Shown here: in pieces, positions 1-49,304 of the stretch | How the letters are laid out: each line of letters begins with the position of its first letter | How positions within the stretch are numbered: the first letter of the stretch is position 1 | Virus record (IMG/VR): IMGVR_UViG_3300042397_002464 | Coordinates: 1 to 49,304 of that record | Length of the DNA: 49,304 nt | Direction: 5' to 3' (one strand) | From: a virus | Notes under the pieces: generated by a model | What the model was told of the DNA's origin: nothing | Databases searched by the model: none | Seen by the model: only the letters and a program-made list of their open reading frames with translations | Made by a program: the position numbers and the translations under genes

Positions 1-527
1 GCAACATCTGCGGCTAAACCGTTGGTTCCGTTGCCTCCCGTCGCTGTAGTGTTGGCTACGTTTAAGCGCCCAACCGAAATAGGCCCAGCCGATTCTTGGT
101 TTGCAATAACGTAAAAACGGCCATTTTCCCCCGATTTCCACTGCCCAAAAACAGTCCCAAATTCATTTTCAATCGTCGGTGTGAACAGAATAAACAAACT
201 GTGCGTTGTGCCAATAAGCGGAGAAGCGGCAGCTAAATAATCATCCACGCCATCAAAACTGATTTCTGGCTTTCCGTTCAGACCAGATGCCGTCAGCGTC
301 GGCTGGTTCGCGGCGGTCGCCTGCGAGACGTTGCGAGCATTGCCGCTCTTGTCATTCCACTGCGAGACCGTGCTGCCGTTCAGCGTGATGCTTGCTGCAT
401 CTTCGGCATCGAGCCAAAGAGCCAGCGCCGAGCCCAAGTTCGACGGACGCCACAGTCGCGGCCCACCGAAAGCGCGGCCGTCCCAACGGTGGGGGTGCGT
501 GTAAGGAAGGTTGCGCAGAAGGCTCAT
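1..527 (-). CDS. LamG-like fibre protein, N-terminal part (gene continues at 49018-49304)
   Basis: The ATG at 527-525 overlaps the stop of the upstream gene (ATGA). The frame stays open for 175 codons to base 1, where the window cuts it. The protein starts MSLLRNLPYTHPHRW and then carries a LALWLDAEDAASITLNG segment, the typical opening of a LamG/concanavalin-like domain in phage fibres. It is a close paralogue of the next gene (524-1264) over about 45 residues (ITLNGSTVSQWNDKSGNAR is shared) and diverges after that. The missing C-terminus is at the other end of the window. A carbohydrate-binding head or tail fibre role is inferred. The distal half is richer in A+T than its neighbours, which suggests exchange of receptor-binding sequence. 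Confidence 0.75.
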   Translation of the reverse strand, partial: MSLLRNLPYTHPHRWDGRAFGGPRLWRPSNLGSALALWLDAEDAASITLNGSTVSQWNDKSGNARNVSQATAANQPTLTASGLNGKPEISFDGVDDYLAAASPLIGTTHSLFILFTPTIENEFGTVFGQWKSGENGRFYVIANQESAGPISVGRLNVANTTATGGNGTNGLAADV

Positions 528-1264
528 ATCAAGCCACTCCATTTCCAAGCGAGATAGCCTTCAAGAAGTTGACGGTCAGCGGTGGAGAGAGATGCTGGTA
601 GGACTAAGACTTCCGCAATCGGGCCGCTAAAATGCGGTAGGGTTGTGCCCGGCAGCATGTTTCCGATGTTGAATGGAGTATTCTCCATTGTGACTGTCGC
701 GGCTGTTCCCGTTGCTATAGAAGTTCCATTCCTAAACAGTTCCGAGTTGCCAGACTGCGCCGTTCCTACCAAAATCTGAGCGCCAGTAACTGATGTTGCC
801 TCAATAGTGTTGGTACCAGAAATAGTGTTCCAACGCATTGCGTTAGCCCCGGTAATAAACAAACCAAAACGATTGGTTAAACTGTCTGAACCCGCAACCC
901 CTTGTTGCGGTGGTGTGCGAGAAGAAGTTTGTGCAACAACGATTAAAGATGCGCTATTGGTAATTCCTAGCGTCGTGCTTGCAGTGACAAGGCGGTCATT
1001 CGCCCCATCAAACGTCAGCACTGCACGCCCACCCAAACCGTTGAGCGTGCGTGTGGGCTGGTTCGCGGCGGTCGCTTGTGAGGCATGCCGAGCATTGCCG
1101 CTCTTATCGTTCCACTGAGAAACCGTTGATCCGTTGAGCGTGATCGTGCTGGCGTCGGCGGCATCCAGCCACAGCGCCAGACCCGGCAGTTGCGCGGGTG
1201 TCCAAGCGACGCCGGCGCGCGCCCAAACCGACAAAGTGCCGAGTGAGAAAGAAAAGCCGAACAT
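524..1264 (-). CDS. LamG-like fibre protein
   Basis: 246 residues. I chose the ATG at 1264 because it lies 4 bases after the stop of the small gene upstream; a longer in-frame extension would run back through that gene. A short N-terminal lead (MFGFSFSLGTLSVWARAGVAW) precedes a LamG/concanavalin A-like beta-sandwich segment (LALWLDAADASTITLNG ... FDGANDRL ... ELFRNGTSIATG ... LLEGYLAWKW). Such domains bind surface glycans in phage fibres and in head decoration fibres. It follows a spike-base-like gene and precedes a paralogue, so both fibres may sit on the same virion structure; that is inference. The central part (about 600-1000) has a lower GC content than the flanks. Confidence 0.75.
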   Translation of the reverse strand: MFGFSFSLGTLSVWARAGVAWTPAQLPGLALWLDAADASTITLNGSTVSQWNDKSGNARHASQATAANQPTRTLNGLGGRAVLTFDGANDRLVTASTTLGITNSASLIVVAQTSSRTPPQQGVAGSDSLTNRFGLFITGANAMRWNTISGTNTIEATSVTGAQILVGTAQSGNSELFRNGTSIATGTAATVTMENTPFNIGNMLPGTTLPHFSGPIAEVLVLPASLSTADRQLLEGYLAWKWSGLI

Positions 1265-1268
1265 CGGT

Positions 1269-1493
1269 TTAGTAGAGCGCGAAGATTTGACCGGCGGTGC
1301 CGCCGAGGCGGACCTGGCGCACGCTGATCGGGTTGTAGCCAGCCTGTACGGGAATGCCCGTGACGATGGTGCCCGAGGCATCCATGACGTTGAGCGTGCC
1401 CGCCGTGCCGACCAACAGCCCGGCGCAAATGCCATGGGGGAGATCGGCGTCGGCTGGAGTGACCGCAGCGATTTTTTGGGGCGAGAAAGACAT
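1269..1493 (-). CDS. Small virion protein resembling spike base / decoration proteins
   Basis: 74 residues. It has the pattern GICAGLLVGTAGTLNVMD, then a Gly-x-Pro-Val turn, and ends in GGTAGQIFALY. This is the pattern of short all-beta phage and gene-transfer-agent proteins annotated as the RCAP_Rcc01079-type spike base family (family recalled from memory). The usual members are slightly longer. It sits between the portal gene and two LamG fibre genes, so a base for head fibres is a reasonable inference. The upstream 110 bp carry three helically spaced TGTCCTG words (CAGGACA on the coding strand), described separately. Confidence 0.55.
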   Translation of the reverse strand: MSFSPQKIAAVTPADADLPHGICAGLLVGTAGTLNVMDASGTIVTGIPVQAGYNPISVRQVRLGGTAGQIFALY

Positions 1494-1508
1494 CGGTGTT
1501 CCCTTCGG

Positions 1509-1593
1509 TGTCCTGTCGGTGTCCTGGCCTGTCCTGACGTTTTAACGCACCGCAGGACAGGGCGCAAGTATTTGATTTCCTTGCATTTTGTAG
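1509..1593. promoter_or_regulatory. Intergenic control region with phased TGTCCTG repeats and a TTTTGTAG motif
   Basis: TGTCCTG occurs at 1509-1515, 1520-1526 and 1530-1536 (steps of 11 and 10 bp) and inverted at 1553-1559. A hairpin with arms CTTGCA / TGCAAG surrounds TTTTGTAG (1586-1593). The stretch lies between the portal stop and the start of the small spike-base-like gene. It could hold a terminator, a promoter or protein-binding sites. I find no convincing -10/-35 pair. Confidence 0.3.
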
Positions 1594-1603
1594 AGTTGCA
1601 AGC

Positions 1604-3886
1604 CTACGGGTTAAACCCCTGGGACGCCATGCCGGACGCTTGCGCCGAGCCCCGGACAGGCGCGCCCGCGACTTGGTTGGGCTCGGGCGCGCGCCCGCCC
1701 ATGCCGCCCGTCGGCCGCTCGGTCGAGGGCGCATTGTCCCCGCCCTTGTCGCCCTGGGCGTTGGGGTTGCTGTCCGGCCCCTTTCCGGACGCCTGCCCGG
1801 CGCCGCCAGCCATCCGGTTGAGCATCTGGATCGACGGGGCGCCAATCGAGAACGCATCGGTGAGATCAAGGCGGTCGTCGTAGCGGCGCAGCAAGTCCTT
1901 GCCCAAGAACTCGGGGTTGATGCCGGGGATTTGCATGAGCAGCGGAAAGAGTTGCGCGGCGTTCTGGATTTCCTGCGCCTGGTTGGGGCGCCCCGACGAA
2001 CCGGCTTCGATCTCCAGCCAGATTTCCTTGGAGACTTCTTCGCGCGTGCGGATCGTGTCGGGCCAGGCGGCACCTGGGCCGACGATCTGTTCGATGGTCG
2101 GCTTCTGGAAATTCGCGAGGATGATCTGGCCCCCTGCCCGCGCAAGCTGCGTGAGCAGATCGTCAAGCTCGTCGGCGCTGCTGGACAGCGCGGACATGCG
2201 CGAGCCTTCCGCGATGCTGGACTCGGTCGCCGTCGAACCCGACGTGCCGCCGAGGTTGGCTTCCTGCGTGCCCACCGTGCGCAGCACGTCTTCGATGGAG
2301 CCGCGCGTCTCGTACAGGTTCGGATCGATGTTCGGCATGTCGATTTTCTGGATCAGGTCGGCGACCTTCTGGCCGGGCTGGAGCCCCGCCAATTCAAGGT
2401 GCGTGACGCCGCGCTTGGGCGGCGCGGACAGCTTGCCCTTGTCGGCGTCGGACAGCGCCCCGGCCGACGAGGCGACCTTGGGCGCCGCCGCGATCCGGTG
2501 GTCCGCGAGCGCCTGGCGCGAGCGGTTGATCTCGCGCTGCATCGGCATGAGCAGGCGCACGTCCGACGGCGGGAAGACGTGCTGGTCCGAATAGACTTCG
2601 TTGAGCACGAGCGGGAACCACGGCCAAAAACGATCCGTGTAAACGTCCGGCGAAGCGGGCTCCTGCAAAAAGTCCGGAAAGCCGGTGCAGGTCACATAGA
2701 CCATGCCGTCTTTGCGCGAATAGATTTCGTGGACTTCGACGAAGGCGCTGTCCGGGAAGCTGTCGCCTTCGCGGTCCACACCCCGGTTCTCGGACATCAT
2801 GGCGACGGCCTGCTGCCCGGCGTCTTTGGCGCCGCCCGCGACGCTTTCCATGTTGAACGCCCGCGCGCCCTTGCGCACGTCGATCTTGTAGATTTCCTGC
2901 ACCTGTTCGGGAGACAGGTAGAACTCCTGCGCCACCCAATCGCAGCCGAGGAAGTTCCGAAGCTGGCGGCACTTCGGGTCCGGGATGATGCTGGTGCTGT
3001 CCGGGAAGTCGAACACCAGGCCCTCGCGCACGAGAAGCATGGGCTCGTCCTGGAGCGCCTGGAGCGCCAGACGAAGCTGCTCGCTCTCGCCGCTGTCCTT
3101 CTGGATTTCGCCGTCGGCCAGGTCGTCCGCGATCCGCTCGATCAGCGCCAGGCGTTCGGACAGATCGGAAATGCGCGCTTCCACGTCGGGACGCATCTTC
3201 ATCGCGCGCTGGAAGCCGAGCTTGACGTAGCCCACGCCGGTCGTCACGGCGCGACGCACGGTGAGCTTCATCATCGCCTTGAACGGGTGGGCCTGTTCCG
3301 AGACGTTGTATTCGTAGGCAAGCTGGAGCGTCTTGGCGATCCGGTCGTTGAGACGGTTCTGCTCCTGCATCGCCTGCGCTTCTTCCACGATCTGCGCGGC
3401 GGGAGCCAGCGCCGCCGGGTCGGTCACGCCGGACTGCATCGCCATGGCGATCTGCTGCATGGCGCTCTGGAGCGAAGACATGCTCTCGTCCCAAAGCTGG
3501 GACATGAGGCGCTTGCGGCGCCGCACGACGACGCGCGGGTTCTTGGCGTAGACCGACGCGACGCGCTGGTGGACGTGGCGCAGCGTGACGTTGGCGACGT
3601 AAAGCTCGCCGTCCTTGTCGTCGGGCCACTGCTCGCCCGCCGCGAAACGCTGGTCCTCGCGCATCTTGTCGAATTTCGGCTGCCAGTGCTTCTTGGCTTT
3701 TTCCAGGCGCGACTGCCAGGCTTTGCACAGGCGGCGCCGCGCCTCGGCGACTTCGGGCGTCTCGCGCAGCACGCGCTTGTCGGAGCCCGCCCGCGCTTGG
3801 TCCGGCGCGGGCAGCCCGTCCAGGACAGGCGCAGGCGCGCTCGTCAGGGCCGGATCGGACATGGGTGCCTGGTTCGTCGGGTCCAT
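1604..3886 (-). CDS. Portal protein (P22-like)
   Basis: 760 residues, the usual size for P22-type portals (about 700-760). The N-terminus is Pro/Ala-rich. From about residue 50 the pattern WQSRLEKAKKHWQPKFDKMREDQ...FAAGEQW is typical of the podovirus portal opening, followed by HVHQRVASVYAKNPRV. The C-terminus is a long Gly/Pro-rich tail. The portal forms the dodecameric ring at the packaging vertex through which DNA enters and leaves, and it docks TerL. The gene starts 3 bases after the TerL stop, so the two are co-translated. The start ATG is followed by a second in-frame ATG at codon 9; either could be used. Confidence 0.9.
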   Translation of the reverse strand: MDPTNQAPMSDPALTSAPAPVLDGLPAPDQARAGSDKRVLRETPEVAEARRRLCKAWQSRLEKAKKHWQPKFDKMREDQRFAAGEQWPDDKDGELYVANVTLRHVHQRVASVYAKNPRVVVRRRKRLMSQLWDESMSSLQSAMQQIAMAMQSGVTDPAALAPAAQIVEEAQAMQEQNRLNDRIAKTLQLAYEYNVSEQAHPFKAMMKLTVRRAVTTGVGYVKLGFQRAMKMRPDVEARISDLSERLALIERIADDLADGEIQKDSGESEQLRLALQALQDEPMLLVREGLVFDFPDSTSIIPDPKCRQLRNFLGCDWVAQEFYLSPEQVQEIYKIDVRKGARAFNMESVAGGAKDAGQQAVAMMSENRGVDREGDSFPDSAFVEVHEIYSRKDGMVYVTCTGFPDFLQEPASPDVYTDRFWPWFPLVLNEVYSDQHVFPPSDVRLLMPMQREINRSRQALADHRIAAAPKVASSAGALSDADKGKLSAPPKRGVTHLELAGLQPGQKVADLIQKIDMPNIDPNLYETRGSIEDVLRTVGTQEANLGGTSGSTATESSIAEGSRMSALSSSADELDDLLTQLARAGGQIILANFQKPTIEQIVGPGAAWPDTIRTREEVSKEIWLEIEAGSSGRPNQAQEIQNAAQLFPLLMQIPGINPEFLGKDLLRRYDDRLDLTDAFSIGAPSIQMLNRMAGGAGQASGKGPDSNPNAQGDKGGDNAPSTERPTGGMGGRAPEPNQVAGAPVRGSAQASGMASQGFNP

Positions 3887-3889
3887 TTT

Positions 3890-5494
3890 CTACCAACCTT
3901 TCAAGGCCGCCGCGCGCGCGCGCTCGGCCCGTTCTTCGTTGCTGCGGGCGAACAATTCGCCGAAAGTGCCGGTGCGGTGCTGGTTGCGAAGCTGCTGCCG
4001 GTGCGACGCGGAAAGCTGCGTCGCGAGCCCGAGGCCGATCAGGGCCAGCGTGTCCACGAGATCGTCGTGCGCGCCGCCGGGGAAGCGCAGAAGCTCGGAA
4101 CGCGCTTCGGCCCACCACGGCGCGAACTTCGGAAAGAACACGCGGCCCATCGACATGCGGCCGTGGATCGACTGCGCGCGTGCGCGCTTGTCGCCGATGG
4201 GCACGACTTCGACGATTGCCGCGAAGGTGCTTTCCTCGGCCATGCGCTTGCGCAGGAACGGCCCGATGGACTTGGCGATGTGGTCCTTGCCCGCCCACCA
4301 GAACATCGGATTGAACTTGCGGATCAGGCGCAGCATGTGCTCGACGGTCTGGTCGGTAGCCATCTGCCGCCACACGAGATCGGGCAGGACATAGATGTTG
4401 TCCCGCTCGTCCACGCCCACGACCATCAGGCACGTCTTGTCCCGTCCCTGCTCCATCGACACGGCATGGTCGCTGGCGGCGTAGTAGCGCAGGTTGGTCG
4501 GAAGCTCGTGCGAGCGGTATTCCTTGAACCATTCGTCCTGGAAGAACGCGCCGCCTTCGGGCGTCGGGCGCCCCTGGTAAAGCGCCTCGAAGCCGCGCGG
4601 GTCCGTGCGGCGCATGTTCTTGAGATACTGGACGCCGAAGCGCTCGGGCCACAGCGGCTCGCCCGGCGCGCGGCCGAGAGGATCGTTTTCGTCCGCGAGC
4701 GCCGGGATATTGATGATCTTCCACTGCGCGGCTTCTTCTTCGTCGTAGAAGTCGTTGCCTGCGTCGGTAAGACGCCCCACGAGATCGTCTTCATGCCAGC
4801 GGGTTTGGACGATCAGCACGCGGGCGTCGTCCGTCATGCAGCGCGTGCGCAGGGTCTTGACCCACCACTCCCACAGTTGGGTGCGGATCGCGGGCGAGTT
4901 CGCTTCCTTGGCGTCCTTCACGGGGTCGTCGATGACGAGAATGTCGCCGCCGCGCCCGGTGATCGTGCCGCCGCGACCGACGAAGGACAGGAGCCCGTTG
5001 CGCGTCGTCTCCAGACGGTTCGAGGCTTCGGACCCGTCCTTGAGATCGAACTTCGGAAACACCTGTTTGAATTGCGGCGACCGGAAAATGTCGCGCACGG
5101 CGCGGCCGATGTCTTCGGCGTAGTTCTCGTTGTAGGTTCCGAAGACGACGCTCTTGTCGGGGAAGCGCCCGGCGAAATGCGCGATGCCGTGCTTCGTCAC
5201 AAGCTCGGTTTTGCCGTGGCGCGGCGGCAGCGTGAGGATCAGGCGCTTGTAGGTGCCCTTCACCAGTTCCTCGAACGCCGCCGCGACCGCGCGGTGGTGC
5301 CGGGCGGGCGCGTAGGTCGAGCGGTGCGGATCGTCGGGATCGTTGGCGTCGGGCCGCATGAGCTTCGTGAACTCGATCAGGTCCGTCTCCGAACGCAGCA
5401 CGGCGTCGAAGCGGTCGAGCAGAAGCTCGTCGCGCGTGCGCTTCTTCGGGCGCCCCGGCTTGCGTTTGATCGGCGGCTGGATCGGATCGGGCAT
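3890..5494 (-). CDS. terL: Terminase large subunit
   Basis: 534 residues with both expected domains. The N-terminal ATPase has Walker A LPPRHGKTE (residues 89-97) and Walker B DILVIDDP (184-191). A motif VQTRWHEDDLVG follows near 229-240. The C-terminal RNase H-like nuclease begins around YYAASDHAV (Asp at 342) and contains GAHDDLVDTLA near the end. The enzyme cuts and pumps DNA into the procapsid. It lies between a 68-residue gene (4 bases upstream) and the portal gene. The likely small subunit is not adjacent but about 6 kb upstream on the same strand, an uncommon separation. Confidence 0.93.
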   Translation of the reverse strand: MPDPIQPPIKRKPGRPKKRTRDELLLDRFDAVLRSETDLIEFTKLMRPDANDPDDPHRSTYAPARHHRAVAAAFEELVKGTYKRLILTLPPRHGKTELVTKHGIAHFAGRFPDKSVVFGTYNENYAEDIGRAVRDIFRSPQFKQVFPKFDLKDGSEASNRLETTRNGLLSFVGRGGTITGRGGDILVIDDPVKDAKEANSPAIRTQLWEWWVKTLRTRCMTDDARVLIVQTRWHEDDLVGRLTDAGNDFYDEEEAAQWKIINIPALADENDPLGRAPGEPLWPERFGVQYLKNMRRTDPRGFEALYQGRPTPEGGAFFQDEWFKEYRSHELPTNLRYYAASDHAVSMEQGRDKTCLMVVGVDERDNIYVLPDLVWRQMATDQTVEHMLRLIRKFNPMFWWAGKDHIAKSIGPFLRKRMAEESTFAAIVEVVPIGDKRARAQSIHGRMSMGRVFFPKFAPWWAEARSELLRFPGGAHDDLVDTLALIGLGLATQLSASHRQQLRNQHRTGTFGELFARSNEERAERARAAALKGW

Positions 5495-5498
5495 CGGT

Positions 5499-5705
5499 TC
5501 AGCGGCTCGGGCGGCTGTCGGGATTGACGTTCACGACGGCGCCGGGCTGGCGGAAATCTTCCGACGTGAACGACGTGCCGGGCTGGCGGTAGATCGCGCG
5601 CATGCGCGCGAGAGCGTCGCCGGGCAACTCGCGCGGCGGCGGCATCGGGGGTTGCTGCGGGCGAACGCCCGTCGTGGCGCCTGCGGCCGGGTTTACGGGG
5701 CACAT
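5499..5705 (-). CDS. Small Pro-rich protein upstream of TerL, function unknown
   Basis: 68 residues. The first 26 are rich in Pro and Gly (QQPPMPPPRELPG); the rest (ALARMRAIYRQPGTSFTSEDFRQPGAVVNVN) looks mildly structured. It sits tightly between the holin and TerL genes (one base after holin, 4 bases before TerL), which argues that it is translated. I do not recognise a family. A packaging accessory role is possible only by position. Confidence 0.6.
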   Translation of the reverse strand: MCPVNPAAGATTGVRPQQPPMPPPRELPGDALARMRAIYRQPGTSFTSEDFRQPGAVVNVNPDSRPSR

Positions 5706-5706
5706 G

Positions 5707-6270
5707 CTATTTGCTCCCTACGGGCGGTGCCGCTGCGAGCAGTTCGTCCTTGCGCGCGCTGCCGCGCGACGAACCGACCCAATACATGACGCTGGCGACG
5801 GCGAGCGTGCCGAGGATGCCGATCATCGTGTCGGCCAGGCGCTCCTGCCCGGCGGGAATTTGCGCCGTGAGCACCAGGTTCATCACCCAGCCGAACGTGA
5901 AGAGCACGATTGCGGTCACGATAGCGGGCGCCCACGCGAGCCCGTGCCCGAGCTTGGCAAGCTCGATGGTCTGCGTGCGGGCGTTGATCGTGTTGTCGAT
6001 ATGGGCCTGGAGATCGGCCTGGTCCGCCGCGCGCTGCGCCGCGCGTTCCTCGGCGGCGAGCTTCGCCATCGCGATCTTGAAGTCCACGAGCTTGTCCGGC
6101 GGAAGCGCGCGCACGGCGGCGTCCACGTTCTCGGGCGTGCGCTGGGCGGTGTCCAGACCCAGGAACTCGCCCGCCACGTCCACGACTTTCTGGACGGTCT
6201 TGCCGGTCTTGTCGCCGAAGATCATGTCGGCGACGGTCGGAACGAGCGCGAGCAAAGCGGCAGGCAGCAT
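5707..6270 (-). CDS. Holin of the 3-TM type
   Basis: 187 residues from the ATG at 6270. A short hydrophobic N-terminus (MLPAALLALVPTVADMIFG) precedes a charged, Ala-rich amphipathic region. Two strong membrane segments follow near the C-terminus (LAWAPAIVTAIVLFTFGW and ADTMIGILGTLAVASVMYW). This is the architecture of the GTA-type 3TM holin family (recalled). Holins form pores that release or activate the endolysin. The gene directly follows the M15 peptidase gene in a lysis cassette. A longer in-frame reading exists upstream but runs through the peptidase gene, so I rejected it. Confidence 0.8.
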   Translation of the reverse strand: MLPAALLALVPTVADMIFGDKTGKTVQKVVDVAGEFLGLDTAQRTPENVDAAVRALPPDKLVDFKIAMAKLAAEERAAQRAADQADLQAHIDNTINARTQTIELAKLGHGLAWAPAIVTAIVLFTFGWVMNLVLTAQIPAGQERLADTMIGILGTLAVASVMYWVGSSRGSARKDELLAAAPPVGSK

Positions 6271-6271
6271 G

Positions 6272-6637
6272 TCAGTAGCTCCACATTGCGGGGGTCTGGC
6301 GCGTGTCCAGATGCAGGAACCGGGTCTGTCCCTTTTGTTGGACGCCGATGCCCCGGAAACCCAACGGAAGGGCAAGTTCGAGCAGCCGCACGGCGTCGGC
6401 GCCGCGCACGGCGAGGTCCACGGCGATCCCCTGCGCGTGCGTGCCGGGCTCGGCTTTCTTGGCTTCCTCGGGATGCGACGGATCGCGATAGCCGGACGTG
6501 ACGACCAGCGGCGCGCCGAAGCGCTCGCGCAGCGTTTCCAGCCGCGACATGAAGCCGGGGTCCATCTCGCACTTGCCGGTGTGCTTGCACGCCATCTCGG
6601 CGCGCGTGAAGTATTTCCAGGGCCAGGCGCCGCTCAT
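6272..6637 (-). CDS. Endolysin, M15 family D,D-/L,D-carboxypeptidase-like peptidase
   Basis: 121 residues, a compact M15A-type peptidase. The signature is complete: SGYR (48-51), THAQGIAVD with His67 and Asp74, and FLHLD with His109, which are the expected zinc ligands and fold markers. The family cleaves peptide cross-links or stems of peptidoglycan. The ATG at 6637 overlaps the stop of the XhlA-like gene (ATGA), which fixes the start. No signal peptide is visible, so export probably depends on the holin encoded next to it. Confidence 0.88.
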   Translation of the reverse strand: MSGAWPWKYFTRAEMACKHTGKCEMDPGFMSRLETLRERFGAPLVVTSGYRDPSHPEEAKKAEPGTHAQGIAVDLAVRGADAVRLLELALPLGFRGIGVQQKGQTRFLHLDTRQTPAMWSY

Positions 6638-6894
6638 TTGAGCACCGTGTCCGCGAGACGGTTGCCGAGCCAGCCGGTGAGCGCGATCAGCGTCGTGAGC
6701 ATGACGCCGCCGCCCCAAAGCATGACGCGCATGATGCTCTTCTGGCCGTCCTTGAGTTCGGTCATTTTGGCGGCGCCGGACTGGAGCCGGTAGTCCAGCT
6801 TTTCGTAGCGCTCGGCGCATACGGCTTCGTGGGTATCGACGCGGGCGTTTGCCTGCATAGCGAGTTCCTTCACGGTTTGGATACTGTCGCCCAT
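6634..6894 (-). CDS. XhlA-like small membrane protein of the lysis cassette
   Basis: 86 residues. A hydrophilic helical N-terminus (QTVKELAMQANARVDTHE...KLDYRLQ, coiled-coil potential) is followed by one membrane span (IMRVMLWGGGVMLTTLIALTGWLG) and a short tail. This is the layout of the haemolysin XhlA family found in phage lysis cassettes; an Rz-like role is an alternative. It is translationally coupled to the peptidase gene. The RBS AAGGAAG lies just upstream of the ATG. Confidence 0.65.
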   Translation of the reverse strand: MGDSIQTVKELAMQANARVDTHEAVCAERYEKLDYRLQSGAAKMTELKDGQKSIMRVMLWGGGVMLTTLIALTGWLGNRLADTVLK

Positions 6895-6930
6895 CGAGAC
6901 TTCCTTTCTTGGGCCGCGCTCGACGCGCGG

Positions 6931-7356
6931 TTACTGGATGTTCTGCGCAGCGGTAAAGAGGGCGTCCAGATCGAGTTGGAGTGCAGCACCCAGCGAGACG
7001 ATGTACGGGTGGTTGCGGTCGTATTCGAGGCCGTATTCCCAATAGATGCGGACGGCCGGATCGGGGTGCGTCGCGACGAGCGCTTCGACTTCGGCGAGCT
7101 TGTTGATCGCGATGAGCGCCAAGCGCGCTTTGGCCGGGGTCGCCGTCTGCGGGACACCGGGCGGTGGCGGGGGTGGCGGGGGTGGCGGGGGTGGCGGGGG
7201 CGGCGGGGGTGGCGGCTCGGGAAGCTCGACGAGGCCCCAGGCCGTGCGCTCTTGGGGCGTCATCTGGCGAAGCCAGTCAGCCGGATACTGGAACCCGTCG
7301 CGCACGAAGGGCCGGTCGAACATCACGATCTGGTCGTCGGGAAACTGGAAGCGCAT
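6931..7356 (-). CDS. Small protein with a polyproline run, possibly tail-fibre associated
   Basis: 141 residues from the ATG at 7356, two bases after the stop of the large fibre gene. The N-terminal 48 residues (MRFQFPDDQIVMFDRP...YPADWLRQMTPQERTAWGLVE) resemble the start of tail-fibre assembly or host-specificity accessory proteins. A run of about 19 prolines encoded by a GGT/GGC/GGG-type microsatellite (7162-7214) follows, then a helical C-terminus. The longer reading frame upstream is a shadow of the fibre gene. A function in fibre assembly is inferred from position. Confidence 0.65.
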   Translation of the reverse strand: MRFQFPDDQIVMFDRPFVRDGFQYPADWLRQMTPQERTAWGLVELPEPPPPPPPPPPPPPPPPPPPGVPQTATPAKARLALIAINKLAEVEALVATHPDPAVRIYWEYGLEYDRNHPYIVSLGAALQLDLDALFTAAQNIQ

Positions 7357-7358
7357 AG

Positions 7359-9701
7359 CTACACCGCCGTTGCGTATTTGAAGGGGGCTTCGGCAAACGC
7401 CGTGACCAGATAGTGGTTGCCGTTGTCGTTGACGCCGTTGCCCGCGCCCGTGATCGGGCGGAAGCCGCTGGCGTAGCGTTCGATGAAGTTTTCGGCTTGC
7501 GGCAGCGACGCGCCATTGGGATAGACCGGCTGCAATGCGCCGTTGAACGGCTGCCGCGTGCCGGAAAACTGGCGATGCGCGGACGCAGCGCTGCCGTCCT
7601 TGATCGTGAGCGTGCGGAACTTGAAGCCGAGATCGGTCCAGGGACCGACGGTGGACGAGTTGCCGATGTAGCTCGGGAACGCCGACAGGCCGGGGATGCT
7701 CGTGTAGACGAAGGCGACGTAGAGATTGCCGCTGCTGTTCACGTCGTCGCTGTTGCCGACGGTGAAGACGCTGCTCGTCGGTTCGACGGTGACGGTGTTG
7801 TTGCCCCAGCGATTGATCGCGTTCGCCGTGTCGAACGCGAAGTTTTCGTTGAGATAGCCGTAGCGCGCGGCGCCGAAGCCGCGATGGAACAAGCACCAGC
7901 GCTGCGCGGCGCCGCTGATCTTTTTGACTTCGATGTAGTGCGGCACGGCATTGAGGCCGTGCGAGACGTTCTGCGTCCCGCCGTTGCCGGTATAGACGAC
8001 GACGTTGAACCCGTAGGCCGCTCCGATCCGCCACGCTTGCAGGATGTAGTTCTCGCCGGTCGTATTGTAATTATCGGCGTTCTGGAGATTGATCGCGGTC
8101 GGGCTCACCGAGGAGATAGACGACCCGGCGATTTCGATGTCGGTCGTGTCGGTGCGGGTAACGAGGTTGAAGCCGCGCACCGAGTTCGTAGCACTCCACG
8201 AGCGGGCAACCGTGATGGCCTTCTGCCGGATACTGCCTGCCGAGAAGCGATTGGAGATCGCCTGCGTGCCGCTGTTGCCCGCGTAAATCGTTTCCAGATA
8301 GGCGTCGTCGCCGCGAAGGATCGTCGGCGTCGGAAGGTTCCGCGTGTTGAGGGCGAGTGCGCCGCCGAGCGGCGAATAGATGAAGGGGCGCTGGCCGAAA
8401 TTTACCCGGTACGACTTCGACGAGACCACCGTGCCGTCGTTGAACGCCGGGACATAGGCGCCGCTCGTCAAACCGGTGTAGGCGACACCCTGTGCGACGC
8501 CGTTCTTGGAGAACGACAGTTCTCCCGCCGCGCGGTTGAAACGCACGCCGATGATGTCGCCGGTCGTGAACGTCGCGCCGTAGGCGCTGGCAGAGCCGCC
8601 GTTGATCTTGTTGCCGGTGCTGCTGATATAGCCCCAAAAGCCGGTGCTATCCGTCCACCCGCTGCCGCCGCCCGGCATGGCCGTGGTGAGCGCGACACCA
8701 GGGCAGAAATTGTTCGCGCCCGAACCAACAAGACACTCTACTTCCCAATAGAAATCGCCGCTCTCCATCGCGATACTGCCGACCGCGCCGCCCACACCAG
8801 CGCCGGGGAAGTTCACGAACAAATTGCCTTCGGAGTAGGTGGGCGAACCAGCGCCGGGGTTGAACAGAGGATTGAGCGTGCAGAAGTTGTTCGTCGGCGT
8901 GTCGGTCAGTTGATCGAACGTCGGACCAGCCGTGACGCTGATGCCGCTCGACGCCCAATCGTTGCCGTTGCCCGAGCGGTCCTGCCCGATAGTCGCGGTG
9001 CTCGTGGCATTGTCGAACGGCAGGAAAAACCCGTTCGCGCCGTAGGCGCCGCTGTAGCGCTTCGGAACCCATTGGCCGGTCGCCGGGTCGATCTCGCCGA
9101 AGCTGGACGGCGCGAGGGCCTGGCCGTCGATAAAGTAGAAATTGGCGAGCAGCATGTCTCCAAAGGCGTTGATACCGTTGTTGAACACCCCGATATTGTT
9201 TTGCGTGCCCGAGACATTCCAGGCCGCGCTTTGGGAGTTTTGAGCGGGCATAGTAGCGGCAGCAAAAGACGTGATCTGCGCGCCGTTCACGAAAATCCGC
9301 ATACGGCTGTCTGGCGCATTCGCCGACGTTTGCGCTTGCGTCGTGTCCGCTACGATCTGGACGGGGTAGAAAGCCGAAGGATCGCGAAAGACTGCCGTGG
9401 TCTGCAAAACTCCAGCGGCGTTGTTGAAATAGAAGTCCAGCGCGTCGGCCGCGATGCCCCCAAACGAAACATAATCGTAGGGCGCGGACCCGTTCGTAGG
9501 CATAGCCCCGAACACGGCGCGGTGCCCCGAACCGATGAGCCCGCGTTTGATCCAAAAAGAAGCGGTCCATGTCGTGCGAGAAGCAGGTGCCCCCGGCGTG
9601 CGGCTCAGGAACGCGCTGTTGTTGGCGCGGAAGCGCAGCGAGTTCTGGACGCGCGCACGGCTCGAGCCGCCGCCGACGGGAAGGAACGGCACGCCGAACA
9701 T
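7359..9701 (-). CDS. Large tail fibre / receptor-binding protein (LamG + SPRY-like)
   Basis: 780 residues from the ATG at 9701, which overlaps the stop of the upstream fibre gene (ATGA); this decides the start. The N-terminal third carries a concanavalin/LamG-like fold (TTWTASFWIKRG ... FVNGAQI ... FGDMLLANFYFIDGQAL). The middle holds a SPRY-like segment (SGDFYWEVEC ... GDIIGVRFNRAAGELSFSKNG). The C-terminus matches the DUF7483-type module of phage tails (GTQNVSHGLNAVPHYIEVKKI; family from memory). Such proteins bind the cell surface. Late-expressed, upstream of the lysis cassette. Confidence 0.82.
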   Translation of the reverse strand: MFGVPFLPVGGGSSRARVQNSLRFRANNSAFLSRTPGAPASRTTWTASFWIKRGLIGSGHRAVFGAMPTNGSAPYDYVSFGGIAADALDFYFNNAAGVLQTTAVFRDPSAFYPVQIVADTTQAQTSANAPDSRMRIFVNGAQITSFAAATMPAQNSQSAAWNVSGTQNNIGVFNNGINAFGDMLLANFYFIDGQALAPSSFGEIDPATGQWVPKRYSGAYGANGFFLPFDNATSTATIGQDRSGNGNDWASSGISVTAGPTFDQLTDTPTNNFCTLNPLFNPGAGSPTYSEGNLFVNFPGAGVGGAVGSIAMESGDFYWEVECLVGSGANNFCPGVALTTAMPGGGSGWTDSTGFWGYISSTGNKINGGSASAYGATFTTGDIIGVRFNRAAGELSFSKNGVAQGVAYTGLTSGAYVPAFNDGTVVSSKSYRVNFGQRPFIYSPLGGALALNTRNLPTPTILRGDDAYLETIYAGNSGTQAISNRFSAGSIRQKAITVARSWSATNSVRGFNLVTRTDTTDIEIAGSSISSVSPTAINLQNADNYNTTGENYILQAWRIGAAYGFNVVVYTGNGGTQNVSHGLNAVPHYIEVKKISGAAQRWCLFHRGFGAARYGYLNENFAFDTANAINRWGNNTVTVEPTSSVFTVGNSDDVNSSGNLYVAFVYTSIPGLSAFPSYIGNSSTVGPWTDLGFKFRTLTIKDGSAASAHRQFSGTRQPFNGALQPVYPNGASLPQAENFIERYASGFRPITGAGNGVNDNGNHYLVTAFAEAPFKYATAV

Positions 9702-11332
9702 CAGGACGCCACCGTGCGACGGCCCCACTCGCGCAGGCTCGTGCCGTCCGAACGGAACGTAAGCTGGAGCCGCGCGCCCGCCGGGAACGAGCCCGGCGCG
9801 CCGTCGTTCTGGTCGAAGATGTAGGCGACGTTGAACGCATGCGCGAACGCGCCGCCGGAATTCCGGATTTCCAGCGCGTAGAAGCGATCCGCGACGAGCC
9901 CGGTAGGTGCCGCAATCGTGCGCGCCGCCGTCGCCACGAGCGCGGCGACCTGGCCGTTGGCGGCGTTCCAGGCGACCGTGGCGGCATCGACCAGCGCCAG
10001 CGTTTGCGGCGTCTGTCCTGCGGTCCAGGTCTGCGACACGTTGAGGTAGGCGGCGTTCGCGAGCCCGAGCGCCGTGCGCGCGGCGGCGGCATCGGCCTGC
10101 ACGAGCAAGCTGCGCCCGAACGCCGTGGTCGTCAGGGCCGCGATAGCCGTGAGGTCGCTGTCGAGAGGCTGGTATCCGGTCGCGGCAGCGGCCGTCGTGA
10201 GATAGCTCGCGAGTGCCGTCGAAAGCTCGGCCGCCGTCGTGTAGGTCGGGTGCGGGTCCGCCGCCGCCGCGTGCGCCGCGACGGCCGACGCCGCCGTTCC
10301 CGCCGCGTCAACGCCGAGGGCCGTGCGCCCGGCGGCTGCGTCGGCAAGCGCCAGGAGCCCGCGCCCGAACGCCGTCGTGGTCAGCGCCGCGATAGCCGTG
10401 AGATCGCTGTCGAGCGGCTGCAAAGTCGCCACGGCAGCGGCAAGCTCGGCCGTGGTGGTGTAGTCCGGGTGCGGGTTGGGGAGCGCTTCGTGCGCCGCGA
10501 TGCGCGCCAGGACATGATCGGCGACGGCTTTGGACGTGGGGATCGCGCCGTCGTTGGCGGCGGCGAAGTTCGCCGTTTCGTGGACCGGGACGGGCGTGGG
10601 CGTGGCGTTCGCGGCCGTGAGGTTCCCGATGAGGGATTTCGGCCCGAGCGGGACGTTGGGGTTGCCTGCCGCTGCCGCGACGATAGCGGCTTGGAGCGCC
10701 CAATAGCGCGCCGACCAGTGCGCGCCGGACACGCCCATCTGGTCCAGGTTGGCACCGGGGATCGTGTTGTTGCCGTCCAGGAACTCGGACCAAAGCTGCG
10801 CAAGCTGCGCGTAGTTCAGCGCCTTGCCTTCGGATGCCTGGGCCGTGTTGCGCGCGTTGGTCGCCGTGGTCGAGGCGTTGCTCGCGTTCGTAGCGTGCGT
10901 CTGCGCTTGGGTCGCGCTGGCGGTGGCGCTCGCGGCCCCTGTCGAGGCCGTCGTCGCGTGTCCCGCCGCCGCGTTCGCCTGGGCTTGGGCGCTTGTCGCG
11001 TGTCCTGCGGCGGTCGTGGCGCTGTTTTGGGCACTGGACGCAAAGCCCTGCGCCGCCGCGACTTGCGGGTTCACCTGGGCCAGCACGTCGTTCGTGATTT
11101 CCGTCGTCAGATCGAGCGAAAGCTGGTCGTTGCCGATGGCGCCGGGCTTGATCGTGCCGTCGTCGGCGAGCGACTGCCGGACAAACGCCTTGAGTTGGGT
11201 GATCGCCGCGTTGGGGCGGTCGAGTTCCTGGTCGATCTTGTCGCCGGGCGGGGGTGTGGTCGGGTTGTTGGTCCCGAAATCCGTGAACGAATACTGCCGG
11301 ACAGGATCGTTGGGCGGCGGGGTCGGCGGCAT
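9701..11332 (-). CDS. Tail fibre protein with Ala-rich coiled-coil repeats
   Basis: 543 residues from the ATG at 11332 (an in-frame ATG at 11410 has no support). The first 60 residues are Pro-rich and probably virion-binding (RQYSFTDFGTNNP, DKIDQELDRPNAAITQLKAFV). A long Ala/Thr/Ser/Gln heptad region follows (GHATSAQAQANAAAGHATT...), like the trimeric shaft of lambda Stf-type fibres. Then come two copies of LDSDLTAIAALTTTAFGR (near 10130 and 10370) and a beta-rich C-terminus. It is co-translated with the next fibre gene. Confidence 0.82.
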   Translation of the reverse strand: MPPTPPPNDPVRQYSFTDFGTNNPTTPPPGDKIDQELDRPNAAITQLKAFVRQSLADDGTIKPGAIGNDQLSLDLTTEITNDVLAQVNPQVAAAQGFASSAQNSATTAAGHATSAQAQANAAAGHATTASTGAASATASATQAQTHATNASNASTTATNARNTAQASEGKALNYAQLAQLWSEFLDGNNTIPGANLDQMGVSGAHWSARYWALQAAIVAAAAGNPNVPLGPKSLIGNLTAANATPTPVPVHETANFAAANDGAIPTSKAVADHVLARIAAHEALPNPHPDYTTTAELAAAVATLQPLDSDLTAIAALTTTAFGRGLLALADAAAGRTALGVDAAGTAASAVAAHAAAADPHPTYTTAAELSTALASYLTTAAAATGYQPLDSDLTAIAALTTTAFGRSLLVQADAAAARTALGLANAAYLNVSQTWTAGQTPQTLALVDAATVAWNAANGQVAALVATAARTIAAPTGLVADRFYALEIRNSGGAFAHAFNVAYIFDQNDGAPGSFPAGARLQLTFRSDGTSLREWGRRTVAS

Positions 11333-11384
11333 TTGGGCCTGGCTCCGGCTAAAGTGCTGCGCGCTCGGGTGTCTTGCGTGTAGG

Positions 11385-11480
11385 TTTTGTAGATGCTTTT
11401 CGCAGGACACGCAAGGGGTTGCGTGCGCAGGAGAACAGATTAAGAACGAAAAGTTATAAAAATCGCGACTTTGTGCGAGT
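11385..11480 (-). promoter_or_regulatory. Possible late promoter region ahead of the tail fibre genes
   Basis: The stretch between the TerS candidate and the fibre gene is AT-rich compared with its surroundings. On the minus strand it contains a TATAAC word (11450 region) and, closer to the gene, CTACAAAA (11385-11392). No good -35 hexamer is at the right distance, so the promoter call is weak. Confidence 0.25.
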
Positions 11481-11490
11481 GGGCGATAGA

Positions 11491-11563
11491 GAAAAATCCC
11501 GCGCGCGCCGGGGCACCCCAGGGGGTGGGCCGGGTCGCGGCTTGGTTGGTTGATCGGGGTGCC
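11491..11563 (-). terminator. Possible terminator after the TerS candidate
   Basis: The arms GGCACCCC (11512-11519) and GGGGTGCC (11556-11563) can pair, with further GC-rich pairing inside. On the minus strand a run of five T follows after about 12 bases. It lies downstream of the stop at 11606. The loop is long and the spacing to the T-run is not ideal. Confidence 0.3.
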
Positions 11564-11605
11564 TGTCCCTGTCTAGGACACGGCTTGTCCCGTCTTATCA
11601 ACAGG

Positions 11606-11860
11606 TTATGTCAGTTCTGCCGCCCGACTTGTGCGCAATGCCTGTAGCTCGGCTGCCATTTCCTCGCGGGATAGCTCCGCGAGAGGTTTGTTTCCTGGCT
11701 TTATGGGCGGCAAAGCGTGCTTGCCGAGGCTCCCATCGATTTCGAGGAGCGTGCGCGCGGCCTGGGCACGCGCTGCGGCTGGTGCATCAGGGTTGCCACA
11801 GATGTCGCGCAGAGCCGCGAGCGCTAACTCCCTCGTATCGTCACCAAGTTTTGCGCTCAT
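11606..11860 (-). CDS. Small terminase-associated protein, candidate TerS
   Basis: 84 residues from the ATG at 11860, which has a GGAG ribosome site 9 bases upstream. The sequence is helical (DDTRELALAALRDICGNPDAPAAARAQAARTLLEIDG) and then basic (LSREEMAAELQALRTSRAAEL). Short helical proteins of this kind lie at the start of late operons in many proteobacterial phages and are often annotated as terminase small subunit-like. It heads the same strand as TerL but is 6 kb away. Assignment as TerS is tentative. Confidence 0.5.
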   Translation of the reverse strand: MSAKLGDDTRELALAALRDICGNPDAPAAARAQAARTLLEIDGSLGKHALPPIKPGNKPLAELSREEMAAELQALRTSRAAELT

Positions 11861-11862
11861 GC

Positions 11863-12273
11863 TCAATTCTCCGATTTTTGGGCCAGGACACGCGCCCACG
11901 TCTCATGGTCCTGGGACAGATAGGCTTGAATAAGCTGTTCCGCCTGTACAGCGGCAGCCAGCGACCGGCGCCGACGCTTCGAGAGCGCAGCTTGAATGAT
12001 CGGCAGCGCCAGGACATGGGCCGGGACAAGACCTTTGCACACCGCGCGCCGGACGCCATTGCGCGCAACACGCCGAGGATCGGTCGGAACGCGCCGGGCG
12101 TTGCCGCCGTGCAACCGGCAAAACTCGCGACCTTTGACCACGACGGCGCGGCAGCGCTCCCCAGTCCAACGCGCCACGGCTTTGCAGGTCAGACGGCTAG
12201 AGCCGCCGCCAAAATAGCCCTTCGAGCGGTTTTCTTCGAGAGCGCGAACTGATCCGGGGGACGGCCAAGGCAT
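11863..12273 (-). CDS. HGG-motif protein with a Cys/His cluster
   Basis: 136 residues from the ATG at 12273, the first gene of the late strand; AGGA lies just upstream. It contains CKAVARWTGERCRAVVVKG followed by FCRLHGG, a Cys-x10-Cys...Cys-x2-His arrangement seen in many phage proteins encoded next to terminase small subunits. The cluster could bind zinc and nucleic acid. The C-terminus is basic and helical. It overlaps nothing and ends 2 bases before the TerS candidate. Function unknown. Confidence 0.6.
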   Translation of the reverse strand: MPWPSPGSVRALEENRSKGYFGGGSSRLTCKAVARWTGERCRAVVVKGREFCRLHGGNARRVPTDPRRVARNGVRRAVCKGLVPAHVLALPIIQAALSKRRRRSLAAAVQAEQLIQAYLSQDHETWARVLAQKSEN

Positions 12274-12323
12274 GTCCTGAATATGGCCTCTCGAATTTAT
12301 TTTGTCCGAACTGTCTTTTTGTC

Positions 12324-12378
12324 TTGTCTTCAAAACGACAAATTGCCATATTGTCAGACAGGGCAGCTTTTTGCCCTG
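12324..12378. promoter_or_regulatory. Operator-like inverted repeats between divergent operons
   Basis: Two inverted repeats lie in the 127-bp gap between the late minus-strand operon and the plus-strand AAA+ gene. TTGTC-N8-GACAA spans 12324-12341. CAGGGCA-N6-TGCCCTG spans 12359-12378 with a T-rich loop. Several more TTGTC/TGTCT words surround them, and the region is AT-rich. A shared operator or promoter region is likely. I could not pick a clear sigma70 pair. Confidence 0.4.
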
Positions 12379-12400
12379 GACACCACAGGAGACAGACCAC

Positions 12401-13837
12401 ATGACCGCAACCGCAAACATGAGGCTTACAGCCGAAGAGCGCGAAGCCTTGCGCTCCGCACTCCGCAAGCATCCGAACCGTCCGCAGGACATGCAAGTCT
12501 CTGCGCTCAAAAAAGAAGAGCTTTTGAGGGCCTGCGAAACGCTGGGCATCGACACAGCCGAAACGATCCGAGCCGCCACAGCGCCGCAAGGCGCAATGGC
12601 TTTGTCGGTCACGAGCACGAACACGGGCGCAGACCTGGACGACAGCGGCGACGTGGACGATCCGGTCGAACTCGAGCCCGTCTCCGATCCGGTCGAAGAC
12701 GCAATCAAGCCGATCCTGGCGCCGTTGGGACAGGGCGACTTCGGGACCTTCAAAAACCGCCTGCGCGAACTCGCGCAAAAAGCCCTGGTCAAGCCCGAGC
12801 CTGCGCAGACGAGCGCAATGCCCGTGTTGGTTATCCCGACCAGCGCAGGCGCGCACGAAGCTTCGAAGATTTTTCCCGAACTCAAAAACACGTTCGCCGC
12901 GCGCGTGATGTTGAACGTGACCGAGAACGGGAACACGCGCCCGGTCGATCCAAACTACGTCTTTCCCGCAAGCCTGGACATGATCGTGAGCACGCTCTAC
13001 CGGCGCGGCGGCAACGTGTTTTTGACTGGCCCCAAGGGTGCTGGCAAGACGAGCCTCGCCGAGCAAATCGCGGCACGTCTCAAAGCGCCCTTTGCGCATA
13101 TCGAGTGCTCGGAAGCGACCGACGGGCCCTATCTGATCGGACAGACCTTGCCGACGCCCGACGGTGGGACGGCGTGGCGCGACGGTGTCTTGGCGGCGGC
13201 GATCCGCAAGCCTGGGACAGTGGTGCTTATCGACGAGCCGAGCACGGCACGTCCTGGCGCGCTCATGGCCCTTCAAGGCGTCTTGTCCGCTTTGCGCACG
13301 CTCACGATCCCCGAGACGGGCGAGGCCGTGCGCGTGGCGCCCGGCGTGGTCTTCATTCTCGCCGACAATACCAATGGCAGCGGCGATACGACCGGCGCCT
13401 ATGCCGGGACGGCGCCCATGAACAGCGCCACGGTTGACCGTGCCGCGATCATGGTGCGCGTGGACTACGCGGACCGGGACACCGAAGCGAAGATCATTTC
13501 GGCCAAGACGGGCTGCACGCCGACGCTGGCGCAGATCATCGCCGATTGCGCGCTCGCAACGCGCCAGGACGCGGACAAGGGCAAGCTCACGATGGGCCTG
13601 GGCCTGCGCCGCTTGCTGGCACTGGGCGAACTCCTTGCCGACGGCGCCGATCCGGAACGCGCCGTCGAGACTTCGATCCTGGCGCACTGCCCGCCCGACG
13701 ACCGCGAACATCTGAGACAGATGACCGTGGCGATGCTGGCACCTGCCGCGATCAAGGCCGCGCGCGACGGCCGCGCCGAAACGGGCAAGACGCGCGCGAA
13801 AAAAGCCGCCGATGCCGACGCGCTCGAAAACTTCTAA
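12401..13837 (+). CDS. MoxR/CobS-type AAA+ ATPase
   Basis: 478 residues from the ATG at 12401, with AGGAGA about 10 bases upstream; the frame stays open to 12302 but the upstream part lacks a ribosome site. The first 200 residues are accessory, including a SAP-like stretch (VSALKKEELLRACETLGID). The AAA+ core has Walker A GPKGAGKTS (210-218), Walker B VVLIDEPS (274-281) and a sensor-1-like FILADNTN. The closest pattern is CobS, the ATPase of cobaltochelatase, and other MoxR proteins that work with a VWA partner. That partner is encoded next, 13 bases downstream. A role in metal insertion is possible but unproven; remodelling of a protein target is as likely. Confidence 0.85.
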   Translation: MTATANMRLTAEEREALRSALRKHPNRPQDMQVSALKKEELLRACETLGIDTAETIRAATAPQGAMALSVTSTNTGADLDDSGDVDDPVELEPVSDPVEDAIKPILAPLGQGDFGTFKNRLRELAQKALVKPEPAQTSAMPVLVIPTSAGAHEASKIFPELKNTFAARVMLNVTENGNTRPVDPNYVFPASLDMIVSTLYRRGGNVFLTGPKGAGKTSLAEQIAARLKAPFAHIECSEATDGPYLIGQTLPTPDGGTAWRDGVLAAAIRKPGTVVLIDEPSTARPGALMALQGVLSALRTLTIPETGEAVRVAPGVVFILADNTNGSGDTTGAYAGTAPMNSATVDRAAIMVRVDYADRDTEAKIISAKTGCTPTLAQIIADCALATRQDADKGKLTMGLGLRRLLALGELLADGADPERAVETSILAHCPPDDREHLRQMTVAMLAPAAIKAARDGRAETGKTRAKKAADADALENF

Positions 13838-13850
13838 GGAGAAAACGCCG

Positions 13851-15658
<1,808 letters not shown>

Positions 15659-15662
<4 letters not shown>

Positions 15663-15769
15663 GCGGCCCGAAGGATTGGCGCGATCCGCACCACTGGACG
15701 CACTTCGCGGCCCTGGTGCTGATCGTGCTGGGCGCCCTGTGCCTCTTGGCTTGGCGCCTCAGTTGGTAA
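15659..15769 (+). CDS. 36-residue single-span membrane peptide
   Basis: The ATG overlaps the stop of the CobT-like gene (ATGA). The peptide reads MSGPKDWRDPHHWTH, then one hydrophobic span (FAALVLIVLGALCLLAW) and a short tail. The tight coupling and the clean membrane segment argue for a real gene. It might anchor or modulate the AAA+/VWA pair at the membrane, or act as a small lysis peptide; neither can be shown here. Confidence 0.55.
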
Positions 15770-15857
15770 TGCCGAACGGCACGGCAGGACGGCGCAGCGA
15801 TGCGCCGTCCGACCGTGCCGGGCGATCCTGCCCGACACGAACCCAGGAGCAAAGAAC

Positions 15858-16379
15858 ATGGGAACCCGAGCGACAATCACGTTTCAGGACAAAGACGATC
15901 CGAACGCGATCACGATCTACACTCAATATGACGGCTATCCGCAATGCCCCGGCATGGGGCAGAAGCTTATCGAAACGCTGTTCAAGGCTTGGCGTTTGCC
16001 GCGATACGAGGCCGACGAATTTGCGGCCGCTTTTGTCGCCGCGAACAAAGCCGAGCAAGGCGGCATCCGTATTCTTGCCGACACGAACCCCGAAGCCTGG
16101 GCCAAATGGTCCGGCATCGAATACCGCTATCTGGTCAGACCGGGCGGCAAGACGGGCGTCCTCTCGATTGCGTGCTGGGAGACGGACGCCGAGGACAAGT
16201 GGAAGCTCCACAGCAGCGGACCCCTTCTGACATGGCTGCGCGATCAAACCGCATGCCCAATCGCCGATCCACGCCGCGACACGCGCGTGTTCCAGAACCA
16301 CATCGACGCGCTCGATGCCTACGAAAACGGGCACCCTCACCCCAGGACCGTCAAGACCCCTGAGACCCAAGGAGCCTGA
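15858..16379 (+). CDS. Conserved-looking protein of unknown function
   Basis: 173 residues, ATG with AGGAG 10 bases upstream. It begins MGTRATITFQDKDDPNAITIYTQYDGYP, a beta-rich opening that I have seen in small phage and plasmid proteins of unknown role (often starting MGTRA). A mixed alpha/beta body follows and a Pro-rich tail. It is the last gene before a strong terminator and is probably co-transcribed with the CobS/CobT-like genes. No catalytic motif is recognised. Confidence 0.75.
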   Translation: MGTRATITFQDKDDPNAITIYTQYDGYPQCPGMGQKLIETLFKAWRLPRYEADEFAAAFVAANKAEQGGIRILADTNPEAWAKWSGIEYRYLVRPGGKTGVLSIACWETDAEDKWKLHSSGPLLTWLRDQTACPIADPRRDTRVFQNHIDALDAYENGHPHPRTVKTPETQGA

Positions 16380-16474
16380 ACCGAGCCCGTCTCGCGCGCC
16401 TGGAGCGAGCCAGGACGCGCGAGACGGACTAGCCAGCTACACCCCTAGCCCCGCTCACCGCTCACGCGCCTACA

Positions 16475-16506
16475 AGCCCGGCAGCCGACAAGCTGCCGGG
16501 CTTTTT
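16475..16506 (+). terminator. Rho-independent terminator
   Basis: A perfect 10-bp stem, AGCCCGGCAG (16475-16484) with CTGCCGGGCT (16493-16502), closes an 8-base loop and runs straight into five T. It ends the plus-strand CobS/CobT operon. Confidence 0.9.
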
Positions 16507-16599
16507 CATTCCCCGCCGCCCGTCACCGCACAGCCGCCGCAAGAACCATCCGAAACCCCGAACCCGGCCCAATCCCTCAAGACCCGACCCGAGCGGCCC

Positions 16600-16830
16600 G
16601 CAACACAACGACACAACGACACATACCCCCAATTCTCGCTATATGGGGGGTATTCTATATATTAGCGATGCTTATTCTATATTCTTCACACACAAGGATT
16701 ATCATATTTGATGTGTTGATGTGTTGAATATTGATTTATACTAGTGAAAACAACGCTTTATGCGCCGACACATCAAAATATTTTCGATGTGTCGGGTATG
16801 TGTCGCCAACCGTGTTAGATGTGTCGCCTC
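16600..16830. other. AT-rich gene-free stretch with iterons, candidate replication origin
   Basis: Between the terminators at 16506 and 16877 no gene is supported. The stretch is strikingly AT-rich in a GC-rich genome. The 9-mer GATGTGT(T/C)G appears at 16710-16718, 16718-16726, 16786-16794 and 16818-16826, with TATGTGTCG at 16797-16805 and the inverted form at 16766-16774. A perfect inverted repeat CCGACACATC / GATGTGTCGG (16765-16795) flanks an 11-base AT loop. The primase-helicase gene ends right beside it. Iterons plus a melting region are typical of origins; the function is inferred. Confidence 0.5.
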
Positions 16831-16876
16831 GGCTTTTCGAGATAAGACCCGCCGTCGCCGCGTCTCCCACAAACAA

Positions 16877-16912
16877 GAACGCCGTCGAGGGCTCCTGCCC
16901 TCGACGGCGTTC
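16877..16912 (-). terminator. Long hairpin, probable terminator of the primase operon
   Basis: A perfect 16-bp stem (GAACGCCGTCGAGGGC, 16877-16892; its complement at 16897-16912) with a TCCT loop lies just after the primase stop. On the minus strand it is followed by TTGTTTG, a weak T-tract. Confidence 0.7.
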
Positions 16913-16933
16913 TCGATCCCCTAGCCCGACCGG

Positions 16934-19660
16934 CTAGAAAGGGTAGTCGCTGGCTTGGTCGGCGGCCTGGCCGGGGGTCGCGCCCACCGGGTCGGCCTTG
17001 TCCTGGGACACGGTGGTCTTCCCAAGCGCCACAACGTTCGACCCGTCGGCGGACCCGTGCGCGAGGCCCTTCGGCGGCTGGAACCCCCAACCCGCCGAGT
17101 AGGCAGCCCCGATCTCGCCCTTGGTCGAGTTCTCCCACTTAGCCACGTCGCGCACGGCCCACACATACCGCCGCACGCTCGGCCCGCCGCGTTCGGCGGG
17201 CATGGGCACCACGTTGCTCTTGGCGACCTTGGCCCAGCCCAGCTTTGCCAGGATCACGCCAAGCTGGCGAGCGTCGGGGACGACCCGCATGTCCTGCCCC
17301 AAGTCCGACACGCCGGACTTGACCGCCTGCGCAATCTCCTGCTTCACGTCTTCGGCCGTCACAAGATCGGGGCACGCGCTCGCCCAATCGCCGATCCACG
17401 CCGCGACGCGCGCGGTCGGGCTCCCGCGCATGGGCGTCAGGTCGATCATGTCCTGCTTCGCCTTGTTCATGGGCGCGTTGCCTGTCAGAAACTTCACGCG
17501 CGCGGCGGGCATCGCGGCCCCCCGTTGTTCGAGCCATTCGGCCACGAGGAAGTTCCCGTCCAGCGTGCCCAGCCAATCCGCGATCTTCTCGTAGAACGCA
17601 GGCCCGCGATGCGCCGCGCGCTTGCACTCGATCACGAAGAACCTGCGGTCAGCCTCGTCCATCGCAATCGGCGCGTCCTCGTTCGTCGTGAAGTACCAAG
17701 CCGCGCGGTTCGGGATCGTGTACACGTCGATGCCCTTGCGCTCGACCTGCACCCACTCGGGCAAAGGCCCCACCAGCGTTTTGAGCGTGTTGTATTGGTC
17801 GTGCGCCGTGAGCGCGCCCTTCGTGGTCATCTTCATTTCGTTGACCACGATAGCCCGCTTCTCGGTGGACACGTTGAAGCGCGCGCCGATCCGGTCGGGC
17901 GTCACGACCGAGAAGTTGGTATGCCCGAGCGCGTGCAGCAGCACCGACAACGCCATGTCTTTTCCGATGCCTTGCGTTCCTTTGAGGATGATCGCGAAGC
18001 CCGGTTTCCAGTCCTGTTCGTAGACGACCCGCGCCATGTGGTCCAGCAGGACACGCGCTTCGGTGCGGTTCCCGTTGCACAAGTCCAAGACCAGCTTCAA
18101 CCAAAGCCGTACCTCGTGCGACCCGATCTTGCGGCCCCGCCGCGTCCACCGTGCCGGGCGCCAGGTGTTCAGCATCGTCTTGCCGTCGTGCTCGAACAAC
18201 GTCGGCTTGCCGGGCCAATAGACGGGCACGTCTGCTTTCTTGGCGCCGTCCATGCGCGCGAAGAGCGTGCTCGGCAGTTCGGCGAGTTCGCCTTGCTTGT
18301 TGCGCTTGAGCACGCCCAGCAACGCGCGCGTCCACACGGTATTGAGCGCGTTGCGGTTCATGAACGTGCCGCGTTCGAGATCGCAGAAACGATCCGCGTT
18401 GGCGATGTACGCGATGCGGTCCAAAAACCCGTGCCCTGCGCCCGAAGAACCTTCTTCGCCGTCGCCCGACACGCCCAGCTTGTCCGACAGTGCCCGCACT
18501 TCGTCGGCTATAGCCGCGTCGTCGCCCTCGACGAGATCGAACGCATGGCTCGCAAGGAACCCGGACGACCCGCCTTTCACGCCCTTCTCGTCCAGCAAGC
18601 GCCGAAGCTCGCCTTTGAAAACATCCGTGCTGCGCCCCGCGCAGTGCCCGTGATGGCACTCCCAGCCCGCGTTGGGGAGATACGCCGTGCCCGTGAGCCC
18701 GCGCGTCGTGTGCTCGTGCTCCCAGGGACAGACGATCTCGATCCAGCCGTTCGGTTTTTGGGACTGGATCAGCCCGAGTTCTTCGAGTGCCCGCACATAA
18801 GGATCATGCCCGGCGCTGCGCACCGTGTCTCCGGTGTGCTTGCTGGACACCAGCGTCTCGTTCGCGATCTCGGCGTCCAAGTCCAAACCCAGCGCCTTCG
18901 CGAACTCGTCGATCTCCCAGCGCTTCGTCATGCCCACGCGCAAGGGGCGCACGACCGGCGCTTTGCCGTCGGCGCCGGCATACTGCTTCTTGTTGTTGAT
19001 GCCGTAGGGCAGGCGCACATAGCGCGTCGTGTCTTTCATGGCGGGATCGGTGAGCCCGTGCCGACCCAGCGCGCGCTGCAATGCCGTGTAGCGGTCCATC
19101 TTCTCGGGCGTGTCGATGCCCTTCGCGGCCACGAGCCAAGTCTCGTTCCCCGGCGATGTCTCGACTTCGAGGGCCGGGATCACGCCGCCCTTCTGAAAGC
19201 ATGCGAGGACTTTGCGATAGGACACCTTGGAGCCAATATCGTCGAAAACATAGAAGTGGATTTTCTCGACGTTCTCCTTGGCCCGCTTGGTGCCGTCGCG
19301 ATAGGTGCCGTTGCACACATAGGCGTTCTGGTGCGCGAGCGCGCGCAAGCCCCCGATGCGCCAGTTCTTGCGCTCCGCACCCGTCCAGTTCGGCGCGCGC
19401 ACGTCGCCGAAGGCGCACATCCACGCCTTTTCGGCGTCGTTCCGGTTCTCGAACAGCACGCCGAGGACTTCGACATCCAGACCCAAATCCGGCGCGCGCA
19501 ACTGCGGCGGCAGCTTGGGCGGGACCAACCCGTGGTGTTTCGGGCGCTGGTCGATGGCGACAAAAATATCGTTCGGATCGCTGCTCGTATCGGCGCCTGC
19601 GCCCGGCGCGTCCTGCGTGTCTTGCGTTTGGGTGTTGCTTTCGAGCGTGTTCGGGGTCAT
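16934..19660 (-). CDS. Primase-helicase (RepB-like primase + D5/NrS-1-like SF3 helicase)
   Basis: 908 residues from the ATG at 19660; an upstream in-frame ATG at 19714 is possible but has a poorer ribosome site. The N-terminal part (about 60-290) looks like a RepB/AEP-type primase domain (HFYVFDDIGSKV, PALEVETSPGNETWLV, RYVRLPYGINNK). A Cys/His cluster follows (CPWEHEH ... WECHHGHCAG, about 308-345), then a helicase domain with Walker A KGTQGIGKDMAL near 560 and FTTNEDAPIAMDEADRRF. Such proteins unwind the origin and prime replication. It lies on the opposite strand from the other replication genes, downstream of the integrase, and its 3' end abuts the iteron region. Confidence 0.85.
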   Translation of the reverse strand: MTPNTLESNTQTQDTQDAPGAGADTSSDPNDIFVAIDQRPKHHGLVPPKLPPQLRAPDLGLDVEVLGVLFENRNDAEKAWMCAFGDVRAPNWTGAERKNWRIGGLRALAHQNAYVCNGTYRDGTKRAKENVEKIHFYVFDDIGSKVSYRKVLACFQKGGVIPALEVETSPGNETWLVAAKGIDTPEKMDRYTALQRALGRHGLTDPAMKDTTRYVRLPYGINNKKQYAGADGKAPVVRPLRVGMTKRWEIDEFAKALGLDLDAEIANETLVSSKHTGDTVRSAGHDPYVRALEELGLIQSQKPNGWIEIVCPWEHEHTTRGLTGTAYLPNAGWECHHGHCAGRSTDVFKGELRRLLDEKGVKGGSSGFLASHAFDLVEGDDAAIADEVRALSDKLGVSGDGEEGSSGAGHGFLDRIAYIANADRFCDLERGTFMNRNALNTVWTRALLGVLKRNKQGELAELPSTLFARMDGAKKADVPVYWPGKPTLFEHDGKTMLNTWRPARWTRRGRKIGSHEVRLWLKLVLDLCNGNRTEARVLLDHMARVVYEQDWKPGFAIILKGTQGIGKDMALSVLLHALGHTNFSVVTPDRIGARFNVSTEKRAIVVNEMKMTTKGALTAHDQYNTLKTLVGPLPEWVQVERKGIDVYTIPNRAAWYFTTNEDAPIAMDEADRRFFVIECKRAAHRGPAFYEKIADWLGTLDGNFLVAEWLEQRGAAMPAARVKFLTGNAPMNKAKQDMIDLTPMRGSPTARVAAWIGDWASACPDLVTAEDVKQEIAQAVKSGVSDLGQDMRVVPDARQLGVILAKLGWAKVAKSNVVPMPAERGGPSVRRYVWAVRDVAKWENSTKGEIGAAYSAGWGFQPPKGLAHGSADGSNVVALGKTTVSQDKADPVGATPGQAADQASDYPF

Positions 19661-19727
19661 ATTCTCGCTGCCTCTTTGCAGGGGTGTTCCTGTGGTGGGA
19701 TCGTCGGGCGTCATACACCCGACAACT

Positions 19728-19763
19728 GAACGGCGACGGGCGCCCATGGCTCCGTCGCCGTTC
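19728..19763 (-). terminator. Hairpin between integrase and primase genes
   Basis: GAACGGCGACGG (19728-19739) pairs perfectly with CCGTCGCCGTTC (19752-19763) around a 12-base loop. It lies downstream of the integrase and could end that transcript; there is no T-tract on the minus strand. Confidence 0.4.
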
Positions 19764-19870
19764 TTGTTTCCGTGTCTCTCTACGAACCGCGCATGCTGGT
19801 TTCCTTCGGGCAAGGGTGCGACCCTAGCACGGTCCGGCCGTGTCGCGCTACGCGAACGGACAAAGCACGC

Positions 19871-20911
19871 TCAACCCGCACGACGGTTCACCGCGTCCCG
19901 CAAGTGCTCCGGGCAATGGTGCAGGTAGTTTTTCTCGACGGTCCTGGGGTCATCCCCCAGCACGCCCGCGATCTGCCAGATGGGCACGCCCGCGCGCGCC
20001 GCCAGCGTCGCCCAAGTGTGTCTCAGGACATGCGCCGTCGCCCATTCGTAGGGCGTGCCCGCGCGCCAGGTCTCGAACGCCGTCCTGACATCCCCCTGGC
20101 CGATCACATAGGGATCGGGCTTGCCGTCGCGGACCCATTCGGCATGGGCGCGAGCAAGCACGGGCCCTAGCCGATCCGACACGGGCACGGGGACACGGCG
20201 CTTGTTGGTCTGGACCTGGCCCGGCCGACGGAAATCTATCAAACCCCGCTCCAGGTCCACCCGGTCCCAGGTAAGCTCGTGGATCGCCTCTTTGCGCGCG
20301 GCCGTGTCCAGCGCCAGCGCCACGAACCGCGTCACGCGCGTAAGCCTGGGCGCACCCACCGAGTTCCCCATCGCCAGCCCGTGATATTCGGCTTCCTGTT
20401 CCTCGTTGAGCCAAAGATCGCGCGGGGCACCCACCGGCGGAAGCTCGATGAAGGGCACGTCTTCGGGCCGGACGGCCCGTGTCTTGACCGCCCGGTTGAC
20501 GGCCGCGATGAGCGCGCCAAGTTCACGCCTTACGGAAGGCCCCGAAATTCCCCGCTGGGCGCGATAGTCCGCCAGCCGGGGTTCGGTTAGCTCGGCGAGC
20601 ACAAGGCCCCCCAGCGCCCGCCGCACGCGGGCCAGGACCAGCTTTTGACTGTCCCCCACGTCCGACCGGCCCTTGAGATAGCCGTCGATGATCTCGCCCA
20701 CGGTCGGGACCGGCCCGCCCGGCCGTCGGGCGGTGTCCTGCTGCGCCGTCAGGTATTCCCGCCGGAAAGCTTCGGCCTCGGCCCGGTCATGCGTCCGCGT
20801 AGATACCCGCTTCGAGCGCCAGCCCGAGCCGTCTTCGGCGCGCTCGGACCAGCGAAGCTCGAAATATCCTTGGGCGTTGAGCACCAACTTTGTGTCTGTC
20901 TTGTCCTGCAT
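19871..20911 (-). CDS. int: Tyrosine integrase
   Basis: 346 residues. An arm-binding type N-terminus (YFELRWSE...SKRVSTRTHDRAEAEAFRREYL) and a core-binding helical region (about 68-150) precede the catalytic domain. Catalytic residues seen: Arg206 (DTAARKEAI), Lys237 in the beta-hairpin, His294 and Arg297 (HVLRHTW), and nucleophile Tyr329 (VEKNYLHH). The position usually filled by His or Trp is Asp320 (LGDDPRT). It catalyses site-specific integration and excision. The likely att site is at 33008-33053, unusually distant. The start overlaps the HTH gene upstream by about 160 bases in another frame. Confidence 0.93.
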   Translation of the reverse strand: MQDKTDTKLVLNAQGYFELRWSERAEDGSGWRSKRVSTRTHDRAEAEAFRREYLTAQQDTARRPGGPVPTVGEIIDGYLKGRSDVGDSQKLVLARVRRALGGLVLAELTEPRLADYRAQRGISGPSVRRELGALIAAVNRAVKTRAVRPEDVPFIELPPVGAPRDLWLNEEQEAEYHGLAMGNSVGAPRLTRVTRFVALALDTAARKEAIHELTWDRVDLERGLIDFRRPGQVQTNKRRVPVPVSDRLGPVLARAHAEWVRDGKPDPYVIGQGDVRTAFETWRAGTPYEWATAHVLRHTWATLAARAGVPIWQIAGVLGDDPRTVEKNYLHHCPEHLRDAVNRRAG

Positions 20912-21069
20912 GTCCTTGATCTCTCTATGTATTCCAGAACATCCACCAACCTAATCAGCACCGGGCGCCCCCGAATGAAGGCCAGTTCCCCGTCCCTGCG
21001 CAGCCTTGCGATCTTGCTTTTGCTGCACCGGAGCAAGATCGCGGCTTCGTCCTGCGTGAGCAGCTTCAT
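20749..21069 (-). CDS. Excisionase-like helix-turn-helix protein
   Basis: The first 50 residues (MKLLTQDEAAILLRCSKSKIARLRRDGELAFIRGRPVLIRLVDVLEYIE) are a MerR/excisionase-type winged HTH, as in Xis proteins that direct excision. The ATG overlaps the repressor stop (ATGA). No stop occurs after the HTH, so the frame runs on to 106 residues and overlaps the integrase start by 163 bases. The C-terminal half has the low-complexity look of an out-of-frame shadow (RSRTCRTRQTQ). It may be a real extension or an accident of GC-rich sequence. Confidence 0.7.
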   Translation of the reverse strand: MKLLTQDEAAILLRCSKSKIARLRRDGELAFIRGRPVLIRLVDVLEYIERSRTCRTRQTQSWCSTPKDISSFAGPSAPKTARAGARSGYLRGRMTGPRPKLSGGNT

Positions 21070-21530
21070 GCGCCGCTGCCGTGGACACCATCTTCGACCA
21101 GCAAGTTCATGATCTTCGTCGCCAAGGACAAGCTCACCAACTTGTTGATCTGCAAATGGACTTTGTCTTGATGACCCGACACCATCGTCATCGCGATCTC
21201 GGGGTTCTCCCTGTCCACCGTGGCCGCGACGATCTCCGGCGCCAGTTCCTCGGTCTTTGCCCCCAGCGCCTCGGCGAGCCGAGCCAGGTTTTGCGGCTCG
21301 GGCAGGCTTTCGGCCCGCAGATAAGCCCCGATCCGATCTCGGTTTTTAGCGACGGTGTAGCCTCGCGTGTCGGTCGTTGTGCCCCACACTTCTCGGGCCA
21401 GGTCCGACTGGGACATGCCGCGCTGGGACATGAGTTCGTGCAACCGTCTCGCAAACTGTTGAAGTTCCAGGCGTTCGACGCCTGTGCGACCGGCGGCGGG
21501 CGGCAATAAACGACGGGGGCGTGCGCTCAA
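21066..21530 (-). CDS. XRE-family phage repressor (CI-like)
   Basis: 154 residues. The start is TTG at 21530, chosen because AAAGGAG lies 6 bases upstream; no ATG or GTG fits. An HTH of the Cro/CI type spans about residues 24-90 (FARRLHELMSQRGMSQSDLAREVWG ... LARLAEALGA). The C-terminus (MTMVSGHQDKVHLQINKLVSLSLATKIMNLL) could mediate dimer formation; no LexA-type cleavage domain is present. It is divergent from the early operon and leads an operon with the Xis-like and integrase genes, the usual layout of a lysogeny module. Confidence 0.85.
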   Translation of the reverse strand: MSARPRRLLPPAAGRTGVERLELQQFARRLHELMSQRGMSQSDLAREVWGTTTDTRGYTVAKNRDRIGAYLRAESLPEPQNLARLAEALGAKTEELAPEIVAATVDRENPEIAMTMVSGHQDKVHLQINKLVSLSLATKIMNLLVEDGVHGSGA

Positions 21531-21571
21531 ATGGGCTCCTTTCCGGGCGTTGGTCCTCTGCCCGTGCGCAG

Positions 21572-21600
21572 AACCTATTTGCGCGTTGTCATTTTGTCAA
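21572..21600 (-). promoter_or_regulatory. Promoter of the repressor operon
   Basis: On the minus strand a perfect -35 TTGACA (complement of 21595-21600) is followed after 17 bp by TAGGTT (complement of 21572-21577), a poor -10. Repressor start is about 40 bp further on. A weak -10 fits a promoter that is activated by its own product. Confidence 0.5.
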
Positions 21601-21612
21601 GCTGTAGAAAAT

Positions 21613-21644
21613 ACAAAACCACCACTTGACGATTGGTGTTTTGT
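21613..21644. promoter_or_regulatory. Candidate repressor operator (inverted repeat over the early -35)
   Basis: ACAAAACCACCA (21613-21624) and TGGTGTTTTGT (21634-21644) are inverted copies that differ by one extra C. The 9-bp centre contains the -35 hexamer of the early promoter. A repressor bound here would block the plus-strand operon. Confidence 0.6.
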
Positions 21645-21654
21645 AGGTTATGTA
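21626..21654 (+). promoter_or_regulatory. Early rightward promoter
   Basis: TTGACG (21626-21631) and TATGTA (21649-21654) are separated by exactly 17 bp. This is the best sigma70-like promoter in the window. It lies 35 bp before the first early gene, with the operator-like inverted repeat across it and TTTTGTAG in its spacer. Confidence 0.75.
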
Positions 21655-21688
21655 TCGTGACACTGCCCACCACAACCACGAGGAACCC

Positions 21689-22360
21689 ATGAAAAAGATC
21701 AAACCCAGCAAGCCCCGCAAATCCTTGCCCTCGAAGCTTTCGTCGCTCGTCCGCGTCGCGGTCGCGGATATGGATCGCATCCAGCGCCTCATCGAAAAGG
21801 CCCGCGTCGAAGGCAAGCCGCCCGCATACGAATTCAACATGGGCACTTGGCACCGTAGTTCCCTTACTTCACTACCGGCGTCGGGTCGTCGCTTCCAACA
21901 GTGCAGCGTGTGCTTTGCAGGCTCCGTCATGGCGGGCACGCTTGGCGTCCCGCAGACCCGCGATATTGGCCCGCTCGGCGCTGCGCGCATCGCCTCGCGC
22001 AAGGGCTTCGGCGACGGGCGCGGAGTGCTGATGTGGAAACTCCAAGCGCTCAACCACATTCGCCTGGGCGAGATCGTCTACGCCTTCCGCGCGATGCGTT
22101 GGTGGGAGCCGAAGCTCAAGAACATAACCGACGCCGCTTTCGACGCGATGGCCGACAAGATGGCCAACAAGATCGCCACGAACACGCTGGTCGCGATGGG
22201 GAAGTTCAAAACCAACGTTCGCCTCTTGCCGGAGCGCCAGCTTATCAAGAAGCTCGACCCGCTGAACTTTAACGGCGCGCTCGCGAACGCCGCCAACGTC
22301 GCGGTCTTCCTCGGCTACATGTCCACCATCGCCGACATGCTGGAGCGCGAAGGCTTCTAA
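21689..22360 (+). CDS. First early-operon protein, function unknown
   Basis: 223 residues from the ATG at 21689 with GAGGAAC upstream; an in-frame ATG at 21650 lies inside the promoter and is rejected. The N-terminus is strongly basic (MKKIKPSKPRKSLPSKL). The rest is mixed helical with QQCSVCFAGSVMAG, a Cys-x2-Cys pair. I do not recognise the family. As the first gene after the early promoter it is a candidate for a regulator or host-takeover factor. Confidence 0.75.
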   Translation: MKKIKPSKPRKSLPSKLSSLVRVAVADMDRIQRLIEKARVEGKPPAYEFNMGTWHRSSLTSLPASGRRFQQCSVCFAGSVMAGTLGVPQTRDIGPLGAARIASRKGFGDGRGVLMWKLQALNHIRLGEIVYAFRAMRWWEPKLKNITDAAFDAMADKMANKIATNTLVAMGKFKTNVRLLPERQLIKKLDPLNFNGALANAANVAVFLGYMSTIADMLEREGF

Positions 22361-22393
22361 GTCCTGTAACACGACCAACAACGGAGACACGAC

Positions 22394-22678
22394 ATGACGA
22401 ACCCGCCCACCCTGCCGAAGCCCGAGCCGCTGATGTACGGCTGGGACATCGAGGCCATCTTCGAGAAGGCGGGCGGGACCGCCCGGCTGATCGACTTGCT
22501 CATCAAGCACGGCTTCAAGCACCCGCCCGTCGGGACGATCTACGCTTGGAAATCGCGCAAGTCGATCCCGAGCGAATGGCTCGCCAACATCGTCTACGCG
22601 CTGCTGCGCAACGGCGTCGGCGTCCACGAAGTCATGGTCGTCGTCAAAGACGCCCCTCGCCCCGAACCCGTGGAGTAA
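22394..22678 (+). CDS. Cro-like HTH protein (carph-isopro/YdaS-like)
   Basis: 94 residues. The core IFEKAGGTARLIDLLIKHG...PPVGTIYAWKSRKSIPSEW is an HTH of the type seen in phage Cro/YdaS-like regulators, where a Gly-Gly-x2 turn is followed by a helix and a WK..xxIP segment. Second gene of the early operon, opposite the repressor, which is the classic place for a Cro-type antagonist. Short acidic tail. Confidence 0.7.
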   Translation: MTNPPTLPKPEPLMYGWDIEAIFEKAGGTARLIDLLIKHGFKHPPVGTIYAWKSRKSIPSEWLANIVYALLRNGVGVHEVMVVVKDAPRPEPVE

Positions 22679-22684
22679 CCGACC

Positions 22685-22960
22685 ATGCCGAAATTCCGCA
22701 AGAAGCCCGTCGTCATCGAAGCGTTCCAGTGGACCGGCGGGCCGGACCAAACCTACGACCCCGTGTGGATCGTGGACGCGATCAAACGCTGCGAAGTTTA
22801 TTTCCGCGATAGCGGTTCGCCGTCAGTCCAGATGGGCATCAGGACGCTCGAGGGAACGATGGTGGCGCTCCCCGGCGACTGGATCATCAAGGGCGTGAAG
22901 GGCGAACTCTACCCCTGCAAGCCCGACATCTTCGCCGCGACCTACGAACCCGTGGAGTAA
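22685..22960 (+). CDS. Conserved small phage protein of unknown function
   Basis: 91 residues. [19 protein letters not shown] at the start and [21 protein letters not shown] near the end are the two halves of a very widespread phage protein family found in many temperate phages. No function is established that I can recall. It sits 6 bases after the HTH gene and shares its RBS style. Confidence 0.85.
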
Positions 22961-22966
22961 CCAGAC

Positions 22967-23164
22967 ATGGCCCGCTTCTACATGGGACCCTACGACTGCG
23001 ATCCGCTTGCCACGGCTGTCCAGGTCGGCCCCGGCTGGGTCCAGGTTCATCCCGGCTACGCCGTGCTGGACAGCCAGCTTCCCGCCGAAGACCGGCTCGT
23101 CGCTCTCGTCCCCGACCACGACAACGCCGCGCTGCTCGCGCGCAAGCTCAACGGAGAACCCTGA
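22967..23164 (+). CDS. Small early protein, unknown
   Basis: 65 residues (MARFYMGPYDCDPLATAVQVGPGW...), 6 bases after the previous stop and 1 base before the next start. Beta-rich with a helical C-terminus (DNAALLARKLNGEP). No family recognised. Tight packing in the operon is the main support. Confidence 0.65.
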   Translation: MARFYMGPYDCDPLATAVQVGPGWVQVHPGYAVLDSQLPAEDRLVALVPDHDNAALLARKLNGEP

Positions 23165-23165
23165 C

Positions 23166-23555
23166 ATGGAAGCCGTCGAAATCCTCACCAAAGCCGCGTC
23201 GCTCGTCGGCGGCGACCGCCAGCGCACGCACGGCGACAAGCGCGCGAACTTCGACAATATCGCGCGCCTCTGGAACGGGTATCTCCGCAACATCGCCGCG
23301 CGCGAAGGGCTCTCGGTCCGGGACGCGCAGGCGATGGAACTCACCGCCGCAGACGTGGGCTCGCTCATGGTCCTGATGAAGATCGCCCGCACCCAAGCGG
23401 GCGCGTTCAACCCGGACGATTATGTGGACGCGGCGGGCTACGCGGGCTGCACCGGACAGGTCGCGCAGGAGTTGGAGCAAGACCGGCTCGCCGCGCGCTC
23501 GATCGTGGACGATGCCATCGAGCGCGCGGCTCGGGAAGGACGGCTCGCGTCATGA
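23166..23555 (+). CDS. DUF6378-like protein
   Basis: 129 residues from the ATG at 23166; a longer in-frame reading runs through the previous gene. The pattern RTHGDKRANFDNIARLWNGYL ... VGSLMVLMKIARTQAG...NPDDYVDAAGYAG matches the DUF6378 family of phage proteins (from memory). The all-helical pattern with conserved His-Gly-Asp, Asp and Asp resembles MazG-like nucleotide pyrophosphohydrolases, but a nucleotide clean-up role is only inference. Confidence 0.75.
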   Translation: MEAVEILTKAASLVGGDRQRTHGDKRANFDNIARLWNGYLRNIAAREGLSVRDAQAMELTAADVGSLMVLMKIARTQAGAFNPDDYVDAAGYAGCTGQVAQELEQDRLAARSIVDDAIERAAREGRLAS

Positions 23556-23758
23556 GCGCCCGTTCGGACACGGACATCCTCGCCGTCGTCATCACGGCGC
23601 GCATGTCCCGCCTCGCGCTCACGACGTTGGAATTGCCGCAAGAAGAACTGGACGCGGGGCTCGACAAGACGCTGACGATCCGGGGCCTCGCGACCGGCGT
23701 AAGCGTCATTGTCCGCGCGCCGCACGAACTCCACGCCGCACCTATGAGGGTCCAATGA
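23552..23758 (+). CDS. Small early protein, unknown
   Basis: 68 residues; the ATG overlaps the previous stop by 4 bases and the next ATG overlaps this stop. Sequence MSARSDTDILAVVITARMSRLALTTLELPQEELDAGLDKTL... looks like a small alpha/beta protein. No family recognised. Confidence 0.6.
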   Translation: MSARSDTDILAVVITARMSRLALTTLELPQEELDAGLDKTLTIRGLATGVSVIVRAPHELHAAPMRVQ

Positions 23759-23946
23759 GCATCGACCCGTCCACCTACCGCCTCGAGCAAGTGTTTCTTT
23801 GTGGCGGGCACGGCTTCGGCTTCCGCGCCGTTGGCGTTCGCGATCTCGATCTTCTGTGGGCCGCGCGCGACCGCGAGCAAGACCAACGCAACGCCGAGCG
23901 CGCCGCGTCCTGGGCCGCGCGCTTCCGTGCCCTGAAAGGAACATGA
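23755..23946 (+). CDS. Small early protein, unknown
   Basis: 63 residues in an overlapping chain of small genes (ATGA junctions on both sides). MSIDPSTYRLEQVFLCGGHGFGFRAVGV is followed by a charged helix rich in Arg, Asp and Ala. No family recognised. Confidence 0.55.
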   Translation: MSIDPSTYRLEQVFLCGGHGFGFRAVGVRDLDLLWAARDREQDQRNAERAASWAARFRALKGT

Positions 23947-24173
23947 CCATGATCTGCATCCTCGTCGCGTGCGCGCTCGTCGCCGGGAGCGAAACCCGGT
24001 GCGATCTCTCGCAGAAGAACGAGACGCACGAAATGCCGGTCCAGGACCGGATGGAGTGCCAGACCGAGTTTCGCAAGCTCAAGGCCGGGCTCCCCGGCAG
24101 CGGCGGGCGCGCGATCTACTTCGACGCGAAGCCCGCGCCGATCACCGCCAACGAAGTCCTCAATTCCAAGTGA
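23943..24173 (+). CDS. Small protein with a hydrophobic N-terminus
   Basis: 76 residues, start overlapping the previous stop. MTMICILVACALVAGSETRC is a short hydrophobic stretch that could be a weak signal or lipoprotein-like sequence, followed by a polar domain with one more Cys (ECQTEFRKL). Secretion to the periplasm is possible, for example in superinfection exclusion, but not shown. Confidence 0.55.
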   Translation: MTMICILVACALVAGSETRCDLSQKNETHEMPVQDRMECQTEFRKLKAGLPGSGGRAIYFDAKPAPITANEVLNSK

Positions 24174-24184
24174 CGGGGCAAGAC

Positions 24185-24406
24185 ATGCGAACCACGAGAG
24201 GGATGGACGACACGTTGCGAACTTTTGTCGAGGCCGCCGAGGCGCAAGGCTGGCGCGTCGAACGGACGAACGCGAAGCACCTTCGCTTTGTCCCGCCGGA
24301 CAGGACCAAGCCCATCGTACACACGGCGGGCACGCCGCACGGCGGCAAGCGCGGTTACGCCAACATTCGATCCGATCTGCGCCGCGCCGGGCTGGTGCTC
24401 CCATGA
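24185..24406 (+). CDS. HicA-like dsRBD-fold protein
   Basis: 73 residues from the ATG at 24185 (an in-frame ATG six codons later is an alternative). GWRVERTNAKHLRFVPP ... GTPHGGKRGYANIRSDLRRAGL follows the HicA/YcfA pattern: a short helix, then GW..., a His in the beta-strand (KHLRF) and a C-terminal helix. HicA proteins are mRNA interferases neutralised by HicB. No HicB-like gene is adjacent, so this is an orphan that may act on RNA in another way. Confidence 0.65.
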   Translation: MRTTRGMDDTLRTFVEAAEAQGWRVERTNAKHLRFVPPDRTKPIVHTAGTPHGGKRGYANIRSDLRRAGLVLP

Positions 24407-24768
24407 TCGTCCCCGAGTGGATCGCGCCGTTCCGCGCGCGGGTCTTGCGTTGGCTCATCCTGGGCGAGCCCGCACCGCCGCTCACCGAGACACGCGCGGC
24501 TGCCGTCCAATGGTTGCGCTCGAAACGCATCGTGACATTGCGCGGCGAGCGCTGGCTGCTCACGGCCTACGGAACGCGGATCACGACGCCGCCCGCGAAG
24601 CCGGAGCCCGAAACCCAGCGGCGCCCGCGCCCTATCGCGTATCTCGCCGAGCAATCGGCCGAACGGTCCCGCGCCCGCTCGAACGCGCGCATCGACCGCG
24701 CGCAGGCGGTCCAGCGCGTGAAGCGTCTCGCGTCCCACGAAACCCTGCCCAACTTCAAGGAAGGCTGA
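24403..24768 (+). CDS. Basic early protein, unknown
   Basis: 121 residues, start overlapping the HicA-like stop (ATGA). MIVPEWIAPFRARVLRWLILGEPAPPLTETRAAAVQWLRSKRIVTLRGERWLLT could be a winged-helix-like domain. The C-terminus is strongly basic (RSRARSNARIDRAQAVQRVKR), suggesting nucleic-acid contact. No family recognised. Confidence 0.65.
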   Translation: MIVPEWIAPFRARVLRWLILGEPAPPLTETRAAAVQWLRSKRIVTLRGERWLLTAYGTRITTPPAKPEPETQRRPRPIAYLAEQSAERSRARSNARIDRAQAVQRVKRLASHETLPNFKEG

Positions 24769-24773
24769 ACGCA

Positions 24774-25343
24774 GTGTCCCACATCAACTTCTATGCGGGT
24801 ATCGATCCCGGCCTCACCGGCGCTCTCGCGGTGCTCGTCTCCCACGATCCCTTTGGGGACAGGCTGCCCGTGCCCGACATATGGACTGTGGATAACTTCC
24901 CCGTGTTCTCCACCAAGACAACGACGGGCAAGACCCGCAACGAATTGGACCTTGCTGGCACGCACCAGCTTTTCGAGCGCGTCTCGCCGGGCAACGGCCG
25001 CCAGGTTCTTTGCGCCATCGAGCGCGTCGGCGCCATGCCGGGACAGGGCGTGACCAGCATGTTCCGCTTCGGCCAGGCATACGGCCAGGTCCACGCGCTT
25101 GCCGTGTCCGTGGACTGGGCCATCAGGCACACGTCGCCGGGCGAGTGGAAGAGCGGCTTGCGTCTCGGCGGCGGCAAAGACGATGCGCGCAAGCGCGCGA
25201 TGGAGATTTGGCCTGCGCACGCCAAGCTGTTCGCCCGCGCGAAGGACGACGGCCGCGCGGACGCGGCGCTGATTGCGTACTGGCTTTGGCTCCAGAGCAC
25301 GAAAATCTACGTCCGCAATCAGAACGCGAAACGTTCGCCTTGA
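24774..25343 (+). CDS. RuvC-like Holliday junction endonuclease
   Basis: 189 residues from a GTG at 24774, with AAGGAAG 10 bases upstream. The RuvC/RNase H fold is clear: FYAGIDPGLTGAL (Asp11), CAIERVGAMPGQGVTSMFRFG (Glu83) and DDGRADAALIAYW (Asp159/163), which supply the acidic catalytic triad. It resolves branched DNA formed in replication and recombination before packaging. It is followed by the helicase gene with its own promoter candidate. Confidence 0.88.
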   Translation: MSHINFYAGIDPGLTGALAVLVSHDPFGDRLPVPDIWTVDNFPVFSTKTTTGKTRNELDLAGTHQLFERVSPGNGRQVLCAIERVGAMPGQGVTSMFRFGQAYGQVHALAVSVDWAIRHTSPGEWKSGLRLGGGKDDARKRAMEIWPAHAKLFARAKDDGRADAALIAYWLWLQSTKIYVRNQNAKRSP

Positions 25344-25369
25344 TTTTGTAGGGTGTTGTCCTATATGAA
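25340..25369 (+). promoter_or_regulatory. Candidate internal promoter for the replication genes
   Basis: TTGATT (25340-25345) and TATATG (25362-25367) are 16 bp apart. The motif TTTTGTAG (25344-25351) overlaps the -35, as a similar copy sits in the spacer of the main early promoter. It lies in the 80-bp gap ahead of the helicase gene. Confidence 0.45.
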
Positions 25370-25423
25370 GCACATCACCACCCTACTTTGCTCCGTGCTT
25401 CGTGTTCCGTGTCGAGGGTTCGT

Positions 25424-27151
25424 ATGAAACTCCGCGATTATCAGACTTTCGGCATCCGCTGGATGCGGTTTCAATCGCGCGCCGCGCGCATGTCGCCCAA
25501 CGCCGCTCCGCGTTTCGGCAGCGCGCCGTCCGCGACCACGCCGCTGTTGCCCGTGTTCCTGGCCGACGATCCCGGCCTCGGCAAGAGCGTGCAGTTCGTC
25601 AAGTTCGCAATCGATACGATTGCCGAGTTCGAGGACGTGCCGCCCTACATCCTTTTGATGGTGCCGAGCATCGGCCGCGTGTCTTGGGCCATCGAAGCGC
25701 CCAAGTGGCTCCCCGAGGATTGGAAAGTCGCGAGTGTCAAAGCCGACGGGCCGACCAGCTTCGAGCCCAACACCCTCTATGTCTGCACCTACGATCTCGC
25801 GGCCGTGAACCACGATGTCCAGCATCGCCTTTACACGCAAAGCTGGGGCGTCGTCGGTCTGGACGAAGCCCACTATCTCAAGAGCACGGAAGCCAAGCGC
25901 ACGCGGTTCGTCTACGGGCCGAAGTGCGACGGCGGCATGGACAGCCTCGTCGGCCGCGCCAAGATGGTCGCCTGCCTGTCGGGCACGCCGTCGCCCAACA
26001 ACGCGGGCGAACTCTGGACGCATCTCAACGCGCTGCGACCCGGCTTGCTGCGCGAGAACGGCATCACGAGCAAAACCCAATTCGAGGACACCTTCTGCAA
26101 CGTGCGCGTCGGCGCCTACGGGCGCCAGATCACGGGCTCGAAGAACCAGGAGCAGCTTCGCAAAATCTGCAAGACGTTCATCCTGCGTCGCCGCAAACAG
26201 GACGTGCTCGCGGACCTTCCCGCCGTGCAGGTCCAGGACACGCCGCTCGATCTCACCGACAAAGAGCGCAAGCAAGCGCTCGATCTCGCCACGCAGTTCT
26301 CGGGCAAGATGTTCGCCGACACCGGCGGCTCCGCGCCCGAGAGCGACGAAGCGCTGGTCGAAATGCTGTCGAAGCACGGGGCCAATCTCGCCGCCGTGCG
26401 CCGCGCGCTGGGCATCATGAAAGCTCCCGCCTCGGCGTCGTGGATCACCGCGCGCATCGAAAACGGCGTCAAGAAGCTGATCGTGTTCGCCTACCATCGC
26501 GACGTGCTGGATATTTTGCAGGACAACACGGAATTCAAGTCGGTTCGCATCGACGGCAGCACGCCGCCCGAAGAGCGCGCCGCCGCCGTGAAGCAGTTCC
26601 AGGAAGACAAGGACACGAAGATTTTCTTCGGCCAGATCGTCGCCGCAGGCACCGCCATCACGCTCACGGCGGCGAGCGAAGTCGTTCTCGTCGAGGCCGA
26701 CTGGGTGCCGGGCGTCAACGAGCAGGCAATCGCGCGCGCGCACCGCATGGGCCAGAGCAACGCCGTCCTCGCGACGTTCCTGTTCATGCCCGGCACGGTC
26801 GATCACCGGATCATGTCCGCGTTCCGCCGCAAGGCGCAGCAGACGCTCGCGATCTACGAGCCGACGCAGGCCGCCGCGCCCACGCGCACGCCCACGTCCC
26901 AGTGGTACAACATCCCGCCCCCGCCGACGCCGCCGCTCGTGTCCACCGGTCGGTCCTCGGGGCTCGTGAAATCCATCCTCGACGACGCCGCGCCTGAAAT
27001 TTTTGCAGGGCTCGGCAACGTCGAAGCTCGCGCCGTCGCAATGGCGATCCAGCGGGACCAGGACCGCGCCCGCCGACGGCAGGAAAGGGAAGCGGAAATA
27101 GCGCGCCAGCGCGGCAAGGCTTTCTACGAAGTTTTCAACCCGACATCATGA
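25424..27151 (+). CDS. SNF2-family (SF2) helicase
   Basis: 575 residues from the ATG at 25424 with GAGGG upstream. Motif I ADDPGLGKS (47-55), motif II DEAH (147-150), motif III LSGTPSPNNAGELW, and the C-terminal RecA lobe with GTAITLTAASEVVLVE and motif VI QAIARAHRMGQ are all present. The C-terminus is a charged helix. Phage SNF2 helicases of this size (SMARCAL1/HARP-like) occur beside DUF2800, DUF2815 and PolA genes and probably remodel replication forks. The order here fits that module. Confidence 0.9.
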   Translation: MKLRDYQTFGIRWMRFQSRAARMSPNAAPRFGSAPSATTPLLPVFLADDPGLGKSVQFVKFAIDTIAEFEDVPPYILLMVPSIGRVSWAIEAPKWLPEDWKVASVKADGPTSFEPNTLYVCTYDLAAVNHDVQHRLYTQSWGVVGLDEAHYLKSTEAKRTRFVYGPKCDGGMDSLVGRAKMVACLSGTPSPNNAGELWTHLNALRPGLLRENGITSKTQFEDTFCNVRVGAYGRQITGSKNQEQLRKICKTFILRRRKQDVLADLPAVQVQDTPLDLTDKERKQALDLATQFSGKMFADTGGSAPESDEALVEMLSKHGANLAAVRRALGIMKAPASASWITARIENGVKKLIVFAYHRDVLDILQDNTEFKSVRIDGSTPPEERAAAVKQFQEDKDTKIFFGQIVAAGTAITLTAASEVVLVEADWVPGVNEQAIARAHRMGQSNAVLATFLFMPGTVDHRIMSAFRRKAQQTLAIYEPTQAAAPTRTPTSQWYNIPPPPTPPLVSTGRSSGLVKSILDDAAPEIFAGLGNVEARAVAMAIQRDQDRARRRQEREAEIARQRGKAFYEVFNPTS

Positions 27152-27197
27152 AACCCGACACCAAATTCTACGTCTAACCCCGAAGAGGAACCGAACA

Positions 27198-27866
27198 ATG
27201 CCCGTCCAACTCATCGTCACCGAAGACCGCCCCGACATGCTGCGCCACGCGGCGCTGATCGCGCTCGGCCTGCCGACCACGCTCAACGGGCGGGTCGAAG
27301 CGCTGCGCCTCGAACTCGCTGCGCAAGGCTTGCGGCTCGAAGTCCACGATCCCGCACCCCCGAGTGACGTGCAGCCGACGCCCCTGACCAACGTTCCCGT
27401 GTCCAACGCGCCGCTCGAAGCTCCGGCCGCGCCGCCGCCCGCACCGGCGCCAGTGTCCGGTAAGGGGACCGCCAAGCGCTCCAAAAAGGACAAAGCCCCC
27501 GACGCCCCGGCGCCCGTGGACAGCGTGCGCTCCATGCCCGCGAACGCGCCGCGCCAGGCCGACATCGAAGATTTCACCGGGGACAACGAGCACCGTCCCG
27601 ATCTCGTGGACCCGCTCGCCGACGGCGCGGACGAGCAGCTTCCCGCCGCTGGCGCACCCGCGCCCGAGGCGCCCGCGTCCACGGGCAAGGAACACGAAGA
27701 AGCCCTCTTCCTGCTCCAGACCGCATATGCGCGCCCCGGCGGTCCCGCCGCCGTGAAGACGCTCCAGACCAAATACGGCGTCACGCGCTTCGTCAACGTG
27801 CCCGTCGAGCAGCATGTCGCGTTGCTCGCCGACGCGAAGGCGTGCCTGAAATCGGTGGGCGGCTGA
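27198..27866 (+). CDS. Protein with Pro/Ala linker, unknown, in replication module
   Basis: 222 residues. A short N-terminal helix-rich part (RPDMLRHAALIALGLPTTLNGRVEALRLELA) is joined by a long Pro/Ala-rich linker to a C-terminal domain (EEALFLLQTAYARPGGPAAVKTLQTKYGVTRFVNVP). The C-terminal part resembles small recombination or ssDNA-binding accessory domains of phages. Function unknown; position between helicase and nuclease suggests a replication role. Confidence 0.65.
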   Translation: MPVQLIVTEDRPDMLRHAALIALGLPTTLNGRVEALRLELAAQGLRLEVHDPAPPSDVQPTPLTNVPVSNAPLEAPAAPPPAPAPVSGKGTAKRSKKDKAPDAPAPVDSVRSMPANAPRQADIEDFTGDNEHRPDLVDPLADGADEQLPAAGAPAPEAPASTGKEHEEALFLLQTAYARPGGPAAVKTLQTKYGVTRFVNVPVEQHVALLADAKACLKSVGG

Positions 27867-28072
27867 TGGACACGCCGGAAGACAAAGCCAAGGCGGCGGA
27901 GTTGGCCTCGAAACTCAAGGCCATGAAGCAGAGCCATGTCCGTTGGATGCACGAGCGCCTGGCTTGGCGCTTCGTGCCCATCCCCAAATTCGTCCCCGGC
28001 CCCGGCGGCGCGCCCCGTGCGGGCCGCACCTACCGCGCCGAGCGCCGCAAAGCAGCGAAGGGCAAGCAATGA
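27866..28072 (+). CDS. Small basic protein, unknown
   Basis: 68 residues. The ATG overlaps the previous stop (TGATG) and the stop overlaps the next ATG. Helical N-terminus (DTPEDKAKAAELASKLKAMKQ) and basic Pro/Arg tail (YRAERRKAAKGKQ). Likely a translationally coupled accessory of the following nuclease. No family recognised. Confidence 0.6.
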   Translation: MDTPEDKAKAAELASKLKAMKQSHVRWMHERLAWRFVPIPKFVPGPGGAPRAGRTYRAERRKAAKGKQ

Positions 28073-29334
28073 CACAGACCCGCAAACACTCGCTGTTCGC
28101 GCCGAGTGCCACCAAGCGCATCCTGGAATGTCCCGGCTCCGTCGAGCTTTCCAAGCACGTCGAAGACCGCGCCGGGTTCTTCGCGGCCCAAGGCTCCGTC
28201 GCGCACAAGCTTGCCGAGGAAGTCCTGGCTGGCAAGACCGTCAAGCTGTCCGGCCACGTCGAGACGTTCGAGGGCCGCGAGATCGAGATCGACGACGAAC
28301 AGGAAGCCGCGATCCTCACTTACGTCAACTATGTGGACGAGTTGCGGCGGCGGCGCACGAGCCAGCAGCACGGCGGCTGGGTGCGTCTCGAAGAGACCGT
28401 GAACCTCGAACCGATCTGGCAGATGCTCGCGAAGCGCAAGCCGCCCGGCGACGTGTTCGGGCACCTGGATTGCGGCGCGTGGTTCCCCGACGAGGGCGAG
28501 CTTGTCATCGCGGACTACAAGCACGGCTCCGGCAACGCCGTCGAAGTCCGGGACAACCCGCAGATGTTCGTCTACGCGCTCGGCCTGCTCGGCGGGGTGC
28601 TGCTCAATGCCATGGTGAAGAAGATCACCATCGTCGTCGTGCAGCCGCGTTGCGACCATCCCGACGGGCCGATCCGCTTCTTCTCGATCCCGACCGTGGA
28701 CCTGTTCATGTGGGCGGCGGAAACCTACATCCCGACCATCGAGGCGGCGGCCAAGCCCGGCGCCAAGCTGTCCGCGAGCCCCGAGAACTGCAAGTTCTGC
28801 CCGGCCAAAGCCGAGTGTCCGGAGCTTCGCAAGACGGCTCTTGCCGCCGCGCGCCAGGACTTCGACGACGTGGTGGACAGCGACCCGCTGGCCCATCGCC
28901 CGCCGCCGCCCGAGCCGACCGTGCTGTCCAACGGCGAACTCGGCGCCATCATGGACCGCGCCGATCTGATCGAGACGTGGGTGGATGCGATCCGCAACGA
29001 AGCCGCGCACCGGCTCGAACACGGGCAGGAAGTCCCCGGCTGGAAACTTGTCGCGAAACGCGCCCAACGCAAATGGGCGGACGAGACGCAGGCCGAAGCG
29101 CTGCTCGCGCAGGCCGTCGGCGAGCGGGCCTACAAGTCTTCGCTGATCTCGCCCGCGCAGGCCGAGAAGCTGGTGAAGAAGCCGCACTGGAACGCGACGT
29201 TCGCCCCGCTCGTGTCCCAGGTGTCCAGCGGCACGACGCTGGCGCCCGCGTCCGACAAGCGCGCCGCCGTGCTCAAGGGTGCCGCGTCCCAATTCGACGA
29301 ACTGCCCTCTCCCGCCAGCGGCGAGGGGGCCTAA
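28069..29334 (+). CDS. DUF2800-type RecB/Cas4-like nuclease
   Basis: 421 residues from the ATG at 28069. LFAPSATKRILECPGSVELS, GSVAHKLAEEVL, GHLDCGAWFPDEGELVIADYKHG and a Cys cluster CKFCPAKAECPEL are the landmarks of the DUF2800 family, a PD-(D/E)xK exonuclease related to Cas4/RecB. Asp in GHLDCG and the Asp-x-Lys in IADYKHG form the active site, and the Cys residues may hold an iron-sulfur cluster. It probably processes DNA ends for recombination-dependent replication with the following ssDNA-binding protein. Confidence 0.87.
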   Translation: MTQTRKHSLFAPSATKRILECPGSVELSKHVEDRAGFFAAQGSVAHKLAEEVLAGKTVKLSGHVETFEGREIEIDDEQEAAILTYVNYVDELRRRRTSQQHGGWVRLEETVNLEPIWQMLAKRKPPGDVFGHLDCGAWFPDEGELVIADYKHGSGNAVEVRDNPQMFVYALGLLGGVLLNAMVKKITIVVVQPRCDHPDGPIRFFSIPTVDLFMWAAETYIPTIEAAAKPGAKLSASPENCKFCPAKAECPELRKTALAAARQDFDDVVDSDPLAHRPPPPEPTVLSNGELGAIMDRADLIETWVDAIRNEAAHRLEHGQEVPGWKLVAKRAQRKWADETQAEALLAQAVGERAYKSSLISPAQAEKLVKKPHWNATFAPLVSQVSSGTTLAPASDKRAAVLKGAASQFDELPSPASGEGA

Positions 29335-29411
29335 CCGATCCCCGGCATCCCGCCGTGGATAACCGCTCCGTTGCTTCGTGCTTCGAGCTTTCAACCAAGG
29401 AGAAAAACACA

Positions 29412-29984
29412 ATGGCACTTCGTACCCCCATCGGCATCCTGTCGTTCCCCAACCTGTTCGTCGCTCGCGCGGCGGTGCAGGGCGGCGAACCGCGCTTCTC
29501 GCTGAACCTGATCTTCGACGACGCGGCGCTCAAGACGCCGGAGTATCAGGCTCTCCGCGCGGCCGTGGCCGAAGCCATCGACGCCGAGTGGGGCGCTGGC
29601 AAGTCCAAGGACACGAAGTTCGTCCAGGGGCTTCGCCTGCCGTTCCGCAAGACCTCGGAGAAGGAATACGCGGGCTACGACAAGGGCACGATCTTCGTCC
29701 ACGCCTGGTCGAAGCAGAAGCCCGGCGTGGTCGATCCGCAGCGCCAGGACATCCTGATCGCCGACGACGTGTGGGCCGGGCAGCTTGCCCGCGCCACGGT
29801 GCGTCCGTTCGCCTATCAGCAGTCCGGCAACAAGGGCGTGAGCTTCGCGCTCGAAAACGTGCAGATCGCGAAGAAGGACATGCCCCGTCTCGACGGGCGC
29901 CAGTCCGCCAACTCGGCGTTCGACGACCTTCCGACCGAAGGCGGCAGCGCCTCGGCTCCGGTCGGCGACGACGCGCCGTTCTAA
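29412..29984 (+). CDS. DUF2815-type ssDNA-binding protein
   Basis: 190 residues, ATG with AAGGAG 10 bases upstream. RFSLNLIFDDAALKTPEYQAL, KPGVVD and a C-terminal acidic tail ending DDAPF are typical of DUF2815 proteins, which have an OB-fold-like body and an acidic tip as in SSB. It partners the DUF2800 nuclease in many phages. The 77-bp gap upstream allows a separate promoter, though I see none that is convincing. Confidence 0.87.
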   Translation: MALRTPIGILSFPNLFVARAAVQGGEPRFSLNLIFDDAALKTPEYQALRAAVAEAIDAEWGAGKSKDTKFVQGLRLPFRKTSEKEYAGYDKGTIFVHAWSKQKPGVVDPQRQDILIADDVWAGQLARATVRPFAYQQSGNKGVSFALENVQIAKKDMPRLDGRQSANSAFDDLPTEGGSASAPVGDDAPF

Positions 29985-30058
29985 GTCCGCCGTGTCGTGC
30001 CGTGTCCTGAAAGGGACACGGCACTTCACTACCACCCCAACCGCAGAAGGAAACACAA

Positions 30059-30286
30059 ATGGCCGAAGTCCCCAGCACGTCCGACCAGCGCACGGTCAAC
30101 AACACGATGCGCCACGCATACCGCGTTCTGTCCGACGCCGAGAAAGCGCAGATGCAGGCGATCAAGGACCAGGGCCTCGCCTTCCACGATCTCGTCGGCG
30201 CGCTCGGCAACAGCCGCGAACTCTCCATCGCCAAGACGAAGATCGAAGAAGCCGTCATGTGGGCGGTGAAGCACCTCACCGCTTGA
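30059..30286 (+). CDS. acb2: Acb2/Tad1-family protein, candidate anti-CBASS sponge
   Basis: 75 residues. TMRHAYRVLSDAEKAQMQAIKDQG followed by NSRELSIAKTKIEEAVMWAVKHLT matches the small helical Acb2/Tad1 hairpin family (from memory). Known Acb2 proteins bind cyclic di- and trinucleotide signals and so block CBASS immunity. Tyr21 and Lys36 have the same 15-residue spacing as the ligand-binding Tyr and Lys reported for Acb2. It is expressed early with the replication genes, as suits an anti-defence protein. Activity is inferred. Confidence 0.75.
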   Translation: MAEVPSTSDQRTVNNTMRHAYRVLSDAEKAQMQAIKDQGLAFHDLVGALGNSRELSIAKTKIEEAVMWAVKHLTA

Positions 30287-30293
30287 ACCCCAC

Positions 30294-30404
30294 GCCCGCC
30301 GCGCAGGCGGGCCGTCGCCAGACTTAGGGCATCAAAGGGGGCATAGCCCCGGCAAGCCCGGCGTTCAATCACGCCGCAGACGACGGCCCACCCGCGCGGC
30401 GGGC
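30294..30404 (+). ncRNA. Candidate structured RNA (three-stem)
   Basis: The gap between the Acb2-like gene and the next gene folds into one large structure. Arms 30294-30317 and 30381-30404 are complementary at 22 of 24 positions. Inside are two hairpins: GGGGC-ATA-GCCCC (30338-30350) and CGGCGT-TCAATC-ACGCCG (30359-30376). It is not a terminator since no T-run follows. It could be a small RNA, an RNA regulator of the following genes or a processed leader. Confidence 0.5.
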
Positions 30405-30426
30405 TTCTCACCACGAGGAACCCACC

Positions 30427-30618
30427 ATGCCCGCACCCACCATCGACGAAGTAACCCGGCTCACGCTGATCCGGGACTACCTGCGCCGCCGCGTCCAGGA
30501 GACGCGCGCCAGCACCATCGAAGCGAACACGCACGGCTACGCGCTCGCGCTCGAACTCAACTTCGTCGAAACCGTGTTGGCGGGGGTGAGCCATGCGCGC
30601 AGCGTCGCTCGCGACTAA
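30427..30618 (+). CDS. Small helical protein ahead of DNA polymerase
   Basis: 63 residues, ATG with GAGGAAC upstream. Mostly helical (IDEVTRLTLIRDYLRRRVQETRASTIEANTHGYALALELNFVETVL). Its last 26 bases overlap the polymerase start in another frame, so the two are translationally coupled. No family recognised. Confidence 0.6.
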   Translation: MPAPTIDEVTRLTLIRDYLRRRVQETRASTIEANTHGYALALELNFVETVLAGVSHARSVARD

Positions 30619-32641
30619 CAACCTGCCGCCGCATATCAAGTATCGGCTGCACCTGGACTACGAGACGTTCAGCGAAGCCGATCTCCGGCGCACGGGCGCC
30701 GAGCGCTATGGGTTCGACACCACGACCGACGTGCTCTGCGTGTCCTATCGCTTTGTGGAGATCGCGACAGGGACCGCGCGTTACGAGACCATCGACATGC
30801 GCAACGCGAACACGAACGGGCACCGCAAGAGGTTCGTGGAGTTTCTGCGCGACTGCTCGGTCGCGAACGACACGGTGTTCTGCGCCTGGAACGCCGCGTT
30901 CGAGCGCGCGATCACGAAGCAAGTCCTGGGCCTGGACATCCCGCCCCACCAATGGCGCTGCACCATGGCGCGCGCCGCGTTTTGGGGCCTGCCCATGAAG
31001 CTCGACGACGCGGGCGCCGCGCTCGGCGTCCCCGCCGAGACGCAAAAGAGCAAAACCGGCCACGCGCTCATGATGAAGCTGTGCCGTCCGCGCAAGCTCT
31101 CGGCGAAAGAGATCGCCGCCGGGGACAAGCCGGACTGGTCGCATCACACCGACGAGAACGTGAAGAACCTGATGGCGTACTGCGCGCAGGACGTGACCGC
31201 CGAGATCGCTGTCCACTCGCGCACGCCCGAACTCCCGGACATCGAGCAACGGGTATGGGAACTCGACCAGATAATGAACATACGCGGCGTCGGCGTCGAT
31301 CTCGCTCTCGTCAAGCGCCTGCACAGGATCGCCGACGAGGCGACGGCCGAACTGGACCGGCGCATGCATGCGCTCACGAAGGGCGCCGTGCCGAGCGCGC
31401 GCAACGCGAAGAAGCTCCTGTCCTGGGTCAACGCGCGCCTTCTTTTTCCGTTGCCCGATCTGAAACGCGGCACCATCAAAACCGCCGTCGCCAAAATCCA
31501 ACAACAAGAAGCATTTACCTACAACGTCGGACGAGACAAAGCGCTCGAAGCCCTCGAAATCCGCGCCGACGCGGCGCGCTCGTCGGCGGCGAAGCTGGAC
31601 GCGATGCTCGCCGCAGCGATGCCCGGCGTGAGTTCGTACCGCATCCGTGGGCTTCTCCAATACTACGGCGCCGGTCGCACGGGGCGCTGGGCGGGGCGTC
31701 TCGTCCAGCCGCAGAACATGCCGCGCCCTTCCTTCAAGACCGTGACGCAGGCCGTCGATGCCGTGCTCGCGGGGGCGACGTGGCAGGAACTCGAAATGCT
31801 CTTTCCCGAGAGCGCGCTCGGCGTCGTGTCGGGCTGCCTGCGCGCGTGCTTCACCGGCGATCTGGTGTCGGGGGACAGTTCGCAGATCGAAGCGCGCATG
31901 GTCGCCTGGCTCGCCGGGCAGCAGGACATCCTCGACGTGTTCGCGCGCAAGGAAGACGTTTATGTCTATACCGCCGCGAAGCTCGGCTCGAAGGACCGCC
32001 AGTTCGGCAAGGTGCTCGTGCTCGCGTGCGGCTTCGGCATGGGCGCTCCGAAGTTCCAGGACACGGCGCTCACCTACGGCGTGAAGCTCGCGCTGCCCCA
32101 GGCCGAAGACGCCGTGCGCGGCTGGCGCAACGCGAACCCCCGCATCGTGCAGCTTTGGTACGACTGCGACGGCGCCGCGCGCCGGATCGCATCGGGCTCT
32201 TCCAACATGGTCCAGGTCCGCTCGATCAGGTTCGAGCGCGTCGGGCGCAGCATGTTCGTCTGGCTGCCGTCCGGGCGGCCCCTCGTGTACCGGGAGATCG
32301 GCGTCGAAGTCGATCCGCGCACGGGCCGGGACAGCCTCGTCTACATGGGCGTGGACCAGAAGACGCGCAAATGGGCGAAGCTGCGCACCTACGGCGGCAA
32401 GCTCGTCGAGAACATCACCCAAGCCGCCGCGCGCGACGTGCTGCGCGACGCGCTGCTCGAAGCCGAGAGCCAGGGTCTCCACCCGATCCTCACCGTCCAC
32501 GACGAGATCATCGGCGAGCCCGCAGGAGACCCCAAGGCCAACCTCAATCGGATGCTGGCGTGCTTGCAACGACCCGTAGCCTGGGCGCCTGGGCTTCCTC
32601 TTGGCGCCGAGGGTTGGGCGGGCAAACGCTATCGCAAGTAA
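30593..32641 (+). CDS. Family A DNA polymerase with 3'-5' exonuclease
   Basis: 682 residues from the ATG at 30593. The N-terminal exonuclease has YRLHLDYETFSEADL (Asp-x-Glu) and CAQDVTAE. The polymerase domain shows motif A GDSSQIEAR (Asp about 427), motif B region DRQFGKVLVLACGFGMG and motif C TVHDEI (about 635). The usual motif A is DYSQIE; the Tyr is Ser here. The length and order match phage PolA proteins encoded with DUF2800/DUF2815. It is the last gene of the early operon, so it ends the replication cassette. Confidence 0.93.
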   Translation: MRAASLATNNLPPHIKYRLHLDYETFSEADLRRTGAERYGFDTTTDVLCVSYRFVEIATGTARYETIDMRNANTNGHRKRFVEFLRDCSVANDTVFCAWNAAFERAITKQVLGLDIPPHQWRCTMARAAFWGLPMKLDDAGAALGVPAETQKSKTGHALMMKLCRPRKLSAKEIAAGDKPDWSHHTDENVKNLMAYCAQDVTAEIAVHSRTPELPDIEQRVWELDQIMNIRGVGVDLALVKRLHRIADEATAELDRRMHALTKGAVPSARNAKKLLSWVNARLLFPLPDLKRGTIKTAVAKIQQQEAFTYNVGRDKALEALEIRADAARSSAAKLDAMLAAAMPGVSSYRIRGLLQYYGAGRTGRWAGRLVQPQNMPRPSFKTVTQAVDAVLAGATWQELEMLFPESALGVVSGCLRACFTGDLVSGDSSQIEARMVAWLAGQQDILDVFARKEDVYVYTAAKLGSKDRQFGKVLVLACGFGMGAPKFQDTALTYGVKLALPQAEDAVRGWRNANPRIVQLWYDCDGAARRIASGSSNMVQVRSIRFERVGRSMFVWLPSGRPLVYREIGVEVDPRTGRDSLVYMGVDQKTRKWAKLRTYGGKLVENITQAAARDVLRDALLEAESQGLHPILTVHDEIIGEPAGDPKANLNRMLACLQRPVAWAPGLPLGAEGWAGKRYRK

Positions 32642-32813
32642 GCGAGGCGAGTGCCGCTAGGTGCTCCATGCCCGGCCGCGCGCCCCGGTCCAGGAACACG
32701 CGGCGCATCAGCATCACCGTGAGCGCGTCGCGCAGGCCCTCGTGTTCCGAACCGTCCAGTTCGGCCAGGAGAGCGTGCGCGTCTTCGACATGCAGTTTGA
32801 TCGGTCTAGCCAT
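32544..32813 (-). CDS. Possible small protein, antisense to polymerase 3' end
   Basis: 89 residues from ATG 32813. MARPIKLHVEDAHALLAELDGSEHEGLRDALTVMLMRRVFLDRG looks like a plausible helical protein, but there is no ribosome site and the frame overlaps the polymerase end by 98 bases on the other strand. Listed with low confidence. Confidence 0.35.
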   Translation of the reverse strand: MARPIKLHVEDAHALLAELDGSEHEGLRDALTVMLMRRVFLDRGARPGMEHLAALASLTCDSVCPPNPRRQEEAQAPRLRVVASTPASD

Positions 32814-32909
32814 GCGTGGCAAGATTGCGCGGTTCACCATGTCCGGCAAGGCGAGTGCGCAAATTGCGCGCGATGCCCCGATCCAGCGTTAATTTTGGCG
32901 GGCTACGCG

Positions 32910-33083
32910 CAGGACAAGAAGGGTCCGCCGGATCGAAACCCGATCAAATCCGGTCAAATCTTGCGTCCTGTGTCCTGGCGCCCCTGTCCTGCAAAGGGCG
33001 CCCGCTCTTTGGTAAGGACGGGGTCGAGTGTTCAATTCACTTCGGCGGCACCAGCACTTAGCTCCCACCGCGCGCGTGTCCTG
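32910..33083. other. attP region: core plus flanking repeats and hairpin
   Basis: The gene-free stretch around the core holds TGTCCTG at 32971-32977, 32985-32991 and 33077-33083, CGTCCTG at 32964-32970, and the inverted form at 32910-32916. A hairpin GGCGCCC / GGGCGCC lies at about 32977-33002. Repeats on both sides of an attP core are the usual place for integrase arm sites, but TGTCCTG is also common elsewhere in this genome. Confidence 0.4.
33008..33053 (+). other. attP: Probable attP core: 3' half of a tRNA-Thr(GGT) gene
   Basis: From the anticodon loop TTGGTAA (33009-33015) to CCA (33051-33053) the sequence reads as a tRNA: stem GGACG, variable GGGTC, T-arm GAGTG-TTCAATT-CACTT (33026-33042), acceptor CGGCGGC (33043-33049), discriminator A and CCA. 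The 5' half (D-arm, 5' acceptor) is absent. Phages with tyrosine integrases often carry such a 3' part so that integration restores the host tRNA, with crossover in the anticodon loop. Confidence 0.82.
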
Positions 33084-33106
33084 GCTGCCCCAATGGGGCG
33101 TTGCTT

Positions 33107-36100
33107 CTAGAAACCGCCCACGTTGCCGGTGTTCTTGCGCGTGTCTTTCTCGCCGACGGCCATGTTGGCGAACTTGTCGGCGGCCTGGTTCGACGTGAAG
33201 CCGTGCATCATGGCGCCGTAGAGCGCGCCCATCGCAGGCCCGCCGGGCGCCGACGACGCGAGCACGGCGACCATCGGCGAGAGCGTCGCTTGGTAGAAGC
33301 CCTTGGCCGCGTTCCATTCCGCCGTGTTCGTGTTCGCCGCGTTGCGCTCGCCGAACGCGCCCATCATCGCCTGCATGGCGCCGAGGAAGTAGCCCATGTA
33401 GGGACCGGCGTAGAGCCCCGTCAGATCGCGCTCGTAGCGCAAACCGGTCTGCGCCTGCACGAGCGGGTCGAACGGGCCGTAGAACGACGCGCGCGACGCG
33501 GCGAGACCGACCAGCCAGTCCCACAATTCGCCCTTCTTCTCCTTCTCTTCCCAGCGCTCGCTGTTGAAGACCGCCTCGCGAAGGATCGAAAACAGCAATT
33601 GGCCCATGAACGTCGAGGCGTAGAACGTCGTCATCGCCGCGAGCGTGCCGCCCATCGAGCGCAGCCAGGCTTTCGACGCGGGCTCGCCACCCTGCTCGAT
33701 GCGAAGCTGCGCGTCGCGGATCGTGCGCCGGTAGTTCTTGAGGACCACGTTGTTCCACATGGCATACGAGAACGACATGATGCCGAACGTCACGCGCAGC
33801 ACGGGGCTCGTCACGGCACCCAGGGGCCGGTCGGCTTTCTTGGGGTCTTGGATCGTGTGGTCCACGAGGCGGCGCAGGCCGACGCCGAGCACACGGATGT
33901 AGTTCGCATCGGGGTTGTTCGTGTCCGCGCTGTCTCGCTCGGTCTGCACCTGGCCGACGATTTGTTCGACGGGCGGCAGCCGGTCCTGCTTCGACATCCA
34001 CTCGGCGAATTGCCGGTGGTGCTGGTCTTCGATGCCGATCTCGCGCAAGTCGGCGCTCGCGATAGCGCGCTCGCTCGGCGTGGAAGACGGATCGACCAGC
34101 GTGCGGGACAGGGACCGGATCGCGTGGAACGCGCCGACCATCGCCGAGTTCGAGCGCTGGTAGCGCGTCACGGCCGCGAGGCCGTTGCGCTGGAAGAACT
34201 TGGCCGTGAGCTTCTGCGCGCTCACGCTGTCCGCGTAGTTCTGCCCGAAGCGCGTGTTCATGATCTCGTCGTGCTGGGGCGAGGCGTTGATCCCGAAAGC
34301 CATCGCGATCTCGGCAAGCTCGCGCGCGTTGCCGCGACGCACGACGTTCGCGACGTAGGTGCCGAGCGCCAGGCCCGCCGCCTTCACGTCGCGGGTCGCC
34401 GCAAGCACGGTGATCGGTTCGACCATCGAGGTCCAGACGGCGCGCGGCAACAGCGTGAGCGTGCCGATGGTGTTGAGCCAGGAGAACGCGCGCGAGATGC
34501 CCGTCGGCGTGCTGTCCCGGTTCCGACCGGCGGTGATCTGGACAAGCTCGCGCACCGTGCGCGCGTCCTCGGGCGCCAGCCCGCGACGCACGGCTTCGGC
34601 CAGCATGATCTCCTGGTAGTCCGCCTTCGACGGCGGCAGGAAGTCGCGCACGATCCGCATCGCGCCCGCGTAGGTGTCGGGATCGTGGACCTTGGGGTTC
34701 CAGCCCGTGCCCTTGCGCGTCGCCATCTTCGCCGCGAACTGGCGCACGTCGGACACGCCGCCGGGCGTGCCGAAGCGCTTGACGTACTCGACGCGGCGAG
34801 CGGCGTCCTGGACATAGCCCGCGACCAGATCGACCGGGTCCGTGACCATGTAGTCCTTCATCAGCGTGTCGGTTTCCGGCGGCAGCGCGCGCTTCTTCGT
34901 GAAGTTCGCGTCGGGCGAGCGGCCCCCGAAATCCATCGGGTCCCCAAGCTGCACGGCTTGACGCCAGGCGGCGGCCTTGTCCTGGGTCCACGCCGCGCGC
35001 GCCGGATCGTAGATCGCGTCCAGCGCGTCCTGGAGATCGTCGGACAGCTTCGCCAGGCGCTCGTCGATCTGGTCCGGGTCCGACGACGCGCGACGTTCTT
35101 TTTCGAGCTTCTTGATCTGGCGCGCGAGCTTCGCGATCCGGCGGATTTCGTCGCGGTTGTCGCGGCGGAAATCGAGACGCGCTTCGGGGCGAAGCTCGCC
35201 CATGATCTCGACCAGCGCCGCCGTGTCGAAGCGGTCGCCGGGCCAGGTGCGGCCGAACACGAGATCGTAGACCTTCGTGGCCTGCGCCTCGAAGCCCGCC
35301 GGGTCGGAGAAGACCGCCGTGTCGTCGGTCTGGCGCGGCAGGTAGTTCTCGACGAAGCCGACTTCGAGGCCCGTGCCGTCGTTGACCGTGCCGTCCAGCG
35401 TGCGGACATAGTAGAGCATGTCCTTCATCAGCCGCCGGAGATCGACGGCGAGCTTCACGACGGGTTCGCTGCTCGCCGTGGCGCGCGCCTCGTCGGGGTC
35501 CACCAGCAACGCGCGCAGCTTGTCGGTCTGCTCGGGCGAAAGATCGTCCTCGAAGCCGTGGCGCTTGAGAGCCATTTCGATTTGGGACAGGCGCTTGCGC
35601 CCGACCTGGGTAACGGCTTCCTCGAACGTCTCGCGCTGGACGCGGCCCGTGCCGGGCGCCGTCGCGACGGCCTCGCGCAGCGTCTTGAGGAAGGGTGCCG
35701 CGTCCTTCGGCGCGCGGTTCTCCAGCACGTTCCACACGCTGCGCTGCGCGTAGACGAACGCGCGCGCGCTGTCCGCCATGCGGCGGGTCCAGGGGTTGCG
35801 CGCGTCGGTGCCCTCGGCGCCGACGTTGCCTTTGAACGTCTGGCTCTTGAACATGCGAAGCTCGCGCGACCAGAACTCGAAGCTCGTGAGCGAAGGCGAC
35901 GGCGAGAGCTTGTAGAGGTTCGCGGGCGTGGCGATGTCTTCGGTCGTGCTCGGCGCCATGGCGGGCGCTTTGTCCCCGAAAGCCTGGGACACGCGCAGCC
36001 AGGTAAACAGGTTCGAGATCGACGAGAAGATCGCGGCGCGATCCGCGTCCTTGGGGAACGTCTCGGCCAGGCGGCGGTCGGCGTTGGACAGGTAGGCCGC

Positions 36101-39100
36101 ATCGCCCTTGGCGATGAACTCGTTGCCGCCGCCCGCCGCCGCGACCTTCGACGCGACGAAAGCTTCGGCGGCGCGCGCGAGCATTTCCATCGGGTTCGCC
36201 CAGTAGCCGGGATCGCCGAAGCCTTCGGAAGTCTTGGCGTAGTTCGACGCTTCGACGCCCTTGAGGACGCCGCCCTTGTTGGCGTCGAACTTGTCCAGTT
36301 CCTTCTGCGCCTTGCGCGCGGCGGGCGTGGGCTTGCCGTCGGGCCGGGTCTCCTGCGCTTCGACGACGAGCTTGGCGCGCGCGATCTGCACGGCGGCCTG
36401 GTCCTTGTAGAGCGCGCGCATGAGATCGAGCATCGCGCGCGGTCCGCTTTGCGTGGCGTCGAGCTTGCCCTTGGTCGCTTTGTCCGACGCGAAGCCCGGC
36501 TTGGCCGGGTCGATCCTGTCCATGAGAAAGTGGTCGAAAGCGTGCATCCATTCGTGCGCGAACGAGTTGGCGCGGCCGGGCATGTGGACCGAGCGCGTGC
36601 CGGGGTAGTAGGCGCCGAGATATTTGCCCCGGTACTTCTCGAACACGAGCGAGAGCGTGCCGTCGAGGCCGAGCGCTTTCTTCGGCAGGCCCAGCGCGTG
36701 CAGCATGAACTGGACGTTCTGGTACGCATCGAGCAGCGCATCGAGCGTTTCGAGCTTGTCGGCGCCCTTCGCCGCGCGCACGTCCTTGAAGCCGAACTCG
36801 TCTTTCATGAGCCGGGTGAGCACGGCGATCTGCTGCCCCTCGGGCATGAGCGCTGCCTTCTCGGGATCGAGCCCTGCGGCGCGGAACGCGCTCTGGTAGA
36901 TCGACGTGCGCGGCGTGAACGCCACTTGGGTCGTCGTGCGGGACAGGCCGCCGCGCGGCACGATGTTGTCGCCGAGCGCTTCGTCTTGCTCCAGCGCCGC
37001 GAACGTCTTGTCGGACAGGACTTCGCCGTCCGGCTTCGCTTTGCGCGTTGCGCGCTCGGGCGTGGCCGGGGGTGCCGCCGCGCCCGGCTGCCCCCCGGTT
37101 TGGCCCACGGCAGGTTTGCCGGTGGGCTCGTTCGCAGGCGCAGCGACCCGGCCCGGAGAGGACTGGCCGGGCTGCGCGGACTGCTCCTGCGAAACCGCGA
37201 AAAGGTCGTTGGTCTTGGGCGTCGTGATCGTCTTGACGATCTGCTCGGGCGTGACGCGCGCGCCGAACATGTCGCCGCCGGGCGTCTGGTTCGATGCTTC
37301 GTCAACGTAGCGGCGCAGGACTTCGGCGATCTTCGCGCGGCCCGCCGCCGTGGTGAGTTCGCCCGCCTTGTCCTTGTTGAAGAACGAACGGAACAGACCT
37401 TCGGTGACGGGATCGAGCGGATCAAACGCGTCCTGCTGCGCCACGACTTGCTGCGGCGTGCGGCCCTGCTCGCGCATCGTGCGCAGCATGCCCACGGCGC
37501 GCATGAGCTTGGGCGTCACGTCGAACGAGGGATCGACTTGCTTCGCTTCGATCAGCGAGCGCAGACGCGCCCACGCCGCCGAGGCGTCGATCAGCGCGCC
37601 CGTGACGCTCTTGGCGTTGTCGTCGGTCGCTTCCATCGCGCGCGACACGGTGTTCTGGTCGTCGTAGGCCCGCGCCAGCATGGCGCCCTGGAGACGCCGA
37701 GCGCCTTCCTGGGACAACGAACCGTCCGGGTTGACGACGGTGTTGCGCTCGGCCTGCGGCAGCTTCGCGACCCAGCCCTGGATGAACGGCCGGTTGCGCG
37801 CCGAGAGCACGTCCCCGTCCGGGTCGTAGCTCTTGAGCATGTCCGCCGAAAGCGCGTCGCGGTCGGCCTTCGCGCGCTCGGTCGCCGACAGCCCCATCGT
37901 GGCGCTTTGGTTGGCCTCGTAGACGAACGCTTTGCGGTCTTCGGGCGTGAGCGCCGACGTGCGCCGACGCACCAGGACAGGCTGTTTCTTGCCGTCGGTA
38001 GCGTAGCCCGCCTTCTGGAGCGCCTGGACATAGGCCGCGTACCGATCCGGGTTCTGCTCGGCGGCCTGGCGGATCGCGGCGACGCGACCATTGCCGCTTT
38101 CCACGATGTTGTCCGGCCCGACGATAGGCGCGCCCCGGTCGGCCTCGGCGCCCTGCATCAGGCGCTCGGGGTCCAGGTTCGCGGCGATGTTGGAAATCTG
38201 CTCGGCCGACGCGGCGCGGCTGCGGTCGCGCGGCTGGAGATCGCCGCTCGCGGCCTGTAGCTCGGCGAGATCGACGATCTCGTAGTTCGTGTCGATCTGG
38301 CGCCCGGCGGCCGTCATGACGCGCTGCTGGCGCGGCTGCGCGGGCTCTGGAGAGGCGACCGGCGCCGGGGCGGGGGTTTCAGGCTCGGGCTGCACGACCG
38401 GCGCTGTGGCGGGCTCCGGCGCGGGTTGCGGGGCCGGTGCCGCCGTTGGCTCGGGCTGGACCGGTGCGGGCGCGGGGACCAGATCGGCGAAGGCGTTGGG
38501 TGCGGCCTGCGGGGCCGGAACAAGATCGTCGAACAGGTTGGGCTGCGGGGCCGCCTGGGGCGCTTGCTCTGCGCGGCGGTCGCGCACGGCGCCCACGGCG
38601 GCGGGCACGCCCTCGACGGGCGCCATGGCGCCCTCGCCGAGCGCTTCCATGAACACCTGGCCCGGCTTTTCGATCTCGCCCTTGGTCGCAAGCTGCGCGG
38701 CGGCTTCGCCCCCGGCGCCCAGGATCATGCCCTGCGCGGGCTGCGCCAAAGTCTTGTCCACGAGTTCGCGGCGCACGGCACCGCGCACCATCTGTCCGGG
38801 GACAAGCGTGCGCGACGCGAGGCCGCCGCTCAACGCATCGGCACCGCCCACGATGCCCGCGCGCAGTCGCGCGGTTTCGCGCGCGGCGCCCATGATCTCC
38901 GGGTTCTGGAAAGCCTCGGCGAGCACCTGGGGATTGTTCACGTCCACGCCCGCGCCCTGGAGTTCTTCGATCAGCGTGCCCCCGTATTCGGCGCCGTAGC
39001 TGGACATGAACTGCGAGAGCACCGTCGCCAGCGTCGCCGCCGGAGCGCCGCCCAGGACACCGGCACCGGCTGCCGCGACCAGGCTCGGGATTTGCTGCGG

Positions 39101-39667
39101 CGCCGACTGGAACGTGACGCCAGCGGCGGCACCCAGCGGGTCCGTCTTGAAGACTTCCCACACCTGGCGCCAGTCGCCCGCGCGGTCCAGCGCTTCCATG
39201 ACGGGGCGCTGCGGGATCGTGGCGCGAAGGGCCTGCTCGTCGGCGACGCCCTGCGCGCTCGCCGCGATAGCGTCGGCGATGTTGGTCTGCGCCTGCATGG
39301 CCTGGTCGGGCGACTGCTCGCGCATGACGCGCGCGAGCCCGCCGAGAACGGGAGCCTGGCCGGGCGGCGTGTTGAGGATTTGATCGCGGGTCCCGGCGAA
39401 GCGCGAAGCAACGTCGAGCCCGAGCGCCTGGTTGCCCTGGCGCACGTTGGACATGCCGGTGCGCAGATCGTTTGCCAGGCGGGCGAACATGCTGGTGTTC
39501 GCATCGTGGGCTTCGGTCGCCGCGCGCAGCGGGTCCAGCGGATCGACCGGCGCTTCGATTGCGGCAGCGGGCGCCTGCGGGGCAGGCGCCGGAATGAGAT
39601 CGTCGAACATCCCCCCGCCTTGGCGGGTCTGGCCGGTGGGGATCAGGTCGTCGAACATTCCGGCCAT
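33107..39667 (-). CDS. Giant polyvalent virion protein (ddrB-ParB, LPD/HExxH)
   Basis: 2186 residues. Short FDDL(I/V)P repeats mark the N-terminus (residues about 5, 20, 385, 397). A ddrB-type ParB domain follows (about 470-640; IVESGNGRVAAIRQ), then a Pro-rich linker, then a polyvalent-protein metallopeptidase-like domain with HEWMH at 1038-1042 (HExxH). The last 500 residues contain hydrophobic, membrane-like stretches. The family of polyvalent proteins (as in P1 DarB) is packaged and injected with the DNA and can block host defence or act as an ejection protein. It is the last gene of the late operon, after three internal proteins, which fits. Confidence 0.8.
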   Translation of the reverse strand: MAGMFDDLIPTGQTRQGGGMFDDLIPAPAPQAPAAAIEAPVDPLDPLRAATEAHDANTSMFARLANDLRTGMSNVRQGNQALGLDVASRFAGTRDQILNTPPGQAPVLGGLARVMREQSPDQAMQAQTNIADAIAASAQGVADEQALRATIPQRPVMEALDRAGDWRQVWEVFKTDPLGAAAGVTFQSAPQQIPSLVAAAGAGVLGGAPAATLATVLSQFMSSYGAEYGGTLIEELQGAGVDVNNPQVLAEAFQNPEIMGAARETARLRAGIVGGADALSGGLASRTLVPGQMVRGAVRRELVDKTLAQPAQGMILGAGGEAAAQLATKGEIEKPGQVFMEALGEGAMAPVEGVPAAVGAVRDRRAEQAPQAAPQPNLFDDLVPAPQAAPNAFADLVPAPAPVQPEPTAAPAPQPAPEPATAPVVQPEPETPAPAPVASPEPAQPRQQRVMTAAGRQIDTNYEIVDLAELQAASGDLQPRDRSRAASAEQISNIAANLDPERLMQGAEADRGAPIVGPDNIVESGNGRVAAIRQAAEQNPDRYAAYVQALQKAGYATDGKKQPVLVRRRTSALTPEDRKAFVYEANQSATMGLSATERAKADRDALSADMLKSYDPDGDVLSARNRPFIQGWVAKLPQAERNTVVNPDGSLSQEGARRLQGAMLARAYDDQNTVSRAMEATDDNAKSVTGALIDASAAWARLRSLIEAKQVDPSFDVTPKLMRAVGMLRTMREQGRTPQQVVAQQDAFDPLDPVTEGLFRSFFNKDKAGELTTAAGRAKIAEVLRRYVDEASNQTPGGDMFGARVTPEQIVKTITTPKTNDLFAVSQEQSAQPGQSSPGRVAAPANEPTGKPAVGQTGGQPGAAAPPATPERATRKAKPDGEVLSDKTFAALEQDEALGDNIVPRGGLSRTTTQVAFTPRTSIYQSAFRAAGLDPEKAALMPEGQQIAVLTRLMKDEFGFKDVRAAKGADKLETLDALLDAYQNVQFMLHALGLPKKALGLDGTLSLVFEKYRGKYLGAYYPGTRSVHMPGRANSFAHEWMHAFDHFLMDRIDPAKPGFASDKATKGKLDATQSGPRAMLDLMRALYKDQAAVQIARAKLVVEAQETRPDGKPTPAARKAQKELDKFDANKGGVLKGVEASNYAKTSEGFGDPGYWANPMEMLARAAEAFVASKVAAAGGGNEFIAKGDAAYLSNADRRLAETFPKDADRAAIFSSISNLFTWLRVSQAFGDKAPAMAPSTTEDIATPANLYKLSPSPSLTSFEFWSRELRMFKSQTFKGNVGAEGTDARNPWTRRMADSARAFVYAQRSVWNVLENRAPKDAAPFLKTLREAVATAPGTGRVQRETFEEAVTQVGRKRLSQIEMALKRHGFEDDLSPEQTDKLRALLVDPDEARATASSEPVVKLAVDLRRLMKDMLYYVRTLDGTVNDGTGLEVGFVENYLPRQTDDTAVFSDPAGFEAQATKVYDLVFGRTWPGDRFDTAALVEIMGELRPEARLDFRRDNRDEIRRIAKLARQIKKLEKERRASSDPDQIDERLAKLSDDLQDALDAIYDPARAAWTQDKAAAWRQAVQLGDPMDFGGRSPDANFTKKRALPPETDTLMKDYMVTDPVDLVAGYVQDAARRVEYVKRFGTPGGVSDVRQFAAKMATRKGTGWNPKVHDPDTYAGAMRIVRDFLPPSKADYQEIMLAEAVRRGLAPEDARTVRELVQITAGRNRDSTPTGISRAFSWLNTIGTLTLLPRAVWTSMVEPITVLAATRDVKAAGLALGTYVANVVRRGNARELAEIAMAFGINASPQHDEIMNTRFGQNYADSVSAQKLTAKFFQRNGLAAVTRYQRSNSAMVGAFHAIRSLSRTLVDPSSTPSERAIASADLREIGIEDQHHRQFAEWMSKQDRLPPVEQIVGQVQTERDSADTNNPDANYIRVLGVGLRRLVDHTIQDPKKADRPLGAVTSPVLRVTFGIMSFSYAMWNNVVLKNYRRTIRDAQLRIEQGGEPASKAWLRSMGGTLAAMTTFYASTFMGQLLFSILREAVFNSERWEEKEKKGELWDWLVGLAASRASFYGPFDPLVQAQTGLRYERDLTGLYAGPYMGYFLGAMQAMMGAFGERNAANTNTAEWNAAKGFYQATLSPMVAVLASSAPGGPAMGALYGAMMHGFTSNQAADKFANMAVGEKDTRKNTGNVGGF

Positions 39668-40954
39668 TTACAGTCCCTCGGGGTCGATCCCCATTTCGCG
39701 AAGACGCTTCGAGACGGCATCGCGGGGGGCACCCTTGGCGATAGCGTCGCGGGCCTGTTGTAGCGCATCGTTGGGCGCGTTTCCAGACTGCGCAGGACGC
39801 GCGGGCGCCGAAGGTTGCGCGGGCGCCGAAGGTTGCGCGGGCGCCTGCTCGGGTTGGCGGAAGCCCGAAAGCTTCCGGTTGCCGATGATGCCCTTGGTTT
39901 CCACGTTCTCCTTGGGGCCGAGCGTCGAGACAACGCTATCCACGGCGGACGCAATATCGCGCGTGCGCTGGAACTCGGCGGTCGCCTTGGGCACGAGCCC
40001 GTCCAGGAACTCGGGCGTCGGCGCGAAGCCGTATTGGCGCTCGATGCGCGACGCGAGTGCGGCACGCGCGGCGGCGGCGTCGCGGTCCCGAACGACGGGG
40101 GCCTGCGCGCCGCGCCCCGAGCCGTTGCCGCCGCGCGCTTGCGCGGCCTGCACCTGCCCGTCGGCGCGCACTTTCGCGGCGTCCACGCCCGCCCGCGCGC
40201 CGATCTCGGCGGCGCCCGTGCGCGCGGCGGCGCCGATGCCCGCCACGTCGCGGGATGCTTCGCCGCGAATGTCGGCCGAGAGCCCCTGGGGCGCGATCAG
40301 CGCCATGATGCCGCGCGTGAGATCGGTGCTGCCATCGACGAGCCCCGGCGCGAGATTGTTGACGACGCGGCCCCGCGCGGTCGTCTCCGTGTCCCGGCCC
40401 GAGATCGCGGGCAAGCCCGAGCCCTGGGGTGCTGCGACGTTCTCGCCGGGGGCAGCGCTGCGCTGGCCCATGACGACAGGACGCGACTGCCCCATGGCCG
40501 CCGCGCGCTGGGGCGCCATGACCGCCGCCTGGTTCTCGCCGAGCACGAGATCGCGGGTGAGATTGCCCTGCTCGGTGTTCTGCCAGGACTGGACGCCGGT
40601 GCCCACCTGGAGACGCGCCTGCTGCTCGGGCGTGAGCGTCGAGCCCGGCAGCGAACCAGCACCCGCGACGAAGCCCGGCCCGTACTGGAGCGCTGCGCGC
40701 CCGCCGCGCGCCATGAGAGCCATGGCTCCCGCGAGATCGCCCGACGCGAGGCGCGTCGATGCCTCGGTCATGGCGGCGCGTTCGGCCTGCAATTCCTGCA
40801 CGCGCTGCCGGTCAAACTCGGCGTTGGCGGCGAGATTGTCCATCTGCGCGCGGCGATAGAGGACCGTCGCTTCGCGCGTCGGGTCCGGGAAAAGCCCCCG
40901 AGCGAGCGTGGCGAGGCCCTGCGCCAAGTTGTTGTCCTGTCCGAAGCTCGGCAT
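39668..40954 (-). CDS. Internal virion (ejection) protein
   Basis: 428 residues, adjacent to the polyvalent gene (stop and next start touch). N-terminal helix-rich (LATLARGLFPDPTREATVLYRRAQMDNLAANAEFDRQRV), a long Ala/Gly/Gln-rich centre and a C-terminal APRDAVSKRLREMGIDPEGL motif, often seen at the end of injected phage proteins. The order matches the internal core proteins of podoviruses. Function is inferred from position and composition. Confidence 0.7.
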   Translation of the reverse strand: MPSFGQDNNLAQGLATLARGLFPDPTREATVLYRRAQMDNLAANAEFDRQRVQELQAERAAMTEASTRLASGDLAGAMALMARGGRAALQYGPGFVAGAGSLPGSTLTPEQQARLQVGTGVQSWQNTEQGNLTRDLVLGENQAAVMAPQRAAAMGQSRPVVMGQRSAAPGENVAAPQGSGLPAISGRDTETTARGRVVNNLAPGLVDGSTDLTRGIMALIAPQGLSADIRGEASRDVAGIGAAARTGAAEIGARAGVDAAKVRADGQVQAAQARGGNGSGRGAQAPVVRDRDAAAARAALASRIERQYGFAPTPEFLDGLVPKATAEFQRTRDIASAVDSVVSTLGPKENVETKGIIGNRKLSGFRQPEQAPAQPSAPAQPSAPARPAQSGNAPNDALQQARDAIAKGAPRDAVSKRLREMGIDPEGL

Positions 40955-40966
40955 GGTCTGTCTCCC

Positions 40967-41713
40967 TTAGAACGGCGAGCCGAAGCCGAAGCCGCCAGGC
41001 GCGTTGGAAAGCCCCGTGGAGCGCGCGGTGAATTCGGCGCCCTTGGAAGGACCGCCCCCGCCGCCGAACGGGTTGAACCCTTTGCCCCCGGCGTACATGC
41101 CGATCCCGCCGAGCGTGGACAGCACGGTCCCGAGCGTCGTGTCCGGCGCGCCGACCCGTGCCGCCGGGATGTTCGTTTCCTGGTCGGCGAGCGCCATCGA
41201 CGCGCGCCGCAAACCGGCGTTCTGCGTGATCGACGAGTTCGCGAGAGCCGTCGCGAGATCGTTGCGGTTCTGCAATCCGCCGAAGGCTTCGAGCCGCGCA
41301 CGCGCCGCGATCTGCCCGCGCGCGCGGCCGAGGAAGTCCGCGAGGTCTTTCTCGGCCTGGCCCTTCACGACCTGGTCGGTGCCCTGCGAAGGCAGCAACG
41401 CGACGCGGTTCGGGTCGGCGGCGGCGGGCACGTTGGCCGCGTAGCTCGTCTCGCGGCGCGCACGCTCCTGGTCGAGCGAAGCTTGCTGCGCTTCGAGCGT
41501 GTTGCGGTCTTCCTCGCCGGAAACGGCCGCGCGCGATTGGCGCGCCATTTCGTCCTGGCGCGCGTTCTCGGCCGTGCGCTTCGAGCGCGAGAACGCAGCG
41601 GCGTCTTCGTTGGCCGCGTTCTGGCGTTTCACATAGTCGCCCTGCGCCTGCATGTTCATCAGCGTGCCGATGCCCGTGAGGGCCGCGCTGCCGATGGAAA
41701 CCGGATCGCACAT
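40967..41713 (-). CDS. Internal virion protein (T7 gp14-like in position)
   Basis: 248 residues. MCDPVSIGSAALTGIGTLMN is a typical start of podovirus internal core proteins, followed by a helical coiled-coil (EDRNTLEAQQASLDQERARRE) and a Gly-rich C-terminus (GGKGFNPFGGGGG). Gene order beside two other Ala/Gln-rich helical genes supports an ejectosome role. Confidence 0.7.
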   Translation of the reverse strand: MCDPVSIGSAALTGIGTLMNMQAQGDYVKRQNAANEDAAAFSRSKRTAENARQDEMARQSRAAVSGEEDRNTLEAQQASLDQERARRETSYAANVPAAADPNRVALLPSQGTDQVVKGQAEKDLADFLGRARGQIAARARLEAFGGLQNRNDLATALANSSITQNAGLRRASMALADQETNIPAARVGAPDTTLGTVLSTLGGIGMYAGGKGFNPFGGGGGPSKGAEFTARSTGLSNAPGGFGFGSPF

Positions 41714-41725
41714 GCTCGTGCTCCT

Positions 41726-42364
41726 TTAGTTGACCACGCGGTCGCGACCGCCGCCGAGCGCGCTGTTCGACCGCGCGCCGAGCGCGTCCGCCAGCCGCTT
41801 GTCCTGCGTGCCCTGGAGATACTGGCCCACGCCCTGCGCCGCGTTGCCGAGAAGCTGGCCGAGCGGCGAAAAGCTGTTCGGCGTGTTCTGGATCAGCGTC
41901 GCGCGCGCGAGCGAGTTGTTGTAGGCCGCATCCGGGTCCGCCGCCGCGTTGAGTTGGTCGATCAGCGTGTTGCGGCTGTTCGCGACCGACGTGCGAAGCT
42001 GCTGCGCCTGGTTGTCCGCTTCGGACACGAGCCCCGAGCGCTGGAGTTCGTAGTCCTGCGTGAGACGGCCCAGGCGCTCGGTCGCCGCCGACGAGCGAAG
42101 CTGCCCGGCGTTGCCCAGCGCGAACGTGAGTTGCTTGCGCGCTTCGGCAAGCTGCTGGTCGAGTTGCGGGATCGCGTAGTCGAGATACGCCTGGCGCCGC
42201 TGCCCGTAGAAGTTGTCGTCGAAGCGCCCGAAGTTCTGGTCGATGCGCTCCGTGCCCGCGAGAATGTCGGCCTTGCGCTTTTCTTCGCGCTGCCGAGCTT
42301 CCTCTGCCTGCCGCCGCTGTTCGTCCACAGCCGCCGAGTTGCCGCCGCCGCCGCCCTTGCACAT
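41726..42364 (-). CDS. Internal virion protein, helical
   Basis: 212 residues starting MCKGGGGGNSAAV. A long charged helix (DEQRRQAEEARQREEKRKADIL) and Gln/Ala/Leu-rich body suggest a coiled-coil internal protein. It lies between the gp13-like gene and the gp14-like gene, as in podovirus ejection cassettes. No specific family recognised. Confidence 0.65.
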   Translation of the reverse strand: MCKGGGGGNSAAVDEQRRQAEEARQREEKRKADILAGTERIDQNFGRFDDNFYGQRRQAYLDYAIPQLDQQLAEARKQLTFALGNAGQLRSSAATERLGRLTQDYELQRSGLVSEADNQAQQLRTSVANSRNTLIDQLNAAADPDAAYNNSLARATLIQNTPNSFSPLGQLLGNAAQGVGQYLQGTQDKRLADALGARSNSALGGGRDRVVN

Positions 42365-42365
42365 T

Positions 42366-42830
42366 TCAGTTCTCCCACACGAAGGGAATGAAGTTTTCCC
42401 GGTTGCGGCCGAAACCCCGGATCATGGGTTCCGTCTTCGCGCCGAGGCTCGAAAGCCAGCGATGGGCGTCGTCGTGCCCTTCGATGGAATGGCACTGTCC
42501 ACGGTGTCCGCCCTGGTTCTTGATCGCCGGGATCATGAAGCGCAGGACATGCCGCGAGAGCGTGATGACGACGCGCGGGAACTCGTCGGTCCCGAACGCG
42601 AACAGGTTCCAGACGCCGGGCCACATGGGCATGGCGCCGATGACGGCGGCAGGCGTTTCGCCGTGGTAGGCGACCCACGAAAAGCCCGGCACGCGCAGCA
42701 CGTCGGCGGCCACTTCGTCGGGGTCGTCGTTCCAGCGGCACGCGAAGATTTCCTTGCGGTCCCACTCGCGCATGTTGCGCGCGACCTGGAAGACGTGGTC
42801 TTCGGGGCACTCGGGGACAGTGCGCAACAT
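42366..42830 (-). CDS. T7 gp13-like internal protein (DUF2833, GNAT fold)
   Basis: 154 residues. The ATG at 42830 overlaps the nozzle stop (ATGA); the longer frame upstream is a shadow. It has the opening of T7 gp13-type proteins (RTVPECPEDHVFQVARNMREWDRKEIFA) and a GNAT-like core (ETPAAVIGAMPMWPGVWNLFAFGTDEFPRVVITLSRHV). T7 gp13 is needed for assembly of the internal core and is lost from the mature particle. It is the first gene of the ejection group. Confidence 0.75.
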   Translation of the reverse strand: MLRTVPECPEDHVFQVARNMREWDRKEIFACRWNDDPDEVAADVLRVPGFSWVAYHGETPAAVIGAMPMWPGVWNLFAFGTDEFPRVVITLSRHVLRFMIPAIKNQGGHRGQCHSIEGHDDAHRWLSSLGAKTEPMIRGFGRNRENFIPFVWEN

Positions 42831-45202
42831 CAGCCCGTCTCCCCGCCTTCGTAGTGGAGAATGAGATTGGAGATCGTCGCCGGGCCGTTGCCCTGGTGGA
42901 CGAAGCGAAGGCTCGCGTGCGTGCCCACCAGCGCTACCGACACGCGGCCGAGGCCGTAGGTCGTGCGCGCGATGGTGCCGATAAGGTCGCGCGTTTCCGG
43001 GTTCGCCGGGTCGGTGCCCATGTGGACTTCCCAGGAGCCCGAGCACCCGAGGTCGATGGAATGGAAGGACTTCTCCGTGGCCGGGCTGCGCGCGTCGATC
43101 AGCGGCGGCACGATCTCGACGGGGTAGTTGTTGCCGAAAGTCGCGTTGTCGGCGCCGCCGTAGCGGTAGATCGTATCGCCCGAGCGCACGACGATCTGGT
43201 CGTTCTGCACGTCGATGTGGTCGATGGGGAAGCCCGGCTCGTAGATGGACCACGCGGAGATTTTGGACGCCGGGAAGAAGCTGAAAACGTAGAGCTTCAG
43301 CCCGAGCGCCAGAAGGAAACGCCCGTTGACGGGCTCGATCCCGGACACGGCATCGGCGACGGCATCGCCGAGGGTCGCGATGTCCGCCGCGATGAGATCG
43401 TCGATGGGCGTGCCCACGTCGTTGACGGCGGCCACGTTGGAACTGTCGCGGGCGCGCAGGGACCGGAGCCCGCTGTCCGAAAGGAAGAACACGTCGGCGT
43501 TGCCGTACTGGCGCACGGCGCGGCCCGCGATAGCGCCGCCGTTCTTGAGCGTCTGGTAGGACACGTTGCCCGCCGGGTCTTGCGTGACGGTCCAGATTTG
43601 GACCGAGCGGCGGCCGAAGATCGCGATCTTGTCGTAGTAGGTTTCGACGGCGACGAGATTTTCCGCCTCGCCGTCCTGGATGCCCATGTTGATGAAGCCC
43701 GCACCGGCGGCACCGTTCGGCTGCCACGCGGTCGGAACGCCCGTGCCCGAGAAATGCAGTGTCTTGCCGGACACCGAATAGATTTTGGCCTTGTGCGTGA
43801 GAACGACCGTGCCGGGCGGGGACACGCCGCCGGGGTCGGCGCCGCCTTCGAGCGTGCCCGACGCGGGGCTCACCGCAACGTCGCCAGCGGACACGACGGC
43901 GTAGGACCGGCCGTTGGCTGCGACGCCGGGAGTGTTGGCCGCGATGGTCACGGTGTCGCCCGCCGCCGAGGCGACGTATTCGGGGCTGGACACGAACGAG
44001 TTGATCTGCGCCGCGATAGCCGTCGCGGTCGCTTCGTCGTTGGTCGCCCACGAGATCGTCGTGTTGAGAATTTGCACGCCCGCGACGGTGATCGACGAGA
44101 TCGTCGCCGTCGCGACGCCGCCCGCGAACGCGGCGGGCGTGGAAGTCGTGACGTTGTTGGCGGTGATCGCGGGGACGAAGCCGTTGCTGCCGGAGCCGAT
44201 GGGGCCGAGGATCGTGACGGTCGCGCCCGTCGAGGTCGCGGTGTAGTCCGGACTGGACGTGTGGGCGTTGATCCGCGCGGCGACGAGCGCCGCCGTGTTG
44301 TTGTTGCTCGTCGTCCACAGGACAGGCGTGCCCAGGATGTCCACGCTGTTGACCGTGATCGACGTGATTTGGTTGGGCAACGCGCCGCCGGACAGCGCCG
44401 CAGGCGCCGAGGCGGTCGCGGTGCCGCCCACGGTCACGACGGGCACGACGCCGTTCTGCGCCGTGCCGATGGGGCCGGTGATCGTGACGGTGTTGGTCGA
44501 AGCGACCGCCGCGAACTCGGGGTTGGACGCGAACGAATTGATCTGCGCCGCGACGAGCGTGGCCGTGTTGTTGTTGCTTGTCGTCCACAGGACGGGGGCG
44601 CCCAGGATATTCACGCCGCCCACGGTGACGGACGTGATTTGGTTCCCCGCGCCCGCCGTGCCGCCCGTGATCTGGAAACTCGTCGTGGCGCCCGTGCCAG
44701 CGCCAGCCGTGCCCGCAGTCACGTTGAAGGACGTGGACGGCCGCACGCCGCCCGCGTTGGGGCCGCCGCGCACGGCGAAAGCCGCGCGGGCCGAGCCGTC
44801 GTACCAATCGACGACGCGAGCGCCGTCGTAGAAATGGAAGACGCTGCCGTCGGCGAATTGCGCCGTGACGTAGATTTTGCCGTCGAACACGTCGTAGTCG
44901 AGAACCTTGGACAGCGCCTCGCCGGTCGGATGCTGGAGACGCTGGTAGGTCACGCCTGCCGGGACGCCGCCGGGCGTCGCCGCGTGTCCGAAAACGAAGA
45001 TGCCTTCGGCCAGCACGGCGAGGCCCTTGGTCTGTCCGGCCGGGAGCGTCTTGTCCGGAACGAACGCCTTGCGCTTGTGGATTTCGCCGCCCGCCGTGAT
45101 GTGCGCGTTGCGCAGCACCCACAGCGATCCCGCCGCCGCAGTCAGGATGGACTTGCGGCGGTCGAGGCCGAGACGGAAATCTTCGATGATGACCTGGGGC
45201 AC
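42830..45202 (-). CDS. Tail nozzle / tubular protein B-like, with insert of tandem repeats
   Basis: 790 residues. The start (MPQVIIEDFRLGLDRRKSILTAAAGSLWVLRNAHITAGGEIHKRKAF) and the end (DHIDVQNDQIVVRSGDTIYRYGG ... VHMGTDPANPETRDLIGT) are typical of podovirus nozzle (gp12-type) proteins with a beta-propeller. Between about 180 and 450 there are three repeats of about 90 residues (ITSVTVGGVNILGAPVLWTTS and relatives). Follows the gp11-like adaptor, as in T7. The repeats are likely beta-rich decoration domains on the outside of the tail. Confidence 0.8.
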   Translation of the reverse strand: MPQVIIEDFRLGLDRRKSILTAAAGSLWVLRNAHITAGGEIHKRKAFVPDKTLPAGQTKGLAVLAEGIFVFGHAATPGGVPAGVTYQRLQHPTGEALSKVLDYDVFDGKIYVTAQFADGSVFHFYDGARVVDWYDGSARAAFAVRGGPNAGGVRPSTSFNVTAGTAGAGTGATTSFQITGGTAGAGNQITSVTVGGVNILGAPVLWTTSNNNTATLVAAQINSFASNPEFAAVASTNTVTITGPIGTAQNGVVPVVTVGGTATASAPAALSGGALPNQITSITVNSVDILGTPVLWTTSNNNTAALVAARINAHTSSPDYTATSTGATVTILGPIGSGSNGFVPAITANNVTTSTPAAFAGGVATATISSITVAGVQILNTTISWATNDEATATAIAAQINSFVSSPEYVASAAGDTVTIAANTPGVAANGRSYAVVSAGDVAVSPASGTLEGGADPGGVSPPGTVVLTHKAKIYSVSGKTLHFSGTGVPTAWQPNGAAGAGFINMGIQDGEAENLVAVETYYDKIAIFGRRSVQIWTVTQDPAGNVSYQTLKNGGAIAGRAVRQYGNADVFFLSDSGLRSLRARDSSNVAAVNDVGTPIDDLIAADIATLGDAVADAVSGIEPVNGRFLLALGLKLYVFSFFPASKISAWSIYEPGFPIDHIDVQNDQIVVRSGDTIYRYGGADNATFGNNYPVEIVPPLIDARSPATEKSFHSIDLGCSGSWEVHMGTDPANPETRDLIGTIARTTYGLGRVSVALVGTHASLRFVHQGNGPATISNLILHYEGGETG

Positions 45203-45907
45203 CTAGTTCGTCCCCTTCATGGGCATGTAGTCGATGCCCACGCGCGCACGCGCGCGGTCGTTGCTGCCCATGCCGATGCCGAAATTGCCGAGCTTGTCCC
45301 CGGACTGCGTGGCCTTGATGCGCGCCAGGATCGCCTTGGCTTTCTCCAGCATCAGGTTCGCGCGCTGGGACTTCTGCTCGGCGAGAATTTCGGCGGCGGC
45401 GTAGAAGACGATGAGATCGCCGTCGAGTTGGCAAACGTCGCTTTCCTCGACCATCTGCACGAGCGTCTTGCGGCCCTGCATACGCATGGTCCCGGACTGG
45501 TTCGGGACCGGCCACACTTCGATCATGTTCGTCTCGCCGACGTGATCCCACTTGGCGATGGGCCACGAGCGGAAATTTTCTTCGGAGTTGTAGAACGAGA
45601 GTTCGTCCGGCCCGATGCCGAAGCCGAGCTTGAGCCATTCGGTGCCGTTGCGAACCCAGGCGTATTGGATGCCGTCGAACGCCAGCCCGTTCGGGTAGGC
45701 GTAGTAGCGAACGCCCGCAAGCAGGCCAACATCGCGCTCGATCTGCTGCACAGGCCATTGGTGGTTGACCCACAGTTCGCGCTGCACGCGGTTGAGCAAA
45801 TGCTTGAAGCGGTCGCGCGTCTGCTGGCCGAGCGCCAGCGTCGCCGACTGTCCCGCCTCGTGGCGGAGATCGGTAATGAGTTGGGACAGCGGGACGCCAG
45901 CGGCCAT
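45203..45907 (-). CDS. Head-tail adaptor / tubular protein A-like
   Basis: 234 residues. LITDLRHEAGQSATLALGQQTRDRFKHLLNRVQRELWVNHQWP is the helical start of podovirus gp11-type adaptors, with AAAEILAEQKSQRANLMLEKAKAILARIKA near the end. It connects portal and nozzle. Adjacent to the nozzle gene on the same strand, in the T7 order gp11-gp12. Confidence 0.8.
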   Translation of the reverse strand: MAAGVPLSQLITDLRHEAGQSATLALGQQTRDRFKHLLNRVQRELWVNHQWPVQQIERDVGLLAGVRYYAYPNGLAFDGIQYAWVRNGTEWLKLGFGIGPDELSFYNSEENFRSWPIAKWDHVGETNMIEVWPVPNQSGTMRMQGRKTLVQMVEESDVCQLDGDLIVFYAAAEILAEQKSQRANLMLEKAKAILARIKATQSGDKLGNFGIGMGSNDRARARVGIDYMPMKGTN

Positions 45908-45913
45908 TGGGGT

Positions 45914-46351
45914 TTAGCCCTTGGTCTTGGACGGCTTCGGAATGGGCGGGACGCCGCCCGAGACGGCCGGATCGACCGGAGCAACATCGACCGGCGCCGG
46001 GGCCGGATCGACCGGAGCGGGCTCGGGCGCGGGTTCGGGCGTCGGATCGACCGGCGCCGGAGCTTCCGGGAACTTGCCCGAGCGCGTGGGCATTTCCATG
46101 CCCATGCCGGGGAAGCACTGCGCGACGAGCGGCTTGCCGAACTTGAGTTCGAGGCGCGTGCGCTCTTCCTCTTCGGTGCGTTCGACGGGCACGCAGATGT
46201 CCCGAACGTCCGTGATCGCGGCCTCGCCGTGGGCGACGATGATGCACAGATATTCGGGGAACGTGATCGGCTCGAAGCGGTCGAAGACCACCGTGTTCCG
46301 AATGTCGCCGCCGAGGGCGAGCGTGGCGGAAAGCTGTTGAAACGACTTCAT
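45914..46351 (-). CDS. Small virion-region protein with Pro-rich tail, unknown
   Basis: 145 residues. A compact N-terminal domain (MKSFQQLSATLALGGDIRNTVVFDRFEPITFPEYLCIIVAHGE) is followed by a Pro/Glu/Ala-rich C-terminal tail and a short basic end (PKPSKTKG). It lies between the capsid and adaptor genes, where head-completion proteins usually sit. I do not recognise a family. Confidence 0.65.
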   Translation of the reverse strand: MKSFQQLSATLALGGDIRNTVVFDRFEPITFPEYLCIIVAHGEAAITDVRDICVPVERTEEEERTRLELKFGKPLVAQCFPGMGMEMPTRSGKFPEAPAPVDPTPEPAPEPAPVDPAPAPVDVAPVDPAVSGGVPPIPKPSKTKG

Positions 46352-46383
46352 GGGTTCCTCTCGGGGTTCGGGGCTGAAAGCTG

Positions 46384-46411
46384 GGACGGCGAGGGTTGTC
46401 CCTCGCCGTCC
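46384..46411 (-). terminator. Hairpin after the major capsid gene
   Basis: GGACGGCGAGGG (46384-46395) pairs perfectly with CCCTCGCCGTCC (46400-46411) around TTGT. It follows the capsid stop on the minus strand. Without a T-tract it may act as a partial terminator or stabilise the capsid message. Confidence 0.55.
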
Positions 46412-46426
46412 TTCGCCATTCAGGAC

Positions 46427-47503
46427 TTAGACGATGTCGATGACCATCGAGCTATTGAGGCGCGAGGCCACGACCTGTCCGGTGCAAGTGACCGAACGGT
46501 ACAGGACGAACTGGTTGGCCGGGCGGCGAGGCGTGTGCTGCCGCTTCCACTCGTTCTGCATCTTCATCAGGGTAAGATCGCGGCTGTCCCAAATGTAGGC
46601 GCGCTTCGCGAAGCCCAGGTCGTCGAGGGTCGGATCGTAGGTGACGGTGATCCCGTCGAACTTCATTCCGCCCATCGCCGGGTCCTGCGCGCCACGGAAG
46701 CCGGACTGCGTGTAGTAGCCGTTGGCACGCATTTCGACTTCCATCGCCGAGAGGAAATCCGAACCGCAGAAGAACTGGTCCGGTTTGCCGCCGAAGCGAC
46801 GAAGCTGGCGGAAATCCTGCTGGAGGATTTGCACCAACGCGCCGCCGTTGGTCGCCGACGACGTGACGGCACCCTGCCCGCCCGCCGCCAAGTGTGCGGC
46901 CGTGCGCGCGCGGTTGCGCCACCAGGTGTTCGTCGCGCGGGACAAGCCGCCGTAGGTGCCCGTCGTCGGGTTCGGGACAATGGCGGCGCGCACGCCCGCG
47001 AGGGCCTTCGCGTCGCCCGTGCCGTCGCCCCACAGGAGCGAGTTCGTCGAGCGGGCGTACTGCTCGCCGAAGTCGAACAGCTTGCTCTCCATCAGGTCCA
47101 CGAGGATCGACATGTCGCGATCCGAGTGGTTCGACGTGCCGTTGCCGTCCGTGTCCGTGACCGACATGCCGTTGATCTTAAGCTCGGTGTGGGTGAGCGT
47201 CAGACCGATGTGGTGTTCGCGCCACGGAAACGCCGCCCGCAGGTTGTTCGCGGGCGTGTAGAAGTTCACCGTGTCGTCGTGCGTGTAGCCGCGAAGAGTG
47301 TCGTTGACACCCGCCGCGCCGAACGCGCCGACGATGCCGAGCGAAATATCGCCCTTGCCGCCGGGGAACTGCTTGGACTTGCCCTCGAAGACGGCCAGGA
47401 GCGGCTTGTCCTGGATCGTCTGTTTGAAGGTGCTGCCCTTGTTGAGATAGTAGTCCAACATCGAGTTCGCGATGTTGGTGAGTTCGCCTGCTGTAAAAGA
47501 CAT
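46427..47503 (-). CDS. Major capsid protein
   Basis: 358 residues, the usual size. MSFTAGELTNIANSMLDYYLNKGSTFKQTIQDKPLL at the start, the E-loop-like GGKGDISLGIVGAFG, and DLMESKLFDFGEQYARSTNSLLWGDGTGD and MVIDIV later are typical of HK97-fold major capsid proteins of podovirus- and siphovirus-like phages. It forms the shell of the head. The gene follows the scaffold gene by 12 bp, the normal order, and is followed by a hairpin. Confidence 0.88.
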   Translation of the reverse strand: MSFTAGELTNIANSMLDYYLNKGSTFKQTIQDKPLLAVFEGKSKQFPGGKGDISLGIVGAFGAAGVNDTLRGYTHDDTVNFYTPANNLRAAFPWREHHIGLTLTHTELKINGMSVTDTDGNGTSNHSDRDMSILVDLMESKLFDFGEQYARSTNSLLWGDGTGDAKALAGVRAAIVPNPTTGTYGGLSRATNTWWRNRARTAAHLAAGGQGAVTSSATNGGALVQILQQDFRQLRRFGGKPDQFFCGSDFLSAMEVEMRANGYYTQSGFRGAQDPAMGGMKFDGITVTYDPTLDDLGFAKRAYIWDSRDLTLMKMQNEWKRQHTPRRPANQFVLYRSVTCTGQVVASRLNSSMVIDIV

Positions 47504-47515
47504 CTAAGCCCCCTT

Positions 47516-48589
47516 TTATGAAGCGGCCCGCCGCAGTCCGAGCATCGCGGCTTCCATGAGATTGCGCGGCTCGGGGCTGGCCGTGGTTGCGACCTGGGAA
47601 CTGGTGCTTGGCGAGGGGCGGGTCGGCTGCACGGCAGGACGAACCTCGCCGTACAGTTTGTTGACTTCCTCGTAGGCGTCCTTCGCGAGCTTGACGGCTT
47701 CGTCCGCGTTGCGCGGCGCACCGCGTTCGGCGGCCAAAGCCTGCGAGAACCGAAGGACAGTTCCCTGTTTGGCGGCGTAATCGGGATCGGTCTGGCGGAC
47801 GTTCGCTTCCCAAGCGGACACGCTGGACTTGATCGACACGACGACGGCATCGAGATCGCGCCGCTGCCGTTCCTGGTCGCTTTCTTCGAGACGGTTCGTT
47901 TGAAGCTGCTCGCGCGAGCGCAGGCGTGCGTAGTCGCGCGCCATGTTCTCGTCGATCAGCCCCTCGTCTACCTTCGCCTGCAAGTCCTTCGGAAGTTTCG
48001 TCCCGACGGCCTCTTGTGCGACTTCGACGTAGGGCATCACGCCCTTCAAGAACGTCTCGAAGTCTCCGCGCCGCAGAGCCGCGCCGATGTTGAGCAGAAG
48101 GTTCGTGTCGTCCTTGGAGAGCTTGTTTTGCTCCACGAAGGACGAGAACTCCTGCCCGACGGCCGCCGTCGGTTCCACTTGCGAAAGCTTCGCCAGAAGC
48201 TCCTTCTTCTCGTCGACAAGTTGGCGGATACGCTTTTGGCTGCGCCGGTCGTATCCCTTGATCTCGTCTTCGGTAAGGTCGGGGAGCTTGTCTTTGCTCT
48301 TGTCCTGCACCGTTTGGTTGGCGGCGTCCGGCTTCTCGTCCGGCTTCGCCGGGGCGGGCTCACCCGTTGCCTCGGGGTCCTTCGGCGTTTCCGCCTCGGG
48401 CTCCTTCGGCTTGAGAGCGTCCTGAACCACCTTGAGCAGTTCGGAACGATCATCGCCCTTGGTCGGCTCCGACGGGGCCGTGGATACGTCGGTCGCGGGC
48501 GTGGACGAAACGCTCGCTTCGGTCTTTACGTCCTGGGTTTGGGCCGATGCGGACGGAGCATCGGCAGCTTTTACGTCTTTGAGGTCCAC
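47516..48589 (-). CDS. Scaffolding protein
   Basis: 357 residues from a GTG at 48589 (AGGAG about 8 bases upstream). The N-terminus is low complexity and acidic (SASAQTQDVKTEASVSSTPATDVSTAP); the middle is coiled-coil (YDRRSQKRIRQLVDEKKELLAKLSQVE). Such acidic, helical, poorly folded proteins just before the capsid gene are scaffolds that direct procapsid assembly. A C-terminal basic end (MLGLRRAAS) would contact the capsid. Confidence 0.82.
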   Translation of the reverse strand: MDLKDVKAADAPSASAQTQDVKTEASVSSTPATDVSTAPSEPTKGDDRSELLKVVQDALKPKEPEAETPKDPEATGEPAPAKPDEKPDAANQTVQDKSKDKLPDLTEDEIKGYDRRSQKRIRQLVDEKKELLAKLSQVEPTAAVGQEFSSFVEQNKLSKDDTNLLLNIGAALRRGDFETFLKGVMPYVEVAQEAVGTKLPKDLQAKVDEGLIDENMARDYARLRSREQLQTNRLEESDQERQRRDLDAVVVSIKSSVSAWEANVRQTDPDYAAKQGTVLRFSQALAAERGAPRNADEAVKLAKDAYEEVNKLYGEVRPAVQPTRPSPSTSSQVATTASPEPRNLMEAAMLGLRRAAS

Positions 48590-48648
48590 TAGAAATTCTC
48601 CTGTCTCTCTTGGGTCCGGGCTTTAGGGTTTATTGTCGCTCCGGCTTG

Positions 48649-49014
48649 TTACGGCGCGAGGTTGAGCGTCAGGTCGGCGGCAGGCCACCAATCCGGCGCG
48701 GCCTCGACGCCCTCGTCGTCTGGCGAGGGGAACACCCAGCGACCGTCGCTGATCTGCACGGGTATGGCCCACGCCTTGGTGTGACCGCTTTCCGTCTCGA
48801 CAACGTGGGTCGCGGCGTTGCGGCCATAAATCGGAAAGCGGTCGCCGTCGATTTGGTCGTTGGGTACGTTCTTGACGGAAGTCTTGGCACGTCCGTTGTT
48901 CCAGTCGTCGATCATGCCATCGAGTTCGTCTGCACGGGCGCGGATAGCGTCGGCGTAGATTTTGCGGGCTGCATTTTCGGCGTCCGGCTGGGCCTGAAAA
49001 ACAAGGTATTTCAT
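48649..49014 (-). CDS. Small virion-region protein, unknown
   Basis: 121 residues. MKYLVFQAQPDAENAARKIYADAIRARADELDGMIDDWNNG... looks like an alpha/beta protein of a type found beside fibre genes. It starts 3 bases after the stop of the LamG fibre that crosses the window ends. Its C-terminus (HTKAWAIPVQISDGRWVFPSPDDEG) suggests a beta domain. No family recognised; a fibre-associated role is possible. Confidence 0.6.
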   Translation of the reverse strand: MKYLVFQAQPDAENAARKIYADAIRARADELDGMIDDWNNGRAKTSVKNVPNDQIDGDRFPIYGRNAATHVVETESGHTKAWAIPVQISDGRWVFPSPDDEGVEAAPDWWPAADLTLNLAP

Positions 49015-49017
49015 TTC

Positions 49018-49304
49018 TTAGACCGTTGGCGGGGTGTTGCGGAACGGATGACCAGTGGGGAGGCTGGCTTCAATCCCCCACTTCCAGGCGAGGTAGCCCT
49101 CAAGAAGTTGGCGGTTGGTGGTGGAGATGACGGAGGGTAACGAAATCAATTCTGATAAAGTGCCTTCAAATGGGAGCAATGATCCAGTTCCATTCAACGA
49201 ACCTATCGCGCTATTGACCCCCGTATAGACGCTCGTAATTGTTGCGCTATCCCATTCCGCGCCGTTCTTAAACAGTTTCCACTGCTCGCTTCCGGTGGTT
49301 GATA
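49018..49304 (-). CDS. LamG-like fibre protein, C-terminal part (gene begins at 527)
   Basis: The open frame from 49304 down to the TAA at 49018-49020 encodes STTGSEQWKLFKNGAEW ... NRQLLEGYLAWKWGIEASLP. The LLEGYLAWKW end motif is the same as in the paralogue at 524-1264. The start of the gene is the fragment at 1-527. Joined with about 2 missing bases, the whole protein would have 271 residues. Confidence 0.75.
   Translation of the reverse strand, partial: STTGSEQWKLFKNGAEWDSATITSVYTGVNSAIGSLNGTGSLLPFEGTLSELISLPSVISTTNRQLLEGYLAWKWGIEASLPTGHPFRNTPPTV

Follow-up and report, generated by a model that had tools for sequence, protein, structure and literature searches.

The window analyzed here, positions 1 to 49,304 of the viral record IMGVR_UViG_3300042397_002464 of IMG/VR, belongs to a phage that carries an integrase, a repressor-like gene, a terminase and a major head protein. 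A small gene lies within its replication operon, between the genes for a single-stranded DNA-binding protein (SSB) and a DNA polymerase (Table 1). Translation of the plus strand from 30059 to 30286 yields 75 residues followed by a stop codon (MAEVPSTSDQRTVNNTMRHAYRVLSDAEKAQMQAIKDQGLAFHDLVGALGNSRELSIAKTKIEEAVMWAVKHLTA), as the first-pass annotation of this DNA had stated. The GC content by codon position is coding-like (0.62/0.41/0.87) and the median dN/dS against 47 homologues is about 0.16, indicative of purifying selection; the open reading frame (ORF) is therefore a real, constrained gene. The GC-rich hairpin upstream of it is perhaps a terminator or a processing signal. Hairpins flank the gene in the window, but in its relatives conserved flanking hairpins were not found above the control level, and an Rfam search of the flanks gave no match. 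A pattern search of viral contigs for relatives of the downstream polymerase returned none. Elsewhere in the window, an AAA ATPase gene (porphyrin-biosynthesis PHROG, CobS-like) adjoins a CobT-like gene (12302-15662), and a 2186-aa ORF on the minus strand (33107-39667) matches PHROGs of unknown function only.

Table 1. Features at and around the small gene, in window coordinates.
Feature	Position	Strand	Basis or remark
DUF2800 exonuclease and Enc34-type ssDNA-binding protein, upstream	28072..29984 (exonuclease to 29334; SSB ~29418-29984)	+	
GC-rich hairpin between the SSB and acb2 genes	29991..30029		12-bp stem, z -3.7, no T run
Ribosome-binding region (AGAAGGA) 5' of the ATG	30042..30058	+	sequence
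Acb2-type gene, 75 aa, predicted two-helix hairpin and cyclic-oligonucleotide sponge	30059..30286	+	PF24729 69.3 bits, fold model
N-terminal segment, residues 1-20, SxSDxR..NN..RH motif	30059..30118	+	alignment; outside the Pfam match
Tyr21 codon	30119..30121	+	aligns with Vs.4 Tyr8
Lys36 codon	30164..30166	+	aligns with Vs.4 Lys23
Lys71 codon	30269..30271	+	aligns with Vs.4 Arg79
63-aa ORF, downstream neighbor	30427-30618	+	
Family A DNA polymerase, downstream neighbor	30593-32641	+	

The protein matched the Pfam profile Acb2_Tad1_hairpin (PF24729) at 69.3 bits (E = 3e-19; curated cut-off, 27 bits), and the same model assigns 71.4 bits to Vs.4 of phage T4 and 66.1 bits to Acb2 (p26) of phage PaP2, both proven sponges. 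The first-pass annotation had named the protein an Acb2/Tad1-family candidate to be checked by an HMM search; that assignment is supported by this score, together with the Tyr-Lys alignment and the Foldseek ranking described below. Among PHROGs, the best match was PHROG 1454 (4e-8), which has no functional name in v4, followed by PHROG 717 (1.6e-6), the Vs.4 group according to Jenson et al. (PMC10097602). Single-sequence comparison with the PDB gave weak matches to Acb2 homolog 43 and to Vs.4 (E = 0.16-0.24), a profile of 37 relatives reached Acb2 homolog 43 with E = 0.002, and a hand-typed, consensus-like query of a Firmicutes branch of the family again gave only the link to this homolog (9ptq). 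Given the weak single-sequence values, it is mainly the Pfam profile match, together with the residue pattern and the fold, that connects the protein to Acb2. PADLOC and NCBIfam had no match for the protein, and NCBIfam was equally uninformative for Vs.4 and p26; a literature search on PF24729 and PHROG 1454 found nothing.

AlphaFold2 modeling yielded the Acb2 layout, two long antiparallel helices (residues 26-47 and 53-74, with high pLDDT in both; mean pLDDT, 83.9) after a short N-terminal part, of which residues 1-20 were modeled with low confidence; the helical character proposed from the sequence thus holds for most of the model. In Foldseek searches, Vs.4 (probability 1.00) and Acb2 (8h2j; probability 0.98, rmsd 1.4) ranked at the top, with modest E-values that are expected because the hairpin spans only about 50 residues. 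VIA-align Z-scores for Vs.4 (6.7) and Acb2 (6.1) were tied with those of unrelated helical proteins and are not decisive on their own. No N-terminal beta domain of the Tad1 type was found: the first long helix begins after only about 25 residues, in which no strands are predicted. Because this domain is absent, the protein fits Acb2 better than Tad1.

The residues of Vs.4 that contact the ligand are known from the work of Jenson et al., with Tyr8 stacking on and bonding cGAMP and Lys23 and Arg79 providing further contacts (PMC10097602), and we transferred these roles by alignment. Two features picked out in the first-pass annotation, the motif SREL.IA.TK.EEA.MWAVKH and a Tyr-Lys pair 15 residues apart, are both present: the motif spans residues 52-72, and the pair is Y21 and K36, corresponding to Y8 and K23 of Vs.4 and to Y11 and K26 of PaP2 p26. 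K71 aligns with R79 of Vs.4, S25 with the helix cap T12, and T60 with T68, the site of a T68M substitution that weakens Vs.4 binding (PMC12657230). Residues A58, A65 and A69, conserved among the relatives, match the hexamer-interface alanines A66, A73 and A77 of Vs.4. The interface hydrophobics L29 and F33 correspond to F42 and V46 if helix 1 is read ungapped from the lysine, as p26 supports; this match is our interpretation, as the alignment program itself opened a gap of four residues at this point for Vs.4. As judged from these alignments, the hexamer-interface residues of Vs.4 (L29, A66, A73 and A77) appear to be retained as F42, A58, A65 and A69.

Across 81 sequences (80 viral relatives and the query), Y21 is kept in 80 and K36 and K71 in all, and a wider set of 157 rows showed similar conservation of the three positions. 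Most of the other residues matched to Vs.4 above are likewise nearly invariant among the relatives. R53, present in 80 of the 81, aligns with R67 of PaP2 p26, which we take to be a residue of the trinucleotide site. Three Vs.4 residues, F82, S74 and H11, are replaced by T74, V66 and L24, respectively, and the aligned PaP2 Acb2 positions are A88, M80 and L14. Loss of F82 cuts Vs.4 binding more than 25-fold; PaP2 Acb2 is nonetheless a sponge and apparently also has no second stacking aromatic, so this residue may not be a family-wide feature.

The part of the protein that precedes the Pfam match is itself conserved. Within the 81-sequence set, R11, N14, N15, R18 and H19 of the motif SxSDxR..NN..RHxYR are invariant, whereas Vs.4 and p26 have just 7-10 residues ahead of the tyrosine and do not contain this motif. 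Conversely, the C-terminal tail of Vs.4 and PaP2 Acb2 is missing from the 75-aa protein. The motif is also lacking in the remote relatives L142, L144, L145 and L146, and the Firmicutes branch (L149 and L158) has ENN[FY].YH. From the sequence comparison, the protein appears to represent a widespread branch, mostly from alphaproteobacterial phages and prophages, that is unlike both crystallized Acb2 proteins (Vs.4 and PaP2), and the simplest inference is that the N-terminal segment would help to close the pocket.

Several relatives depart from this architecture. One subgroup (L129, L130, L134 and L152) has an inter-helix insertion of about 20 residues, with AAER or AAEK in place of AKTK. At two loci (L020:5001-5693 and L028:5001-5729), the frame reads through into a membrane-like protein of 155-167 aa with hydrophobic segments; the added parts are dissimilar to each other and have no Pfam or PHROG match, and these could be membrane-tethered sponges or simply lost stop codons. 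At two others (L011:4728-5222 and L123:3764-4285), a phage domain with the pattern YKSHKT...SP.KAF.EGY precedes the Acb2-type domain in an in-frame fusion, and a 226-aa ORF with a C-terminal hairpin (L148:7505-8185) suggests another fusion.

Each Acb2 hexamer binds three cyclic dinucleotides, lodged between paired protomers, and hexamers of the PaP2 type take up two trinucleotides as well, one at either end of the trimer channel; the effectors therefore remain inactive (PMC10097602, PMC12657218, PMC11722364, PMC12043709). Because the nucleotide contacts are preserved, the sponge mechanism is the best reading here, and the gene encodes an Acb2-family member that probably acts as a nucleotide sponge against CBASS or a similar nucleotide-signaling defense. 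The two-helix hairpins would assemble into a hexamer that, during infection, binds the cyclic di- or trinucleotides with which such a host defense raises the alarm, and with the signal sequestered, the suicide effector would stay off.

The hosts do not single out CBASS. A CD-NTase (SMODS) was found in 12 of 49 genomes with relatives compared with 2 of 190 random class members (p ~1e-7), but this enrichment vanished in order-matched, completeness-filtered genomes (2 of 15 with a PF24729 gene versus 31 of 282; p = 0.68) and was rejected; a further contrast, 12/49 versus 33/297 (p 0.02), mixes orders and was not relied upon. The host data neither support nor exclude CBASS as the target. Within the sponge reading, rather than in opposition to it, the main ligand might be something other than a CBASS dinucleotide, for instance, a cyclic trinucleotide, a cyclic ADP-ribose of the Thoeris type, or a nucleotide of Panoptes or CRISPR systems; the pocket would then be shaped by the N-terminal segment. 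We regard this variant as possible but on the unlikely side. The five invariant N-terminal residues without counterparts in Vs.4 or PaP2 Acb2, the loss of Vs.4 F82 and S74, the retention of R53 at the R67 position and the missing CBASS association in order-matched genomes all point toward it, but the dinucleotide-contacting tyrosine and lysine are nearly invariant, and the Tad1 beta domain is absent. That the conserved N-terminal segment and the absent C-terminal tail would create a different nucleotide pocket, with this branch sequestering a signal outside those known to be favored by Acb2, Tad1, Tad2 and Acb4, is a more speculative proposal that we consider rather doubtful.

Related stretches were detected in viral contigs (263) and in bacterial genomes (79), the latter mostly of Alphaproteobacteria. 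A blastn search with 2.2 kb around the gene gave 154 hits over the gene in other phage or prophage loci, with median ends at 30072 and 30284, and a single weak hit elsewhere, so that similarity is essentially limited to the gene. The proteins that neighbor it in the window almost never occur near its relatives. Among 160 loci, any protein family within 6 kb was common to 8% of locus pairs; for comparison, portal, head and virion genes share neighbors in 65-100% of pairs and terminase and endolysin in 14-15% (14-24% when one unknown gene is included), a contrast that is indicative only because these anchors were defined inside the same loci. The relative in Sinorhizobium phage Aussie has head-tail genes on both sides, that of ctCJ8213 adjoins recombination genes, and in the record named Dunaliella viridis virus SI2 the gene lies upstream of the holin gene. 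This last record (L165, NC_023841.1) is assigned to an algal host, and its Acb2 is 60% identical; the tailed-phage genes that it carries (holin, terminase and Erf) make the host label look doubtful. Microcystis phage Mae-Yong1326-1 has the same gene order, SNF2-x-DUF2800/RecB-SSB-x-PolA, at 33-56% identity and no acb2; a small ORF in the corresponding slot was considered as a counterpart and rejected as unrelated. The gene thus behaves as a one-gene accessory cassette that moves between phages, mostly of alphaproteobacterial hosts.

This distribution also bears on a role outside defense, in which the same hairpin would serve as a small replication or structural accessory protein, for example, as a partner of the neighboring SSB. 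In the window, its position with the SSB gene on one side and the polymerase gene on the other would fit such a role, as would the 60 of 162 relatives within 3 kb of terminase, portal or head genes. We nevertheless find it very improbable, considering that relatives adjoin unrelated replication, head, lysis and recombination genes, that Mae-Yong1326-1 manages with the same operon and without the gene, and that the nucleotide-contact residues are conserved. A chance or degenerate ORF with superficial likeness to Acb2, for which small size is the sole argument, can be dismissed in view of the Pfam E-value, the purifying selection, the ribosome-binding region and the hundreds of relatives. The predicted Acb2-type sponge provides a functional expectation for a widespread phage gene without an assigned function in PHROGs (PHROG 1454), and the contrast between its near-invariant sequence and its unrelated neighborhoods points to a counter-defense cassette under strong selection.

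The Acb2 family is already known, and this gene is a well-supported but ordinary member, of note as a lone, near-identical gene in many unrelated phages and, here, as a stand-alone accessory within the replication operon of a phage that has an integrase. With Vs.4 of T4 (PDB 7uq2), the protein shares the Pfam domain at a similar score, the equivalents of Y8, K23 and R79, the interface alanines and the IAKTK..EA.MWA motif; Vs.4 differs in its length of 88 aa, a longer inter-helix loop, the C-terminal tail, F82, the lack of the N-terminal NN..RH segment, and D61 in place of R53. PaP2 p26 (PDB 8h2j, 8h2x) aligns without gaps over the pattern YR.LS..E......K..G..F and superimposes with an rmsd of 1.4; it has the equivalents Y11, K26 and R85, as well as R67 at the position of R53, but is 93 aa long and ~22-29% identical, and like Vs.4 it has a C-terminal tail and more residues in the loop that joins the helices. 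The closest in length and loop is Acb2 homolog 43 (PDB 9ptq), a short form of 76 aa, although sequence similarity to it is weak (E = 0.16 for the single sequence and 0.002 for the profile). Tad1 (PDB 7uav) shares the second hairpin helix (SRE..A.T..EEA.MW) but binds gcADPR and has an extra N-terminal beta domain that is absent here.

Follow-up and report, generated by a model that had tools for sequence, protein, structure and literature searches.

A tRNA-Thr(GGT) 3' half located 12 kb from the integrase gene as the predicted attP core of an alphaproteobacterial phage

The window, the whole 49,304-nucleotide stretch of virus record IMGVR_UViG_3300042397_002464, carries at positions 33009-33053 (plus strand) the 45-bp sequence TTGGTAAGGACGGGGTCGAGTGTTCAATTCACTTCGGCGGCACCA, read directly, which corresponds to the 3' half of a tRNA-Thr(GGT) gene from the anticodon loop to CCA. 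We propose, at a probability of roughly 0.93, that this segment is the attP core of a temperate alphaproteobacterial phage, that it uses the host tRNA-Thr(GGT) gene as attB, and that it is served by a distal integrase gene. This prediction from genome sequences is the best explanation of what is directly seen in them, that is, the identity of the core, its position, the synteny with related phages and an integrated relative.

When folded by eye, the core covers tRNA positions 32-76, and includes the loop TTGGTAA with anticodon GGT for Thr, the 3' strand GGACG of the anticodon stem, the variable loop GGGTC, the T arm GAGTG-TTCAATT-CACTT (five pairs and the loop TTCAATT), the acceptor strand CGGCGGC, A73 and CCA. 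The first-pass annotation had placed a tRNA-Thr(GGT) 3' half of 46 bp at 33008-33053. Its identification of the gene holds, but the length is corrected to 45 bp starting from 33009, because base 33008 is T in the window and C in both host tRNA-Thr genes described below. The same annotation considered the 5' half of the tRNA to be absent, in good agreement with our finding of no complete tRNA in the window by ARAGORN and no Rfam match at E<=1, from which we conclude that the 5' half is missing. A generic pattern for the tRNA-Thr 3' half, with three mismatches permitted, gave one match in the window versus none in 100 dinucleotide shuffles. No second tRNA half was found in the window, including the vicinity of the integrase gene, and a nucleotide search of the att region against named phages gave no matches.

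An exact search for the 45-mer across some 85,000 genomes of bacteria and archaea identified only two matches, both in Alphaproteobacteria and both within an intact 75-nt tRNA-Thr(GGT) gene, one in the alphaproteobacterial MAG VGDA01000311 and the other in the Phreatobacter MAG NZ_JAEULY010000029. The agreement is 45/45 with the intact tRNA-Thr genes (L005 and L006). Each of the two genomes carries a single copy of the 45 bp, as expected for an empty attB, and neither encodes an integrase related to that of the window. Among viral contigs, the sole other match is in a different phage, L002, where the 45 bp are located 18 bp past the stop codon of that phage's integrase gene (PF00589), whose product shows only weak similarity to the window integrase. 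Since two different phages share the tRNA half, and in L002 it lies beside an integrase, we consider the 45 bp to be a real attP core.

Williams reportedly set out in 2002 an anticodon-loop class of tRNA attachment sites for tyrosine integrases. This class corresponds to class A of Islander (PMC4383910), in which 3' tRNA fragments were found in 3760 of 3919 islands and 5' fragments in 159. The window core begins in the anticodon loop and extends to the end of the tRNA, and thus falls in this class, which it resembles further in its length of 45 bp and in the rebuilding of the tRNA by the phage that we infer here. Unlike that class, the window attP lies 12 kb from the integrase gene, and one member of its clade, the prophage G741, uses the rare 5' fragment. 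The attP sites of mycobacteriophage tyrosine integrases likewise have a core of 30-45 bp with the host tRNA 3' half, the tRNA being rebuilt at attL; that of Boilgate, however, is located immediately upstream of the integrase gene, while in the window the early operon stands between (PMC10865867). The same paper describes phages of tRNA-dependent lysogeny, in which a short core destroys the host tRNA and a phage-encoded tRNA replaces it. We ruled out this type for the window phage, because a 45-bp core would rebuild the tRNA and ARAGORN detected no phage-encoded tRNA gene in the window.

For tRNA-derived attP sites of tyrosine integrases, a position beside the integrase gene is usual but not defining. 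The window integrase, of 346 amino acids, is encoded at 19871-20911 on the minus strand (PF00589, E 1.3e-9; PHROG integrase, 3.3e-38); the catalytic residues R206, K237, H294, R297 and Y329 are conserved, and D320 takes the place of the usual second His in all of this integrase family. Adjoining it is a gene for an HTH repressor (21066-21530, minus strand; HTH_31, 2e-7; PHROG transcriptional repressor). The early operon (21650-32641, plus strand) then follows, encoding DUF6378, a RuvC-type resolvase, an SNF2 helicase, an exonuclease and DNA polymerase A as assigned by domain matches, and it is collinear in relatives. Its last gene, polA (30593-32641, plus strand; PHROG DNA polymerase, 1.2e-95), forms the left flank of attP. 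On the right flank, a giant gene at the end of the late operon (33107-39667, minus strand) encodes a protein of 2186 amino acids with ddrB-ParB and LPD1 domains (Pfam, PHROG and homology), of which a homologue with 38% identity over 1360 amino acids is annotated in phage Mae-Yong1326-1 as peptidoglycan transglycosylase. The late operon is on the minus strand, with the capsid, portal and terminase genes farther on than the giant gene, and CobS/CobT-like genes and a primase gene lie on the opposite side of the integrase gene. The attP core is thus located at the junction of the convergent polA and giant late genes, and 12.1 kb separate the integrase gene (from 20911) and the core (at 33009), with the repressor gene and early operon inside; the first-pass annotation had given a gap of about 12 kb holding the whole early operon. 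The contig ends (1-1260 and 49020-49304) appear to be repetitive, fibre-like coding sequence on the minus strand and not host DNA; positions 291-430 and 1046-1185 are 76% alike, and such repeats are the likely reason why the assembly stopped.

The distal position of attP is common to relatives of the window phage, the distance being 12-15 kb in four of them. The Microcystis phage Mae-Yong1326-1 (OP028995, L004; 48.8 kb) is collinear with the window, with identities of 70% for the major capsid protein, 47% for PolA and 49% for the integrase. At 22971-23015, between its final early gene and the homologue of the giant gene, it carries a different tRNA-Thr(GGT) 3' half, and this sequence difference indicates that the hosts of the two phages probably differ. 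The Mae-Yong1326-1 half exactly matches an intact tRNA-Thr(GGT) gene with encoded CCA in an alphaproteobacterial genome (G220; L158, 411-485), which casts doubt on Microcystis as the host and raises the possibility, as far as such a match can tell, that the phage in fact infects an alphaproteobacterium present in the Microcystis culture. The published description (PMC9503304), in the passages considered here, makes no mention of attP, and it lists alphaproteobacterial sequences as best hits for several proteins and a tail of 340 nm. Despite this tail, the capsid, portal and packaging genes of Mae-Yong1326-1 resemble those of the window phage, in which no long-tail genes were recognised. Its GC content is 71.8%. 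Further tRNA-Thr(GGT) halves were found downstream of polA, 14-15 kb from the integrase gene, in viral contigs G002 and G004; in the former the giant gene follows the tRNA half, and the latter contig stops 76 bp on. G003 and G026 also share the gene order of the window. The att junction of G003 carries a 30-nt tRNA-Thr fragment of T arm and acceptor, inverted and without anticodon loop (L111, 2044-2078; about 12443-12477 of G003, minus strand), which suggests a decayed or re-oriented attP. In G026, no tRNA half was recognised at the junction, a search for 5' halves included.

In order to find integrated members of the lineage, genomes from the order to which the Phreatobacter MAG belongs were searched for capsid homologues, and this identified G741, a complete, collinear prophage of 46.9 kb at 570962-617947 of a 5.2-Mb bacterial contig (C1; L146/L148). 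It is bounded by perfect direct repeats of 46 bp (570962-571007 and 617902-617947), and the left repeat consists of nucleotides 1-43 of an intact tRNA-Ser(GCT) gene plus three bases. On its left the prophage starts where the giant late gene ends, and on its right it stops beyond polA, which corresponds to the att junction of the window; the integrase gene (603024-604061) is set 32 kb in from the left end and 13.8 kb in from the right. This lineage thus includes an integrated phage in which att is distal. The first-pass annotation had taken prophages of this type bounded at another site as evidence against its proposal: the junction within the phage is as predicted, whereas the host target is tRNA-Ser(GCT) and the half carried is the 5' one, unlike the 3' half of tRNA-Thr in the window. 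Since G741 brings the 5' half, it must supply the promoter also, and a promoter-like TTGTGT-17-TACAAA was read by eye upstream of the rebuilt tRNA-Ser gene. Judging from these genomes, the host target varies across the lineage and the att position in the phage is constant. The cores of the window and of G741 are arranged alike: each has its anticodon arm at the border nearest polA, and from there the tRNA half runs in the direction of the late gene. Such an arrangement would be expected of an integrase that recognises the near-symmetric anticodon arm, as has been proposed for tRNA sites generally (PMC8371274).

Prophages ending in tRNA-Thr had been anticipated together with a matching host tRNA-Thr gene in alphaproteobacterial genomes; the latter was found (two genomes), but no prophage of the window clade was detected within tRNA-Thr(GGT) in the family of the Phreatobacter MAG or in partial samples of its order and class, nor any phage of the clade in 56 viral contigs with a complete tRNA-Thr. 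Related integrases adjoin tRNA-Thr(GGT) in two bacterial contigs, and one is also found next to a tRNA-Thr match in a viral contig. Integration of the window phage into tRNA-Thr is thus deduced from the attP/attB identity, L002 and the related integrases beside tRNA-Thr.

The half tRNA might instead be left over, without function, from a tRNA gene that was ancestral or had been captured, the active attP being elsewhere, such as beside the integrase gene. The degenerate inverted Thr fragment of G003 and the lack of a recognisable half in G026 are in line with such decay, but the window core is identical at 45/45 positions to living tRNA genes, while a remnant would decay. The core is also common to two different phages, relatives hold different intact halves at the same junction, no tRNA half lies near the integrase gene of the window, and the complete relative G741 is integrated at the junction; we therefore regard the remnant explanation as very improbable.

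There is an equally small chance that attP is real and used by another recombinase, of the host or of another element, instead of the integrase at 19871. The pairing of a different integrase with the identical attB sequence in L002 fits this idea. On the other hand, the integrase is the only one among the scanned window ORFs and is retained in all clade members compared, and in sister phages its homologues are immediate neighbours of tRNA-derived att sites, tRNA-Thr among them. The integrase gene is beside att in the sister prophages G521, in tRNA-Arg(CCG), and G411, in tRNA-Ala(GGC), each with 49-bp repeats. The isolate Rhizobium phage RHph_N65 (MN988536) shares with the window homologous capsid, integrase, repressor and early module and a tRNA-Thr 3' half at the end of the late operon (about 11799-11845), but the anticodon is CGT, the integrase gene (from 12621) faces attP about 0.8 kb off, and the early module runs the other way. 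Mis-joining of the contig as the source of the distance between the integrase gene and attP is hardly credible, for although the window comes from a metagenome as a linear record whose ends are rich in repeats, the gene order recurs in the isolate Mae-Yong1326-1 (616-fold coverage; PMC9503304), in viral contig G002 and in the 5.2-Mb bacterial contig, which refutes this explanation for the lineage.

In the integrase tree, seven members with the distal gene order form one clade (support 95/96), and the relatives with adjacent integrase genes fall outside; the terminase (TerL) tree agrees with this distal clade more weakly (80/89). G026 and G003 were placed in the distal group on gene order alone. 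The module from the integrase gene through repressor, SNF2 and exonuclease genes to polA has its integrase end toward the end of the late operon in RHph_N65 and its polA end there in the window, and the distal layout would probably be explained by a single inversion of the module during which att stayed behind at the late-operon end. A tRNA half as attP is textbook knowledge, and its lineage-wide displacement from the integrase gene is an uncommon variant. We found no explicit reports of an attP remote from the integrase gene in the open-access literature, and do not claim that the arrangement is without precedent.

For integration, the phage genome would circularise, and the integrase (19871-20911) would recombine attP, remote from its own gene, with attB in the host tRNA-Thr(GGT) gene, presumably with strand exchange in or adjoining the anticodon loop. 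The tRNA 5' half with its promoter would remain that of the host and the 3' half would come from the phage, so that the tRNA would be rebuilt at the prophage end beside the giant late gene. The other end, beyond polA, would be marked by the 3' half displaced from the host gene. Since the early and late operons converge on att, integration would interrupt neither of them, and the integrase and repressor genes would come to lie internally, some 13 kb away from the closer prophage end. As a tentative generalisation, to which we give somewhat less than even odds, att may be anchored at the early/late convergence while the tRNA content (different tRNA-Thr(GGT) sequences and tRNA-Ser) and the half (3' or 5') swap, since the integrase reads the near-symmetric anticodon arm, with the integrase gene displaced once by inversion and acting remotely. 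If this is true, attachment specificity evolves independently of the position of the integrase gene.

Prophage finders and attP predictors commonly search beside the integrase gene and would miss distal sites such as this. In addition, a tRNA half can reveal the host of a phage wherever in the genome it lies; the window attP points an uncultured phage to a Phreatobacter-like alphaproteobacterium. The clade also offers paired natural examples, with the integrase gene near or far from att, on the role of its position in the control of integration and excision.

Four TGTCCTG/CAGGACA heptamers, candidate arm-type integrase sites, flank the core within 32910-33083 (at 32910 on the minus strand and at 32971, 32985 and 33077 on the plus strand; P 0.0003 for the window, a post hoc choice), and the att flanks of G741 also carry four (P 7.5e-5); in the other relatives, enrichment at the att flanks is absent or not significant. 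TGTCCTG occurs 42 times in the window versus 3.9 expected (order-2 Markov) and 89 times in Mae-Yong1326-1. Since it is over-represented genome-wide and, besides the gap at 32910-33083, clusters in two unrelated intergenic gaps (1509-1559 and 11884-12279), we do not claim these heptamers as arm sites; the clusters are possibly sites for a regulator or for the integrase.

Follow-up and report, generated by a model that had tools for sequence, protein, structure and literature searches.

In the window, by which we mean the whole stretch of 49,304 nucleotides of viral DNA analysed here, the gene for a 2186-aa protein opens with two copies of a short tag, FDDLIP, and the protein encoded directly upstream, g31, terminates in the tail ARDAIAKGAPRDAVSKRLREMGIDPEGL. 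Across unrelated phage proteins, tail and tag predict each other: they lie at the ends that face one another, their sub-types vary together, and it is their protein sequence that is conserved. The best explanation, which we consider probable, is that the C-terminal tail docks onto the N-terminal tandem linear motif and links a subunit of the ejectosome to cargo that can be exchanged; what we infer is that the two bind directly and that the tail folds as a helix, together with the place in the virion, the timing and the stoichiometry. The giant polyvalent/ejection protein itself is of an already known kind, described in 2017. What is new is the tag-tail pair: dozens of phage proteins with no other relationship share it, and it resembles a plug and socket, so far undescribed, for bringing cargo into virions. 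The elements in the window are as follows; the tags at residues 5, 21, 379 and 393 and the neighbour's matching tail had not been part of the original prediction for this DNA.

39638..39655, minus strand: N-terminal tag copy 1, FDDLIP, residues 5-10
39590..39607, minus strand: N-terminal tag copy 2, FDDLIP, residues 21-26
38516..38533, minus strand: internal tag copy 3, FDDLVP, residues 379-384, before the ParB domain
38474..38491, minus strand: internal tag copy 4, variant FADLVP, residues 393-398, before the ParB domain
39671..39769, minus strand: putative C-terminal docking tail of g31, DALQQARDAIAKGAPRDAVSKRLREMGIDPEGL

A giant gene at the end of the late cluster

The original prediction of one 2186-residue frame named no strand. 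The frame was found on the minus strand, and the plus strand of the same interval is interrupted by a stop. Because codon usage and homologues across most of its length exclude chance, the ORF is genuine. It is the last gene of the late cluster, after the gp13-, gp14- and gp15-slot genes, like T7 gene 16; it is the last internal virion gene, following those for capsid, tail tube and gp13-15.

33107..39667, minus strand: giant ejection/polyvalent protein, 2186 aa, T7 gene 16 slot (single open frame, domain matches, homologues)
39668..40954, minus strand: upstream protein g31, 428 aa, gp15 slot, carries the putative docking tail
40967..42364, minus strand: two small late proteins, 248 and 212 aa, gp14 slot by gene order only
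42366..42830, minus strand: internal virion protein (phrog_308), T7 gp13 slot
42830..47503, minus strand: 790-aa protein in the gp12 slot, plus adaptor and capsid genes
45203-45907, minus strand: SU10-type adaptor
46427-47503, minus strand: major capsid protein

The two elements meet at the boundary between g31 and the giant gene, and exchange as one DNA piece could link such elements without contact, a caveat on docking.

Domain layout of the 2186-residue protein

The chain reads, in order, two tags, an N-terminal region, two further tags, a ParB domain, a zincin and a gp16-C-like helical region of about 900 aa.

39017..39091, minus strand: sole hydrophobic segment, residues 193-217, N-terminal region (hydropathy windows)
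37205..38332, minus strand: P1 DdrB-homologous region, residues 446-821, 29.5% identity; Pfam ddrB-ParB at 455-570, SGNGR at 524
35882..36955, minus strand: predicted zincin metallopeptidase, residues 905-1262, includes LPD1 (fold and conserved residues)
36542..36556, minus strand: HEWMH, residues 1038-1042 (sequence motif)
35993..36208, minus strand: LPD1, residues 1154-1225, the C-terminal half of the zincin (PF18796, E 5.4e-11; invariant E1161 and E1168)
33110..35884, minus strand: C-terminal helical region, residues 1262-2186, similar to T7 gp16-C (hhalign, structural matches)

The domain search that had been proposed matched both PF18763 and LPD1 (PF18796). The ddrB-ParB domain claimed from the letters was recovered by PF18763 at residues 455-570 (E 1.8e-37), with a profile score of 128.6 bits against a cut-off of 27.6. 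Of 44 N-terminal halves, 29 contained the conserved arginine motif (SGNGR, here at residue 524), the same number as match the profile.

The metallopeptidase-like domain and its HEWMH at residues 1038-1042 were likewise confirmed, the domain as a zincin fold over residues 905-1262 with LPD1 included. The modelled region (pLDDT 93) resembled M34 (Z about 11) and M4 enzymes (Z about 6). H1042, D1045, E1161 and E1168 were invariant among 56 sequences; NSFAHEW served as search seed and is invariant by construction. We predict that residues 905-1262 form a gluzincin-type zincin, with E1161 or E1168 as candidate zinc-binding glutamate. LPD1 was dropped as an independent domain, because the glutamates that are invariant in the zincin fold sit on its helix.

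In hhalign the C-terminal region matched gp16 with an E-value of 7e-5 and a probability of 63%. Structural matches to gp16 were colinear over 247-279 residues at Z 5.6-6.1, which is low for helical proteins, and the long colinear matches of the region were the core proteins of T7, E1004 and PhiM1. The domain search gave no SLT match in the 2186-aa protein, and with no N-terminal SLT the protein is therefore called gp16-like and not T7 gp16. Searching PDB sequences with the profiles of gp16-C and of the zincin returned nothing convincing. The C-terminal alignment A2 found no relatives in viral contigs; the zincin search brought 74 relatives having the C-terminal region. The long hydrophobic C-terminus that had been predicted was not observed: mean hydropathy of residues 1801-2186 is negative, windows of 19 residues exceed 1.4 only at residues 193-217, and the C-terminal part is long and helical.

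Two unrelated enzymatic domains, ParB and zincin, thus lie in one chain, encoded in the late/virion gene context of phage polyvalent proteins. These class-defining domains (PMC5512222) and the place in the late cluster support the polyvalent reading, and we regard the protein as a T7-gp16-slot ejection/polyvalent protein of the type described in 2017, probably injected. Similarity to gp16-C and gene order suggest that it would be delivered with the DNA. As for the several effectors attributed to it, a separate effector role is plausible for the ParB region only: the zincin is more likely to have a processing than an effector role, and the C-terminal 40% looks like an ejectosome part and not an effector. 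As to the inhibition of host defence, PADLOC gave no match.

Tail and tag occur together in unrelated phage proteins

The tag-pair scan yielded 31 viral stretches, with the pair at the ORF start in nearly all, compared to none for a scrambled motif of equal degeneracy. A tail-only scan, blind to the tag, returned 22 loci (17 new); in all 22 the tail was exactly C-terminal and the next gene opened with an FDDLIP-like tag. Across all loci the tail profile gave 64 matches, 62 of them within three residues of the C-terminus, and the readable next genes carried an FDDL-like tag in 60 of 61 cases, the remaining one being a tandem FDHVP. Among loci found by the zincin alone, 9 of the 18 that have FDDL-like tags carried the tail, versus none of the 34 whose tags are of another type (p 1.3e-5); half of the family members with FDDL-like tags either show no upstream gene or have tails so divergent that the profile misses them. 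Compared with shuffles, N-terminal tandem motifs at p<=0.01 were detected in 24 of 46 family members, a count that is too low since start codons are misassigned in some members (L053, L058, L067, L101), versus 10 of 255 internal windows and 9 of 271 other ORFs.

The sub-types also matched. At each of the 8 loci that the GKDP-tail scan found, the tag was FDDLP, which at five residues is one shorter; conversely, FDDLP was invariably accompanied by a GKDP-type tail. GAP/GAD tails went with six-residue tags in every case. Tag copies shared codons at 111 of 213 positions (103 expected from codon usage), and there were 33 different codings of GAPR in 47 tails and 68 of FDDLIP in 119. Codons vary freely, and the conservation is therefore of protein sequence. 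The giants of L055 and L056 are 95% identical, yet their tags differ and the upstream partner is only 55% identical; this is a natural swap of tag and partner. The partial Mantel correlation between tag and upstream C-terminus was 0.61 and that of an internal control stretch 0.47, so relatedness accounts for much of the correlation outside the FDDL class.

Polyvalent or SLT domains occur in the tagged ORFs, which sit among virion/DNA-ejection genes. Xanthobacter loci L119/L120 likewise have the pair, in an inducible prophage. One contig holds two tagged ORFs (L032/L035), and among the scanned family loci only L073 had its tag shared by other proteins of the same phage. A DNA scan for the DFRPS pair, with a pattern that was too loose, found no N-terminal pairs in real genes. 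Mimicry of the SSB C-terminal tip by FDDLIP was considered and dropped: that tip needs a free C-terminus, and the tags differ among phages.

A probable docking pair and its alternatives

We propose that the 2186-aa protein would be a gp16-type ejection protein of a podovirus-like phage, in which polyvalent cargo (DdrB-like ParB and zincin) precedes a conserved gp16-C-like region. The helical tail of about 33 aa on the gp15-slot protein would dock FDDL[IV]P motifs, usually tandem, at the N-terminus of the giant and attach it to the inner core during assembly, so that it is loaded and later ejected. Recognition would be confined to two short elements, so that unrelated partners on each side may be exchanged. 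With its two motifs, each giant chain could engage two tail proteins, compare the T7 core (gp15 octamer, gp16 tetramer). After ejection, to judge from PMC5512222 and PMC8954989, the gp16-C-like part would work at the inner membrane or in the cytoplasm, the zincin may cleave the chain, and the ParB domain would have DNA or nucleotides as its target.

The tag could instead be a capsid-targeting signal that binds portal, scaffold or shell, with the tail binding that third partner and not the tag. The 30 N-terminal residues of P1 DarB are enough to package a reporter (PMC9024508), and the tags stand at the N-termini of likely ejected proteins; however, sub-type matching and the reciprocity in 22 of 22 loci are explained most simply by direct contact, and we consider this reading unlikely. 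P1 DarB, with its proven N-terminal capsid signal, lacks the tandem motif, which counts against this reading and, as a separate observation, against docking. Less likely still is a recombination linker, in which tail, stop, start and tag would be conserved as DNA for module exchange, with no protein contact. The elements do flank one gene boundary (the TAA of g31 and the ATG of the giant gene abut in the window), and both were swapped together in L055/L056, but the DNA is not conserved, tandem copies and the internal copies at 250-600 are distant from the junction, and in L073 one tail gene is followed by two successive tagged genes.

The protein's own zincin might recognise or cleave the tags, with self-processing as proposed for P1 DdrB; this would fit the position of tags where two domains meet (379, 393), as well as the proposed processing of polyvalent proteins by zincins (PMC5512222). 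Since LPD1 occurs in only 1 of 31 FDDLIP-tagged ORFs, a cut at residue 5 would free nothing and the tail is left unexplained, we regard this as very improbable. Ala/Pro-rich linkers are common in the protein, and the repeats could be low-complexity noise in a plain known polyvalent/ejection protein; the scrambled control (0 versus 31), the reciprocity and the shuffles contradict this, and we give it hardly any credence.

For docking as a general rule we are somewhat less confident, though we lean towards it: in many tailed-phage lineages a helical tail of about 33 aa on a core/ejection protein would read the tandem motif of the next product in matched sub-types (GAPR-type with FDDL[IV]P, GKDP-type with FDDLP, probably DFRPS, IFNPF and PWEQ with their own tails), any cargo being pluggable. 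Little is established about how giant polyvalent proteins come to be chosen for the virion. P1 DarB has a short packaging signal without a known receptor, and the Dar proteins showed no signal in common (PMC9024508). The pairing of a short tag with its tail offers a directly testable receptor, explains the exchange of unrelated effectors at one locus and supplies a sequence rule by which metagenomes can be searched for ejected proteins. The two parts could also be developed into a system that brings proteins of choice into phage heads.

Comparison with known systems

The phage polyvalent proteins of Iyer et al. 2017 (PMC5512222) share the DdrB-like ParB, zincin, LPD1, multidomain chain and late-gene context, and their zincin likewise has HExxH and an Asp three residues later. 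In contrast to them, the giant described here is fused to a gp16-C-like region and has tandem tags matched by its neighbour's tail; the main text of PMC5512222 does not mention tandem motifs, packaging signals or gp16. P1 DdrB shares the ParB region and, further on, a HExxH peptidase motif, but it has 995 aa and neither tandem tag nor gp16-C, and the A3 profile does not recognise its peptidase.

T7 gp16/gp15 shares gene order and the C-terminal helical region with the window pair. The N-terminal tape of gp16 contacts the C-terminal domain of gp15 (PMC8954989), the same polarity as tail and tag here. T7 gp16 differs in its N-terminal SLT domain, which is swappable (PMC8954989), belongs to the T7 branch and is absent in P22, and in having no tandem tag at its start; T7 gp15 has 747 aa compared to 428 aa for g31. 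UUJ74515 of Microcystis phage Mae-Yong1326-1 is homologous over 860-2179 at 38% with the same gene order, but has another N-terminal half, the tag DPWAVV twice and an upstream protein without an FDDL-type tail.

In T4 internal proteins and P1 DarB, as here, a short N-terminal stretch presumably directs the protein into the head. Those capsid-targeting sequences are single and phage-specific with no known partner tail, whereas the FDDL-type tag is tandem, common to unrelated proteins and has a matched partner. Modular synthases use pairs of docking domains and linear motifs, in which a C-terminal element reads the N-terminal element of the next gene product. The likeness is one of arrangement, with no homology claimed, and the setting here is the phage virion.

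Organization of the giant gene and its surroundings

The window, 49,304 bases long, comprises an entire IMG/VR record. The predicted 2186-aa frame at 33107-39667 was confirmed as an ATG-initiated ORF on the minus strand, and the plus strand of this span contains a stop. An open frame of 1719 aa runs antisense to the gene (33101-38260, plus strand); it is probably no gene and has probably arisen from the high G+C of third codon positions. As the original prediction held, the product is a polyvalent protein, of the kind described in 2017, with a ddrB-ParB domain (Pfam match at residues 455-570) and HEWMH at residues 1038-1042; Pfam also places LPD1 at 1154-1225. The long hydrophobic C-terminus that had been proposed was not found, the sole hydrophobic window being 193-217. 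The late genes, from the capsid to the giant gene, are as follows.

46427-47503, minus, major capsid protein
45203-45907, minus, SU10-type adaptor
between the adaptor and phrog_308 genes, minus, 790-aa protein
42366-42830, minus, phrog_308 internal virion protein
between the phrog_308 gene and g31, minus, two small proteins
39668-40954, minus, g31 (428 aa), followed by the giant gene

T7 genes 10 to 16 are arranged in this order too, and product sizes are similar for gene 12 (794 aa in T7, 790 aa in the window) and gene 13 (138 and 154 aa). Because terminase and portal (1604-5494) lie at the opposite end of the record from the capsid genes (46427-48589) in the same orientation, the record probably represents a complete genome in permuted form, although a search for a terminal repeat gave none. 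A 539-aa protein with HELAH close to its start is encoded at 14043-15662 (plus strand), and the Microcystis phage Mae-Yong1326-1 has a relative of it, which may correspond to a gene annotated there as the CobT subunit of cobaltochelatase.

A zincin and a probably gp16-like region form the core

The confident model of residues 905-1262 (pLDDT 93.2, pTM 0.90) resembles zincins, namely an M34 domain (Z about 11) and M4 enzymes (Z about 6). H1042, D1045, Y1155, E1161, R1165 and E1168 were invariant in 56 sequences; NSFAHEW served as search seed and its invariance was not counted as evidence. Since the invariant glutamates fall within LPD1, this domain makes up the latter half of the peptidase. An Asp three residues past HExxH agrees with the phage-type clade (PMC5512222).

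The C-terminal region was modelled with a pLDDT of 84. Of 866 aligned chains, those matching over a long colinear stretch with moderate rmsd belonged to gp16-type core proteins from phages T7, E1004 and PhiM1 (Z 5.6-6.1 across 247-279 residues), and profile comparison with T7 gp16 matched residues 761-1080 in the same register (E 7e-5). Each line is weak alone, and both agree with the gene order in suggesting a gp16-like region.

A zincin-based search assembled a family of 76 viral contigs; the C-terminal ~900 residues are common to 74 of them and the ParB region to 50. The Mae-Yong1326-1 relative matches over 860-2179 only. Zincin and C-terminal region thus form a stable core, whereas the N-terminal half is exchanged. 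The closest ParB relative (L003:8576-13102, 67% identity over 369-823) is a different mosaic, in which the zincin and gp16-C-like region are replaced by unrelated domains and by a gene of its own further downstream. The Mae-Yong1326-1 genome (OP028995.1) has 72% G+C, podovirus-like late genes and several best matches to alphaproteobacteria, whereas the published description (PMC9503304) is of a phage that infects Microcystis and has a flexible tail 340 nm long; genome and imaged particle may therefore not belong to the same phage.

A tandem N-terminal tag is maintained as a peptide

The giant protein carries FDDL[IV]P/FADLVP at residues 5, 21, 379 and 393. Most family N-termini show a short motif in two or three copies that differs between phages (also DFRPS, PWEQ, GFTLD, NPFADL, LLSDxDVGIP, DYSxDTFGN and DPWAVV). 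The repetition reached p<=0.01 in 24 of 46 distinct members; internal windows did so in 10 of 255 cases, and the remaining ORFs of these loci in 9 of 271. Inside the proteins, further copies of the protein's own tag occurred at a density of 14.4 per 100,000 aa, whereas tags belonging to other proteins occurred at 0.73. Tag copies within one gene used identical codons in 111 of 213 cases (103 expected), as if drawn independently, which argues that selection maintains the peptide.

Scanning for two FDDL[IV]P copies at fixed spacing yielded 31 viral stretches, in nearly all of which the pair opens an ORF, and 13 genome contigs, mostly proteobacterial; a scrambled motif of equal degeneracy gave zero matches. 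The tagged ORFs carry ParB, RadC, InPase, Eco57I, LPD5, PBECR, ART, GGDEF or LPD1 domains and sit amid virion and DNA-ejection genes.

The tag is paired with a C-terminal tail of the upstream protein

Two giants (L055 and L056) are 95% identical but differ in their tags, and their upstream proteins are only 55% identical, compared to 79% between L055 and L057, which share a tag. We therefore examined the proteins encoded upstream. Although otherwise diverse, they end at nearly every FDDLIP locus in a tail of consensus LxxARxAIxxGAPRDAVIxRLRxxGIDPxGL, as does g31. A tail profile found 64 tails, 62 of them within three residues of the C-terminus, and all 61 readable following genes had the tag, counting FDHVP in one locus (L058). 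As the tag spacing was fixed and the profile was trained on FDDLIP loci, the weight rests on three other results. In the reciprocal tail-only scan (22 loci), the tail was C-terminal in 22/22 and the next gene opened with a tag in 22/22. Among family loci found without use of tag or tail, the tail accompanied FDDL-like tags at 9 of 18 loci and other tags at 0 of 34 (p 1.3e-5). Finally, six-residue tags pair with GAP/GAD in the turn of the tail and five-residue tags (FDDLP or FDHVP) with GKDP; a GKDP-tail scan returned eight loci (two of them seemingly a single sequence), and the tag had five residues in each. Direct recognition would predict just such a coupling, in which the tag is one residue shorter where the tail has changed. 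At L073:5852-6775, a single tail gene is followed by two consecutive genes that open with an FDDLIP-type tag, so two cargoes may share one tail protein.

Other tandem motifs (KRLEA, DFRPS, IFNPF, AGYSDxEI; L072 versus L086 and other members) pair with distinct upstream C-termini, and an LGYSxEQA-like element is present in many of these. Outside the FDDL class, tag and upstream C-terminus co-varied weakly (partial Mantel 0.19, internal control 0.13), and a general code beyond the FDDL class is therefore a conjecture.

Comparison with T7 and known loading signals

Tag and tail co-occur at the facing ends of neighbouring proteins, with matching sub-types, and are conserved as protein. We propose that the tail of the gp15-slot protein binds the N-terminal motifs of the gp16-slot protein. 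The giant protein would reside in the virion, its two motifs could accommodate two tails, and ParB and zincin would act later. Neither FDDLIP nor GAPRDAVI was found in 5.39 million open-access papers; on this coverage the pair is likely, though not certainly, new. In T7, the N-terminal tape of gp16 touches the C-terminal domain of gp15, and the virion holds octameric gp15 and tetrameric gp16 (PMC8954989), a geometry that fits a C-terminal tail on g31 and two N-terminal motifs on the giant. Ejected proteins of giant size are already known, as are loading signals at the N-terminus, and the matched two-protein code is, as far as we found, new.
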